A DNA stretch of 47,417 bases from a virus. The translations under genes and the position numbers were made by a program. The stretch covers positions 1 through 47,417 of IMG/VR virus record IMGVR_UViG_3300025732_000070. One strand, written 5' to 3'. The notes under the pieces are model-generated. The model did no database searches. It was not told where the DNA came from and saw only the letters and a list, made by a program, of their open reading frames with translations. Below, piece by piece: positions 1 through 47,417 of the stretch (positions within the stretch are counted from its first letter, which is position 1; the number at the start of each line of letters is the position of its first letter).

Positions 1-997
1 CGTCAGTGGCGCCACGTTCGGCGGCAATGCTTGCCAGCGCATCCACGTCCACTTTGCGGCGTTCGGATGTAAATTGCCGTAACTCTTTGCCTTGAGGCAA
101 CGGAATGGGAGCTTGGCGCGCAAGTGCCTTTAGGCCGTCGTCAATCACCTCGACGTGACGCTTGATGACTTTCAGGCGCGTGTACACGTCACCGGCCTCG
201 TGAGGCGTCAACGTGGCAACCTTGGCCTTTAGGTCATCGATGGTGCCCGTAAGCTGACGAGCAAGCCCAACGTGCGCCGGGCACGACGCCATGGCGGGGC
301 AATAGCGGCAATGGTCGCCCATCTTGACGTTCGGCACGGAGCCGGATGCAAGTAGTTCGCGCGCTGCAAGCGTTTGCGCGTGTGCCGTGTGCACGTCGTC
401 GACGAATGCGTCGAGTTCTAGCGCCGTGAACACGGCCGAATCGACGCGGATGCCCCCATCGTCAAACAGGTAGACGATACGCCCCTCGACTTCATACTCA
501 TCGTGCATTTGCATAGCGCATGCAGCGGCGAATTTGATTTGCGCGTTATCGCGCGCGGGCGTCACGTCTTGCCCCGTCTTCCAGTCAATGACGATTGGGC
601 GCCCATAGGCTTCGTACCTGTCATCGACGGCTTCGACATCTGTCGAACCAGCAACGTGCGCATCATCAACGTCGTAGTTGCGCCCGATGTTGTAGCCGAG
701 GCGCGAGGCTTTACCCGTCGGCGCGTGTAGCGCGTACGCCGGCTCTGCCTTGGCGTGGTTTAGCTTCGTCAACAGCCGCGAAAGCGGAATGCGGCTGCAT
801 CGCGCACGGTGCTCCTCTGGCACGAGCACCAAAGCGTCATCAGCCGTCGACCCGCCAATCACACGAGCCAAATACTCGTGGACCACGGAGCCACGTTCAG
901 CGGCTTTTGATGTGGTGCTAACGGTCGGCAGTACCGCGCTTGCTGGGCAATGGAGAACGCGCTCAAGCGCTGACGCCGTGATGATGGGCCTACGCAT
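1..997 (-). CDS. Cas4-like PD-(D/E)XK nuclease, DUF2800-type (partial)
   Basis: Reads leftward off the window, so the C-terminus is missing (332 codons present). The N-terminus has a lone Cys (LHCPAS), then AERGSVVHEYLA, a conserved helix of this family. The catalytic strand reads VIDWKTG, and a C-terminal cluster CRYCPAMASC follows. One N-terminal plus three C-terminal cysteines is the Fe-S layout of Cas4/AddB-type nucleases, and DUF2800 phage proteins share this architecture. It probably resects DNA ends for the neighbouring Sak4-like ATPase. The start ATG overlaps the end of that upstream gene by 8 bases, so the two are coupled. If the window were circular the frame would run only about 15 codons into the other end before a stop, so I treat this as a true truncation. 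Confidence 0.8.
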   Translation of the reverse strand, partial: MRRPIITASALERVLHCPASAVLPTVSTTSKAAERGSVVHEYLARVIGGSTADDALVLVPEEHRARCSRIPLSRLLTKLNHAKAEPAYALHAPTGKASRLGYNIGRNYDVDDAHVAGSTDVEAVDDRYEAYGRPIVIDWKTGQDVTPARDNAQIKFAAACAMQMHDEYEVEGRIVYLFDDGGIRVDSAVFTALELDAFVDDVHTAHAQTLAARELLASGSVPNVKMGDHCRYCPAMASCPAHVGLARQLTGTIDDLKAKVATLTPHEAGDVYTRLKVIKRHVEVIDDGLKALARQAPIPLPQGKELRQFTSERRKVDVDALASIAAERGATD

Positions 998-1904
998 GCG
1001 CGTCCTTTCGCGTCGCTTTGGCGCGCTCTGAGTAGGCAAATTGCAGTCTCTTGCGATCGTCGTCGCTCACGGTGCCGGAGTCGATTGCGTCCTTGATGAC
1101 CTTGCGAAGTTCGGCAAGGTTCGCATCCTCGGCATAAATTCGCCCCAGAAGTTCGTCGGCGACGGACACAGCTTCATCAGATAGATGGGCCGCAACCTTT
1201 GGCACATCGTCGACCTTCTCGCCGTCAAGCCAGCCGAGAAGCGTGTCAGCAAAGTCTTCGGTGCACGGCGTAGCGACGTAACCTTGAAGCGCGCTGCATC
1301 GGGTCTTGGTGACCACAAAGCGATTGGTGGGGTCAAGTTCGGCAACGACGTCAAATTCGTACTCCACGCCGTCACGCTGGACGGCACCCATGCCAATCTT
1401 TCGCGGCGTCTTTTTCCCACGTTCATCTTCTTCAAGCACATACTCCTGCTTGGCGCGCAACGTGGCAATCACGTGCATCTTGCAACTAACGATGGCGTCG
1501 ATCAGCGCGTTGTGCGCGGGCGTGACGCTTCGCCATGCGGTGTAAGAGTTGCCGGCTCGCGACGAAGCGGAAATTTTGTCCACCATCTCGAGGGCGCCGC
1601 CGCGCCCCATCCACTCGTGAGAAAGGCTATCGATGACAAGCACCGAGTAGCCGGCGGCCTCTGCGGCTTTGAGGATTTTCACGTAGGTTTGCGGGCTGAA
1701 ATCCTCCGGCTCGCAAACATCGAAAGGAAACTTGTCGGCGTACTTGCTGGCGCTTCCTCGCTCCGAATCGAGCACGGCCACTTTGTTGCCTTGGGCCAGG
1801 CGATGAGCGATGCGAAGGGCTGTGTATGTCTTGCCACTGCCGGATGGGCCGACGAGGGAGAGGCGTAGCTTCGATTCCTTCTTGGTTGCCTTGGTAAACA
1901 TCAT
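990..1904 (-). CDS. Sak4-like RecA-fold ATPase (AAA_24)
   Basis: A 304-residue phage nucleotide-binding protein. Walker A is GPSGSGKT at residues 19-26 and Walker B is YSVLVIDS near residue 92. The fold and the position beside a Cas4-like nuclease match Sak4/AAA_24 proteins, which assist single-strand annealing recombination. This role is inferred from family and context. AGGAGG sits one base before the first ATG and four before a second in-frame ATG three bases on (ending at 1901), so the second may be the true start. The upstream gene's TGA overlaps the first ATG (ATGA). Confidence 0.8.
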   Translation of the reverse strand: MMFTKATKKESKLRLSLVGPSGSGKTYTALRIAHRLAQGNKVAVLDSERGSASKYADKFPFDVCEPEDFSPQTYVKILKAAEAAGYSVLVIDSLSHEWMGRGGALEMVDKISASSRAGNSYTAWRSVTPAHNALIDAIVSCKMHVIATLRAKQEYVLEEDERGKKTPRKIGMGAVQRDGVEYEFDVVAELDPTNRFVVTKTRCSALQGYVATPCTEDFADTLLGWLDGEKVDDVPKVAAHLSDEAVSVADELLGRIYAEDANLAELRKVIKDAIDSGTVSDDDRKRLQFAYSERAKATRKDAHA

Positions 1905-2506
1905 GCCTCCTGAAATCCGTCGTAGACGGCCATGTTTGCAAAGCGTGCATGCGCCGCGTGGGCAGCGAGATCCATCTGGGCACCGTCAAGTGCCGTCATG
2001 GCTCGCCGGTATTCGTCGGCGGCGGCGTCGGCGCTGAGGCTCAGGTGAGCCCATTGGGTATCGAGCTCACGGAGGAGAGAACGTAGCGGCGGGGCGCGAT
2101 CATCAAGCAGGGAGGCCACAGCCACGCGGTACGCGTTCGCGACTATTTGACGGCATTCGCAAATCTTGAAAGCTACGCGCGCGTTTGCCTCGCACGACGC
2201 AAAGATCACAAGCGCGTCGAGATTGCGAAGCGCGAGCTCGTTCAGCACCCCTTCGTCCAACGCAAGGCCGGCGGCATACAACGACGCCAGAAAACGATGC
2301 GCCATCACAACATCGGGGGAGGATTGCAGCTCATCAACAAGCGACTGCAATCGACTAACGCGCCCTGAGCCTTGGCACCGCTCGCACGGTTTTCGTGTCT
2401 CGCGCGGATGACAGTCGCCTGGTTTGCCGACGCCTCGGCATGGTTCGTTGACCCAACCGTGTTCACCGGTGAGAAACCCCGTCCCCTCGCAATCGTCGCA
2501 ATCCAC
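1901..2506 (-). CDS. Hypothetical protein with DnaJ-like zinc motifs
   Basis: A 201-residue protein that begins with CDDCEGTGF and later has CERCQGSGR. These are two CxxCxGxG motifs of the DnaJ zinc-finger type, with two more Cys between them (EPCRGVG, GDCHP), so one or two zinc sites are likely. The rest is Ala/Leu-rich and probably helical. First gene of the leftward recombination operon, ATGA-coupled to the ATPase. Not recognised as a named family; it may be a DNA- or protein-binding accessory factor. Confidence 0.7.
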   Translation of the reverse strand: MDCDDCEGTGFLTGEHGWVNEPCRGVGKPGDCHPRETRKPCERCQGSGRVSRLQSLVDELQSSPDVVMAHRFLASLYAAGLALDEGVLNELALRNLDALVIFASCEANARVAFKICECRQIVANAYRVAVASLLDDRAPPLRSLLRELDTQWAHLSLSADAAADEYRRAMTALDGAQMDLAAHAAHARFANMAVYDGFQEA

Positions 2507-2574
2507 CGCGCTGCTCCCATCATCCTCGCAACCATCGCCTCAAATGGCCGATGTATGTACGTCAGACGAATCGC

Positions 2575-2603
2575 AATCTGTTGCGAATCAACAACGTAGT
2601 CAA
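2575..2603 (-). promoter_or_regulatory. Candidate leftward promoter of the recombination operon
   Basis: On the minus strand TTGACT (2603-2598) and CAGATT (2580-2575) are 17 bases apart, upstream of the 1901-2506 gene. The -10 match is weak. A TCGCAA/TTGCGA inverted repeat overlaps the -10 area and could be an operator. Confidence 0.35.
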
Positions 2604-2648
2604 CACGCAAGAGCGAAAGTGCGCATAAACAGCGGAAAAACTGAGACA

Positions 2649-2666
2649 ATCGTCACTGGTGACGAT
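2649..2666. promoter_or_regulatory. Palindromic candidate operator
   Basis: ATCGTCAC-TG-GTGACGAT: perfect 8-base arms around a 2-base centre, between the leftward operon and the small rightward gene at 2707. Size and symmetry suit a dimeric repressor, perhaps the CI-like protein encoded at 2898-3407. Confidence 0.5.
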
Positions 2667-2706
2667 GGATAAATGCAACCGCCTAACAACGACGGGGGAA
2701 AATTGA

Positions 2707-2901
2707 ATGTGGAAATCGACGTCGAAAATCCGCGCACGAGACGGTGTTTCTTCCAACGACTGGGCCGTGATAGCGCGCGCCTGTGCGCGGTTTATGACGG
2801 AAATCGTGCACGTCAAAACAGAGGACATTCGTGTTCGCGCGTTGCGCGAGCTTGTCATGGTTGCGTGGAGGCACGCGCGCAATCAGTCGCCAACAGACTA
2901 G
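2707..2901 (+). CDS. Small hypothetical protein
   Basis: 64 residues, Arg-rich and predicted mostly helical (WAVIARACARF, RALRELVMVAWRHARN). GGGGG lies eight bases before the ATG. It sits between the candidate operator at 2649 and the repressor gene and meets that gene tail to tail, sharing four bases. No family recognised. It could be a small regulator, or a chance reading frame in GC-rich DNA. Confidence 0.45.
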   Translation: MWKSTSKIRARDGVSSNDWAVIARACARFMTEIVHVKTEDIRVRALRELVMVAWRHARNQSPTD

Positions 2902-3407
2902 CGGCGGCGTTTCTTTGGGTCGGCAAGGCCAGCGCGTTGTAGGTGCGAGGTCAAAGTTTTAACCGCATCGATGACCGATTCGTCAAACGGCACATCGGTA
3001 ACGCCATGCTCACGCGCGATGCGGTGATAGGTCACTTCGTCGCGTGCTTGTTGCCAGGTGATTCCAACCTTGTTGCCCATATTGGCACGAGCGTTGTCCA
3101 CGTCCTCCACCGTTGCGCCGTCAAGCATGGCGGCGGCGGCGCCTACGTCAAACGGTCCCATTTCCGCGGACTCGGTGGCCTTCGGCAAACCTTCGCCAAG
3201 AATCACCCACATCAAGCTCACGCCGGTTTCCTTGGCAAACCGCGCTAGAAAAACAGGGTCAGGGGCACCGGTCTCTCCCGCAGTGAGGCGCGACACCCAT
3301 GATGCGTCGGTTCCGATGCGCCTAGCTATCTCGCGAGCCGACAGATCGCAGGAGCGCAACGCCCACGCGGCTCGTTCGTTGATGGTTTTCACGGCCTTTT
3401 CCCCCAT
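2898..3407 (-). CDS. CI-like repressor, XRE-family HTH
   Basis: 169 residues. The N-terminal helix-turn-helix spans about residues 8-45 (LSAREIARRIGTDASWVSRL), followed by FAKETGVSLMWVILGEG, typical of XRE repressors. The C-terminal half shows no LexA-like Ser/Lys autoprotease motif, so induction would not be by simple RecA-stimulated self-cleavage. The start is supported by AGGAAGG six bases upstream. It faces a second HTH gene across a 101-base control region, the classic lysogeny switch layout. Confidence 0.8.
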   Translation of the reverse strand: MGEKAVKTINERAAWALRSCDLSAREIARRIGTDASWVSRLTAGETGAPDPVFLARFAKETGVSLMWVILGEGLPKATESAEMGPFDVGAAAAMLDGATVEDVDNARANMGNKVGITWQQARDEVTYHRIAREHGVTDVPFDESVIDAVKTLTSHLQRAGLADPKKRRR

Positions 3408-3430
3408 TGTGGCCTTCCTAAGAAAATTGC

Positions 3431-3481
3431 ATGTTGACTTATTTGCTGGTGCGCAACACCCTGGCGCGCGTGCAACACCCT
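3431..3481. promoter_or_regulatory. Lysogeny switch control region with direct repeats
   Basis: Between the divergent regulators lie two near-identical copies of G(T/C)GCAACACCCT, at 3451-3462 and 3470-3481, 19 bases (nearly two helix turns) apart. TGTTG at 3432-3436 is an inverted half-copy. TTGACT at 3434-3439 could be a -35 element, but I see no good -10 at 17 bases. These are the likely repressor/Cro sites. Confidence 0.5.
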
Positions 3482-3508
3482 AAGGATCCTACAAGCGTTG
3501 GCGCTCGT

Positions 3509-3703
3509 ATGTTGAGAGCCAAACTGGACGAGCTTGGCTTGACGCATTTGGCCGAGGAAATCAACGTCGCACGGTCGACCGTTTGGCGATGGGCTTGCGA
3601 CCAAACCATCCCGAGCGTGCACTTTGCAGTCATTTTGCGGGATCTGTACCGGATTCCGATCGATGCGTGGGTAACCGATGCGAGCCCGTCGCGTGAGCGC
3701 TGA
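3509..3703 (+). CDS. Cro-like HTH DNA-binding protein
   Basis: 64 residues, almost entirely one helix-turn-helix: LTHLAEEINVARSTVWRWACD, then HFAVILRDLYRIPIDAW. Divergent from the CI-like gene, so probably the Cro counterpart that turns on the rightward genes. I start it at the ATG at 3509. An upstream in-frame ATG at 3431 would translate the operator repeats and is unlikely. The ribosome-binding site is weak. Confidence 0.65.
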   Translation: MLRAKLDELGLTHLAEEINVARSTVWRWACDQTIPSVHFAVILRDLYRIPIDAWVTDASPSRER

Positions 3704-3830
3704 CGGATGGTTTGTGCGCGCGGCGGCGGAAATGGTCGTTGGTGTGCTCATGCGATTGGAAAATTGGATGGTCAATGCGCGGCGTAAAAAGCGCGTCCGC
3801 GCCGAGATGGAAAAGAGGTTGAGACTATGA
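3693..3830 (+). CDS. Coupled 45-residue micro-protein
   Basis: GTG start inside the end of the Cro-like gene; the TGA stop overlaps the next gene's ATG (ATGA). The product starts with a mixed helix (WFVRAAAEMVVGVLMRLENW) and ends very basic (ARRKKRVRAEMEKRLRL), so it may be an amphipathic or nucleic-acid-binding peptide. Coupling on both sides is the main evidence. No family recognised. Confidence 0.45.
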   Translation: MSADGWFVRAAAEMVVGVLMRLENWMVNARRKKRVRAEMEKRLRL

Positions 3831-4207
3831 ACTGCGATGGTTGCGATCAGGACATCACGTCGCCCAACACCGCGCGCGTCGCGTGGAGCGTTGGGGACTA
3901 CGCTTTTGGCAAGCGTGCCGCGCAGGGCGTTGTTGTGTTGCACGGCGAGTGCTACCCAAGTTTCTGCACGGTTGTCACCGCCGGCGTGTGGGGCGCCTAT
4001 CGGCAAACCGCATGGGTGCCGCTGGAATCGTTCGCTGGCGACGGCGACATCATCGCGACGCTTCGACGCTGGAACACGTTCGACGCTTACGATCTTGGCC
4101 GATTGCGAATCATCGACGCCGAACGGTACGAACAACGAATCGCCGCCGCGTGGAAACCATCGCGCATCCGGCATGCGTTCACGCGATGGTGGAGGTCCGA
4201 ACAATGA
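3827..4207 (+). CDS. Hypothetical protein with N-terminal zinc motif
   Basis: 126 residues. The N-terminus reads MNCDGCDQDI (CxxC) and is followed by HGECYPSFC, giving four possible zinc ligands. The C-terminus is Arg/Trp-rich. AAGAGG precedes the start and ATGA overlaps join both neighbours, so it belongs to the rightward operon begun by the Cro-like gene. Function unknown. Confidence 0.65.
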   Translation: MNCDGCDQDITSPNTARVAWSVGDYAFGKRAAQGVVVLHGECYPSFCTVVTAGVWGAYRQTAWVPLESFAGDGDIIATLRRWNTFDAYDLGRLRIIDAERYEQRIAAAWKPSRIRHAFTRWWRSEQ

Positions 4208-4557
4208 TGGACGGATTACCTGACGAGCTACAAGCCCTGTGGTTCCGTTGCGTCGAGACCGCCATGGACCGGGCGAAAACGGATTTCGTTTCGCAAGTAT
4301 CGCAAATTTGCGCCCGCCGTTTACTGGCCGCGCTTGAAACCAAGCCAACAAACGACAACGCGCAAGGTCGACTCGTGATTGATGAGGTGACTCAAGCTCG
4401 AGCGCGCGCCATATTGAAGCGAGAAAACCCGGCTCTTTATCGTCAGGCGATGGCCATTCGAGCGGAGAAGCGTCGAACCAACGCTGACAGCAAAGTGTCG
4501 TCAACTGTCGACCGCGACAAGCTACGCAAGAAGATGGAAGACCTTGGGATGTTGTGA
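4204..4557 (+). CDS. Hypothetical protein
   Basis: 117 residues, charged and mainly helical; the C-terminal third is Lys/Arg-rich (RDKLRKKMEDLGML). The start ATG overlaps the previous stop and has GGAGG nine bases upstream. It lies just before the integrase gene. No recognisable domain. Confidence 0.65.
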   Translation: MMDGLPDELQALWFRCVETAMDRAKTDFVSQVSQICARRLLAALETKPTNDNAQGRLVIDEVTQARARAILKRENPALYRQAMAIRAEKRRTNADSKVSSTVDRDKLRKKMEDLGML

Positions 4558-4576
4558 GACCAAGAAGAGGACAACC

Positions 4577-6280
4577 ATGATGCGGGGGATTTACGTCGAA
4601 GCGCACGGCCACAAGTGGCGCGTGCGTGGCAAGGTTACGGAAGATGGTCGCGTTCTGAAGAAGACTATCGGCACCTACGACACCGAAGAAGAGGCGCGAG
4701 CCGCCGCCGACTTGTGCCGCGACAACAAAAAAGCCGCCGCTCGCCCAACCCGCCGCCTTGCGACGGCTGGAAAAAGCATCATCGAAATTGGTCAGCAGAT
4801 GCTGGATGAGGAGAACGCCGGCAGGCAACGCCGAAGCGTGTTTCAACACATCGAAGCTGACATCATCGGCAAGATGGACGTGCGCCTCGTTGGACCGCCG
4901 GAGGTTTCGGCGTTCAAAGCGCGCCTTTTTGAAAAGAAGGTTACGCGCGTACAAACAAAGAAAAAGGGCAACGCGTGGGTGCGGGATAGTGTCACCCTGG
5001 ACAAGACGCTTGCCGATCAAACGGTTCGCAACATCGTCAACTTGCTCTCGACGATCTTCCGTTACGCGCGCGAAAAGGGCATCACATCGGGCGATTTGCT
5101 CCCCACTCAAAAGCTGACCTGGAAGCGTCGCAAGAAAACGCACCTCGTAGGATGGGCTATGAGGCCCCACGAGCTCGAAGCGTTTTGCAACGCCGTCGAC
5201 GGTCCCGAAAAGCACATGTTCCGCTTCATCGCTTACACGGGCCTTCGTGCCGGCGAGGCCGCGAGCCTTCACTGGCGTGACGTGGTGACGACGGGCGACG
5301 AACCTCACGCGTGGATACGGTACGGCGGACCTCCATCGATGGACCAACGTGGTCAATACGTTTGGCCCCCTACGAAGGGCGGAACGCCGAGGCGCATCCC
5401 CCTGTTCGCCGAAGCCATCGAGGCTCTGCACGCGTGGCACACCGAAGCGCAAGAATGGTTCGACGCGGAAGGTCTCCGAAACGAACATCGGCTTGTGTTC
5501 CAACGCCAGAAGGGAGGCGTGCGCGACCCTATCCACCTCATCAAGTCGGAGTGCTGGCGCGCGGCTAAGACGAGGGCAAGGCTCGGGAAGAACGTGCGCG
5601 TGCACGACCTCCGTCACACTTGCGCGACGTCGCTCCTGCGTGGGTGGTGGGGTCGCCGTTGGAGTGTGAAGGAGGTGCAGCTGATGCTTGGTCACGCCGA
5701 CCCTCAAACAACCGAACGGTATCTCCATGGGGATGAGGAGATGCTCACCCTGGCAGCTCAGGAGATGGCGGATTTGAAAAATGACGAACAAATCGACAAC
5801 CTAAAAAACCCGAGAAATATGATCGACCTTTCCCCAAAACCGTCCCCAAGCGCTTCGCTGGACTCTCCTAAGTGCTTGAAATCATTGAGCCGCCTTGGGG
5901 ATTTGAACCCCAGACCTGCGGTTTACGAAGGCCTAGGGACCCATAATGATTTCAAACAGTTAAGTGCAATTTCGGGGGTGTCGTCGTCCCCATATTTTCC
6001 CCACTGGCTTACTGCGCTGAACGCAATTAGGGAAGCCGCTATTTTTGTGTTGGGTGGTTGCGACGACGAAACGCAAGTTCGCATCGCCGCCGAAGTGCTT
6101 GCGACGCTGGCGATTGTGTTCGCCACGCTGACGAGTGATGAGGCGCTGAAGTCACAGGCGGAGCGGGTGAAGTCAGCGAGTCAAATCGTGATGACTCGCG
6201 AGGCGCTTAGGTTGGCCAACATGGTCGGCGCCGCTTTGGAGCCGCATGCGCATCTCCTCGAAAGGAAGGTGGCGCCATGA
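4577..6280 (+). CDS. int: Tyrosine integrase with attP inside its reading frame
   Basis: 567 residues. An N-terminal arm-binding segment (residues about 1-50, AP2-like RGKVTEDGRVLKKTIGTYDT), a core-binding domain, then the catalytic domain. The active site is complete: R224 (TGLRAGE), H343-R346 (HDLRHT), H373 (LGH) and Y382 (TERYLHG). The catalytic domain ends near residue 400. Residues 438-452 are a tRNA sequence read as protein (SRLGDLNPRPAVYEG), so the attP core lies inside the gene. A further ~115 residues follow, ending by ATGA coupling to the next gene. Integration would cut the gene at codon ~440 and leave the catalytic part intact. GAGG six bases before the ATG fixes the start. Confidence 0.9.
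   Translation: MMRGIYVEAHGHKWRVRGKVTEDGRVLKKTIGTYDTEEEARAAADLCRDNKKAAARPTRRLATAGKSIIEIGQQMLDEENAGRQRRSVFQHIEADIIGKMDVRLVGPPEVSAFKARLFEKKVTRVQTKKKGNAWVRDSVTLDKTLADQTVRNIVNLLSTIFRYAREKGITSGDLLPTQKLTWKRRKKTHLVGWAMRPHELEAFCNAVDGPEKHMFRFIAYTGLRAGEAASLHWRDVVTTGDEPHAWIRYGGPPSMDQRGQYVWPPTKGGTPRRIPLFAEAIEALHAWHTEAQEWFDAEGLRNEHRLVFQRQKGGVRDPIHLIKSECWRAAKTRARLGKNVRVHDLRHTCATSLLRGWWGRRWSVKEVQLMLGHADPQTTERYLHGDEEMLTLAAQEMADLKNDEQIDNLKNPRNMIDLSPKPSPSASLDSPKCLKSLSRLGDLNPRPAVYEGLGTHNDFKQLSAISGVSSSPYFPHWLTALNAIREAAIFVLGGCDDETQVRIAAEVLATLAIVFATLTSDEALKSQAERVKSASQIVMTREALRLANMVGAALEPHAHLLERKVAP
5876..5955. other. attP: attP core: 3' half of tRNA-Thr(CGT) flanked by an 11-base inverted repeat
   Basis: On the minus strand 5929-5888 reads as the 3' half of a tRNA: anticodon loop TTCGTAA (anticodon CGT), variable region, T-arm TGGGG-TTCAAAT-CCCCA, then acceptor strand AGGCGGC plus discriminator T. 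The 5' side of the anticodon stem does not pair, so identity to the host gene should begin in the anticodon loop, as is usual for phage att sites in tRNA genes. TTGAAATCATT (5876-5886) and AATGATTTCAA (5945-5955) form a perfect inverted repeat around the core, perhaps integrase or excision sites. Confidence 0.75.
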
Positions 6281-6504
6281 ATGAGCAAGACCTTTTAGAC
6301 GCGTGGCGCGTTCTGACCGACGAGCGGCGGAACGTCGTGCGTGAGGCCGTCTTGTTCGCGTTGCGAGCGGAAAAGTTGCATCGCGATATTGCCGATCGAA
6401 TGCACACGCTCATGGAGCTTGAGCAACGAATGGGCATCTCGGTCGGAGAGGACACGCACGCCGAGACGCCACGGGCGAAGGTGCTCCGTAGGGAGCCGTC
6501 ATGA
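6277..6504 (+). CDS. Small hypothetical helical protein
   Basis: 75 residues, charged helices (LTDERRNVVREAVLFALRAEKLHRDIADRM). It is ATGA-coupled to the end of the integrase frame and again to the methylase remnant. That coupling suggests the integrase extension past attP is really translated in the circular phage. No known domain. Confidence 0.55.
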   Translation: MNEQDLLDAWRVLTDERRNVVREAVLFALRAEKLHRDIADRMHTLMELEQRMGISVGEDTHAETPRAKVLRREPS

Positions 6505-6705
6505 CCGCGACCTTAAAAGCGCCGTTCCCGTGGTTTGGTGGCAAGTCGCAGGTTGCCCAACGATTGGCACGTCGTCGAATGGAAAGCCAGCGGCGGCTAC
6601 TCACACATCGGCAAAGGCAAGACGCGCGGGAAAGCCAATTGCTACCGTGAGCGCATTTGGTTTTCGCCACACTGTCAGCCGCCGACGCAGGCCTCCCTCT
6701 TTTGA
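6501..6705 (+). pseudogene. DNA adenine methylase remnant, ends only
   Basis: The first 19 codons encode MTATLKAPFPWFGGKSQVA, the conserved start of Dam-type adenine methylases (PFxWxGGK is the S-adenosylmethionine-binding motif). The last codons, in another frame from about 6562, encode GKANCYRERIWFSPHC and then QPPTQASLF before a TGA at 6703, the usual C-terminus of the same family. The whole middle, including the catalytic DPPY motif, is gone and the join is out of frame. It cannot be an active enzyme. The ATG still overlaps the previous gene, so it kept its operon position. Confidence 0.75.
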
Positions 6706-6716
6706 GGCGTAGCGCG

Positions 6717-6742
6717 CGGTGCCTAACGCCCATCAGGCACCG
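6717..6742. terminator. Hairpin after the methylase remnant
   Basis: CGGTGCCT and AGGCACCG form an 8-base stem with a 10-base loop. There is no T-run, so it may be a rho-independent-like terminator or only an RNA-stability element between operons. Confidence 0.35.
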
Positions 6743-6789
6743 TGCGCGGTTGTGACGCATCGTGATCACTACCATCGGAGTATGCATTT

Positions 6790-7326
6790 ATGAAGTTACG
6801 CAACATCGAACTCTTCCTGAGTGTTCTTGCCGATCTCATCAAATCGGAGGCAGAGGCAACAACGAACACCGTGCAGCCACCGACAAGGCAAGCACTTCGC
6901 CAAACGGTGAAGCGCGTACTGTCGAAGCGCGCACAAAACGAGGTCGTGACAGCGAAGGCTGACGAGCCAAAAGCTAAGCGCGGGCGACCCGCCAAAGCTC
7001 GACGACCACGGCCAACGAAGCCCTCGAAGACGGACATTGACTCGGCAACCATGACTTTTCTGGACGCGGTACGCGAATCCTCCAACGGTCTTACGGCTGA
7101 AGAGCTACGGACGAAAACAGGGCTCTCCACTCCGCGCTTTCGAGTCGTTGCGCGCCGGTTGCGTGAGCAGGGATTGATCGCCGTCGAGGGCACTACCCGC
7201 GGGGCTCGTTATACCGCGGCGCCAACCAAGTCGGAGCCGCAACACCTTACCCGTGTCGTGCGACGCAAACCACAGAGCGCCAACACCGTTGCGCCTTCCG
7301 CGGTGAACGGTCTTGCCGTTGCGTGA
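6790..7326 (+). CDS. Winged-helix DNA-binding protein with AT-hook-like linker
   Basis: 178 residues. An N-terminal helical part is followed by a basic linker KAKRGRPAKARRPRP (the GRP core of an AT-hook). A winged-helix domain spans about residues 85-140 (GLTAEELRTKTGLSTPRFRVVARRLREQGLIAVEGTTRGARY), and a basic tail follows. Probably a transcription regulator or nucleoid-type factor for this phage. GGAG lies ten bases before the ATG. It stands alone between two hairpins. Confidence 0.65.
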   Translation: MKLRNIELFLSVLADLIKSEAEATTNTVQPPTRQALRQTVKRVLSKRAQNEVVTAKADEPKAKRGRPAKARRPRPTKPSKTDIDSATMTFLDAVRESSNGLTAEELRTKTGLSTPRFRVVARRLREQGLIAVEGTTRGARYTAAPTKSEPQHLTRVVRRKPQSANTVAPSAVNGLAVA

Positions 7327-7331
7327 CGAAT

Positions 7332-7362
7332 AAAAAAACCGGAGCGCGGTGAGCGCCCCGGT
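7332..7362. terminator. Terminator-like hairpin
   Basis: ACCGG-A-GCGC / GCGC-C-CCGGT stem with a GGTGA loop, preceded by seven A. Read on the minus strand it is a hairpin followed by seven T. It lies right after the winged-helix gene, so it could stop rightward transcription inefficiently and block antisense reading. A run of nine G follows at 7376-7384. Confidence 0.5.
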
Positions 7363-7458
7363 CTCAGGTTCACGCGGGGGGGGGAATGCAATGAACAAGA
7401 CGAGACTACGCTAACCAGCAACGGGGCGCGAGACCTTTTTTTCGGGTGCGGGTGGTCC

Positions 7459-7806
7459 ATGCTTTACACGACGAGGACGCTTATTGCGTGCGCGGCAATC
7501 GTGCGCGAGCGAAGACGACAAAACGCCAAGCACGGCAATCGTGACCTGCCTGACGGCACTGGGGATGCGACCGCGCAACTCTACGCCAGCATCGCACGGC
7601 AACGTTGCGACGAACGAACAGAGGCAGGCGTTGTGACGTGGGCCGACGTCCTCATGGAGGAAGTTCTCGAAGCACTCGCCGAAAGCGACGTTACGGCGTT
7701 GCGAGCGGAGCTGGTGCAGGTGGCGGCGGTAGCCGTGAAGTGGATTGAGCACATCGACGAGCGGGATGCTCTTCAACACAAGCGAGCAACAGGGGAATCA
7801 CTGTGA
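7459..7806 (+). CDS. MazG-like (all-alpha NTP-pyrophosphatase type) protein
   Basis: 115 residues. The motifs HGNRDLPDGTG, TWADVLMEEVLEALAESD and RAELVQVAAVAVKWIEHID match a small phage and actinobacterial family with the EExxE...ExxD-like helices of MazG/dUTPase-type NTP pyrophosphohydrolases. It may clean up nucleotides during replication; activity is inferred. It opens the replication operon and ends ATG/GTGA-coupled to the initiator gene. The start lacks a strong ribosome-binding site, so an internal GTG is possible. Confidence 0.65.
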   Translation: MLYTTRTLIACAAIVRERRRQNAKHGNRDLPDGTGDATAQLYASIARQRCDERTEAGVVTWADVLMEEVLEALAESDVTALRAELVQVAAVAVKWIEHIDERDALQHKRATGESL

Positions 7807-9365
7807 TCGACTACAAGCGAGAAGGTTGGATCAAACTTTACAAGCGCGATGTGGAATGGCTTGTGGCCTTGTCGCGTGACGCCGCCATTGTCTTTTTGAC
7901 GATGGTGGTCCGGTTTGACCATGACGGCGAGTTGCGTCTCGGTCCTAATCCCATGCCCATGCTTGCAACGTTGCTCGGCTTGCCGATTGACGTCGTCGAG
8001 AAGGGAATGGATGCGCTTATCGAAGCTCACGTCATTGAGCTCGACGAGGTCAACCGCGTGGTGCGTGACATCACCTTCGTCGACCGTCAGGCAACGCCGT
8101 CCAACCATGCAGACCGTCAACGCCGATACCGGGAGCGACAGAAAGAAGATCGTGACGTCACAACGCCGGTCACGGGTGACCGAAGCGGCAACGCCGACCG
8201 ATGCCGACGGTATCGAGAACGCCGGCGAGTGACCGACATGGTCGCGACACGCGACATGGTCGCGACACGCGACATGGTCGCGACATGCGACACGTTACGT
8301 CACGCCGTCACCGACATGCACGACATGCCAAACGACACGTGTCGCGACATGCATGTCGACCATGTCGCGACATGCGACGGGGACCATGTCGCGGATTCAT
8401 CAAGTCACGAGAAAACAAGTGTTTCGCGGAGAATTGAAAGCGTGACGTCACGCGTGACGCCGAGTGACGTTAAGAAAGAGAAGAAAGAGAAGAAAGAGAA
8501 GAGAGAGAAAACCCCCCTTGCCCCCCTGGGGGCATCCGGGACCATCGAGGGTTCGCCGGTCGAGGCTACGCCGGCAGTCGTCGCAGACGCGCAACACACG
8601 CACGACCTAGCTGACCAATCTGGTGAAGCGGCAACGTTGCCGGAGGCCAACAACGTGACAGGCCTCGCCGTGACACGAGACGGGGGCAAGAACATCGGGA
8701 CGCCTTCCGGTTGGGGCAACGCCTCGTCTCAAGAGAATGGGGCGCCGGAAACCCCCTTGCCGGCCCCGCAATCGCTATGTCGCCATGAGCGACCGAAGGC
8801 GGTACGGCGGTTCGAGGCATCGTTCGTGGCGGCGGCGTACCAGGAGGCCATCGTGGCGGTCACTGGTGGCCGTTACGTGGTGCCGCGCGAGCAGGTGGCG
8901 GTTCTCGATGACGCCCTCGACGAGCATGGGCCTCGTGGCGGTTTGGGGGGTCGCGTCGAGTGGCTTAGGGGTGCGGCGGAGGCGTTTGCTCGCCAGGTTC
9001 GGGCGGATGAAGAAAACGCTACGCGCTTTCGCCACGGCTACGACCCGCGAGGTTTTTTGAAGTGGGCCAATGACGGCGGAGTGCGAAAAATTATCGCGGA
9101 AGCCAAGGCGAAAAAGGCGCGGGCGGAGGCGGCAAAAACGCCACGTTTCGACCCGCTGACCGAAGAGCTTGAGGCGGCGCAAACGATGTTCGAGCACGTG
9201 TCCCGTGGTAGCGACAGTCCGTTCTTTCAAGGCATCACCATCGAGGTAGCGCGCGACCGATTGGCGCGGGCGGAGGCGGCGTACACGGAACGTCATGGCA
9301 GCGGCGTGCATCGGGTGGCGGCGTCCTCGTCGCCTGAGGTGACGGCGGAGGCTTCTCATGGTTGA
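7803..9365 (+). CDS. Replication initiator (lambda O-like) carrying an internal origin
   Basis: 520 residues, GTG start overlapping the previous TGA. The N-terminal ~100 residues look like a phage replication-initiator winged helix (GWIKLYKRDVEWLVALSRD, LLGLPIDVVEKGMDALIEAHVIELD). A low-complexity middle holds three MVATRD repeats encoded by DNA iterons, then a Lys/Glu tract (KKEKKEKKEKREK) encoded by a purine run. The C-terminal domain (about 340-500) is probably the helicase-loading part. Followed directly by DnaB (stop and start overlap), matching the O-then-helicase order of lambdoid and related phages. Confidence 0.7.
   Translation: MIDYKREGWIKLYKRDVEWLVALSRDAAIVFLTMVVRFDHDGELRLGPNPMPMLATLLGLPIDVVEKGMDALIEAHVIELDEVNRVVRDITFVDRQATPSNHADRQRRYRERQKEDRDVTTPVTGDRSGNADRCRRYRERRRVTDMVATRDMVATRDMVATCDTLRHAVTDMHDMPNDTCRDMHVDHVATCDGDHVADSSSHEKTSVSRRIESVTSRVTPSDVKKEKKEKKEKREKTPLAPLGASGTIEGSPVEATPAVVADAQHTHDLADQSGEAATLPEANNVTGLAVTRDGGKNIGTPSGWGNASSQENGAPETPLPAPQSLCRHERPKAVRRFEASFVAAAYQEAIVAVTGGRYVVPREQVAVLDDALDEHGPRGGLGGRVEWLRGAAEAFARQVRADEENATRFRHGYDPRGFLKWANDGGVRKIIAEAKAKKARAEAAKTPRFDPLTEELEAAQTMFEHVSRGSDSPFFQGITIEVARDRLARAEAAYTERHGSGVHRVAASSSPEVTAEASHG
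8235..8395. repeat. Iterons of a probable replication origin
   Basis: Three contiguous 18-base repeats at 8235-8252, 8253-8270 and 8271-8288 (gacatggtcgcgacacgc, the third differing by one base). The palindromic core GTCGCGACA recurs at 8341-8349 and 8365-8373, with a perfect 14-base palindrome CATGTCGCGACATG at 8361-8374 and a partial copy near 8386. Such iterons inside an initiator gene are the arrangement of lambda ori. Confidence 0.7.
8472..8511. other. Purine-only tract beside the iterons (candidate unwinding element)
   Basis: Forty consecutive A/G bases, built from three AAGAAAGAG units and a GA-rich end. It lies about 80 bases right of the last iteron, as the purine-asymmetric AT-rich element does in lambda ori. 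Confidence 0.55.
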
Positions 9366-10836
9366 CGCTATTCCACCGCATGACCTCGACGCGGAGGCCG
9401 CCGTGCTTTCGGCGATTCTAATCGAGGGAACAGGCCAGCAAATCGACGCGTTTGGGTCGCTCTTAGCGCCCGAGAAATTCTACTCCGAAGCGCATCGTCG
9501 CGTGTTCGAGGCCATGCTTTCGCTTCATCGCGAGGGGGCGCCCGTCGACATCGTCACAACACTTGCGCGTCTACGGACAACGGGGCGGCTGGCGCAAGTC
9601 GGCGGGTCGTCGTACCTGACCGACATTCTTGGCGCCGCACAACATCTTGGCAACGCCGAGGGCTACGCCAAAATCGTTGATACGAAATGGGTGCTACGCA
9701 CGGCCATCACGGCGGGGCATCGCATCGCCGCCGAGGGATACGCTCTCGAGGGAGGCGCCGAAGATGTTGCAAGCTACCTCGATAGGTCGGCGCAAACGAT
9801 TTTCGATTGCCAGCAGACGAACGCAAAAGAGCGAACGTGCGAACGCATTGGTGACGTGGCGAAGCGGGCTTTGCAGTCGATGATTTTGCGCCAACAAAAC
9901 GGAGAAAGCAGCGATGTTGAGCCAACGGGATTCGCTGACCTCGACGAGTACATCGTGGGCTTTCAGCGGGGGCGATTTTACGTGCTTGCCGCGCGCCCTG
10001 GCGTTGGCAAGACGGCGCTTGCACTCAACTTTGCCATGCACGTGGCGAGAAGGCGCGAGGCGTCCAGCAAGCCAAAGCACGTCATTTTCTTTTCGCTCGA
10101 GATGACCAGCGAGGAGCTTGCTACGCGTGCGATGAGCACCATTGGCAACGTTGACCACATGCGCGTGCAAAAGGTTCGCCTACGTGGCGATGACGTCGGC
10201 AGTTTGACGGACGCCGTCAATGAGATGATGCCCGTTACCATGCACGTGTGCGACGATCCGAACGTGTCGCTTTACGGAATGCGAGCGGCGGCGCGGAAGA
10301 TACGCGCGGACATTGAGCGGAGCGGCGGCGAACTGGCCCTCGTCGTGGTCGACTACCTGCAACTTATCGACTCGCCCGACCGGCGCAAAAGCGAGACGCG
10401 TGAGAACGAGGTGGCAAGGCTGTCGCGTGGACTCAAGAAGTTCACAAAAGAGCTTGATTGCGCGGTGCTTGCCTTGGCGCAGCTTAATCGTTCGGTGGAG
10501 GAGCGCGTGGGCAAAGCCGCACGGCCACGCCTTAGCGACCTTCGCGAGTCAGGCGCCATTGAGCAGGATGCGAACGTGGTGATGTTCATTCATCGCGTCG
10601 ACAAGGAAGACGGCGAAAAATCGGAGGCAAAGGAGCACGAAATCATCGTCGCAAAAAACCGAGGCGGGCCGACGGGCACCGTGCGGTTGATGTTCGTGGC
10701 GAATCACATGGCGTGGCGCGGTCTTGAGCCATCAGAACGCGACGAAGTTGCACCCGATAGCGTGTTGCACGAGGCCAACGTTGCGCTAAAGCGTGAGCAA
10801 CCGTCGCAGCCGCGGCATTGGTACGAATTTGATTGA
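9358..10836 (+). CDS. dnaB: Replicative DNA helicase DnaB (left block)
   Basis: 492 residues. The N-terminal primase-interacting domain starts PPHDLDAEAAVLSAIL. The RecA-like domain has Walker A RPGVGKTA, FFSLEMTSEEL, the Walker B strand VVVDYLQLI, the AQLNRSVEER/SDLRESGAIEQDA segment with the arginine-finger region, and AKNRGGPTG near the end. All motifs are intact and the length is normal. Overlaps the initiator gene, which probably encodes its loader. A distinct, only distantly similar DnaB lies at 16946-18343. Confidence 0.93.
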   Translation: MVDAIPPHDLDAEAAVLSAILIEGTGQQIDAFGSLLAPEKFYSEAHRRVFEAMLSLHREGAPVDIVTTLARLRTTGRLAQVGGSSYLTDILGAAQHLGNAEGYAKIVDTKWVLRTAITAGHRIAAEGYALEGGAEDVASYLDRSAQTIFDCQQTNAKERTCERIGDVAKRALQSMILRQQNGESSDVEPTGFADLDEYIVGFQRGRFYVLAARPGVGKTALALNFAMHVARRREASSKPKHVIFFSLEMTSEELATRAMSTIGNVDHMRVQKVRLRGDDVGSLTDAVNEMMPVTMHVCDDPNVSLYGMRAAARKIRADIERSGGELALVVVDYLQLIDSPDRRKSETRENEVARLSRGLKKFTKELDCAVLALAQLNRSVEERVGKAARPRLSDLRESGAIEQDANVVMFIHRVDKEDGEKSEAKEHEIIVAKNRGGPTGTVRLMFVANHMAWRGLEPSERDEVAPDSVLHEANVALKREQPSQPRHWYEFD

Positions 10837-10847
10837 AGAGCGCAAAC

Positions 10848-11102
10848 ATGGAATTGAGTCGTCGGGATTTGGAATACGTGAATAGCCTACGAAGGCTGGT
10901 TCTTCAGTCGTTCGTGCACGTTGAAACGTCACTCGATGCGGCGGAGAAATTCTGGGCGGAGCGCGCGACCGTAAGCGGGTCGGCGTATGAAATTCTCTGT
11001 CGCATTCGCGAGATGCGTTTTGATGCGACGCTACTGAGCGACCACGCGCGCGAGGTGCTGACTTTATTGGACGACGGTGCCGATAACGAATCGGCGGTAT
11101 GA
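10848..11102 (+). CDS. Small hypothetical helical protein
   Basis: 84 residues, all-helical look (SRRDLEYVNSLRRLVLQSF). I use the ATG at 10848 rather than an upstream TTG at 10833, because GAAGAG precedes it. First of a chain of coupled genes after the helicase. No recognised family. Confidence 0.55.
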   Translation: MELSRRDLEYVNSLRRLVLQSFVHVETSLDAAEKFWAERATVSGSAYEILCRIREMRFDATLLSDHAREVLTLLDDGADNESAV

Positions 11103-11287
11103 GTGACGTGAATGCGATTTTGCGAATCGTCGAGAAGTGGAACGATGATTGGCGTCACCGGTTTGAGGAGCGCGTGGCCATCATGATGTTTGATGCGGGC
11201 CTGTCGGAACATGAAGCGGTAAAACAGGCCTACGTTGACGCGCTTCGCGTTCGTGGACGGCATACGGCGATCGAGGGGGGATTATGA
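11099..11287 (+). CDS. Small hypothetical protein
   Basis: 62 residues; ATGA overlaps with both neighbours. Contains RHRFEERVAIMMFDAGLSEHEAVKQAYVDALRVRG as one helical unit, written here as three short runs: RHRFEERVAIMM, AGLSEHEAVKQA and YVDALRVRG. Function unknown. Confidence 0.5.
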   Translation: MSDVNAILRIVEKWNDDWRHRFEERVAIMMFDAGLSEHEAVKQAYVDALRVRGRHTAIEGGL

Positions 11288-11967
11288 CTGACGAGTCTAT
11301 GACTTGCCTGTTTGCCGATAGCGACAGGGCGAACGGATACCTTGAGCCTTGGTGTAAGGTGCACAAGCGTGATGCGATCGCATGCCTTCGGAGGCAACAC
11401 GAGAGGGCAGACATCGCGGAAGCGCGCGCCAAGATTGGCGAGCTTCGTGAACCCACGCAGGCCGAGGGAAACGCGCACGCCATCGATGACGTTTGCTTTG
11501 TCGAGTTCGGCAAATGGTTTGGGCAACGTTGCGAGCGTTGTGGCCGATGGATGTTCGATCAGGTTGCATCGGCAGACCAGTGCCAGCGGTGCACATCGCT
11601 GGAGGGTTCAGTTCTCAAAGATTTGTTGCACCATAATGGCGTCATCTCGGCAGGAAGGCCGCCGCCATTCGTTCAAGTCGGCATGGTGGTTTTTGAATTG
11701 GGAAACCGCGAAAGGCTCTACGTCGTCAGCAGTATCGAGATGGATCCCAACGCACAATCCACGCTGGACATGAACGTGCATCTTCGTGACTTGGAAGAAC
11801 GTGTGGAGCGCGTTGAGCAGCCGATCTTTTTTGCGCGCTTCGTTCTGGCGTCACCATTCGTCGTCGATGCGCGGTACACCGGGCGATGGCGGTCAAATCA
11901 TGTTGGTGTTGCGGAGATTGATTTAGAGAACACGATGCATCATCCAGGCGGCGAAACAAGAGTGTGA
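11284..11967 (+). CDS. Hypothetical zinc-ribbon protein
   Basis: 227 residues. The centre has CERCGRWMFDQ and CQRCTS, a CxxC...CxxC zinc ribbon at about residues 80-102. The C-terminal half is a beta-rich segment without known match. ATGA-coupled to the previous gene. Probably binds nucleic acid or protein; not identified further. Confidence 0.6.
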   Translation: MTDESMTCLFADSDRANGYLEPWCKVHKRDAIACLRRQHERADIAEARAKIGELREPTQAEGNAHAIDDVCFVEFGKWFGQRCERCGRWMFDQVASADQCQRCTSLEGSVLKDLLHHNGVISAGRPPPFVQVGMVVFELGNRERLYVVSSIEMDPNAQSTLDMNVHLRDLEERVERVEQPIFFARFVLASPFVVDARYTGRWRSNHVGVAEIDLENTMHHPGGETRV

Positions 11968-11974
11968 GGGGGGG

Positions 11975-12475
11975 ATGGACGTCCAATCCTTCAAGGCGTT
12001 GCTTGGTCAGACCGTTTCCATATTTGTGCCGCAGGAAATCGGTCACGGCTTTCGTTACGGCATCATGGTTGAGGGAGCCGTGGCGGAGGTGACCGATAGT
12101 GGCGTTTGGATCAAAAAGTCAGGTGTGCGAAAGTTTATAGTTGCCGAGACTTTACGAAACGCCGAAGTCGAAGTGATCGAAGGTGATTGGGATATGAGTG
12201 ACGAATCGCGCAAACAACCAAGCGAGGGCCATGGGCAAGTTTACGTTGGGATGGCGGCTTTTGACCGGCTGGCTGAGCTTGGACGGCTGGCTGAGCTTGA
12301 ACGGCAGACGGTTGACCCAATGGACAAGATTCGCGAATCAATAGCCGACAAAATTAGTAACCAATACGGCTTGCCTCGAAATTGGTTGCTCGCGCTGGAC
12401 GCCGAAGACTGCGAAGTCATCGGCAATGCGTTCTTGGATTTGGCGAAGCAACTGAAAGAAGCGAAGAAAACATGA
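11975..12475 (+). CDS. Two-module hypothetical protein
   Basis: 166 residues. The first module (residues about 1-70: FKALLGQTVSIFV, SGVWIKKSG, VEVIEG) resembles the whole product of the gene at 12883. The second module (LDAEDCEVIGNAFLDLAKQLKEAKK) resembles the ends of the products at 12472 and 12641. It therefore looks like the full-length parent of a locally duplicated family. ATGA-coupled to the next gene. Confidence 0.6.
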   Translation: MDVQSFKALLGQTVSIFVPQEIGHGFRYGIMVEGAVAEVTDSGVWIKKSGVRKFIVAETLRNAEVEVIEGDWDMSDESRKQPSEGHGQVYVGMAAFDRLAELGRLAELERQTVDPMDKIRESIADKISNQYGLPRNWLLALDAEDCEVIGNAFLDLAKQLKEAKKT

Positions 12476-12675
12476 ACCTCATCAAACGTCTTTTGCGCTT
12501 CGATGTTTACCTTCGGCGCGACGCGCCACTTGTGACAGAGTTTTGCGAGGATACAGACTCTCTTAGCAAAGACGTTGAAATACTCGGCAACGCGTGGCTG
12601 GATTTGGCGAAGCAACTGGAAGAAGAGGAGGAGAAGATCGGTGAGACTGACAGAAGAGGAGGAGAAGAACGGTGA
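12472..12675 (+). CDS. Small paralogue of the 11975 C-terminal module
   Basis: 67 residues; VEILGNAWLDLAKQLEEEEE repeats the C-terminal module of the preceding gene, then a charged tail. Its end overlaps the following gene by 35 bases. Function unknown. Confidence 0.5.
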   Translation: MNLIKRLLRFDVYLRRDAPLVTEFCEDTDSLSKDVEILGNAWLDLAKQLEEEEEKIGETDRRGGEER

Positions 12676-12886
12676 GGTCGCGGCCCTAAACGATGCGCTT
12701 TACGTCATAAATCGGTCTTTAGGTTGCAACGCGATTCATTTGAAAATGGACCTCGTTGAAATGGCTTGGGTGCACCCAATCGCAGGTGATGTGCTTCGTC
12801 TTCGGTTTTCCACCAAGGATTGCGAAGCGCTATCTAAAGCTTTTGCCGAGTTGATAAATCATCTGAAACAAGCGGAGAGAACATGA
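12641..12886 (+). CDS. Small paralogue of the C-terminal module, GTG start
   Basis: 81 residues. I choose the GTG at 12641 with GAGGAG upstream; an upstream ATG would run deep into the previous gene. The end, STKDCEALSKAFAELINHL, is a diverged copy of the shared module. ATGA-coupled to the next gene. Confidence 0.5.
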   Translation: MRLTEEEEKNGEVAALNDALYVINRSLGCNAIHLKMDLVEMAWVHPIAGDVLRLRFSTKDCEALSKAFAELINHLKQAERT

Positions 12887-13125
12887 ACCTCGAAATCATC
12901 AAGACCCTCATCGGAAAAACCGTCTACGTCATGGCCGCCAGCTACGCTTACGCTGGCAAACTCGTCGCAGTGGACGAGCACGGCATCAAGATTGAAGACC
13001 CGAGCATCGTCTATGACACCGGCCCGTGGGACGCGGAGAATTGGTCGGATGCGCAGAAGCTTCCGACGAGTTGGGTCTTTGTTGGCGCGGCGCAGATTGA
13101 GAGCGCGTTTGCGGTTGAGCGGTAA
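12883..13125 (+). CDS. Small paralogue of the 11975 N-terminal module
   Basis: 80 residues; IKTLIGKTVYVMAA and EHGIKIED align with the start of the 11975 product, a small beta domain. It ends WVFVGAAQIESAF. The last normal gene of the left block. Function unknown. Confidence 0.55.
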   Translation: MNLEIIKTLIGKTVYVMAASYAYAGKLVAVDEHGIKIEDPSIVYDTGPWDAENWSDAQKLPTSWVFVGAAQIESAFAVER

Positions 13126-13126
13126 C

Positions 13127-13297
13127 ATGCGCCGCAAAAAATACTATTCCTCGTTTGGGTCGCGGTCGTGGTCGTGGTCGGGGTCGTGGTCGGGGTCGTG
13201 GTCGGTGTCGCGGTCGTGGTCGTGGTCGTGGTCGGGGTCGCGGTCGCGGTCGCGGTCGTGGTCGGGGTCGCGGTCGGGAGTCTATCAAAATTGCTAA
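13127..13297 (+). CDS. Ser/Arg/Trp/Gly repeat micro-protein spanning the block junction
   Basis: 56 residues: MRRKKYYSSFG, then alternating Ser with Arg, Trp or Gly encoded by the hexamer repeat, ending GVYQNC. Some phages encode similar low-complexity peptides, but an open frame is expected by chance in a GGTCGN repeat. If the blocks are wrongly joined here, this protein is an artefact. Confidence 0.3.
   Translation: MRRKKYYSSFGSRSWSWSGSWSGSWSVSRSWSWSWSGSRSRSRSWSGSRSGVYQNC
13158..13277. repeat. 20 x GGTCGN hexamer repeat at the block junction
   Basis: Exactly 20 hexamers, 19 of form GGTCGN and one TGTCGC. The left side is GC-rich temperate-phage DNA; the right side is the less GC-rich podovirus-like block. 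Short-read assemblers often join unrelated genomes at such repeats. Confidence 0.9.
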
Positions 13298-13312
13298 TGA
13301 GGGGAACAAGTA

Positions 13313-13654
13313 ATGAATGAAACAAATAGCGAGTACGAATTCCCACCGTCTACGCTTGCCCATATTCGAGAGAAGATGGAAGAAGGCGCAATGCTATCCA
13401 CTCAAGTAGAGATGCTAGAGGAGTTCAATGATCTTCTCGATGACCTTTCACGGGAGGGGCGGTGCGGTTGTGCTCAATCTGAGTTCCTTTCCGCTGTGTC
13501 AGCACGCTATGCCAACGCTTTACGTGGGTGCTACACTCAATTCCCCGGCCAGTCTGTCAATGAATTGCAGGAGTTTGCTAGACAGTACGCTGATTTCATG
13601 ATTGAGGTATGCGATATGTATGAGTCAGTGGTTGGGGTGCATAGCGATGAGTAG
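13313..13654 (+). CDS. Hypothetical protein
   Basis: 113 residues, acidic and helical, with a good ribosome-binding site (GAGGGG). First clear gene of the right block. One CxC-like pair (RCGCAQ). It ends over the start of the next gene. No family recognised. Confidence 0.6.
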   Translation: MNETNSEYEFPPSTLAHIREKMEEGAMLSTQVEMLEEFNDLLDDLSREGRCGCAQSEFLSAVSARYANALRGCYTQFPGQSVNELQEFARQYADFMIEVCDMYESVVGVHSDE

Positions 13655-13853
13655 TTCTTTCGAGCACCAGAAGTTAGACGGTCTGCTCGCTGCTAAGATG
13701 GCAGACTACCTTATTGCCATGACGCCGGGAGTAGATAACAAAGAGCGCAACGGATTGATTACTCACCTGTATTCTTTCCTGCGTAACGAAGCAGACTGCC
13801 CGGTGTGGGCGCACGATTTCGGCTGGCCGCCGATTGAACACGAAGAGGATTAA
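13647..13853 (+). CDS. Small hypothetical protein
   Basis: 68 residues from the ATG at 13647, which overlaps the previous stop by 8 bases. Contains LLAAKMADYLIAM and a C-terminal CPVWAHDFGWPPIEHEED. Function unknown. Confidence 0.55.
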   Translation: MSSSFEHQKLDGLLAAKMADYLIAMTPGVDNKERNGLITHLYSFLRNEADCPVWAHDFGWPPIEHEED

Positions 13854-13854
13854 C

Positions 13855-13932
13855 GTGAATCAGACTCAAATGAGAATCAACAATAAACTTTACTTCACTG
13901 ACGATTGGCGTAAGGTTAAGTGTCTTTACTAA
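13855..13932 (+). CDS. Coupled 25-residue micro-protein
   Basis: GTG start one base after the previous stop; TAA overlaps the next ATG (TAATG). Product MNQTQMRINNKLYFTDDWRK followed by VKCLY. It could be a real peptide or a leader that couples translation of the next gene. Confidence 0.4.
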   Translation: MNQTQMRINNKLYFTDDWRKVKCLY

Positions 13933-14165
13933 TGGAAACAGTTGAATACAAGACGCTCATGAAGCGCGGTCGCAAGCCAGTGATTACTACGAAGTTGCTT
14001 GGCATTAAGCCGGGCGAGGTAGTTGAGTGGCACAACAATTCACAGCGGACTATCTACCTGCTGGCGCGTCGTAATAACCTAAAGGGAAAGTTTGCTACAC
14101 GTATTATCGACGGCAAGATGTATGTGTCACGCAAGGTAGAACCCGATGCGCCCGAGTTGGGATGA
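13932..14165 (+). CDS. Small basic protein, probably nucleic-acid binding
   Basis: 77 residues, rich in Arg/Lys (MKRGRKPVITTK, LLARRNNLKGKF). GRKP resembles a minor-groove hook. I choose the ATG at 13932 because the upstream stop overlaps it; an ATG at 13920 would lie inside the micro-gene. Its end overlaps the deaminase by 20 bases. Confidence 0.5.
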   Translation: METVEYKTLMKRGRKPVITTKLLGIKPGEVVEWHNNSQRTIYLLARRNNLKGKFATRIIDGKMYVSRKVEPDAPELG

Positions 14166-14511
14166 TTACTTCAATGTGATTGCCATTGATGTGTCCTCTA
14201 GGGCTACGTGCCCTAGGGCGCATGTCGGTGCAGTCATTGTGTCTGATGACAATCGCATCCTAGCAACGGGGTACAACGGTTCACCACCGGGAGAACCCCA
14301 TTGCATTGATGAGGGTTGTGTCATGGAGGATGGTCATTGTCAGAGGGCACTACACGCCGAGGTGAATGCGGTAGCGCATGCTGCTAGGGCTGGTATTCCA
14401 GTAGGCGGATCGAGGTTGTACCTCTATGGCAGCAACGGATACCGTGAACCGTGCAGAGAATGTTTTAAGGTATTGAAAGCGGCAGCGGTTCGGTTCGTGC
14501 TGTCCGAGTAA
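14146..14511 (+). CDS. dCMP deaminase
   Basis: 121 residues. Converts dCMP to dUMP for dTMP synthesis. The zinc-dependent deaminase signature is complete: H70-A71-E72 (HAEV) and P102-C103-x-x-C106 (EPCREC). An insert with C53, C58 and H64/C65 resembles the extra structural zinc site of phage dCMP deaminases. The start MRPSWDDYF is typical of the family. Confidence 0.9.
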   Translation: MRPSWDDYFNVIAIDVSSRATCPRAHVGAVIVSDDNRILATGYNGSPPGEPHCIDEGCVMEDGHCQRALHAEVNAVAHAARAGIPVGGSRLYLYGSNGYREPCRECFKVLKAAAVRFVLSE

Positions 14512-14609
14512 CCTATCTGGTTACGCCCGAAGTGTAGCATACCCGTCAACCTTTCGGTTGTAATTTATTGTGTTAGCCTCTAAGATTTAACAATCCAAGT
14601 CACCCCATT
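14512..14609 (+). promoter_or_regulatory. Intergenic region with weak terminator and candidate promoter
   Basis: CAACC-TTTC-GGTTG forms a small hairpin after the deaminase. TTGTAA and TAAGAT, 17 bases apart, could be a promoter for the following structured leader. Matches to consensus are only four of six at each box. Confidence 0.3.
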
Positions 14610-14677
14610 CAGGGGAGAACGGTGAGATAATCTACTCAGCCCGCCCCTGACATCTGGGGAGACGCCAGAGGGTGGGC
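14610..14677 (+). promoter_or_regulatory. Structured mRNA leader, possible riboswitch or translational switch
   Basis: GCCCGCCC (14639-14646) pairs with GGGTGGGC (14670-14677) around an inner hairpin TCTGG-GGAGACG-CCAGA (14653-14669). This traps the only Shine-Dalgarno-like purines just before the ATG at 14682. A competing pairing, CAGGGG (14610-14615) with CCCCTG (14644-14649), would free them. Two exclusive structures over a start site suggest regulation. I cannot match it to a known riboswitch class. Confidence 0.45.
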
Positions 14678-14681
14678 AACA

Positions 14682-15254
14682 ATGGCGGCGTCGGCGTGGC
14701 GAGATGACACGCACGTACACTCATTAGTTCTTAGTTCACCCTACTGTGTAGGGGACGAGGGGCTGGCGGTGGACGGACTGGGGAGTAGTCAGGGCAGGAC
14801 TGACACGCCACCTCCAAAGAACGGATACCTTTTGAAGTACCTATTCATTGCACCGCTGCTCATGTACGGTGCCCTGTGGGCGCAACGCCCCGAACCCCCG
14901 ACCATCAAGATCACCAAGGCACCCGTGGAATATATTGTTACAGATTTTACTCCGGGTGTGGAGGTGCAGGATGGTTGGGCTAGGTCACTTACTTATGAAC
15001 AGTGGCGTGCAGTGTTGGTATTCCCGGAGGAGTACCAGTACGCAATGGCTCGCATCGGGTGGTGCGAATCTAGGTTTGACCCTACTTCAATCGGTTACTA
15101 TGGCGAGCGTGGCGCATGGCAAGTGCGTCCTGAATTCTGGGGAGAAGTGCCACCCGACCTATTAGGTCAGGCTCGTCAGGCATCTCTGATTGTCCAGCAG
15201 TGGGGAACTGAACCGTGGTCTACTAAGAATGGTTGTGATGGTTGGGGCAGATGA
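14682..15254 (+). CDS. Membrane-anchored lytic transglycosylase-like protein
   Basis: 190 residues. After a 50-residue low-complexity start comes a membrane segment (YLFIAPLLMYGALWA), then an SLT/Rpf-like domain: ARIGWCESRFDPTSIG with the catalytic-type Glu after Cys, then GERGAWQVRPEFWG and ASLIVQQWG. It would cleave peptidoglycan glycan strands outside the membrane. A TTG at 14832 giving a clean signal anchor is an alternative start, which would put the structured leader and 150 more bases upstream. Confidence 0.65.
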   Translation: MAASAWRDDTHVHSLVLSSPYCVGDEGLAVDGLGSSQGRTDTPPPKNGYLLKYLFIAPLLMYGALWAQRPEPPTIKITKAPVEYIVTDFTPGVEVQDGWARSLTYEQWRAVLVFPEEYQYAMARIGWCESRFDPTSIGYYGERGAWQVRPEFWGEVPPDLLGQARQASLIVQQWGTEPWSTKNGCDGWGR

Positions 15255-15497
15255 ATGAGCAGTTGGACACACTGTGACAACTGCGGCAACGCTGCCAAGG
15301 ATGATGAACTTGACGGCTGGTACGCAGTGTTCTGCCCCGAGCATAGAAGCCAAGAACTGTTAGAACTGTCGGCATTCTTTAATGCACAAATAGTAGGAAG
15401 GCGTAAACAGGAACCACTTGAATTCTGTTCCGCCAACTGTGTCCAATCATACTTCTTTTGGAAAGATAAACTGAATGTCGGCAGTCCTGATTCTTAG
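15255..15497 (+). CDS. Small zinc-binding protein
   Basis: 80 residues with HCDNCGNAA, FCPEH and a C-terminal FCSANC: three Cys/His pairs that could bind one or two zinc ions. Starts directly after the previous stop. Function unknown. Confidence 0.6.
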   Translation: MSSWTHCDNCGNAAKDDELDGWYAVFCPEHRSQELLELSAFFNAQIVGRRKQEPLEFCSANCVQSYFFWKDKLNVGSPDS

Positions 15498-15687
15498 TAA
15501 GTCGCCACGGTTTCACACTGCGCTGCACTGTGATTCTATCTACAATCCTAATATGGTGAACAAGATTGATAGCGTAATTGTTACCACTCTTGAAAAGGCA
15601 AAGGCCAGTGGCAAGAGACGGTGCAAGAACTCCGAGTGTATCGCCACCCCCTACTACTGGTGGAAGGAAGGGGAAGACCTGCTATGA
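15475..15687 (+). CDS. Small basic protein
   Basis: 70 residues, overlapping the previous gene by 23 bases. A shorter version from the ATG at 15553 (MVNKIDSVIVTTLEKAKASG) is equally plausible. The C-terminal CKNSECIATPYYWWKEGEDLL has two Cys. Coupled by ATGA to the nuclease gene. Confidence 0.45.
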   Translation: MSAVLILSKSPRFHTALHCDSIYNPNMVNKIDSVIVTTLEKAKASGKRRCKNSECIATPYYWWKEGEDLL

Positions 15688-16556
15688 ATATAACTAATAA
15701 GTTATACCTACCAGAACCGCTATACATGGCGGTGGCTACCGCACCGTACTCGCGTGGCGAGTCTGACATCTCCGCTACCGCGCTCATTGATTCGCCCCGC
15801 AAGGTTGCACTGGAAGAAAAGTACAGTCACCTATTGGGTGAAGACATCTCTAAGATGGGCGCAATGATTGGCGGCAACGCCTTTCACGCCTACGTTAAGG
15901 GCACCGGAGAACTTGACGACGCGCTGCGCCTAACCATGAAGGTCAATGGTTGGGTGGTATCGGGTCAGACTGACCACGTTACCGGCGAACACATCATCGA
16001 CTACAAGACGTGCCGGGTAGCGAAGTACATGCGCGGGCTGAACAAGGGGCACGAGGATTGGGAGGCGCAACTTAATATCTATGCCGAACTGCTACGCTCT
16101 AATGGATATGAAGTAAACAAACTTAGTATCTGTGCGTGGCTCAAAGACTGGTCTATTGAGAACGCCGGGTACGACAACGGCTACCCTGAGTCAGACATCG
16201 TGATGATTGACATCCCGCTGTGGCCTGTATCTAAGGCTCAGGATTACATCATCGAGCGCGTCCTGCTACATCAGGCTGCGCGCAAGTCACTGCCGCTGTG
16301 TTCCCCCGATGAACTATGGGGCGAGGATACGTGGGCGGTGATGCGCCCCAATGCCAAGCGTGCGTCAAAGGTCGAGAAGACTGAGCAGGATGCACAGGGA
16401 TGGATTGACAGTAAGCGGGAAGCGGGAGACGCTACCGAATACTGGATCGAATACCGTCAAGGTGAACCCAGACGCTGTAGATTCTACTGCAACGTCGGTA
16501 AGGCTGGACTCTGCGACCAGTATGAGCAGGCCAAGTTGAACGAAGGAGTTGCGTAA
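15684..16556 (+). CDS. PD-(D/E)XK exonuclease, Cas4/RecB-like (right block)
   Basis: 290 residues. The core motif is SGQTDHVTGEHIIDYKT, with the catalytic Asp and DxK, preceded by an HAYV helix that supplies an upstream residue. Cysteines near the end (RRCRFYCNVGKAGLC) may form part of an Fe-S cluster. Likely acts in phage recombination or host-DNA degradation. The ATG at 15684 overlaps the upstream TGA, which sets the start. Unrelated in detail to the left-block nuclease. Confidence 0.75.
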   Translation: MNITNKLYLPEPLYMAVATAPYSRGESDISATALIDSPRKVALEEKYSHLLGEDISKMGAMIGGNAFHAYVKGTGELDDALRLTMKVNGWVVSGQTDHVTGEHIIDYKTCRVAKYMRGLNKGHEDWEAQLNIYAELLRSNGYEVNKLSICAWLKDWSIENAGYDNGYPESDIVMIDIPLWPVSKAQDYIIERVLLHQAARKSLPLCSPDELWGEDTWAVMRPNAKRASKVEKTEQDAQGWIDSKREAGDATEYWIEYRQGEPRRCRFYCNVGKAGLCDQYEQAKLNEGVA

Positions 16557-16945
16557 TGTCAAACTTTACTCACCGGATTGCATGGGATACACCCTACTGC
16601 TACACCGAAGTAACCTACGATACCGATGAAGTCATGACCGATGAGATCATGCAGAGCCTTGCCAATCACGCTGTGTCTATGGAGGCAGCGATGCTGGAGG
16701 TTGGTGGCGGCCCGCGTCAGTACTCTCCTGCTGGTCAAGAGGCGATGGCTAACGGTGCTGTGCCAGTGGCGGGGAACCTGCCTAGCAACAACGTAAGTGG
16801 CAAGACTTGTAAGAACTGCGGTGGCCCCACTAAGGCTGGTGATTGGCGCAATGGTCAGTACGGTGTATCCCGTCCGTTGGAGTGCCTGAGCGGGTGTCTC
16901 AACGAGAAGGGCTACCCTCTGGCTACGTGGGAAAAGAAGAAGTAA
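16556..16945 (+). CDS. Hypothetical zinc-ribbon protein between nuclease and helicase
   Basis: 129 residues. The C-terminal half has KTCKNCGGPT and LECLSGC, a probable zinc ribbon resembling those of phage single-strand-binding or recombination accessory proteins. Starts at TAATG and ends directly before the helicase. Function inferred only from position. Confidence 0.6.
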   Translation: MSNFTHRIAWDTPYCYTEVTYDTDEVMTDEIMQSLANHAVSMEAAMLEVGGGPRQYSPAGQEAMANGAVPVAGNLPSNNVSGKTCKNCGGPTKAGDWRNGQYGVSRPLECLSGCLNEKGYPLATWEKKK

Positions 16946-18343
16946 TTGCCGCGTAGGGACAGGCTGCCGCCGCATTCAGTAGATGCTGAAGAGGCAGTGC
17001 TTGGCGCGATTCTTGTCGAGCCTAGCGTCCTAGACAAGTGCACCATAGCCGGGTTGCTTGCGGAAGATTTCTTTCGCGAGCATCACGGCTGGGTGTACTC
17101 GGCAGCGTTAGCGTGTAGGGATGCCGGGCTAGACCCCGGCATCATTACTGTTGCGGCTGAACTAAACAAGCGTGGAAAGTTAGACGAGTCAGGCGGGGAA
17201 CCGCTACTCGCAAACTTGGTAGCCAAGTGTCTTACCCCTATCGGGGTAGAGACGCACATCAAGATGGTCGGGGATACGGCTCGACTGAGGCGTACTCTGG
17301 TAGCGGCTGGGCAGATTGCCCAACTGGCTTACAGTGAGGAAGACCCTAGTTCAGTACTTGAAAAGGCCCAGTCACTTATTGGTGGGCTGGTTCGGGTCAA
17401 GGACAGCGGGCTAGAGAAACTTACTGGCGCTCACGTAGAGCAGGCGGAAGGCCCAGAGTGGGGCATCCCTGCTATTGATGGTGTGACAATGGGGATGGCA
17501 CCGGGACGCATGACTATCATCGCTGCACCTACTGGTCAGGGTAAGTCTATGTTGTCCGGTCAGATTGTCAGGCAGTTTGCTGGTACTGGTGGGCGGGCGG
17601 CTATCTTCACGATGGAGATGTCTAACCAAGAGTACCTTTCTCGCATGGCCCATGCTATCTCGGGGGTGCGGATGCGTTCTTCCAAGAGCGACCCTGCATT
17701 TACTGAGTTTGAGCAGGAGCAACTGAATGATGCACGTTCGGTTATTGACAAGTGGGATTTGTATTCGTCTGACAAGTCTTCCGTCAGTGCCAACGGTATT
17801 GCCGCTTCAGTTAGGGCGCTTTCGAGCGAGCGCCCGGTCGGGCTGGTGCTGATTGACTATCTGCAACTGATGGCCCGTGGCGGTGATAGCCACACCAACG
17901 ACGCAGAGGCGCTGAAGGCCATTACAGGGGCTATGAAGGGCCTTGCAATGGAGGTCGGCTGCCACGTAGTGATGGTTAGCCAGATGAACCGGGCTTCCCT
18001 GAGCGAGATGCGCCGCAAGGAATCAAATCTGGCGGAGTGCATCATTACCGAAGAGAAGTTTCCGATTCCATTTGCCGAGTCTCTAATGGGTGGGGCGGTG
18101 GAGAATGATGCTGACTTACTTGTCATGCTTCAGAAGCACCCCGGAGAACACTGTTATAATCATGTCGAGGTATGCGTGGTGAAGAACCGGAACGGTATCA
18201 CCGGGCATTCGATGATGATTAGCAACTATGCACTTGCTAGACTAGAGACAATGGATTTGTATGCCGTTGGGCGTGTGGCATCGGGTGACTTGTACAAGCA
18301 TCGCGCCCTGCTGAAAGACCAAGGGTTGTATATCGGTGACTAA
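16946..18343 (+). CDS. dnaB: Replicative DNA helicase DnaB (right block)
   Basis: 465 residues, TTG start immediately after the previous TAA. The N-terminal domain starts PPHSVDAEEAVLGAIL. Walker A is APTGQGKS, followed by FTMEMSNQEY, the Walker B strand LVLIDYLQLM, VSQMNRASLSEMRR, GGAVENDADLLVML and KNRNGITG. A complete DnaB-type helicase. It is the replication gene of the right block and is clearly distinct from the one at 9358. Confidence 0.92.
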   Translation: MPRRDRLPPHSVDAEEAVLGAILVEPSVLDKCTIAGLLAEDFFREHHGWVYSAALACRDAGLDPGIITVAAELNKRGKLDESGGEPLLANLVAKCLTPIGVETHIKMVGDTARLRRTLVAAGQIAQLAYSEEDPSSVLEKAQSLIGGLVRVKDSGLEKLTGAHVEQAEGPEWGIPAIDGVTMGMAPGRMTIIAAPTGQGKSMLSGQIVRQFAGTGGRAAIFTMEMSNQEYLSRMAHAISGVRMRSSKSDPAFTEFEQEQLNDARSVIDKWDLYSSDKSSVSANGIAASVRALSSERPVGLVLIDYLQLMARGGDSHTNDAEALKAITGAMKGLAMEVGCHVVMVSQMNRASLSEMRRKESNLAECIITEEKFPIPFAESLMGGAVENDADLLVMLQKHPGEHCYNHVEVCVVKNRNGITGHSMMISNYALARLETMDLYAVGRVASGDLYKHRALLKDQGLYIGD

Positions 18344-18530
18344 TCAATACCAGATTCACAAGGTAAACGAACAGTTCTCCGTAACTCTGGTTCGAGAACT
18401 AGAGGAAGAACAGATGCAGGGCTACGAAGAGGTGGCACGCTTCGACTCTCTGAAAGAGGCGACTAACTACGCAGGAGAACGTGGCGCAGTCATCATTGAT
18501 TTTGATGCACTGTTGACAACTAACGCATAA
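18336..18530 (+). CDS. Small hypothetical protein
   Basis: 64 residues, GTG start overlapping the helicase stop. Beta/alpha pattern (YQIHKVNEQFSVTLVREL, ERGAVIIDFDALL). TAATG coupling to the next gene. No family recognised. Confidence 0.55.
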   Translation: MTNQYQIHKVNEQFSVTLVRELEEEQMQGYEEVARFDSLKEATNYAGERGAVIIDFDALLTTNA

Positions 18531-18778
18531 TGGATTGTGTGCATCACTGGGTTATTGAATCTCCCGGTGAGGCGAGGGAGCGTTGGAATGAGCAGTCTCT
18601 CGAAGGCGAAGGCCAGACTTACCAGTCTCGATGCAAAAAATGCGGCGCTGAAAAGGATCACATCTCAGACCGCAAGTTTGACTACCTTGCAGAAGAAGTC
18701 AACAAGTCTAATTTCTTCCCAGAGGACATGCCGGAAATGCATCGGAGGGCTAGTCGTCGGCGGCTGGGGCGAGAGTAG
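18530..18778 (+). CDS. Zinc-ribbon protein
   Basis: 82 residues. CVHHWVIESPG near the start followed by CKKCGAEKD is a pattern widespread in actinobacteriophage small proteins. The last 20 residues (MHRRASRRRLGRE) share DNA with the next zinc-ribbon gene in another frame. Confidence 0.6.
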   Translation: MDCVHHWVIESPGEARERWNEQSLEGEGQTYQSRCKKCGAEKDHISDRKFDYLAEEVNKSNFFPEDMPEMHRRASRRRLGRE

Positions 18779-18917
18779 TTGCATCAACTGTGGCTGGGCG
18801 GAAGAGTACGAACTGAACCGCCGCTACATGGAAGGTGTGATGGCTAGGATGGCAGAGTCTGGGCTGTCTATCCAAGCAGAACGATTCAACTTCGAGAAGA
18901 AACTTTCTCTCGGATGA
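18588..18917 (+). CDS. Zinc-ribbon protein overlapping the previous gene
   Basis: 109 residues from the ATG at 18588, which has GGGAG eight bases upstream. The C-terminal part (RKCIGGLVVGGWGESSCINC) is a convincing zinc ribbon. The N-terminal part overlaps the 18530 gene by 191 bases, so either the gene starts later (only TTG codons are available) or the two are joined by a frameshift. ATGA-coupled to the next micro-gene. Confidence 0.5.
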   Translation: MSSLSKAKARLTSLDAKNAALKRITSQTASLTTLQKKSTSLISSQRTCRKCIGGLVVGGWGESSCINCGWAEEYELNRRYMEGVMARMAESGLSIQAERFNFEKKLSLG

Positions 18918-19039
18918 ACTTGCATTGCCCTCGGTGTGAGCAGTGGGTGCATATCTCACAGATGGTCACTGTCGAGGGTGATGGGTATGACTACATGGTG
19001 TGCAAGCCTTGCCTGACGAAAAAGGATAAGCGTGCCTGA
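18914..19039 (+). CDS. 41-residue zinc-ribbon micro-protein
   Basis: MNLHCPRCEQWVH...MVCKPCLTKKDKRA: two CxxC pairs about 24 residues apart, a minimal zinc ribbon. ATGA overlap with the previous gene and an 8-base overlap with the endonuclease gene. Confidence 0.6.
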   Translation: MNLHCPRCEQWVHISQMVTVEGDGYDYMVCKPCLTKKDKRA

Positions 19040-19463
19040 GCCCCGCGTCCCCACCAAGTACACGCTCAAGAAGTATGGCATTACCGAAGAGGATTGGCGT
19101 GCGATTCTTGACAGGCAGGGTGGTGTATGCGGGGTGTGTGGGCTAGTGCCTGAGTCTGGCACGTTGCACATTGAGCATGAGCATGTCAGAGGTTGGAAGA
19201 AGATGCCCCCTGAAGACCGGAAGCGGTTTGTCAGGGGGCTTTGTTGTTTCACCTGTAACACCCGGTGGGTAGGGCGGGGCGCTACGCCCCAGAAACTACG
19301 CGCTGCCGCTAAGTACCTAGAGGAATACGATAGGCGCAAGTATGAAACGATCACCGATGCGCCGAACCAAGGGGCTGAACAAACAGTCAGCAAAAGGAAA
19401 GCAAAACCATCAGGACTGGATAAAACGCAGGGACGAAAAGTTAAGGGTACATCCATCCTGTGA
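19032..19463 (+). CDS. Endonuclease VII family resolvase
   Basis: 143 residues, GTG start. C33-x-x-C36, the LHIEHEHVRG segment (His-Me finger catalytic region, about residues 45-54) and CCFTCNTRWVG with the second zinc pair match recombination endonuclease VII, which resolves branched DNA before packaging. The catalytic domain ends near residue 105; the last ~40 residues overlap the HNH gene in another frame and look non-conserved. Confidence 0.85.
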   Translation: MPEPRVPTKYTLKKYGITEEDWRAILDRQGGVCGVCGLVPESGTLHIEHEHVRGWKKMPPEDRKRFVRGLCCFTCNTRWVGRGATPQKLRAAAKYLEEYDRRKYETITDAPNQGAEQTVSKRKAKPSGLDKTQGRKVKGTSIL

Positions 19464-19650
19464 GGGTAAGGGCGTCATTGAAGGTGACTGTTGGGGGTGG
19501 ATGACAGTACACCACAAGATGCCACGTAGCATGGGTGGTACGCAGCATGACGACTCGCCGCTAGTAACGCTCTGCGTTAAGCACCATGACTGGATTGAGG
19601 GGAATAGGGAATGGGCGAAAGAGCATGGGTGGCTTCTAAGGAAAACGTAA
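19342..19650 (+). CDS. HNH endonuclease
   Basis: 102 residues. The core HHKMPRSMGGTQHDDS...LVTLCVKHHDWIEGN is a canonical HNH motif. The N-terminus is basic (MKRSPMRRTKGL). Small phage HNH enzymes near terminase or replication genes often assist packaging or recombination; here it follows endonuclease VII with a 122-base overlap. Confidence 0.8.
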   Translation: MKRSPMRRTKGLNKQSAKGKQNHQDWIKRRDEKLRVHPSCEGKGVIEGDCWGWMTVHHKMPRSMGGTQHDDSPLVTLCVKHHDWIEGNREWAKEHGWLLRKT

Positions 19651-19802
19651 TGTGGGGCTGGTGTGACTACTGTGATCCATTCGGAGAGTTCACGCCAGCG
19701 TACCTGTCAAAGAACATGCCTACTGTAAGGTATTATGATACCTACAAGTTATGCCTTAGTTGCAAGTGTGTTACTATTATCGAGGACAGGGGAGATGGTT
19801 AA
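19650..19802 (+). CDS. 50-residue zinc-binding protein
   Basis: Starts at the TAATG overlap with the HNH gene: MWGWCDYCDPFGEF...KLCLSCKCVTII. The two CxxC pairs suggest a zinc knuckle. A longer upstream start would overlap the HNH gene and is less likely. Confidence 0.55.
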   Translation: MWGWCDYCDPFGEFTPAYLSKNMPTVRYYDTYKLCLSCKCVTIIEDRGDG

Positions 19803-19836
19803 CTCAGCACTCCAATGTAAAGAACGAGGTGAAGTC

Positions 19837-20280
19837 ATGAATACACCTGAACGCGCCCCCACGCCGGAGCCGGTGACACCTGACCTAGAGGAAGCGCGCA
19901 AAGTGCTGATGCGGTCGCACGACTGCTTTGAATGGATCGCGCGATGTCAGGACGAGTTATCGGCCTTCGAGGCTGCTGCCATCGCAAAGGGCCGCGCAGA
20001 GGAGCGTGGGCGTATTCAGACACAGGAGTGCCCCGAAGAAGAGCCGGTGTATGCCAGAGACATCATCCAGCGCATGACCGAGGCGCTGATCTGGTGCGGC
20101 GGCTCTCCCTCGTTCGGCCCGGATGGCGAGGCTCGCGAGGGGTGGCTGAAACTCTGTCGCCCGCTGATTGACGAGGCGCTGCGCTTGCCGCACGACCCGG
20201 CCCCTCCTACCGAATCCGAAGCACGCCAGAAGATGATCTACGCCCCTGCGGAAGTCCCTGCAAGGGATGGTGAAGCGTGA
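19837..20280 (+). CDS. Hypothetical acidic protein
   Basis: 147 residues from the ATG at 19837 (GAGGTGAA upstream). Pro/Glu-rich start, then helical segments (RSHDCFEWIARCQDEL, ARDIIQRMTEALIWCGG). Noticeably more GC-rich than its neighbours. GTGA-coupled to the HTH gene. Function unknown. Confidence 0.6.
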   Translation: MNTPERAPTPEPVTPDLEEARKVLMRSHDCFEWIARCQDELSAFEAAAIAKGRAEERGRIQTQECPEEEPVYARDIIQRMTEALIWCGGSPSFGPDGEAREGWLKLCRPLIDEALRLPHDPAPPTESEARQKMIYAPAEVPARDGEA

Positions 20281-20462
20281 GCGATCAGCGCCCGCTCCTC
20301 CTGCTGCCCGAGGTGGCCGAGGAACTGCGCGTGAGCGTCGGGACGCTGCGCAACTGGATTCGTGACGGCAGGGTGCGCGCGATTCGGCTACCGGGCGGCA
20401 CGCTGCGTATAACCCGCGCCGAGTTCGATCGCGTGGCTGCATCTGATGGGAAGGTGGAGTAG
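20277..20462 (+). CDS. Excisionase-like HTH (MerR/HTH_17 type)
   Basis: 61 residues: LLLPEVAEELRVSVGTLRNW followed by IRDGRVRAIRLPGG and RITRAEFDRV, the standard small DNA-binding fold of excisionases and MerR-like regulators. There is no integrase in the right block, so a regulatory role is as likely as excision. GC-rich like the preceding gene. Confidence 0.75.
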   Translation: MSDQRPLLLLPEVAEELRVSVGTLRNWIRDGRVRAIRLPGGTLRITRAEFDRVAASDGKVE

Positions 20463-21218
20463 ATGGTTAATGTAAATCCGTGTAAGGTAATTCCAAACAC
20501 CAGCATTGTTTCTGGCATGCCTACAGTAAGTGGTGGGCCGTTCCCGCAAAGCGTAGTAATGAACGTCACCAGCCCGTATGGGCCGCGCGACCCTATCTAT
20601 ACCCCAAACGGGACTACTTCAAACTTTCATTTTGGTGTAGACTTTTGGACACCGGGGCAACAGCCACCGCTAGTAGCAATGACCGACGGTGTAGTCCGAC
20701 TCTCTGTTGCTGGTGATAGCATTGTTGGCAACTGGATTCGTGTTGAGAACGATGAATACTCATGGGAGTATTATCACCTCGACCAGCCGCCGCCACTTAA
20801 GATTGGCGATGATGTAGTAGCCGGTCAGGTAGTAGGTCAGGTGGGCGCAACTGGCATGGCTACCGGCCCTCATCTCCACCTCGGCATCCAGCAGAACGGG
20901 TCAACGGTAGACCCCATGCCGTTCCTTGTAGGCGGCGGGCCATCCGTATCAATCACCCCTGAGTTCCGTCCATCACCGCCGCTGTTCTCTGAACAGGGAA
21001 CATCCCTTGTGACGTTTACTGGCGGCACGTCAACAGACATTGAGAACCTTGCACGTCAGGCTGGCGCAACTGGTGCATGGGTACAGGACAAGACTGGCAA
21101 GTTCCAACTCTTGATTGTTGACGGGCCGGACTTCATGCGTCAACTATTTGATTCAGCGTTTCCCACGCCGTTTGGCGTGTGTGCAATTAGCCTTACGAAA
21201 GCATTGGGAGGAATGTAA
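20463..21218 (+). CDS. M23-family endolysin (LytM-like peptidase)
   Basis: 251 residues. The zinc-peptidase motif is H56-x-x-x-D60 (HFGVDF) and H137-x-H139 (HLHLG), with SPYGPRDP before it. It would cut peptidoglycan cross-bridges. The C-terminal ~90 residues (from VSITPEF) are a separate region, possibly wall-binding or virion-binding. No signal peptide, so a holin is needed; the next gene is a candidate. Confidence 0.85.
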   Translation: MVNVNPCKVIPNTSIVSGMPTVSGGPFPQSVVMNVTSPYGPRDPIYTPNGTTSNFHFGVDFWTPGQQPPLVAMTDGVVRLSVAGDSIVGNWIRVENDEYSWEYYHLDQPPPLKIGDDVVAGQVVGQVGATGMATGPHLHLGIQQNGSTVDPMPFLVGGGPSVSITPEFRPSPPLFSEQGTSLVTFTGGTSTDIENLARQAGATGAWVQDKTGKFQLLIVDGPDFMRQLFDSAFPTPFGVCAISLTKALGGM

Positions 21219-21412
21219 TGATTAAGTATCTTTGGAACAAACTGCCATACGAAGAGCAGAAGTTAATCTCTGGTGCTATTGTCGCACTTCTTGCGGCAGG
21301 GGCGGTACGCACCATGGAAGGAAGCATCGTGGTTGACACGGTAGTAGCAACTACGGTGCTGGTACGGTACGCAACCGACAGCATCCAGCGTGCGCTTGAG
21401 CCCAATGAGTAA
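21218..21412 (+). CDS. Putative holin (small membrane protein)
   Basis: 64 residues; one hydrophobic segment (LISGAIVALLAAGAV) and a second weaker one (IVVDTVVATTVLV), with a charged C-terminus. TAATG-coupled to the endolysin. Holin assignment rests on size, topology and position. Confidence 0.55.
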   Translation: MIKYLWNKLPYEEQKLISGAIVALLAAGAVRTMEGSIVVDTVVATTVLVRYATDSIQRALEPNE

Positions 21413-21755
21413 CTACATGAGTACCGAGGGGGAAGACCTCGGCAACTGTGGCGATCCGTCATGCGATTTATGCCGCAACAGTAAGACGATTCTAGAGCGG
21501 GCTGCTGATGCCGTGTTCAATGACCGGCAGGAAAACTACGGGCATCCGTCTCGTAACTTTGCACGCATTGCCAGTCTTTGGAATGCGTATCTAAGTCAGT
21601 ATGGCACAACAAAAATTGCCTCTGAAGATGTTGCTATCATGATGATTCTCATGAAGGTAGCGCGTCTGATTGAAACCCCAGACCACGAAGATTCTATCGT
21701 GGATATTGCTGGCTATGCCGAGGCATACGCCCGCATGCTGGGCATCGACAAGTAA
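21405..21755 (+). CDS. DUF6378-type protein
   Basis: 116 residues. ILERAADAVFNDRQENYGHP, then EDVAIMMILMKVARL and DSIVDIAGYAEAYARM are the conserved segments of a common phage family related to MazG-like nucleotide hydrolases. Likely in nucleotide metabolism; activity unproven. Starts inside the previous gene's end; a second ATG at 21417 is possible. Confidence 0.75.
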   Translation: MSNYMSTEGEDLGNCGDPSCDLCRNSKTILERAADAVFNDRQENYGHPSRNFARIASLWNAYLSQYGTTKIASEDVAIMMILMKVARLIETPDHEDSIVDIAGYAEAYARMLGIDK

Positions 21756-21779
21756 ACCCTGTGGCGGGGTGAGGTAACG

Positions 21780-22643
21780 ATGAAACACTTAATCGTAGAT
21801 GTACCGACTAACGAGGTACATCTGTACCCCATCTCTGACGTTCAAGTGGGCGCAGCGGGTGTGGCTACGGAGCAGTTCGTAGCCCACATTGCTGAAGCAA
21901 AGAAAGACCCACTGGCAATGTTCTTTGGAGGGGGCGATTACACTGACTCGCTCTCACCGTCCAACAGGAAACATCTCAAGGCTGCGTTCTTACGTGGTGA
22001 TTTGTACGACACGCCAGAAAGTATGCTTGAAGAGAAGGGCAAGGAACACGCCCGCGAGTTCCTTGAACTGGTAGAGGGTACTGAAGGGCAGTGGAATTTC
22101 TTGCTGAAGGGGCACCACCTTAATGAGTACAAGGTGCAGAACTCTGACGGTACTCATACTATCCGCACCACTGACCATGACATTGCCGAGGCTTTAGGTG
22201 CCCCATATCTAGGGGAACCCGGTGAGAAGATTGGTCAGGCGCTTATCTCTTACCGCTTCCCTGCACACGTAGCGGGGCGCAAGCGCCCTGTGATGCGTAT
22301 GTTCGCCATGCATGGGCAGGGTGGGGGCGGTACGTGGGGTGCGCCACTCAACCAACTGGAGAAGATGAGCAAGGGCTTTAACGCCCACGTCTACTACGTA
22401 GCCCATCACCACAAACTGCTGTCCGGTGCTACGGTAAAACTCCATGAAGGCCCCGAGGCTACCACGAGGCTGAAGGCTACGGACTCACGGGTTGTGGCTG
22501 GCGGATCATGGCTGCGCGGGTACATCCCCGATGAGATTACCTACGCTGAGGATGGCGTTATGCCCCCTCTCGCCATCGGTGCCCCGGTTATCTACGTAAC
22601 ATCCATGAAGGATGGGACGTTTAGGATTAAGGTACTGACGTGA
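21780..22643 (+). CDS. Metallophosphoesterase-like protein
   Basis: 287 residues. Calcineurin-like motifs can be followed in order: SDVQVG (D20-x-Q22 in place of DxH), FFGGGDYTD (GD53), LLKGHHLNE (GHH in place of GNH), FAMHGQGG and VAHHHK. Several metal ligands are conservatively changed. A phage nuclease or phosphodiesterase is likely, similar to SbcD/Mre11-type folds. GAGG lies upstream of the ATG. Confidence 0.7.
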   Translation: MKHLIVDVPTNEVHLYPISDVQVGAAGVATEQFVAHIAEAKKDPLAMFFGGGDYTDSLSPSNRKHLKAAFLRGDLYDTPESMLEEKGKEHAREFLELVEGTEGQWNFLLKGHHLNEYKVQNSDGTHTIRTTDHDIAEALGAPYLGEPGEKIGQALISYRFPAHVAGRKRPVMRMFAMHGQGGGGTWGAPLNQLEKMSKGFNAHVYYVAHHHKLLSGATVKLHEGPEATTRLKATDSRVVAGGSWLRGYIPDEITYAEDGVMPPLAIGAPVIYVTSMKDGTFRIKVLT

Positions 22644-22951
22644 TGCACGTTGCCCGCGCCGCATCTAGGCTGAGTCCAATCAAGCCGAAGATGGGTGCTG
22701 CTATCGTCAAGGGCGGACGTGTGCTTGGCGTAGGGTACAACCGCCCCGGTTCAACCCAGTGGAATCACTGGTCAAGACACGCAGAAACTACCGCCATCAT
22801 TGCAGCGGGGGATTGCAGGGGCGCTACGCTGTACGTGTACCGCGAGCATGGCATGACCGGCGAGCCGATGATGGCGAAGCCATGCTCAGGATGTGAAGAA
22901 GCCATCTCTCTCGCTGGTATCAGGCGGGTAATCTACACTAAGCCTGAATAA
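22643..22951 (+). CDS. Second zinc-dependent cytidine/dCMP-type deaminase
   Basis: 102 residues from the ATG at 22643 (a GTG three bases earlier is possible). H46-A47-E48 and P80-C81-x-x-C84 are the deaminase signature. Shorter than the 14146 enzyme and without its extra zinc insert; substrate unknown. Last gene of the rightward operon. Confidence 0.75.
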   Translation: MHVARAASRLSPIKPKMGAAIVKGGRVLGVGYNRPGSTQWNHWSRHAETTAIIAAGDCRGATLYVYREHGMTGEPMMAKPCSGCEEAISLAGIRRVIYTKPE

Positions 22952-22956
22952 CAGAA

Positions 22957-22983
22957 AACCCCCAGGAGGTGGAGCCGGGGGTT
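22957..22983. terminator. Terminator between convergent operons
   Basis: AACCCCC pairs with GGGGGTT, 13-base loop. On the minus strand it is followed by TTTTCTG. It lies between the rightward early genes and the leftward late genes, as expected for a bidirectional terminator. Confidence 0.7.
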
Positions 22984-23057
22984 CTCTGCGGAGAGGGACA
23001 CGAGGCGAATCGGCCTCTTTGAGTATTCTAGCCAACGACGCATAGGCCGTCAACCCC

Positions 23058-23312
23058 CTAATCTTCTTCTTCCTCATGCGGGAACCACGTAGTCATTAGT
23101 GAATCAATGCCAGCGTGTAGCAAGCCGATAGCGTAAGCCGCTGGCACTTCGGTACCAAGCATCTCAAAGTACCCGGCTTCTTCGTCATAGACAATGACTA
23201 CGGTGTAAGCCTCTGGGTGTTCAGCAAGAGTCTCACTCAGGGCAGTCATCATTTCCTCTGAGTTGGTGGAACCGAGAATCTTTTTTACCTCATCGTTAAT
23301 GTCAAAGTCCAT
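23058..23312 (-). CDS. Small acidic hypothetical protein
   Basis: 84 residues, acidic (DFDINDEV, ending PHEEEED). Contains AYTVVIVYDEEAGYFEML. Last gene of the late operon. No family recognised. Confidence 0.55.
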   Translation of the reverse strand: MDFDINDEVKKILGSTNSEEMMTALSETLAEHPEAYTVVIVYDEEAGYFEMLGTEVPAAYAIGLLHAGIDSLMTTWFPHEEEED

Positions 23313-23313
23313 G

Positions 23314-23568
23314 TTACTGACCTAACTTATCTCTGATAAAACCCTCGGCAATAGTTACCAAGAAAGCCGCTGCGCTACCTATCCCAAAGACAGTAGCAGG
23401 GTTGGGGGCGGTACGCTCCTCAATCTTGGTTCTTAAGATTGCCAACTCTTCGAGTACACCCGGCTTGCCATTACCGTATACGGTGTGAGACATCTGTTCG
23501 ATAGCCGTAATGATGGCGTCCTGCTTTGTCTCTATGCGCGCCAGCCGGTCAATAACCTCATCGCTCAT
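23314..23568 (-). CDS. Small membrane protein, possible second holin
   Basis: 84 residues: an N-terminal coiled coil (IDRLARIETKQDAIITAIEQ), YGNGKPGVLEEL, then a C-terminal membrane segment (ATVFGIGSAAAFLVTIA). This arrangement occurs in phage holin or spanin-like accessory proteins. TGA/ATG overlap with the upstream gene. Confidence 0.55.
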   Translation of the reverse strand: MSDEVIDRLARIETKQDAIITAIEQMSHTVYGNGKPGVLEELAILRTKIEERTAPNPATVFGIGSAAAFLVTIAEGFIRDKLGQ

Positions 23569-23876
23569 GGGTTAGCCGGGATGCTTTCTAGGGAACCTTG
23601 CCCAGCGGCCACCAGTACCCCATCGCCAGTCCATCGGTACGTCCACGTACCGCCCTGATTGATAACAAAGTCACAGTAGTAAACGCCTGTAGAATCCTTG
23701 GTGATTTCAGGGTCGATACCGTAGACGTATGTTACCTCCGTACCATCGGGAGCGTGGGTGGTGAATTCAACATCGGTAGGGTCAGCCTCATCCGTATACA
23801 AGTCCGTAAACGTAGCGGTGATTCTGACCGTATTCCCCTGAATATATGCGGCGATTGGAGCACCGTAGTTATTCAT
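23565..23876 (-). CDS. Ig-like virion-associated protein
   Basis: 103 residues, all-beta look: VRITATFTDLYTDEADPTDV, then DGTEVTYVYG and GTWTYRWTGDGVLVAAGQG. Similar small proteins occur in phage late operons near fibre genes and are read as Ig-like or BppU-like domains. Probably virion surface; role inferred. Confidence 0.55.
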   Translation of the reverse strand: MNNYGAPIAAYIQGNTVRITATFTDLYTDEADPTDVEFTTHAPDGTEVTYVYGIDPEITKDSTGVYYCDFVINQGGTWTYRWTGDGVLVAAGQGSLESIPANP

Positions 23877-24835
23877 TAAAATGCCTGACTTTCTACTGCT
23901 ACGTTTGTTGCAGTCACTCTAATCGTTACTAGAGTGTAAGCACTGGTTAGGCTCACACTACCCGCAAACCCTACTTGTTGACCTGTAAGAACCAGCGCGC
24001 CGGGGGTGGGGCGCACCACCGACAATAGCCTTGGAACGCTGCCAGAGAGGACTAGTGACGCGCGAGCGGGGCGCGTGACATATGTTAGGGTCGGCGTGCT
24101 AAGGCTGGTAGAAAGGGCTCCTGCGGCTGGATTGATTGAATCCGTCAGTGACGGCGTTAAGCCAGTAAGGGTCAGGCTTCCAGCCGTTGGCCGAAGAATG
24201 GACTTAAGTGCTGGTGTGCGGCCAGTAAGCGTTAGAGACCCAGCAGACGGTGAAATTACAAAACTGATAATAACGCTTGGCGTCTCACCCGTAAGGGTAA
24301 GCGAGCCAGCCGCTGGATTAATCAGATAACCAACTAGGACTGTAGGCGTCGATCCGCTGAGGGTAAGCGATGCTGCCGCTGGGGCAATTTTAAGGGTGAT
24401 GCTGGGGGTAAGCCCAGTAAGCACCAATGACCCAGCAGGGGGCTTAATGTATTCACTCACAATAACTCCGGGCGTTTGCCCGGTAAGGGTCAGACTTCCA
24501 GCAGCGGGCGCAATCTTAGATGTCAGCGATGGTGTTTGGCCGGATAGCGTCAGCGATGCGGCAGCAGGCTTCAGCGTCGTCTTCAGCGAGACTGCCTGAC
24601 CCGTTAATGTCAGTGCCCCTGCATCGGGACGCAGGGTTGACTTAAGTGTCGGCGTTTGCCCAGTAAGCGTCAGGCTGCCAGCGGCAGGTGCAATATATTT
24701 ACCTACATTAACCGATGGCACCTTGCCAACGGTGTTAAGCGTAGTTTCATTCAGGTCAAAGTCATATCCGGCATCGTCAAAGTTAAATCCGTCATAGATA
24801 ACATATCCGGGAGCCGGAGTAATGACGTAATTCAT
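23876..24835 (-). CDS. Tandem-repeat tail/fibre-like protein
   Basis: 319 residues. After a ~45-residue head come 12 repeats of about 20-22 residues with consensus PAAGSLTLTGQTPS, each with a spacer such as LKS or VIVSEYI. Such beta-rich repeats suggest a fibrous virion appendage or surface adhesion module. The repeats differ at DNA level, so they are old or under selection. TAATG-coupled to the gene downstream. Confidence 0.7.
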   Translation of the reverse strand: MNYVITPAPGYVIYDGFNFDDAGYDFDLNETTLNTVGKVPSVNVGKYIAPAAGSLTLTGQTPTLKSTLRPDAGALTLTGQAVSLKTTLKPAAASLTLSGQTPSLTSKIAPAAGSLTLTGQTPGVIVSEYIKPPAGSLVLTGLTPSITLKIAPAAASLTLSGSTPTVLVGYLINPAAGSLTLTGETPSVIISFVISPSAGSLTLTGRTPALKSILRPTAGSLTLTGLTPSLTDSINPAAGALSTSLSTPTLTYVTRPARASLVLSGSVPRLLSVVRPTPGALVLTGQQVGFAGSVSLTSAYTLVTIRVTATNVAVESQAF

Positions 24836-24849
24836 TTACCAGATTCCAA

Positions 24850-25254
24850 TTAAACCGGCAGCGGCTTGTTACTAGAAGATACAGTAACAAGCATACCCGA
24901 AGTCTTAAGGACTCGGATTGCTTTAGCGTTGACGTTTGGTGAAAAGTTTACAGTTACCGTATCGCTGTTGACCAGCGCAGAAGTAGCCGTGGCTACGTAC
25001 AATGCTACGGGTGTACCATCGTTAGATGCTGAACCAGCAGTGCGGTTTTGCAGAAATGCTTGGTTGTAGGTATTACTCTTGGAGTCTACAACGCTGCTAA
25101 TGGCACTTGCGCCAGAAGTACCAGAGTTGTCAGCGGCAATAGCAACAAGCACAAGTTCATTGGCGCTTACCCCGGTAGCACCAATAGTCGCAGCGATATT
25201 TGCTGAACCAGTCTGGTTTCCAGCCCCAACGAGCGACGTGACGACAATTGCCAA
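24850..25254 (-). CDS. Ser/Ala-rich virion-like protein
   Basis: 134 residues; low-complexity beta-type sequence (GAGNQTGSANIAATIGATG, SGTSGASAISSVVDSKSNTY). Similar composition to phage fibre and decoration domains. Member of the late operon. Function not recognised. Confidence 0.5.
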   Translation of the reverse strand: MAIVVTSLVGAGNQTGSANIAATIGATGVSANELVLVAIAADNSGTSGASAISSVVDSKSNTYNQAFLQNRTAGSASNDGTPVALYVATATSALVNSDTVTVNFSPNVNAKAIRVLKTSGMLVTVSSSNKPLPV

Positions 25255-25268
25255 TTACGCGCTCCCCA

Positions 25269-25296
25269 CGCTCCGGGACATTCTAGTCCCGGAGCG
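25269..25296. terminator. Perfect 11-base-stem hairpin
   Basis: CGCTCCGGGAC-ATTCTA-GTCCCGGAGCG between two leftward virion genes. Strong stem without a T-run; probably an attenuator or mRNA processing/stability signal that lowers expression of the last genes. Confidence 0.6.
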
Positions 25297-25320
25297 CTAC
25301 TGTTTACTCTGTCAGTGGCC

Positions 25321-25743
25321 TTACGCCAGCGTGAACAGGTTGTTGCTGCCGGACACCGTAAGAGAGTTACCAGCGGCAATCGTTACGTCAGCCGGTGCAG
25401 AGTCTAGGGTGCAGTAGCACAGCACGTTACCACCGGACTCGTAGACAGCAGCGAACCGCGCTGTAATGCCAGAGCCAGATGCATTCCATGTTGCGTCAGT
25501 GATACCAACAGTGACAGTAGTAGTACCAGAAAGAGAAAGCGTAACCGATACACCACCAGTAGTGTAACCGTTAGCGTTCGACACTTCGTTGGTAACGCCA
25601 GCGTAGGTGGTAGTCGCAGCGCCGAGGTTAGACGACGAAGTAAACAGCGCCATCTTGTACGTGTCGCTGTCAATGTCGAACGTACCGTTTAGAAGGTACG
25701 TGCGGCTGTTGTTAGTAAACGTCCATGCGGAAGGTGCGGCCAT
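25321..25743 (-). CDS. Phage tail/virion protein
   Basis: 140 residues: FTNNSRTYLLNGTFDIDSDT, then YKMALFTSSSNLG and AVYESGGNVLCYCTLDSAPADV. This is a familiar short family of phage structural proteins found near tail genes. The exact location in the virion is unknown. Confidence 0.65.
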   Translation of the reverse strand: MAAPSAWTFTNNSRTYLLNGTFDIDSDTYKMALFTSSSNLGAATTTYAGVTNEVSNANGYTTGGVSVTLSLSGTTTVTVGITDATWNASGSGITARFAAVYESGGNVLCYCTLDSAPADVTIAAGNSLTVSGSNNLFTLA

Positions 25744-25792
25744 TTAAGATTCCTTTACAGATAGAGTAAGTTTTGCGGGCGAAATAACAACT

Positions 25793-25828
25793 TGATTGCA
25801 GGCGCATCGCCCCCCACACTTGCAATCA
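25793..25828. terminator. Inverted repeat between late genes
   Basis: TGATTGCA and TGCAATCA (8-base arms, 20-base loop) just after the stop of the 25830 gene. A weak terminator or attenuator. Confidence 0.35.
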
Positions 25829-25829
25829 T

Positions 25830-26036
25830 TTACGTCAGCGTTGTTGTTTTCCAACCCACTGTCCTATCAAAGATAGACAACTTGATATCACCACTGTCTA
25901 GCCAGAAGTACGTTAGTCCTTCTGGACAGTTGGTCTGAGTAGTAGGGTCGCTATCCGCAAAGGGAATAACGAAGGAGCCAAGCGCCAACTGGTTAGCAGT
26001 TGGGTTGGTGCGACCAGCGTTCGGGTACATGTTCAT
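25830..26036 (-). CDS. Small virion-operon protein
   Basis: 68 residues from the ATG that overlaps the upstream stop (TAATG). Contains ALGSFVIPFADSDPTTQTNC and YFWLDSGDIKLSIFDRTVGW. Beta-rich, probably structural. A longer upstream start would run into the tail gene. Confidence 0.55.
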   Translation of the reverse strand: MNMYPNAGRTNPTANQLALGSFVIPFADSDPTTQTNCPEGLTYFWLDSGDIKLSIFDRTVGWKTTTLT

Positions 26037-28024
26037 TAGATGTACTCCGACTGACCGGTGTTCCACATGTGTAGGGTAAGTTCAACGCACTCGATACCGT
26101 TACCGTCACGAGTCTTGAGGTCATGGCGGTTACGCACGTCGGCTACCATGCCCCACCGCTGCTGTCCACCGCCACCGGGAGGGATGTCGTCAGGGAGGGT
26201 GATACGGAATGGGCCACTGGACTGCTGGCTCATCAGCAGCGAGAACGTGTCCATTACTTCGTTGTTGGTGTAGTTGGTGCCAGTTAGTTCGATCAGCACC
26301 ACAATCTCTTCAATGATGGCGGGGCGTTCGTCGTACTCTAGTTCCATCTGCCCGTTGATTTCAGGCGGGGTGGAAGAAGAGTTAGACCCACCGGCTACCT
26401 GAGTAAGCCGAGGCTTGATAGTACGCCCGGTCATGGATGCGAGCGGGTAGTAATTCAGGACTGGGTAGATGGTCTGAACGCCGTCATCATAAACAGTCCC
26501 AATGTCAACGTAATCGTTGCCATCTTCGGGGTCGAACACTACGCCAACAGTCCAATTGTCACCGGGCTCCATGCTTACTGTGCGAAGGCGGACTAGGCGT
26601 AGGGTCTTCAGGAGGTTGGGATCAACGTCCAGTTCAGTCCCGTACCACGTTCCGCCCTCAGTGGAGTACACGCGGGTTGGCATGAGGTCATCACGGCCAA
26701 TACGAGAGATAGTCTCGTATGCCATGTTGCTGTCTTCGCCCCACATCAGCGTGGTGTCCGCTGTGCTGTTAGTGGAGAAGATTGCCTCGACCTGAGTGTT
26801 TGGCAGGTAGTGCATGGGGTAAAAGTCAGGCTGACCAGTAGAAGCCGTTTGCGCCCCGTATGCACCCTCGGCGGCAGACGTTGAGAACACGCACCGGTAG
26901 ATGTAGGTGTCATTGCTGGTGGTCAGATAGGCCACGAACAACTCACCACGTTCGGCCCAGACGGCTGTAGGAACCCCGTTGTGACCGGTAAACGCGCGCA
27001 TGCGCTCTCCGATGCCTACAGGGTTATCGGTCGTACCATTGACCGCACGGAGGCCGATGTCAGTGATGGCAAAGTTCCAGCCCCATCCGGGGTCAGCCCA
27101 CTGTGCTCCATTAAGAAGGGACTTGTGGTTGGCTAGGGCGCGGGACAGGGGGATTGGCTTGCCTTGGTCAGTAAAGGTGTATAGCCCAGTCTCGCTACCG
27201 AAGAAGGTGAATGGGCCGAACGGCCCAATGCCGGTAGCATTGACCAGAGGGTCGCCAACCTGTAGCGGGGCAGATAGTGTTTCAAAACTATCTAGGGTGT
27301 AAATAACCCAGTTGTTGTTAGTACCGGCAGAGTTTGCATTGATAAACCACAGCCGGTCAGAACCCGGAACCATTGCCGTACCGTATACAAGAGTATTGGT
27401 AAGATCTTCGGTGTCTGTGTATATAGCGGAAGTAGATGTAACTCCGGTTCGCGTTTGGATAGGCTGAGAACCGCCAAGGCCCACTCGCCCGTATCCATAC
27501 CAACTTGCCGCACCTGCTACCGGTGCAGACCATAGTTGTGAGTTAACTGCACTCCATGTAGGAATGTATACCTGAGTGCTAACATACCCACGATGAGCAA
27601 AGATAGAACCAGCCTGCTCATCAAAATATTGGGTATTTGTAATCAGTGGCCCTGAGTCAAAGAAGTAGTCACTTTCATCAAAAACAAACTCATCATAAAT
27701 AGAGTAGCCAATTGATGGTGACGGGTCTTGGCCGCTAAGGTCAATTGCGTTTCTCGCACCCTTTGAGATAAGGCGCTTAGGCCAGCGGGTGTCTAGGTTC
27801 TGTACGTAGTCAGTGCGGAGCATGCCTCCAGACATTGACTGACGAGAGGAGCCGATTGGCCCCCAGATATCCCAAGATACTCGGCGTAGACGAGCCGGGT
27901 CGGTGACGTTGGTAGCACGGAAGTTGCGCTGGATACTCCGCGTGCCGCTTGGCAGCAGAGTCTCAGAGACGATTGCGTATCGCCTTCCGTCTAGAGACAA
28001 CTCACCGACAGAATAGTCTGGCAA
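26036..28024 (-). CDS. Large tail protein, probable tail hub/nozzle
   Basis: 662 residues, rich in beta strands, aromatic residues and Gly (PDYSVGELSLDGRRYAIVSE, ASWYGYGRVGLGG, WVIYTLDSF, GSETGLYTF). The spacing of W/Y-containing blades in the middle suggests a propeller. Position after the adaptor gene and size fit a nozzle (T7 gp12/P22 gp10-like role) or a minor tail protein. No catalytic domain seen. Confidence 0.6.
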   Translation of the reverse strand: MPDYSVGELSLDGRRYAIVSETLLPSGTRSIQRNFRATNVTDPARLRRVSWDIWGPIGSSRQSMSGGMLRTDYVQNLDTRWPKRLISKGARNAIDLSGQDPSPSIGYSIYDEFVFDESDYFFDSGPLITNTQYFDEQAGSIFAHRGYVSTQVYIPTWSAVNSQLWSAPVAGAASWYGYGRVGLGGSQPIQTRTGVTSTSAIYTDTEDLTNTLVYGTAMVPGSDRLWFINANSAGTNNNWVIYTLDSFETLSAPLQVGDPLVNATGIGPFGPFTFFGSETGLYTFTDQGKPIPLSRALANHKSLLNGAQWADPGWGWNFAITDIGLRAVNGTTDNPVGIGERMRAFTGHNGVPTAVWAERGELFVAYLTTSNDTYIYRCVFSTSAAEGAYGAQTASTGQPDFYPMHYLPNTQVEAIFSTNSTADTTLMWGEDSNMAYETISRIGRDDLMPTRVYSTEGGTWYGTELDVDPNLLKTLRLVRLRTVSMEPGDNWTVGVVFDPEDGNDYVDIGTVYDDGVQTIYPVLNYYPLASMTGRTIKPRLTQVAGGSNSSSTPPEINGQMELEYDERPAIIEEIVVLIELTGTNYTNNEVMDTFSLLMSQQSSGPFRITLPDDIPPGGGGQQRWGMVADVRNRHDLKTRDGNGIECVELTLHMWNTGQSEYI

Positions 28025-28957
28025 CTACGCAATCCTCTGTGCAAACATCCAGCACCCAGTACCAAATGTAGTAGTGCTGTTAGAGGAGTTTTGCGCCCCC
28101 TGCAATGTCACCGTTCCAGCATTAGAACCATTGACAACTAATAAGTCTACTGTAATTAAACCATCACTTAGCCATGCTACGTTAATAGTTCCAGACTTAC
28201 TAGAATCATATGCAAGGAAAGAACTAGAAAAAGATGATGAATTTGTTTGCTCTGGTGGTGCACCACTTGGTAAGGTGGTGGGAGTCCCCGTGTTGTCATT
28301 TTGATATGCTGGCCTAATACCGCTAATTCGTACGGCAGTCGGAGAAGAAGGCCCAGTAAATTGTAGTTTTACTCCACCTGTGCCACCGTATGTAATAGGT
28401 AAATTATACCTAGCAACATATACGCCACTTGCGGCTGCTGAAAAGGAAAAAGTACCGCTTGATGCATTAATATCAGCAAATGTGGTGCTTGTAGTAAACG
28501 TTTGAGAAGATGATTTGTACTTGTAAGTAAAAGGGCTTGCAACAGCCGGGATTCTTTTATCAATCTTTGTAGTAATGTTTGCGGCTACTGTCTGTGCCGC
28601 TTCTACTTTGACCAGCGCGATTGCAGTTCGATCGCCTAGCGTTGGAACTGATGGGGTTGCGGCTGCTGTGCCGCTTACAACCACTGCTGCTCCAGTGTTG
28701 TCAATTGCCAGCCATGTCCAGCGCGGGTTAGAGCCATCGGCAACCAGAGTCCAAAATGCCGAACCGCCAGTGACTGAAACAACAGAGCCGAAGTGGGTGA
28801 TTGAGCCCGACGCGCAATCTACTGTCATGTTAGATGCAGAGTAGGTTGGGGCGCATCCGCTAATAACGTTGTATAGAGCCGTGTTGCCCTTCAGCATTCC
28901 GTCTGCTGCGGATACAGGCTCAATGCTGGCTACGTTAGTAAACTGGTATCCGCTCAT
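28025..28957 (-). CDS. Tail fibre / receptor-binding candidate
   Basis: 310 residues. The N-terminal part (FTNVASIEPVSAADGMLKGN) is a baseplate or fibre-like domain with IALVKVEAAQTVAANI before a break at about residue 135. The Ser/Thr/Gly-rich C-terminal half, which is lower in GC, resembles a C1q/TNF-like or fibre knob (SGVYVARYNLPITYGG, GTVTLQGAQ). Composition change inside the gene suggests domain exchange. Confidence 0.6.
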   Translation of the reverse strand: MSGYQFTNVASIEPVSAADGMLKGNTALYNVISGCAPTYSASNMTVDCASGSITHFGSVVSVTGGSAFWTLVADGSNPRWTWLAIDNTGAAVVVSGTAAATPSVPTLGDRTAIALVKVEAAQTVAANITTKIDKRIPAVASPFTYKYKSSSQTFTTSTTFADINASSGTFSFSAAASGVYVARYNLPITYGGTGGVKLQFTGPSSPTAVRISGIRPAYQNDNTGTPTTLPSGAPPEQTNSSSFSSSFLAYDSSKSGTINVAWLSDGLITVDLLVVNGSNAGTVTLQGAQNSSNSTTTFGTGCWMFAQRIA

Positions 28958-29160
28958 TAGAGTCGTCCAAACTTAACTTCAGTTACATCTAGGTCAATTA
29001 GCGGTGCAATGATTTTTTGTGCCTCTGATTCAGTGTTGCATGAATCAACAATCTGCCCGCGATGCACTACTTCCCATGTTGTCTTGCTATCTGCGTCCAC
29101 TCGCTGAATGAAGGTAAACGTATCAACCTTCCGCTTTGCGGCGGAATCGTCTAGTGGCAT
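28957..29160 (-). CDS. Small hypothetical protein
   Basis: 67 residues, charged (FTFIQRVDADSKTTWEVVHR). Single-base overlaps with both neighbours. Possible minor virion or chaperone protein; unknown. Confidence 0.5.
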   Translation of the reverse strand: MPLDDSAAKRKVDTFTFIQRVDADSKTTWEVVHRGQIVDSCNTESEAQKIIAPLIDLDVTEVKFGRL

Positions 29161-30452
29161 TACGCCCCCCTGATTTCATACCTGACCGGAGGCTTCGGCA
29201 CCGGCAGACTTACAGCATTGTTGGTAATACGGTTCCACACGCTTGCCTCTGCGTTCATCACAGTGTCAAGACGTGCGCGGTCTTGGTTAGGCTTGTTAGC
29301 CTGTAGCATGAAGCGCAGCAATCCAGCGGTAAGGGCACGGCGGAACTCGTCCGGCACCACGCTTGAGTCTGATGTCATCGGGTATGGAAGCGGGCGGCGA
29401 GAGTACACAATAATCTGGCTGAGGATAGCCGGGTACTTTTGCAACTCAATAGTAGGTACGCCACCGATGTTGCGAACGACGTTGTTAATCTCCGACTCGT
29501 AATAGAACTGGGAGCCAGCGTCACGAATCTGGAAGGCGTTGGGCGCAGCGACAGTGTTCTGCATGAACACGGCAGCGTGGAACTGCGCCACTCCGTCAGC
29601 CTCTAAGACAAGAGTAAACTCTGTCTGACTGGCGTTGGGCGTAACGGACAGGGAAAGGTACTGAGGTACGCCGTCACCAGTGTGGTAGTCACTCCATGTA
29701 GTTGTGTAACCATCGTAGATACCGACGCGCGCATTGTTAGGGGTATTTGCTACCACCCATGCAGCACCACGGATAGGGATGTAGACGGGCGCAATGCGCC
29801 TTGTAAGCCACTGTACGAGTGGCTGGGAGAATGACTGGGTAAGTTGTCCGCCAGTAAGTTCGGCGTAGTACGCGGAACGCAAGCCGCCAGACTTTTGTTC
29901 TACCGAACCGCTATCGAGAGTCCACCCATCTGGTGCGTCAGTAGAGCCATTCCACCAGAGGGCAAAGTCTTCATTGTGCAGCGATACTGGCGACTCGTCA
30001 TAGAACACAGCATCAACGTCGCCGGAGCCTTCTAGCCAATCCATTGTGTTCAATGGGTACAGGTCTAGGTTGGGCGTAGCGGGGATAACCTGACGGTACG
30101 TCAGTCGGGTGTAGTCAATAGCCTTGTCTAATGCAAGGCGGAATTCATTGAGGGTGTAGTCTTCACGGTTGACTAGGATGTACGACTCACCAGTTGGTGG
30201 TGATACTGAACGCGCAGCAAACGTAGCCGTTCCAGTGGCATCGTTCCACCCGGTAATCAGCCGCTCCTTGTCGCTTTCATTGGTGGCGTCGAGGAAGATG
30301 AGGCGATCCCCTAAGTAGTAGGTGTTGTCGCCTGTAGTATTAACTAATCCTTCTAGTACGGCAGTAGTGGCGCTACCGGAGAGGACTTCCCCGGTGCGCC
30401 CGCCAATGCGACGAGCCGCGATGGTAATAAGTTCCTTGCGGCTAGTTGCCAT
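29160..30452 (-). CDS. Head-to-tail adaptor / neck protein
   Basis: 430 residues from the ATG overlapping the upstream TAA. The start ATSRKELITIAARRIGG, helix LNEFRLALDKAIDYTRLTYR and end (RRALTAGLLRFMLQANKPNQ) are helical, around a beta-rich centre that looks like a carbohydrate-binding jelly roll. It resembles adaptor proteins that bind beneath the portal, with an inserted domain. Confidence 0.55.
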   Translation of the reverse strand: MATSRKELITIAARRIGGRTGEVLSGSATTAVLEGLVNTTGDNTYYLGDRLIFLDATNESDKERLITGWNDATGTATFAARSVSPPTGESYILVNREDYTLNEFRLALDKAIDYTRLTYRQVIPATPNLDLYPLNTMDWLEGSGDVDAVFYDESPVSLHNEDFALWWNGSTDAPDGWTLDSGSVEQKSGGLRSAYYAELTGGQLTQSFSQPLVQWLTRRIAPVYIPIRGAAWVVANTPNNARVGIYDGYTTTWSDYHTGDGVPQYLSLSVTPNASQTEFTLVLEADGVAQFHAAVFMQNTVAAPNAFQIRDAGSQFYYESEINNVVRNIGGVPTIELQKYPAILSQIIVYSRRPLPYPMTSDSSVVPDEFRRALTAGLLRFMLQANKPNQDRARLDTVMNAEASVWNRITNNAVSLPVPKPPVRYEIRGA

Positions 30453-30901
30453 TAGTGAACCGTCACAGTAGAGCCGGGAGTTAGTGGGTACCACTGGCAT
30501 ACCAGCGTGATAGCGCCAGCGGTTACGCCGTTGGTAATAGTAGCAATAATGTCAAATCCACCAGCAATAATGTGGAAGTTACCGCCTGCTGGAATCTCAT
30601 CAATGTGAGTGGTGGGCGTAGCGTCCGCCCACACGTACCCAGTGTCAGGAAAATTGCTAGGGTTGTTGAGCGTAGTGGCTGGTAACAGATGCCCGGTGTT
30701 GCCGGTTACACCGACTGCGATAGTCCCCGTGCCGGTAATAGCGGCGTTGCTCCATCCAAATACTCGGACGGCTACATCGCCAGTTACATCAAACAGGGTC
30801 AGGGGCGATGAAGTGGTTTGCCAATCAACCGACATGTCATCGCTAGTATAGGTGGCGACGTTCCAGCCGCCCGTAAAAGGAATTGCGTATGGACTCGTCA
30901 C
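30452..30901 (-). CDS. Virion protein, beta-rich
   Basis: 149 residues, GTG start overlapping the upstream TGA (GTGA). SVDWQTTSSPLTLFDVTGDV then AVRVFGWSNAAITGTGTIAVG: resembles small phage head-decoration or neck proteins. Function inferred from context. Confidence 0.55.
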   Translation of the reverse strand: MTSPYAIPFTGGWNVATYTSDDMSVDWQTTSSPLTLFDVTGDVAVRVFGWSNAAITGTGTIAVGVTGNTGHLLPATTLNNPSNFPDTGYVWADATPTTHIDEIPAGGNFHIIAGGFDIIATITNGVTAGAITLVCQWYPLTPGSTVTVH

Positions 30902-31017
30902 TTCGTCACCTTCTTGGATGCTTCACGATTGAGGCGTTCGATCTCTGCTTCAGCAGCCCACAACTGTAGTTGCAGTTCGCCAATCTTTGACCTAATAACC
31001 TCAATCGTGAGTTCCAT
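30898..31017 (-). CDS. 39-residue coiled-coil micro-protein
   Basis: MELTIEVIRSKIGELQLQLW then AAEAEIERLNREASKKVTK: heptad-like Leu/Ile spacing indicates a short coiled coil. GTGA overlap with the gene downstream and a TAA just before its ATG support translation. Confidence 0.6.
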   Translation of the reverse strand: MELTIEVIRSKIGELQLQLWAAEAEIERLNREASKKVTK

Positions 31018-31022
31018 TTAAC

Positions 31023-31517
31023 TTACTGCCAGTACGGGAGCCACGAAGCCACGCCAGCAACCTTGATAGGTAGCCAGCCAGCCTGAGTCTCCGATGCTGG
31101 GCGACCTGCGCCGCCAGCCTTTAGCAGTGTTGCTGTAGAACCAGTACCGTCAGCAACGCCCGTGCGGGCGAAGTTGACGTAGTTGCTTGCTGCGCTACCG
31201 ACGTTCACATCACCGGTAGAAACCCCACCGATGGTGATTGCGCCGGAACCCTTGGCGTTGAATGTCATTGCTTCGTTAGTACCAGAAGAAATAACTTCAA
31301 TCGCTACATCATCTCCCTCCGCTGCGCCGGTAATCTTAATACCGGTTACAGCGTCGGTGGTGGCAGCGTCTACCTGAAAGATGTAGTCAGTGCCGGTCTG
31401 CGCTACAGTCATAGCGTCAGCGGCGTCAGCCGTAACGTTGATAACGTCAAGCGCAGCCGAGTTTACGTAGCCCTTATTCGTAATGCCGGGGATAACAACT
31501 CCACCGAGTAGAGTCAT
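31023..31517 (-). CDS. Capsid-associated protein, beta-rich
   Basis: 164 residues, Ala/Thr/Gly-rich repeats of short beta strands (ALDVINVTADAADAMTVAQ, GSGAITIGGVSTGDVNVGSA). Such sequences occur in head fibres and tail spikes. It lies two genes downstream of the major capsid gene. Confidence 0.55.
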   Translation of the reverse strand: MTLLGGVVIPGITNKGYVNSAALDVINVTADAADAMTVAQTGTDYIFQVDAATTDAVTGIKITGAAEGDDVAIEVISSGTNEAMTFNAKGSGAITIGGVSTGDVNVGSAASNYVNFARTGVADGTGSTATLLKAGGAGRPASETQAGWLPIKVAGVASWLPYWQ

Positions 31518-31528
31518 TTCAAACCCCC

Positions 31529-31918
31529 TTAGTTACCAGTCGGGCGACGGTAGCAACCAACAATTGTAGTGTTGGTAGCAATGTTGATGCGAATAGTACC
31601 GTTGTCCTGAACGTAGCGACCAGCCGGGATAACTACCATGTATGGCTTGTCAGCCGTAAGGGTAATTGCCGAAGAGTTGCCAATACCAGAGTTCTCAGAC
31701 GGTGGCTCATCGCCAGCAACAAAGGTTGCAGTAGCGCCGCCAGCGGCGTTGTAGAACGTAAAGACAAGGTGGCCCGTGTCACCCGCAGGAGCGGTGATGA
31801 CAGCGACGTTTCCCGCCGTGACCGAAGTGCCAACCGAACCGGACGAGAAATCGCCGGACGAAGCGTAGCCAACGGTCGAGAAGTCCATGTTAGTTACTGC
31901 GACAGCAGTGTCAGCCAT
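31529..31918 (-). CDS. Putative head decoration protein
   Basis: 129 residues. TAPAGDTGHLVFTFYNAAGG and ADKPYMVVIPAGRYVQDNG suggest a small beta-barrel. Its place directly after the major capsid gene is usual for decoration proteins. Confidence 0.6.
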   Translation of the reverse strand: MADTAVAVTNMDFSTVGYASSGDFSSGSVGTSVTAGNVAVITAPAGDTGHLVFTFYNAAGGATATFVAGDEPPSENSGIGNSSAITLTADKPYMVVIPAGRYVQDNGTIRINIATNTTIVGCYRRPTGN

Positions 31919-31934
31919 TTAAGTCTCCTCTCCC

Positions 31935-32807
31935 TTATGCTTCAGTTACGTCAATGGACGCCAGTGCGTAAGGACGAGTGACCTTAGCGCCGTAGACCAT
32001 TAGACCGAAGTTGTTGGTGTAGAAACCGGTGGGCGCTTCGACCTGCTTAAACTTCGTAACCTGCTCCGCAAAGGTAGCAGCGTCATCGTAGCCAGCAATA
32101 ATGGTCTTAGAGCCGGGGGTACCGCCGTCTGGGGTGTTCGTGGACACGTACACGCGAAGGCCAGACACAGTGTCGATACCAAGGATGCCCTCACCGTACT
32201 GAGAGACGTTCTCCGGGGTACCGAAGGACGAACGGCGTGGGTCTTTCTTAAGAACACCGGCATACCACGGGGGAACCACGCACCAACGACCGTCCTCTGG
32301 GACGAAGTTGTTGCTGAGGGTCACAGCGAGGTCAACAAGAATCTCAAAGGCGTCGTCGTCACCAGCGCCGGTGCCAACCGAAGTGGCAGCGGTCAGTTGG
32401 TTGGCGGCCTGTACGCCATCCTGAAGAATACCTGCAACGTACGTGTCAACCTCGACGCGCATGTTGTAAGCGGCACGGCTCATGGCCTCTTCCATGATGC
32501 CCTGTAGCGCCTGAACGTCGTCAACGTCGTCGTACTTGAAGCCGAACGTGCGGCCCTGATCAGCGATAAGCACGATGTCAGTCGTGGTTAGCGTCTGAAG
32601 GGACACGTCGGTGTTGCGGGTGTATGCACCAATTGAAATGTCAGCGACGGTCTGGATGCGAACCGAGTCGCCCTTTTCCTTGAGGATGCCTTCGTACTTG
32701 CGGTTGCATACGTTGGCGTAAACGAGAACACGGCGTAGAGCGCGCTGAAGTTCCTCAGCCCAAAGTTGAGGAATTGCACTCTGTACCGTTGATGGGTAAA
32801 GCGCCAT
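31935..32807 (-). CDS. Major capsid protein (HK97-fold)
   Basis: 290 residues. VWAEEL-type start (IPQLWAEELQRALRRVLVYA), CNRKYEGILKEKGDSVRIQT, the helix AMSRAAYNMRVEVDTYVAGI, WCVVPPWYAGVL and FGLMVYGAKVTRPYALASID are the familiar segments of this short HK97-like capsid family. The upstream scaffold gene confirms context. A strong promoter lies upstream of both. Confidence 0.85.
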   Translation of the reverse strand: MALYPSTVQSAIPQLWAEELQRALRRVLVYANVCNRKYEGILKEKGDSVRIQTVADISIGAYTRNTDVSLQTLTTTDIVLIADQGRTFGFKYDDVDDVQALQGIMEEAMSRAAYNMRVEVDTYVAGILQDGVQAANQLTAATSVGTGAGDDDAFEILVDLAVTLSNNFVPEDGRWCVVPPWYAGVLKKDPRRSSFGTPENVSQYGEGILGIDTVSGLRVYVSTNTPDGGTPGSKTIIAGYDDAATFAEQVTKFKQVEAPTGFYTNNFGLMVYGAKVTRPYALASIDVTEA

Positions 32808-32833
32808 CTTGGGTAGGTTCCTTTAGTTTGGCC

Positions 32834-33706
32834 CTAGCCTAGCGCAGCCCTGAAGAGTACATCTCGCGCTTTCTTGAAGTCGCTATCCGAGAGTTTACTC
32901 ATCCAACGCTGCCGGTCGGCATCGGACATGTTGATAATTTCTTCTGCATTCATACCTCCAGCAATTGCACCTGACGGGGTAGTGGGCGCATTGGTGCGCC
33001 GGTTACTCTGTAGGTTGCGAGCGTTCAGTTCGGTTTCGACTTCCTTTTGAACCTTCTCGGCAATTTGCTTGTAGAGTTTTGAATCCTGCGGGACTTCATC
33101 AAGGGAAAGATCGGTTAGTGTCTTTGACTTAACTGTCTTAGCGGCGGCTTCCCACGTCTTAGAGGCAATGTCTACCATGCCATCCGGGTTATCTTCCATA
33201 CTATCTAGAATGGAGCGGATAACTCCCGCCTCGGATTCTCCGAAGTTATTAAGAGTGGCTTCAACCCACGCCTTGCTCAGTTGAGACTTAACCCAATCCT
33301 CATTGGCTTTGACCATGAGTGGAGTCTGCTTGGCAAGTTGAGGCGGGATGTATCCCGTTTCCTCAATCTGCTTAATCAGATTCTCGTGGTAAGCCTGAGC
33401 CCGTGCGATAGACCCCATATCCTTGCGGAGTTCTGATTCAAAACGCTGACGGCCAATGTTTTCGCCGTCCTTGCGTTGCTTTTCCAGAAGCCCCTTTAGG
33501 TTAGGGAACTTGTCCGCAATCTTCAGGATTCCTTCATCGGATTCCAGCAGACTGGGATCGAACGTTGACCCGCCATCAGCCACAGCCTCGTTACTCCCGG
33601 CCACAGCATTCAGGTCTGGGGTGGTCGCACCATCTAGGTGTTCACCCATTCCCTCGGGCTGCTCCGATACGGCAACGTCGGACTGCTCAGTAGCAGTATC
33701 TGGCAT
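32834..33706 (-). CDS. Scaffolding protein
   Basis: 290 residues: acidic, disordered N-terminus (TEQSDVAVSEQPEGMGEHLD), a long coiled coil from about residue 55 (LKGLLEKQRKDGENIGRQRF), and a helical C-terminus (MSDADRQRWMSKLSDSDFKK). This composition and position just before the capsid gene are typical. Confidence 0.8.
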   Translation of the reverse strand: MPDTATEQSDVAVSEQPEGMGEHLDGATTPDLNAVAGSNEAVADGGSTFDPSLLESDEGILKIADKFPNLKGLLEKQRKDGENIGRQRFESELRKDMGSIARAQAYHENLIKQIEETGYIPPQLAKQTPLMVKANEDWVKSQLSKAWVEATLNNFGESEAGVIRSILDSMEDNPDGMVDIASKTWEAAAKTVKSKTLTDLSLDEVPQDSKLYKQIAEKVQKEVETELNARNLQSNRRTNAPTTPSGAIAGGMNAEEIINMSDADRQRWMSKLSDSDFKKARDVLFRAALG

Positions 33707-33721
33707 CTTTCTCCTCGGGCT

Positions 33722-33737
33722 ATCTGTATAAACAGAT
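33722..33737. promoter_or_regulatory. Palindromic operator copy 1
   Basis: ATCTGT-ATAA-ACAGAT, perfect 6-base arms with N4, between the capsid promoter and the scaffold start. A second copy with the same arms is at 33787-33802. Confidence 0.55.
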
Positions 33738-33766
33738 TAGCCAATATCCTCTAGGTTTGCCCCTGA

Positions 33767-33795
33767 AGGATACTGGCTAATTGTTAATCTGTCAA
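33767..33795 (-). promoter_or_regulatory. Promoter of the capsid-tail operon
   Basis: Minus-strand TTGACA (33795-33790) and TATCCT (33772-33767) with a 17-base spacer; transcription would start about 55 bases before the scaffold gene. A 13-base stem with one wobble (TTAGCCAGTATCC/GGATATTGGCTAA) spans the start site, so the transcript begins with or near a hairpin, or this is also the terminator of the upstream operon. Confidence 0.6.
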
Positions 33796-33802
33796 CACAG
33801 AT
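33787..33802. promoter_or_regulatory. Palindromic operator copy 2, overlapping the -35
   Basis: ATCTGT-CAAC-ACAGAT; the TTGACA -35 box lies inside it. A protein bound here and at 33722 could loop DNA and block the promoter. Confidence 0.6.
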
Positions 33803-33808
33803 AAACGT

Positions 33809-36800
33809 TTAAGGAGTGCCAGCCATATTGGAATAAATAGCGTAAAGCAATTCTGTTTGGTCTTTAGTAAGTTTCCACTTTGTCTTATCAGTATCTGGCT
33901 TAGTTCTTTCTTCGTCAAACTTCTTTAACGCCTCTTGGGGGTGGCTTGCCATCCACTGCATTTCCATGAGGTTTTTAAGTTCGTTGTAAACTTCTACATA
34001 CGGGTGCTGTTGAACCAATTTGTTGGCTTCAATAGAAGCAAACTCTTTTGGAATACCTCGGCCAATCAATTCCTTAGTAACGCCCTCTAAGGTGTTTTGA
34101 TACCATTCGCCGTAGTTCTTTGAGTCACCCAGATCCTCAAAGTTTTCTTTCATAACGCCCCAAGCAAGGGGGTTGATTCCCCTGAACTGGTCTTCGGGGG
34201 TTAACTGCTCATACCGTCCACGCTCAACCTGCTCACCAACGGTAAGCGGCGAAGCCTTAACACCAGTCAAGCCAATAGCAGTCTTTGAAATGGGCTCTGT
34301 GCCAATTTCAGATACGCCGAATGGCAGCAATTGTCGCAGGAAATACTCAGGCGTACCGACCTCTTTGCCAGTAAATGTCTTACCCGAAAGCAAATCCCAA
34401 GCAATACCAACTGCCGGGGAGGCTTTGGTGCGGGCAATGTATGAGAAGTCACCCTTACCGGCAGAAGAGATAGCCCGCATCAGGGAGTCCCATGGGCCGA
34501 ACAGGGATACATCGTTACCGCCAACATCACGGATACGCATGAAGTTTGGGTCGTCTGGGTTGAATGAGGTTTCCTCGCCACGGGCAGTGTTAGCAGCGTA
34601 GGTTAGAAGGGTGCCTACGCCAATTAGATTTCGTAGCGACTTAAAAGCCTGATCCCTAACAATGGGCTCTCCGCCTAATAGGGCGCTTCCCAGCAGGTCT
34701 AACTGAGATTGGAAGAATCTAGGGGCGAACGTTGCAATTTCACCCAAGTCTCCAGCAAAACGTCGGTTTGAGTAACCAGTCATCAGGTTGGAAAACTTAG
34801 TAATTTGCCTCAGTTCGTTTTCAGATAAGGCCCTTTCGCCAACATTCATGGCCCGGTAAAGTCCATCGTTTGAAAGCAGCCTGAGCGAATCGCCAAAAGA
34901 ACTGAACGCACGTTCTGATTGAGCAACGCCGGGTAGTTTGCCTACCAATTTGCCAACCCTGCCAGATGCAGATGGGCTGAACTCAGTAACTCCACCTGAA
35001 ATTTTGCTACCAAGAGAAGCCCAGTCGGCTGAGGTTAGCCTGCCCGCCTGCCTTGCAGAATCATCAAATGTACTAACAAATTTACCAAAGGCGTCAGGGT
35101 CAGCGATAGACTGAAGTGCTACCTTCATAGCCTTGCCGTATTGAATGGGGTGTGTAGCGGCTCCTAGAAGCCCCTGAATGCCCATGAATGACAGGTCGGC
35201 AGATGCACGTAGCCCGCGCATGATGTTGTTAAATGCTTTTGTAATACCCAGTACCTGAGAACCGCGACCAGAAAGTTGCATCTCTTGGTTAAGGTATTTG
35301 TTGGCTACGTTAGATACTTCTGCCGGGAATGAGGAACCGGTTAAACCGTAAAGACCAATAGACCCGGCTCCGGGTTCTTGAGAAGCGCGCTCTAATGCTG
35401 TCTTCCAAGTACCACGAATCTCGTTGAGGTCGGTTTTAGTTTGAATAAGAGCCTTCTGTAAATCTTCGCGGCTCATGCCAGCGTACGTGCCGCGCTTAAC
35501 AGCGGCTGGCAACGCTGCTCTTAGTTCTTCAATGTCAGTAAAATCTGGGTCGCTGATAAAACGCTCAATTACCCTAACGGTGTCATCGTTAAGGCTCTTC
35601 TCTGCTACTAGCAATTTCTTCAGAGAGTTATCAATTGCGTCTTTCTTAGCAGCAAGTGCGGGGTTTGAGGCAAGCAGAGATTCCTTAGCGGTCATTCCAA
35701 GACCGCTTTCCTTAAATTGGTTAGTGGCCCATTGGTCGCCTACGCGATTGCCTAAATCACGAATGTAAGATTGAAGTGACTCTGAGAATGGGCTGTAGGT
35801 GTATCCCTGTTGGATACCAGTTGCCATTGTTCCAAATTCTTCAGGGCGCTCAAAGCCCTTCTTGGAACCGCGCATTGCAGATGAGGCACGAACCAGTGGC
35901 TGATCTACGCCTTCTTCTAAAGCACGACCACGGGGAAGGTAGAAACCGCCATCAATGATGTCAGCGCGCATGTTGGGCGTAACGCCCATTTCGGTAAGCG
36001 CCTGATTGAATGGCGCTAGTTCTTCACGAAGGCGTGTCAGCCCAGACAGTTGCTTTTCATTAAGGTCGGGGGCGTATAGTGGCAACTTAGCGGCAACATC
36101 TTGTAGGGTGGGCGCACCCCCGAACTGCTTGAGCCCGCCATTCTTGTCAGTGTCAAACAGGTTGTATACATAGTCAGCAAGATTACCAATGCGATTTGCT
36201 TGAGAATCTGTAACTTCTCTAATACGCCTGCGTTCTTGCATAATCGGCGTAGAGTATTCGTTGTCTAGTACCCCGAACCCAGTTGTTTCTTTTAGGTGAT
36301 TTAGAAGTGTCTGTGTTCTGGAAAGTTCTGGCTCTACGTTTTTAATTCCAAATACAGATTCGGCTACTGTTTGCGGCTTAAATGCTTTTGCCGCTGATTC
36401 CGCACCAATACCCTTAGTAGCAAGGCGTGATGCTGCCAAACCGCCACCAAGTAAACCGCCAGCAACACCAGCGGCTAACTGTGCGTCTTCTGAAAGACCG
36501 GCCTTTTCTGCTAGATACTGACCGCCCTCTGCGCCGTATGTGCCAGCAAGGTTTAACCCTGCCGCGCTAAGAGCCCTTGCACCAAACGAGCCAATCTCTG
36601 GGCTGGCACCTAAAGCCTTACCGGCAATGCCTAGACCGCGTACTCCAGCAATGGGCGCAGCGCCCACACCGGCAGTAAGGAAGGTAAGTGGTGACGCCCC
36701 AACGTCAAATGCTGTACGCGCTAGACCGCCAGCATATGGAATGCTGCCGATGGTTTCACCAAGTTCAGTGCCATACTGCCTTCCCTGCGGGGAGACAAGG

Positions 36801-37072
36801 TTTAATGCGTACTCAGCAGATGACAACCCGCGTAGAGTGCGACCGCCAAAATCCCTAACCCCTTGAGGGACAACGCTTCGAAATAAATCAGCAGCCTCGC
36901 CTAGAAAACCTTTTTGCTCTGGCTGTAATTGATAATTACTTATACTTGCAGATTGCTGAGTTGGTGGGTTGTAGATGTCTCCCGGATACAACGGCTCAGC
37001 ATAGAGTGGTTCGCTACTGCTTTGTTCTGGTTGGCTATTTGCTACTGAATACCAAGAGTTATCATTGACCAT
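33809..37072 (-). CDS. Giant virion protein, probably internal/ejected
   Basis: 1087 residues. Disordered Pro/Gln/Ser N-terminus, then Gly/Ala-rich segments with amphipathic or membrane-like stretches (residues about 110-230: ARTAFDVGASPLTFLTAGVG, AAGVAGGLLGGGLAASRLAT), a long helical middle, and a charged C-terminus. No peptidase, transglycosylase or polymerase motif seen. Size and Gly/Ala patches resemble internal virion proteins ejected into the host envelope by podoviruses. Overlaps the upstream gene by 11 bases. Confidence 0.6.
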   Translation of the reverse strand: MVNDNSWYSVANSQPEQSSSEPLYAEPLYPGDIYNPPTQQSASISNYQLQPEQKGFLGEAADLFRSVVPQGVRDFGGRTLRGLSSAEYALNLVSPQGRQYGTELGETIGSIPYAGGLARTAFDVGASPLTFLTAGVGAAPIAGVRGLGIAGKALGASPEIGSFGARALSAAGLNLAGTYGAEGGQYLAEKAGLSEDAQLAAGVAGGLLGGGLAASRLATKGIGAESAAKAFKPQTVAESVFGIKNVEPELSRTQTLLNHLKETTGFGVLDNEYSTPIMQERRRIREVTDSQANRIGNLADYVYNLFDTDKNGGLKQFGGAPTLQDVAAKLPLYAPDLNEKQLSGLTRLREELAPFNQALTEMGVTPNMRADIIDGGFYLPRGRALEEGVDQPLVRASSAMRGSKKGFERPEEFGTMATGIQQGYTYSPFSESLQSYIRDLGNRVGDQWATNQFKESGLGMTAKESLLASNPALAAKKDAIDNSLKKLLVAEKSLNDDTVRVIERFISDPDFTDIEELRAALPAAVKRGTYAGMSREDLQKALIQTKTDLNEIRGTWKTALERASQEPGAGSIGLYGLTGSSFPAEVSNVANKYLNQEMQLSGRGSQVLGITKAFNNIMRGLRASADLSFMGIQGLLGAATHPIQYGKAMKVALQSIADPDAFGKFVSTFDDSARQAGRLTSADWASLGSKISGGVTEFSPSASGRVGKLVGKLPGVAQSERAFSSFGDSLRLLSNDGLYRAMNVGERALSENELRQITKFSNLMTGYSNRRFAGDLGEIATFAPRFFQSQLDLLGSALLGGEPIVRDQAFKSLRNLIGVGTLLTYAANTARGEETSFNPDDPNFMRIRDVGGNDVSLFGPWDSLMRAISSAGKGDFSYIARTKASPAVGIAWDLLSGKTFTGKEVGTPEYFLRQLLPFGVSEIGTEPISKTAIGLTGVKASPLTVGEQVERGRYEQLTPEDQFRGINPLAWGVMKENFEDLGDSKNYGEWYQNTLEGVTKELIGRGIPKEFASIEANKLVQQHPYVEVYNELKNLMEMQWMASHPQEALKKFDEERTKPDTDKTKWKLTKDQTELLYAIYSNMAGTP

Positions 37073-37304
37073 TGAAAATGCCAGTGTTGTTTTCTGGGGT
37101 AATCTTTGGCTTTGTTGAATTGGCGGCGTGCGTGGCTAGTCGCATTACAGCAAGAGAAAATTCAGTGGGCGCACCGCCATTGTTTACAGCGTAATTGTCT
37201 ACTTGAAGAACATTACCCGGATTAGAGTATTGAAACTCTGGGTACTGCGTCTTCATGCGTTGCATACGCTGATGAGTCCACTGGGGCGGTTCTGACATAG
37301 CCAT
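37062..37304 (-). CDS. Small virion-operon protein
   Basis: 80 residues (QWTHQRMQRMKTQYPEFQYS, VMRLATHAANSTKPKITPEN). Start overlaps the upstream TAA. Unknown; conserved-looking in such operons by its tight coupling. Confidence 0.55.
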   Translation of the reverse strand: MAMSEPPQWTHQRMQRMKTQYPEFQYSNPGNVLQVDNYAVNNGGAPTEFSLAVMRLATHAANSTKPKITPENNTGIFNGQ

Positions 37305-37606
37305 TATTTCTTGCCCTTGTTACGCGCCGAGATGGCCTTAGCCTTGCTCTTGGCGTCAGCCTTAGACGAAGCGCCCCACGCCTGAAGAGATAGGAGCAAG
37401 CGGGTTGGTCGCCCCTTTTCGTCACGCTCTGGCCCCGGTGAGTTACCCATTCGTGCTAGGAATGAAGCGCGTCGTGGGTTGTCGCCCGACTTGACTGGTG
37501 GCTTAAGGTTGTGACCTTCCGCACGAGCGGAGGCCCTTCCCTTCTCATTAAGGCCGCCAGCGGGGTTCTGGCCTTCCTTACGCTGCCAAGCCGGGGTCTT
37601 TGCCAT
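37304..37606 (-). CDS. DUF6321-like basic protein
   Basis: 100 residues. AWQRKEGQNPAGGLNEKGRA, GDNPRRASFLARMGNSPGPE and TRLLLSLQAWGASSKADA follow a family common in environmental podovirus genomes. Very basic C-terminus (AKSKAKAISARNKGKK). Could bind DNA or portal/terminase complexes; role unknown. Confidence 0.7.
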   Translation of the reverse strand: MAKTPAWQRKEGQNPAGGLNEKGRASARAEGHNLKPPVKSGDNPRRASFLARMGNSPGPERDEKGRPTRLLLSLQAWGASSKADAKSKAKAISARNKGKK

Positions 37607-37762
37607 CTACTTCTTCTTGCCCATCATGCGCTTGGCCTGCATCTTGTCGAGTTTCATGTCGGCCTTAGAGCCTTCCTTGTAACCCATCTTCTTGTCGCGG
37701 GCCTTGTCCTCACGGGACTTCTCGACCATCTTCATAGCCTTACCCATCGTCATCTTCGCCAT
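37607..37762 (-). CDS. 51-residue Lys/Met-rich protein
   Basis: MAKMTMGKAMKMVEKSREDK then ARDKKMGYKEGSKADMKLDK. Highly basic with many Met. TAATG overlap with the upstream gene and directly followed by the next ATG. Similar short basic genes are regular neighbours of DUF6321 genes. Confidence 0.65.
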   Translation of the reverse strand: MAKMTMGKAMKMVEKSREDKARDKKMGYKEGSKADMKLDKMQAKRMMGKKK

Positions 37763-37914
37763 TACTTTTCGCTCCAAATCTTAGCCTTGTTAGACTGAAC
37801 AATAACTGCTGGATTCTGCATTTCGTCCATCAGGCGGGTCTTGTGTTCTGGGTCGTGCATGATTTCACGGTGCGTTTCCATCATGCGGTCTGGGCCGGTG
37901 TATGGCTTATGCAT
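37762..37914 (-). CDS. 50-residue hypothetical protein
   Basis: MHKPYTGPDRMMETHREIMH then DPEHKTRLMDEMQNPAVIVQ. TAATG overlaps on both sides. Helical, His/Met-rich; function unknown. Confidence 0.6.
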   Translation of the reverse strand: MHKPYTGPDRMMETHREIMHDPEHKTRLMDEMQNPAVIVQSNKAKIWSEK

Positions 37915-38090
37915 TACTTTGCTCGCTTTCGTCCGGTTGCGGACATCTTCGCCATCTTCTTCTCGCCGTACTTCTCACGGCCAATAGACGCTGCTACTGC
38001 TGCCGGGTTCTTGGCCCCACCCTTGGCAATAGACTTTTCGAGGGCGGCAAATCGACCACCGCCACCCAACTTCATGGACTTACCGGCCAT
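37914..38090 (-). CDS. 58-residue basic protein
   Basis: GRFAALEKSIAKGGAKNPAA, VAASIGREKYG and SATGRKRAK. A familiar small phage protein with a central K-G-x-x-N-P-A-A-x-x-A-x-I-G-R-x-K-Y-G pattern. TAATG overlaps on both sides. Confidence 0.65.
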   Translation of the reverse strand: MAGKSMKLGGGGRFAALEKSIAKGGAKNPAAVAASIGREKYGEKKMAKMSATGRKRAK

Positions 38091-38221
38091 TACCCCTTCC
38101 TACTCTTCCCTGCTTTTGACAGGGCAATTGCAATTGCTTGTTTCTTTGGCTTGCCAGCCTTTACCTCAGTCTTGATATTTTCTGAGATAACCTTCTGGCT
38201 TGAACCCTTACGGAGTGGCAC
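38090..38221 (-). CDS. DUF6496-like 43-residue protein
   Basis: GTG start with AGGAGG ten bases upstream: [20 protein letters not shown], then [17 protein letters not shown]. This is a widespread short phage family. First of the four tiny coupled genes; follows a 73-base gap after the 773-residue gene. Confidence 0.75.
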
Positions 38222-38294
38222 TACCGAGCCTCCTATTCTGCCGTGTACGTCAGGGAAATAGGGAAAACCTTGTACCGTGCTAGGCCCGGTAGTG

Positions 38295-40616
38295 TCACGC
38301 CGACCTCCGCGTAACCTGCTGGCTTGCGCCTTCAGGTGCGAGAAGCGATGCTTGACGCAGGAATGTTTGCGCGGGGATACCGCGAGCCTGCGCGTTAAGA
38401 GAGCCAAGGATTTGCGCCACTACTGGGTCAGTTCCCGGAGTAGATGCGTATACCGCACTTGGCAAGTTTGCAGCCGTCCACGGAGTGCCGCTGAGGGCAT
38501 TCTGTAGCGACTTGGTTAGGAAGTTGCGGGCTTCGGTTGTATCCTGCATTGGAAGTTCGCCAAATACAGAACCGTCAGTTGTGCCATTGGCGTAACGCGG
38601 GTAGTCCGTACCTTCAGCGTAACCTTCTAAACCAATAACATCCATTGGGTAATTATAACCCGGAATGTAACCGCCGCCAGATGATGCACCCATTTCAGCA
38701 ATACGCTGCTCTGGAGTAAGCGGTCGCTGATAATTATCAAATCCGGTAAATCCCCGCTCTTGACCCCCCGGTGTGGAGCCATACAGGCGGCTTAAGAAAC
38801 GGCTTGCCCCTCCTAGGGCATTCAATGCAAGATTCCCAGCGCCGAATGCGGGGGCAAGCATAAAGTTTCCAAGTCGTTCTTGACCTGCGCGAAGGCGCTG
38901 GTCAGCACTATATCCGGGAAGAACTTGACCGGGCTTTTGGTAAGCGTACTGACGGTTTGCTTCATCAATTGCTGCTTGTCCGTAGTAGTGCGGGCGGCCT
39001 TGCGTGGTAACTGCATTAAAGGGGGCGGGTACATAACCCATATCTTGTTCGCCCCAGTTATATACTGGGGGAGTGTAACTTAGTGGTGTTTCATAGTCAG
39101 AGGCATATGGGTTAACAGGATTTTGCATTTGCACTACTGGAATTACAGTAGTAGGCAGTTGCATGCCAGTTGGCGCTTTTGTTTCTGGCGCTGGCGTTGG
39201 AGTTGGCGAATATCCATGACTCTTAAGAAGGGACAGGGCCTCATCTCCGCGACCCGCAAGTGTCATTTGTTCTAAGTACTTACCTAAAGCGTAACCAGTA
39301 GGCTCATCTGTACCGTCAGCGTATCGTTGCGGCATGGTGCCCCCAAAGTATTTTGGCAATTCATTGTTAGGCACCACTTTAATAGGGGCCTTAGTTGGGT
39401 TGATAATTAGTTCTTCAGTACCGGCTGGCTTGCCATCACGGCGATCACCAACGATAAACTTTTCTTCGTTGGTCATGCCGCCTTCGGCCATGCCGCCACC
39501 GCCGCCACCTTCCCCGCCCCCGCCACTTCCGCCTTCTCCACCACCGCTACTTCCACTTGAAGAAGGAGCCGGTGTTCCTCCGCTTCCCCATGCACCTGCA
39601 ATAGCCTGACCATTATAAGTAGCGCCACCAACTGGTACATTAGACTGGATCATACCGCCACCAAAATTTGTAGATGTTGGTGTATTGGACGTGGCGGTTG
39701 GATTAGGATTAAAAGGCTTAGGCGGTGCAGTTGTTTGGAAGTTTGGCATAGTCATTCCGGCAAATTGCGGAATATTTGGAGCCACAATTGGAGTGTAAGT
39801 AAACGGCGACCTCATTGCCCGGATTTCTTCACGAAGCCCGAGGTCTTGCGCCAGTGGTTGCAGCGACTCGTCAGTAATCTGATTGCCTTGGGCAAGGGCC
39901 GTGTTGGCCCTGCCCCAGCCGCTGTTAGCAAGCAAGGTAGAAGCAAGTTTAGCGCGGTCGCCGGGGTCGGCGGCAAGAACACCAATGTCTTTAGACAGTG
40001 CAGCAAGGCGTTCTTGCCTGCCAGCCTCAAATTGTGCGGTAGCCTGCTGAACTGCAAGTTGGTTGTTCTGGTTTTGAATAGCAACCTGAGCGTTTAGGTT
40101 TGCCTGAAGCGCCTGCCGCTGGAATTGCATGTCATTAATCTTGGCAGAATTTTCAAACATGCGCTGCTGAGTAGTGTTGTACTCAGCAGTTAAACCTTGG
40201 GCTTGCTCATATGCGCCCTTGTATTCTAGAAATAATTGAGCGCGTTTAGCAATTCCAATTTGCTCGTCTTGCTGATAAATTTTTCTAGTTTCATTGGCAT
40301 TAGCAATATCGTCTTGAGTTTTTTTGTATTCAAAACTCTTTAGCCATTGTTCTGCCTCTTGCGCCCGTTGTGCTGCTGCGTTGGCAGCAGATACATTTGC
40401 CCCGTACATAGAAGCATTGGCGCTGATACGGGCGGAAGCGGATGGGTCTGGCGCTTGAACGCCAGTAAACCGCATTACCCCACCGGGAAGCGCCAATACG
40501 TATTCCCATTGGTTGCTTCTGCTGTTAAATCCAACCTGCCCAGTTAAATCACCAGTGGGTGGCCTTGTCTCATCTGGAACAAAAACAGGCTTACCGCCTA
40601 CTAATTTCCATCCCAT
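38295..40616 (-). CDS. Large virion-associated protein
   Basis: 773 residues. Residues about 60-270 are a long Gln/Ala-rich coiled coil ([40 protein letters not shown]). A Gly/Ser linker follows (about 350-375), then two YADGT/YAEGTD-type segments ([37 protein letters not shown]) and a Pro/Tyr-rich end. The coil plus disordered half suits an internal core or portal-plug protein. Confidence 0.6.
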
Positions 40617-40945
40617 TATTGTTCTCGCTTCATTAGCGGGGATTCATCCACGTCGCGTACATATTGTTTAACAAGGTTATCATATACCCTTGGGGAAATT
40701 ACTTTTAGCATGTCCATTACTCCGCGACGCGCCATGTCTTCTACACGGGCAATGCGCTGGCCTCGGTCTAGGGGCTTATCGCCCACTGTCTCGCCGTCTG
40801 GCCCAAGCATTGATGCAATGAGTTCCTTGGACAAATCAATGCACTGGTCAAATGCCTGCTGTCGTACTTCGTCCATCAGTTCTACGTTGAGGTTAGGCAA
40901 GTGCCGCCCCTGCCATGAGGTACTGGTTAGCCTCTCGTCTGCCAA
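40616..40945 (-). CDS. Small portal-adjacent protein
   Basis: 109 residues, helical (MDEVRQQAFDQCIDLSKELI). It overlaps the portal end by 53 bases; a start at the ATG at 40876 would avoid the overlap and keep the helical core. Single-base overlap with the 773-residue gene. Unknown function. Confidence 0.55.
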   Translation of the reverse strand: MADERLTSTSWQGRHLPNLNVELMDEVRQQAFDQCIDLSKELIASMLGPDGETVGDKPLDRGQRIARVEDMARRGVMDMLKVISPRVYDNLVKQYVRDVDESPLMKREQ

Positions 40946-43082
40946 GGGTTTGTGACAGGTCTGCCGCCATCCCCATACCGGGCTGGACTACACCAGAACT
41001 GTAGGCAACGTTTGCCCCACCGCTAGGGCCACCGCCCTGACCAAACTGTGCCGCTTCTCCAGTTTCTGAAGGCCGCATAGCCTGAGACTGCTGCACCATC
41101 TGCTCAGCGGTAGCAATTGCGTAGTTAGGGGATTCATTTAGTAGGGCGTAATTGACAGCGCCACGTACAGAGTCGGCCACAACCTTGATGATGGGCTCAA
41201 CGCCGCCCGGCTGCGGGTTGGGGTTAGCGCCCGGTGGGAGAATGCCAGACATGACGTAGGTAACAACCTGCTGTACGTACATATCAATGACGGCTTGGCG
41301 CGAATCCTCAGTCTTGTCGTATTCCTCAAAGAACTTCTGGTAGTCAATAAGACCGCCCTTAAGAAGTTCGATACCCTGCTGTACGCGGATAGTGCGCTCG
41401 CCGGGAGTGTCAAGTTCCTGTGCCACAACAATGGAGTCGGTCAGGTTTTTGGGATCAAACTCAATAAGCGAGCGGAATTCACGGCGAGAACGACGTGAAC
41501 CGGGAGCGGCAAAAAAGTAGATTGGCACATCGAGGTCGCGCATCCAGTCGTGCCACATCAGGATGATTTGCTTAACAGCCTGAGCGTGGTTGTCTACCGG
41601 CTGGCGTAGGGTTTCCTGAGACTGCTGGATAAGTTCACGCACCTGCCACGCAGCGGCGGATGCGCCAGCAACGCCGGAAGTTACCGGTGAAGGCATCATC
41701 TTGTCTAGTTGCTGTAGGTATACTTCAAGCATCTTCTCAATTGACTTAGTATCAATTGTCAGTTGCTTCAGGGTTCCGGGGTACGCTGCCGCCTCATTGG
41801 GGTCTAGTCCCGGTACTTCACCCGCTTCAACCATCTTGGGCTCACCGTCTTCAGTGCGAAGGGTTGAGCCATTGGTTAGTTCTACTACCCACCGGGGGAT
41901 TCCATTGAAAGCGGCAGCGTTAGAAGCAAGCGTAAGAAGTTGGTTAATCTGTGGGACAATACCAAAAATCTGGTTCAGGGGTGTAGAGAACTCCTGACCG
42001 TGCAGTGATACGTCCGTCTGGAAGAACGGAACTTCTACGACTGGACAGGTTGGTACACCCATGATTGTGCACCCGTGTTCACCACGCCAGATTTCTGTCG
42101 CGGTATCCACTGAACCCTGCCCAGAGATAAGGATCACCTCCTCTGTGCGGGTGAAGAAACGAATGAGCGTATATACGTCAGACGATTCCCAGTCAGAGTT
42201 AAGGGGGGCTCCCTTCGGAATGCCGCCAACAATCTGGCCCGTTTTCTTGTCAACAAATAGGCCGTAGCGATCCATGTCCTCAGCGTCGATGCCCTTGTAT
42301 TGAGCAGCGGTCATCGCCAGTTCGGAACCCGGAGCGCAATACTCGTAAGGAATTTCCTCAATGATTGCGGCCCACTTGATGCCATCATTGTCTTTTTCGC
42401 GCAGTACCATGTCGCGCGGGTATGGCTGGACAGTGAACAGTGAACGCCCAGACTCGAAATTCACCTCCATCGCACGCTTGCGACGGGCTGACCAGACATC
42501 GCCATGCTCGGCGTAGACCATCTTTCCGCCCTCTTCGTGAGGAACGGAGGCAATTAAGCCTTGCTTCTTGAGTTCTTCAACTTCTTCTTGGCTCTTGTCC
42601 GCGTACATGATGCGGTCAGGAAGGCCGAAGTTGGCGTCACGTGGGAGGGTGAGGTAGTACCCAGCCCCACCTACAGACATGGCCCAGCCCATCTGCCACT
42701 GAGCGTCACGTCCACCTGACTCAACCCACAACTGGGAGTCTAGGCGCTCCTGTGCGCCAGCCATCTTGTCTACCGTGTCAGAAATGTTGTTCTTGGTAGT
42801 AATTGGGATGACAGAAACTTCGGGGCGGTTCGATGCAATGCGCGCAGCGTAGTGCTGTGCAGCCTTAGCCGGTGCGCCAATCATGGAGCGGATGGCTAGA
42901 GAGGTCTTCTGGAAGGGCGCAGGGAGCAGGGTGCCGGTCTGGTTGCCGTCTGCAAAGTCTGCGGTTGCTTGGTTAATAAGCGAACGACGAACCTTGAGGT
43001 TCATCATTGTTTTTTCGTGCGCGTATCGGGTACGTTCTAGCAAACGTACAATACGGGAGGTAGAAAGCGAGTCATCCGTCAC
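40893..43082 (-). CDS. Portal protein
   Basis: 729 residues, close to the 725 of P22 gp1. GTG start overlapping the upstream TGA. Helical wing and stem segments: KTSLAIRSMIGAPAKAAQHY, AQWQMGWAMSVGGAGYYLTL, NQIFGIVPQINQLLTLASNA, MMPSPVTSGVAGASAAAWQV, then the Gln/Gly-rich barrel end (AEQMVQQSQAM). Follows the terminase genes, which fixes the identification. Confidence 0.8.
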   Translation of the reverse strand: MTDDSLSTSRIVRLLERTRYAHEKTMMNLKVRRSLINQATADFADGNQTGTLLPAPFQKTSLAIRSMIGAPAKAAQHYAARIASNRPEVSVIPITTKNNISDTVDKMAGAQERLDSQLWVESGGRDAQWQMGWAMSVGGAGYYLTLPRDANFGLPDRIMYADKSQEEVEELKKQGLIASVPHEEGGKMVYAEHGDVWSARRKRAMEVNFESGRSLFTVQPYPRDMVLREKDNDGIKWAAIIEEIPYEYCAPGSELAMTAAQYKGIDAEDMDRYGLFVDKKTGQIVGGIPKGAPLNSDWESSDVYTLIRFFTRTEEVILISGQGSVDTATEIWRGEHGCTIMGVPTCPVVEVPFFQTDVSLHGQEFSTPLNQIFGIVPQINQLLTLASNAAAFNGIPRWVVELTNGSTLRTEDGEPKMVEAGEVPGLDPNEAAAYPGTLKQLTIDTKSIEKMLEVYLQQLDKMMPSPVTSGVAGASAAAWQVRELIQQSQETLRQPVDNHAQAVKQIILMWHDWMRDLDVPIYFFAAPGSRRSRREFRSLIEFDPKNLTDSIVVAQELDTPGERTIRVQQGIELLKGGLIDYQKFFEEYDKTEDSRQAVIDMYVQQVVTYVMSGILPPGANPNPQPGGVEPIIKVVADSVRGAVNYALLNESPNYAIATAEQMVQQSQAMRPSETGEAAQFGQGGGPSGGANVAYSSGVVQPGMGMAADLSQTLGRREANQYLMAGAALA

Positions 43083-43330
43083 TCAGCACCGCCATGCTTG
43101 CGGGAGTGGGACTTCATACCAAAATCAGACTTGGCTTCAAACCCACAGGTTGAGCAGATAATAGCATCTTTAATGCTAATTTGTCTACTCTCTTCAACAA
43201 TTGGTGGTGCAGTCTCTACTGATTTGGCCTTTACAAAGAATTCATCCGGCCATTTCTTTTTAGGCACACACATTCGATAATGTGCGTAATCAGTCTTAAA
43301 ACGATAGCAGTTTTCACAACGGCTAGACAC
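43079..43330 (-). CDS. C2H2-type zinc-finger protein
   Basis: 83 residues. RCENCYRFKTDYAHYRMC at the start is a Cys-rich zinc motif; the C-terminus CSTCGFEAKSDFGMKSHSRKH is C-x2-C-x12-H-x3-H, a classical C2H2 finger. Lies between terminase and portal, so it may act in packaging or late regulation. Confidence 0.65.
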   Translation of the reverse strand: MSSRCENCYRFKTDYAHYRMCVPKKKWPDEFFVKAKSVETAPPIVEESRQISIKDAIICSTCGFEAKSDFGMKSHSRKHGGAE

Positions 43331-43508
43331 TGATATCTCCCCATCTCACGCCACTCTTGCGCCACTTACCAAAGGCAAATACTTCCATAATGCCCTCATG
43401 GCCATCGAGAGTGTGGTCGATGGCAAACTTTTCCTTGGGCGAAGTCTGTCCACAAGCGCAGTGGTAGCGGTAATCGCCATTCTTGTTGGGTACAGCGATG
43501 TCGTTCAT
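43323..43508 (-). CDS. Small zinc-knuckle-like protein
   Basis: 61 residues. YHCACGQ and a later DHTLDGHEG give Cys and His ligands of a C2H2-like site. ATGA-coupled to TerL and overlapping the C2H2 gene by 8 bases. Confidence 0.55.
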   Translation of the reverse strand: MNDIAVPNKNGDYRYHCACGQTSPKEKFAIDHTLDGHEGIMEVFAFGKWRKSGVRWGDISV

Positions 43509-44977
43509 ACAGCATGTCTCCGTAGCGGCTTGCCGCTGAGGGTTCTATTGGGCAGTTTTGTTACACCGCGTAGCGCCCACGACAGTTCCATGATGGCGTA
43601 ACGCCGTGCGTCCATAGCGTCAGCGTGGTGGTTTACCGGGGTCTTGGTGGAGTACCGGGTGCGGTCATTTGGGTCAGTGCGGTCTGACCAGCGGTATCCG
43701 GGGAATTCGCTAATAGAGTTTTTACATTCGGGGCTTATAGTAAGTTTGTCATTTTCCAACAGGAACGCAACCATGCCAAGGCCCTCGCCTCGGCGGTTGT
43801 CAGCACCACGAGCGGGGATACCTTGAGCCTGAAGCGTAGAGATAGCAACTGGTTCGGTCGGGTCACAAACAACAGTGCCGATTGGGTATTGGCTAAGGAA
43901 GTTGATCAATTGATCAACGCCCACCGTGCCCGGTTTGTAGAACTCGGCGTACTGATGTACATGATGATGTGAGTCCATCCCAAGGACTACGATAGCCGTA
44001 GGGTCGCCACCACCAAAGTCGATACCCGCTACCACCCGAATGCAGTCCTCAATAGGAACCCGCTGCTCCCCCACATGGCGGTGCCTATCGAACTGCGGGA
44101 ACACCAGCCCTTGTCTGGCAACGAATGCATCGTCTTCTGAGTCTGGGTAGAAGGCGTCAAACTCCTCCGGCATGCCGGTATACGCCGCACGTTCTACCGC
44201 CAGCCACGCCTCATCACGCCCCGGACGCGCTGACCAAGGGATGAATACAGCGGTGTAAGGCGTTTCGCCCTCTGCTGAAGCCATGTACAAATCATGGAAT
44301 AGGCCCGATGGCCCAAGCCTTGGGTTAGCAGTAGATAATGCAATAAACTGTCCACCAGCAGAAAGAGTAGGACGAAGAGCGGCATAGTTGGATTCTCCCC
44401 ACGGGTGAAAGGCTAACTCGTCCATCACTGCTAACTGGAATGTGTACGAAACGCCAGCATCCTCTGACGACGGCAGGGCCATGATGCGCCCACCGGAGTC
44501 AAACTCAGCGTCGTCCGTCCTCCAGTTCACAATCCCCCTCTTGGACGGAGGCAGGGAGAACCATGCCCTCCGGCACCGGGTCAACAGTTCCCGCGCTTCT
44601 CTCTGACCTACGGAGAAAAGGGCCACTCGCCACCCTGAATACATAGCGCGGTACAGCGCATACAGCACAATGGCTTCCGACATGCCTAACTGGCGTGCCT
44701 TTAGGATGATTTCGGAGTTGCCCTGTTCCCACGACTCAAACCGTTCTAACTGATGCGGCCAACCTGTGAATGGAATTAACTCAGGCTTAATGGGATCGTC
44801 AGAGAGAATACGAACTATCTTAGAGAACTCAGTGACCGAAGGAGGTTTGGCCCGAGCGGCATCACGTTTCTTAATCAGCGAAATAGCCGCCAGTACCTCT
44901 AAGGGTACGTCGGTGGTATGAAGCGGCTGTTTGGCGGTTCTAGGAATCTTGGTTCCCGGACTTCGTGAACGGATAAT
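43505..44977 (-). CDS. terL: Terminase large subunit
   Basis: About 490 residues. ATPase: KARQLGMSEAIV (the deviant Walker A seen in many phage terminases) and Walker B VMDELAF with the coupling STANPRLG. Nuclease: RNase H-like GIDFGGGDPTAIVV, VVCDPTE and NHHADAMDARR supply the metal-binding acids. Packages DNA into the prohead through the portal. The frame is open up to a TGA at 44987, but no ATG, GTG or TTG exists between it and the Walker A region. I start at the ATT at 44977 provisionally. An ATG at 44981 lies in another frame that stops after 13 codons. Confidence 0.85.
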   Translation of the reverse strand: MIRSRSPGTKIPRTAKQPLHTTDVPLEVLAAISLIKKRDAARAKPPSVTEFSKIVRILSDDPIKPELIPFTGWPHQLERFESWEQGNSEIILKARQLGMSEAIVLYALYRAMYSGWRVALFSVGQREARELLTRCRRAWFSLPPSKRGIVNWRTDDAEFDSGGRIMALPSSEDAGVSYTFQLAVMDELAFHPWGESNYAALRPTLSAGGQFIALSTANPRLGPSGLFHDLYMASAEGETPYTAVFIPWSARPGRDEAWLAVERAAYTGMPEEFDAFYPDSEDDAFVARQGLVFPQFDRHRHVGEQRVPIEDCIRVVAGIDFGGGDPTAIVVLGMDSHHHVHQYAEFYKPGTVGVDQLINFLSQYPIGTVVCDPTEPVAISTLQAQGIPARGADNRRGEGLGMVAFLLENDKLTISPECKNSISEFPGYRWSDRTDPNDRTRYSTKTPVNHHADAMDARRYAIMELSWALRGVTKLPNRTLSGKPLRRHAV

Positions 44978-44982
44978 ACATG

Positions 44983-45426
44983 TTAATCATTATTACCCGA
45001 CTTAAGCATGAGGTTAATTCTCTGCGCTTCTTGGATAAGTTCTGTTTCGTCTACCCCGTAGGTGTTAGCAATAAGCGAGATCGCCCGCACGTCCACTTCC
45101 CGCTTGTCACTAAACTCACGATGACGCTTGGCAAGGAGGGTAAGGGCTGAGACACGGGCTGCATGCGGTGCCGTTGGGTCGGTCGCGATCGCCCACCCCT
45201 CTCGAACGATGTCTTCAGCCGTTACCTCTGCCCGCTGGAATACTCGGTCACGGACTTTATCTAGTTCCCGGCTAATCCGTGGGTCTTTCATCAGCCGAGC
45301 AGCGGTTACGTCGGCGCTTCCTGCTGCATACCCGGCCCGGATAGCCGCCTGAGTCCCATTGTTATCAATAAGGTACTCTTGAACAAAGCGGGCTTGCTTC
45401 ATTGTTAACTTAGGTCGTGCTGCCAT
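44983..45426 (-). CDS. terS: Terminase small subunit (Terminase_2 type)
   Basis: 147 residues. LTMKQARFVQEYLIDNNGTQ, AAIRAGYAAGSADVTAARLM and VTAEDIVREGWAIATD are hallmarks of the family; the N-terminal HTH recognises pac/cos DNA. I start at the ATG at 45426 (ATMAARPKLT), not at 45453, because the promoter -10 lies only six bases upstream of it, which implies a leaderless message. Confidence 0.85.
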   Translation of the reverse strand: MAARPKLTMKQARFVQEYLIDNNGTQAAIRAGYAAGSADVTAARLMKDPRISRELDKVRDRVFQRAEVTAEDIVREGWAIATDPTAPHAARVSALTLLAKRHREFSDKREVDVRAISLIANTYGVDETELIQEAQRINLMLKSGNND

Positions 45427-45432
45427 GGTGAT

Positions 45433-45460
45433 AGTGTATACACAAATTATCATTTGTCAA
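45433..45460 (-). promoter_or_regulatory. TerS promoter with embedded palindromic operator
   Basis: Minus-strand TTGACA (45460-45455), 16-base spacer, TACACT (45438-45433), then six bases to the ATG. A palindrome ACAAAT-TATC-ATTTGT (45442-45457) fills the spacer and touches the -35. The transcript probably starts at or next to the ATG. Confidence 0.65.
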
Positions 45461-46247
45461 TAACATGTGAAAATAACCTAGCATAAAGTGCCTAGTCTAG
45501 AAAAATATCCTGTATTTTTTCAGGAGTCTAATTACCTAGATTACTGACTCCTGTATTTTTACGGGGCGCTATGGCGTCTAAAGCGGGCTAAAAACACGTG
45601 GGCGGCACGGCCCTAAGGGGCCTCACGAGCCCGCTTACTCGGGCGTGGTACTTAGTGCCACTGCGCCACGGAAGCGCGCTGTAGACGCTTCCTGCGGGCT
45701 TTAGGCGCGGTTCTGATTCCCTTATTGCAGTGGCAGAAAAGGTGGGGGCTGGATTTTTTGTTGCAATTTGTAGCGGGGATGTCCCCCCGCGCGGCGCCGC
45801 CGTCGCGGTCGCCCGTCTCGCCGCGGCATGCCATGACGCGCGTGTCATGTATCGCTTGTCGTGACAGACAGAACAGCGTAACCGCCTAAGCAAATTAGCA
45901 GAATCAGCCGGGAGCGAGGGGTACCGGTACGGGGTCGGGGTATGACGTCACCTGCGACCGGGCCAGCGTGCCAGAACATCCGTTCTCCAGAACATCTGTT
46001 CAGCACGTCTGTCCTATCCGTCCACTTGCATATACGTCTTATCAATTCCTAGGTGGGCGCATCGCGGATACCCTACCTAGGTATGGCATCACCAAGTATC
46101 AACAAATTGATAGCACCGCCAGAAACTATCACAACTTTAATAGAAATTGACCCTAGATATCAATTTAATGTTACACACGGCGCGGCTGGCCTGCTTAACT
46201 GTCTCCAGTGGCAATGAACACCGGACACGAACGGAAGGGACGCACGA
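45461..46247. other. Non-coding structured region upstream of TerS
   Basis: About 790 bases without a convincing gene. It contains repeated CCTAG/CTAG words (near 45479, 45492, 45535, 46049, 46077, 46153), successive hairpins at 45605-45700 (GCCCG-CTTACT-CGGGC, TGGTAC-TTA-GTGCCA, GGAAGCG...CGCTTCC), a CCTAGGT/ACCTAGG pair at 46048-46081, TATCAA-CAAA-TTGATA, and two GAAC-N4-GTTC sites. Its place before TerS suits a packaging site, origin or control region. Confidence 0.6.
45521..45553 (+). terminator. Inverted repeat followed by a T-run
   Basis: CAGGAGTC and GACTCCTG with a 17-base loop, followed by TATTTTTAC on the plus strand. May stop rightward transcription from upstream of TerS. Confidence 0.4.
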
Positions 46248-46667
46248 ATGAACGCGGTGATGGTCAAGTCTGGCGGTCGGCAACTCCCGTGGCGCTTCGG
46301 CAGCGATCAGCACAAGCGCGCGATCCAGCGTGCGGACGCAATCGCGTCTCGCTGGCAGGTGGTCGCCAAGTAGAACGCACGTTCGAGTCTGGGGCAGAAC
46401 GCTTGTTCTGACCCACTCGCGAACGGATGTTCTGTTCGGGATAAGGTATCGTTATGTTCACCGAGGGCGCATTGCGTCCGTGGGAAGTGCTGATGCGCGA
46501 TCCCATCGGGCGGCAGCCGAAGGCTCAGAATCTACCGTGGCGATTCTCCGGGCGTGCTAGCACGCTGAAGATCAACGGCGTCGAAGTTGCGCGCAAGCCG
46601 CGCACGGTGAAGAACACGCGTTCTACTAGCGTCAGGCGAACTACTGCGCCAGTAGAACGGACGTTCG
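45973..46667. promoter_or_regulatory. Seven GAAC-N4-GTTC palindromes (SOS-box-like)
   Basis: Sites with GAAC starting at 45974, 45990, 46373, 46397, 46421, 46612 and 46655, each GAAC-N4-GTTC. Flanking bases are mostly A before and T/G/A after. The first two are 16 bases apart centre to centre; sites 3-5 are 24 apart from each other. One overlaps the stop of the 46248 gene, two precede the 46454 gene and two lie inside it. The pattern equals the LexA box of Firmicutes and Actinobacteria. Confidence 0.8.
46248..46373 (+). CDS. 41-residue LPWRF-motif protein
   Basis: MNAVMVKSGGRQLPWRFGSD then QHKRAIQRADAIASRWQVVAK. AAGGGA lies upstream of the ATG. It shares the LPWRF core with the product of the next gene. 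Its stop codon overlaps a GAAC-N4-GTTC site. Unknown function; small basic protein. Confidence 0.55.
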   Translation: MNAVMVKSGGRQLPWRFGSDQHKRAIQRADAIASRWQVVAK

Positions 46668-46723
46668 ACAACAACGCCCGGCTGGAAATTTCCCGCGGAA
46701 TTCGAGCGAATCTGGCGATCTAG
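46454..46723 (+). CDS. 89-residue LPWRF-motif basic protein
   Basis: Starts MFTEGALRPWEVLMRDPIGR, has QNLPWRFSGRASTLKING, then a very basic Thr/Arg-rich part (RSTSVRRTTAPVERTFDN). Related in its first third to the 46248 product. AAGG lies nine bases before the ATG. Two GAAC-N4-GTTC sites lie inside the coding sequence. Unknown function. Confidence 0.5.
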   Translation: MFTEGALRPWEVLMRDPIGRQPKAQNLPWRFSGRASTLKINGVEVARKPRTVKNTRSTSVRRTTAPVERTFDNNARLEISRGIRANLAI

Positions 46724-46782
46724 GTATTGCACTTAGTATCGCGGCATGATTTGATCCTATTAGTGAAGGGACGGCACAAGTA

Positions 46783-47388
46783 ATGCGGGCATACCACTTC
46801 CTGCAATACGACATGACCACATCTAGTGGGGACGAACCCGCGTGGACGGTGGGGGAGACACGCACCATTCCCGCTAACCGCAAGATCATCCCGTGCGAGT
46901 ACGGCTATCACGCCTCGCCTACGCTGTTCGATGCGTTGACATACGCGCCGGGTTCTATTGCTTGTGTGGTGGAACTCGACGGCGACGTAACCCCGCACGG
47001 CAACCCGCCGGACAAGTACGCCGCACGTTCGCGGACGCTGATTGCCGCTGTTGACCTGACGGTTGCGTTGCGACTGTTCGCTGCTGACTGCGCCGAAAAA
47101 GTCCTCCCAATCTTCGAGAAGGAGCGACCAAACGACGACCGCCCACGCAAGGCGATCGAGGCAGCGCGCGCCTACGCCGGAGGCGAGATCGACGCTGCGG
47201 CGGTGGCTGCGGCGTGGGCTGCGGGGAGGGATGCGGCGATGGCTGCGGGGAGGGCTGCGAAGAGGGATGCGGCGAGGGATGCGGCGAGGGCTGCGGCGAG
47301 GGCGTGGGATGCGGCGTGGGCTGCGGAACGCGCATGGCAACGCCAGCACTTCAACGCCACTGTCCTACCGCTACTTACTGCTGAATGA
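46783..47388 (+). CDS. DUF7666-like protein with Ala-rich repeat tail
   Basis: 201 residues with GAAGGGA before the ATG. The N-terminal ~110 residues ([58 protein letters not shown]) are a known uncharacterised phage/bacterial domain, which I recall as DUF7666. The C-terminal part repeats A-A-x-A-A-W/R units ([20 protein letters not shown]) and then [15 protein letters not shown]. Function unknown. Confidence 0.65.
47198..47335 (+). repeat. GC-rich repeat of 6-, 12- and 18-base units encoding an Ala helix
   Basis: Variants of GCGGCGAGGGATGCG / GCTGCGGGGAGG follow one another in frame and encode the Ala-rich tail of the 46783 gene. Copy number is likely to vary by replication slippage. Confidence 0.75.
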
Positions 47389-47417
47389 AGTTCGTTGCTG
47401 CGAAAGGAATCTAACCG

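Follow-up and report, generated by a model that had tools for sequence, protein, structure and literature searches.

The stoperators of mycobacteriophage L5 are asymmetric sites, distributed genome-wide and bound by the phage repressor, and in the coliphage 186 tum type, an integrating phage, host LexA represses an antirepressor (switch) gene through one or two boxes. Two further systems offer precedents in which a host regulator governs phage development. In the Bacillus thuringiensis phage GIL01, host LexA acting on dinBox1/1b represses the early promoter P1 (PMC4551915), and the phage encodes a LexA homologue of its own (PMC6182141). Phages of the Alphaproteobacteria carry arrays of CtrA sites, for which binding and regulation have been shown and the term 'lytic deferment' is used (PMC9437464).

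The locus considered here, a cluster of GAAC-N4-GTTC palindromes, partially resembles each of these systems. As in L5, many copies of one binding word occur in a phage genome; the array is, however, palindromic and local, and no repressor gene was found in the domain scans described below. As in the 186 tum type, host LexA is proposed to act over a phage switch, but here through an array over an early operon and in a phage for which domain searches found no integrase. GIL01 likewise combines GAAC-N4-GTTC (SOS) boxes at early genes with a non-integrating phage; host LexA is the presumed repressor here, and scans found no CI-like repressor of the phage's own. GIL01-type phages persist as extrachromosomal prophages. 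The two differ in that GIL01 is a tectivirus with two sites, a flanking C and its own LexA homologue, whereas 7-10 sites with a flanking A occur here in a tailed phage with a terminase, in which a PF01726 search found no such homologue. The CtrA arrays are similarly dense, local and mostly intergenic, and their sites also turn over between close relatives, but CtrA belongs to the cell cycle, whereas the sites here are of LexA type and would respond to DNA damage. On balance, we favour reading the array as a set of host LexA operators that would silence the early operon for as long as the DNA is undamaged; so read, it would more probably than not be the LexA equivalent of CtrA 'lytic deferment'.

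The window, by which we mean the whole stretch of DNA analysed, comprises 47,417 bases and is a complete virus record. A pattern search over its full length returned eight exact matches to GAAC-N4-GTTC, seven of which, each 12 bp long, form the array and span 45974-46666 (693 bases). A sequence-only reading had described seven such palindromes in about 700 bases, located in spacers, over a stop codon and inside a gene, and the search and the ORF coordinates agree with it; by eye it found no further copy in the window, and an eighth, isolated copy is present at 34904-34915 within a minus-strand structural gene. This lone copy is the number that chance would give; dinucleotide-preserving shuffles of the whole window contained a mean of 0.88 matches, and 4 at the most. 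For the 693-base stretch the expectation is about 0.013 matches, and the Poisson probability of seven or more is about 1e-17.

Sites 1 (45974-45985, GAACATCCGTTC) and 2 (45990-46001, GAACATCTGTTC; 16 bp after site 1) lie in a spacer. Site 3 (46373-46384, GAACGCACGTTC) has as its flank the TAG stop codon of the ORF at 46248-46373, which forms the beginning of TAGAACGCACGTTCGA. Sites 4 (46397-46408, GAACGCTTGTTC) and 5 (46421-46432, GAACGGATGTTC) follow at successive distances of 24 bp, the former in a spacer and the latter directly upstream of the start of the ORF at 46454-46723, and sites 6 (46612-46623, GAACACGCGTTC) and 7 (46655-46666, GAACGGACGTTC) fall within that ORF. All seven have the core RNNY, as in the LexA-type pattern GAAC-R-NN-Y-GTTC, and each reads RNRY in at least one orientation. 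Seven of the eight copies in the window are thus confined to 693 bp, two of them intragenic. A scan for promoter consensus sequences gave weak minus-strand matches only, none of them at the sites and none convincing.

Structural genes occupy the minus strand, including those for the terminase large subunit (TerL, 43505-44683), which served as our query for finding relatives, and small subunit (TerS, 44983-45453), which forms the left border of the array region; the long spacer with sites 1 and 2 lies to their right. The sites lie ahead of, between and within the first genes of a rightward, plus-strand early operon. Its first gene is a small ORF of 41 aa (46248-46373) with sites 1 and 2 before it and site 3 at its stop; its positional counterpart in the near-complete, 38.5-kb relative G012 is L022:15135-15359, with no detectable sequence similarity. 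The second (46454-46723; 89 aa, MFTEGALRPWE...) is preceded by sites 4 and 5, contains sites 6 and 7 and has homologues in loci L008, L010, L015 and L016. A third early ORF (46783-47388) has an alanine-rich tail, weak PHROG matches and unknown function. The plus-strand block continues, in a contig described below (G001), with DUF932, GP88 and further families, and the early block at 13.3-22.6 kb of the window encodes a dCMP deaminase, an exonuclease, a DnaB helicase and endonuclease VII. The suggestion that the array times late or lysogenic genes is not borne out: it is followed by the first genes of the early block. Long alanine-rich repeat tails occur in the early proteins encoded at 46783-47388 and at L023 3-926, the repeat being 24 bases different between the window and G001.

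Interpretation of the surrounding sequence requires some caution, as the window is a chimeric assembly. Contig G001 (IMGVR_UViG_3300007363_000011; 38,424 bases) matches positions 13157-28875 at 99.96% and 28876-47299 at 100% identity and extends beyond the window's right end, while positions 1-11904 and 12000-13252 are 100% identical to a separate 60.6-kb contig, G467. Comparison with both places the phage-phage junction at 13158-13276, in a GGTCGT hexamer repeat, and 1-13157 is foreign to the array-bearing phage. The latter apparently has a circular genome of about 38.3 kb, since the two ends of G001 share an exact repeat of 95 bases. The G467-derived part holds the integrase (4544-6280), the XRE-type repressor (2898-3407) and one of two DnaB genes (9358-10836), which are therefore uninformative about the array-bearing phage. 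A temperate lifestyle read from the window's integrase and repressor was accordingly rejected, both lying within the foreign 13 kb. As this join illustrates, lifestyle can be misjudged when it is called from an integrase on one metagenomic contig.

The TerL search identified 11 relatives at 60-61% identity, plus more distant ones. Besides the near-identical L005, seven loci have arrays upstream of TerL, in the same place as in the window and with 3-10 sites each (L006, 4; L008, 4; L010, 7; L013, 3; L014, 4; L015, 10; L016, 10, G012 being the record of L016), though not every one counts as an independent case, L015 sharing its sites with L016 and L006-L008 being closely related. The truncated locus L007 has three sites. 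A lack of conservation in relatives had been named as one half of the grounds for dismissing the LexA or operator reading, and relatives do conserve the sites. The family pattern is TAGAACRYRYGTTCTA. G012 likewise has a site over the stop codon that ends its first early gene (TAGAACGGACGTTCTA), and L008 and L010 have one there with a single mismatch in the box. The DNA around the sites is less constant. L014 and L015 have TerL proteins 99.8% identical and DNA 97% identical from L014:2391 rightwards; to the left of that point they share only two 28-bp stretches, and there are sites there in both. The presence of sites where the DNA itself has been replaced suggests that selection has kept them for a common trans-acting factor. 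The palindromes are very probably sites for a regulatory protein.

The sites keep to the early control region and, in several relatives, lie close around the first two early genes. This bears on the notion of a sponge, in which the replicated array would titrate host LexA and induce the host SOS response for the benefit of the phage. The 7-10 sites per genome exceed the need of one promoter, and two window sites lie within coding sequence, but a sponge could lie anywhere, and given the restriction of the sites we grant it only a very slight chance.

One close relative dispenses with the array. The L009 record has no GAAC-N4-GTTC site and no homologue of early genes 1-2, and its homology to the array-bearing G012 resumes just past the last palindrome; to judge from this comparison, it is a natural knock-out of the array, which is therefore not essential in every lineage. 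L009 also informs the idea that the array is a packaging site (pac or cos) for the small terminase. The array adjoins terS in every array-bearing relative, yet L009 has a TerL 98.5% and a TerS 79% identical to those of G012 without a single site, and homology resumes exactly past the last palindrome. Unless L009 packages differently, its conserved terminase contradicts this reading, the likelihood of which is remote. Repeats for a phage initiator, at a replication origin or for partition, would be consistent with clustering in an extensive spacer from which gene blocks diverge and with an adjoining second, GGTACC-like repeat type. However, neighbouring sites are spaced 13, 16, 19 or 24 bp apart, or further, across members with no fixed phase, they reach into coding sequence, their number ranges from 3 to 10, and L009 manages without them; we consider this explanation very unlikely. 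In the more distant relatives L147-L152, no array was found in the sequence examined.

The second repeat type is GGTACC-rich (ATACCCC-N-GTAGGGTAT-like) and is found beside the array at 45922-45944 of the window, at 2311-2400 of L008, at 1277-1290 of L010 and at 8827-8908 of L009. In L009, which has no GAAC site, it is present in three 26-bp copies.

Host LexA is the likely binder of the array on the evidence of box type and gene content. No LexA_DNA_bind (PF01726), S24 or tyrosine-integrase domain was detected in G001 or G012, PF01726 had no match in G000 either, and 61 proteins, mainly from early regions, included no recognisable repressor when scanned against Pfam and PHROGs. The earlier suggestion of stoperators for a phage repressor fares poorly against this absence of S24, LexA and integrase domains from array-bearing genomes. 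More generally, the palindromes could be operators for a phage-encoded regulator that recognises a LexA-like palindrome and governs early-to-late switching or immunity. Small HTH proteins do exist, namely an HTH_17 protein at 20277-20462 of the window and one at L022:5676-5930 of G012, and L009 has other repeats in place of the array, as heteroimmune relatives would. The two proteins, however, belong to different families and are encoded far from the array, and this alternative, which we hold to be unlikely, would leave the match of core and flank to the lexA boxes of a bacterial phylum without a reason.

The comparison of boxes is informative in this respect. The Gram-positive LexA consensus is CGAACRnRYGTTYC, with C as its first base (PMC2248561), and the Streptomyces venezuelae box is tCGAAC-N4-GNNCGa (PMC9380542). 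The window sites conform to the core GAAC-R-N-R-Y-GTTC of published LexA boxes, while the phage family does not match the flanking C of actinobacterial and Firmicute LexA (CGAAC..GTTCG): of 62 family arms, 39 are flanked by A, 16 by C, 6 by G and 1 by T. We examined lexA loci of the Chloroflexota because the sole genome with a distant TerL relative belongs to that phylum, and the survey covers Chloroflexota alone. AGAAC-N4-GTTCT occurs near lexA in 12 of the best 30 loci, at -19 to -61 in those with an assignable start, and some of the remaining loci have CGAAC-type boxes. Site 4 resembles the lexA box of locus L296 (TAGAACGCTTGTTCTG). Against the CGAAC type, 25 of 31 family sites score higher with the A type, summing to 165 bits, a figure which is not a probability, the sites being related. 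Capture of host LexA, as put forward in the sequence-only reading, thus stands as the best interpretation, but the actinobacterial LexA it had in mind fits worse, the flanking base being A and not C. The boxes upstream of Chloroflexota lexA (L283-L312) are themselves of two sorts, AGAAC..GTTCT and CGAAC..GTTCG, and LexA recognition helices tend to differ with the kind of box (SAVHHHL or SVVDYNL versus STVHNHL).

The flanking A of the box gives a hint of the host as well: in all likelihood this is a bacterium with a LexA that favours AGAAC-N4-GTTCT, and Chloroflexota that have boxes of this type are a candidate. Among genome contigs of 84,980 species, TerL had one relative, at 33% identity, in a Chloroflexota MAG that shares TerL alone with the window at that threshold; this is weak evidence on the host. 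A TerL profile run against 400 Chloroflexota genomes produced distant matches only, in 15 of them, and the DNA matches that the 27.5-47.4 kb part of the window had in 400 Chloroflexota genomes, among which CRISPR spacers had been hoped for, were essentially of low complexity. Relatives of the DnaB, GP88-family and capsid proteins are largely from actinophages (28-38% identity), which would be compatible with an actinobacterial host. At the nucleotide level, 44-47.4 kb had no match among annotated phages, and the portal protein had none among phages either. We would put the case for a Chloroflexota host at slightly short of even.

Host LexA is favoured because the RNNY core is invariant in the seven array sites of the window, because relatives keep their 3-10 sites in one place despite turnover of DNA, because the stop-codon site recurs in G012, L008 and L010, because G001 and G012 are without detectable LexA, S24 or integrase, because the flanking A matches Chloroflexota lexA boxes, and because GIL01 and the CtrA arrays provide precedents. 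Against it, L009 lives without the array, the more distant relatives show none in the sequence examined, no convincing promoter is seen at the sites, and the array might instead be bound by a small HTH protein of the phage. That host LexA represses the early operon seems reasonably probable. In an undamaged host, LexA dimers on the clustered sites would block early transcription, the clustering making repression tight, and a phage without an integrase would wait as an episome or pseudolysogen. During the SOS response, RecA-stimulated cleavage would remove LexA and release the early genes, followed by replication and late genes. The start of infection would then probably be decided by the host's damage alarm. 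To our knowledge, no phage switches have been described in Chloroflexota. More tentatively, and here we are rather doubtful, a lineage of small, apparently non-integrating phages with no repressor of their own may have left the lytic decision to the host, their whole early operon being gated by a 3-10-site Chloroflexota LexA array, an SOS-gated form of lytic deferment. If LexA gating of the early operon is real, host-regulator control of phage development, as exemplified by CtrA and the well-studied GIL01, would also reach an uncultured lineage whose operators are far more densely packed, and would offer a testable link between environmental DNA damage and phage outbreaks.

Viral contigs at large allow the array to be weighed against chance. 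Triples of GAAC-N4-GTTC were found at no fewer than 118 viral loci and those of a control palindrome, CAAG-N4-CTTG, at no fewer than 120; enrichment by raw count is uninformative, and as such counts prove little in a large collection, the present array might be an accident or a tandem-repeat artefact. The two are distinguished by core pattern alone, all clustered sites being RNNY in 70 of the 118 GAAC loci listed and in 2 of the 120 control loci listed. The control matches, moreover, largely represent a single family with (23,13) spacing and YNNR cores, whereas the array consists of non-identical, variably spaced sites kept in divergent relatives; this conservation, together with the Poisson probability above, leaves the artefact reading a negligible chance. 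Of 57 records searched, the majority with arrays, only 2 encode a LexA-type DNA-binding domain, and it may therefore be common for phages that lack LexA to carry arrays of host-type SOS boxes.

Some of these contigs deserve mention in their own right. Locus L041 has eight A-flanked sites at 978-1317 (A in 15 of 16 arms) in a viral contig with no detected homology to the phage family, and L158, the record of L056, is a viral contig that combines an array of the CGAAC type with a LexA-type DNA-binding protein of its own. The CAAG-N4-CTTG triples with 23/13-bp spacing, at about 100 of the 120 viral loci listed (L159-L238 and further), have YNNR cores and look like another widespread operator family.
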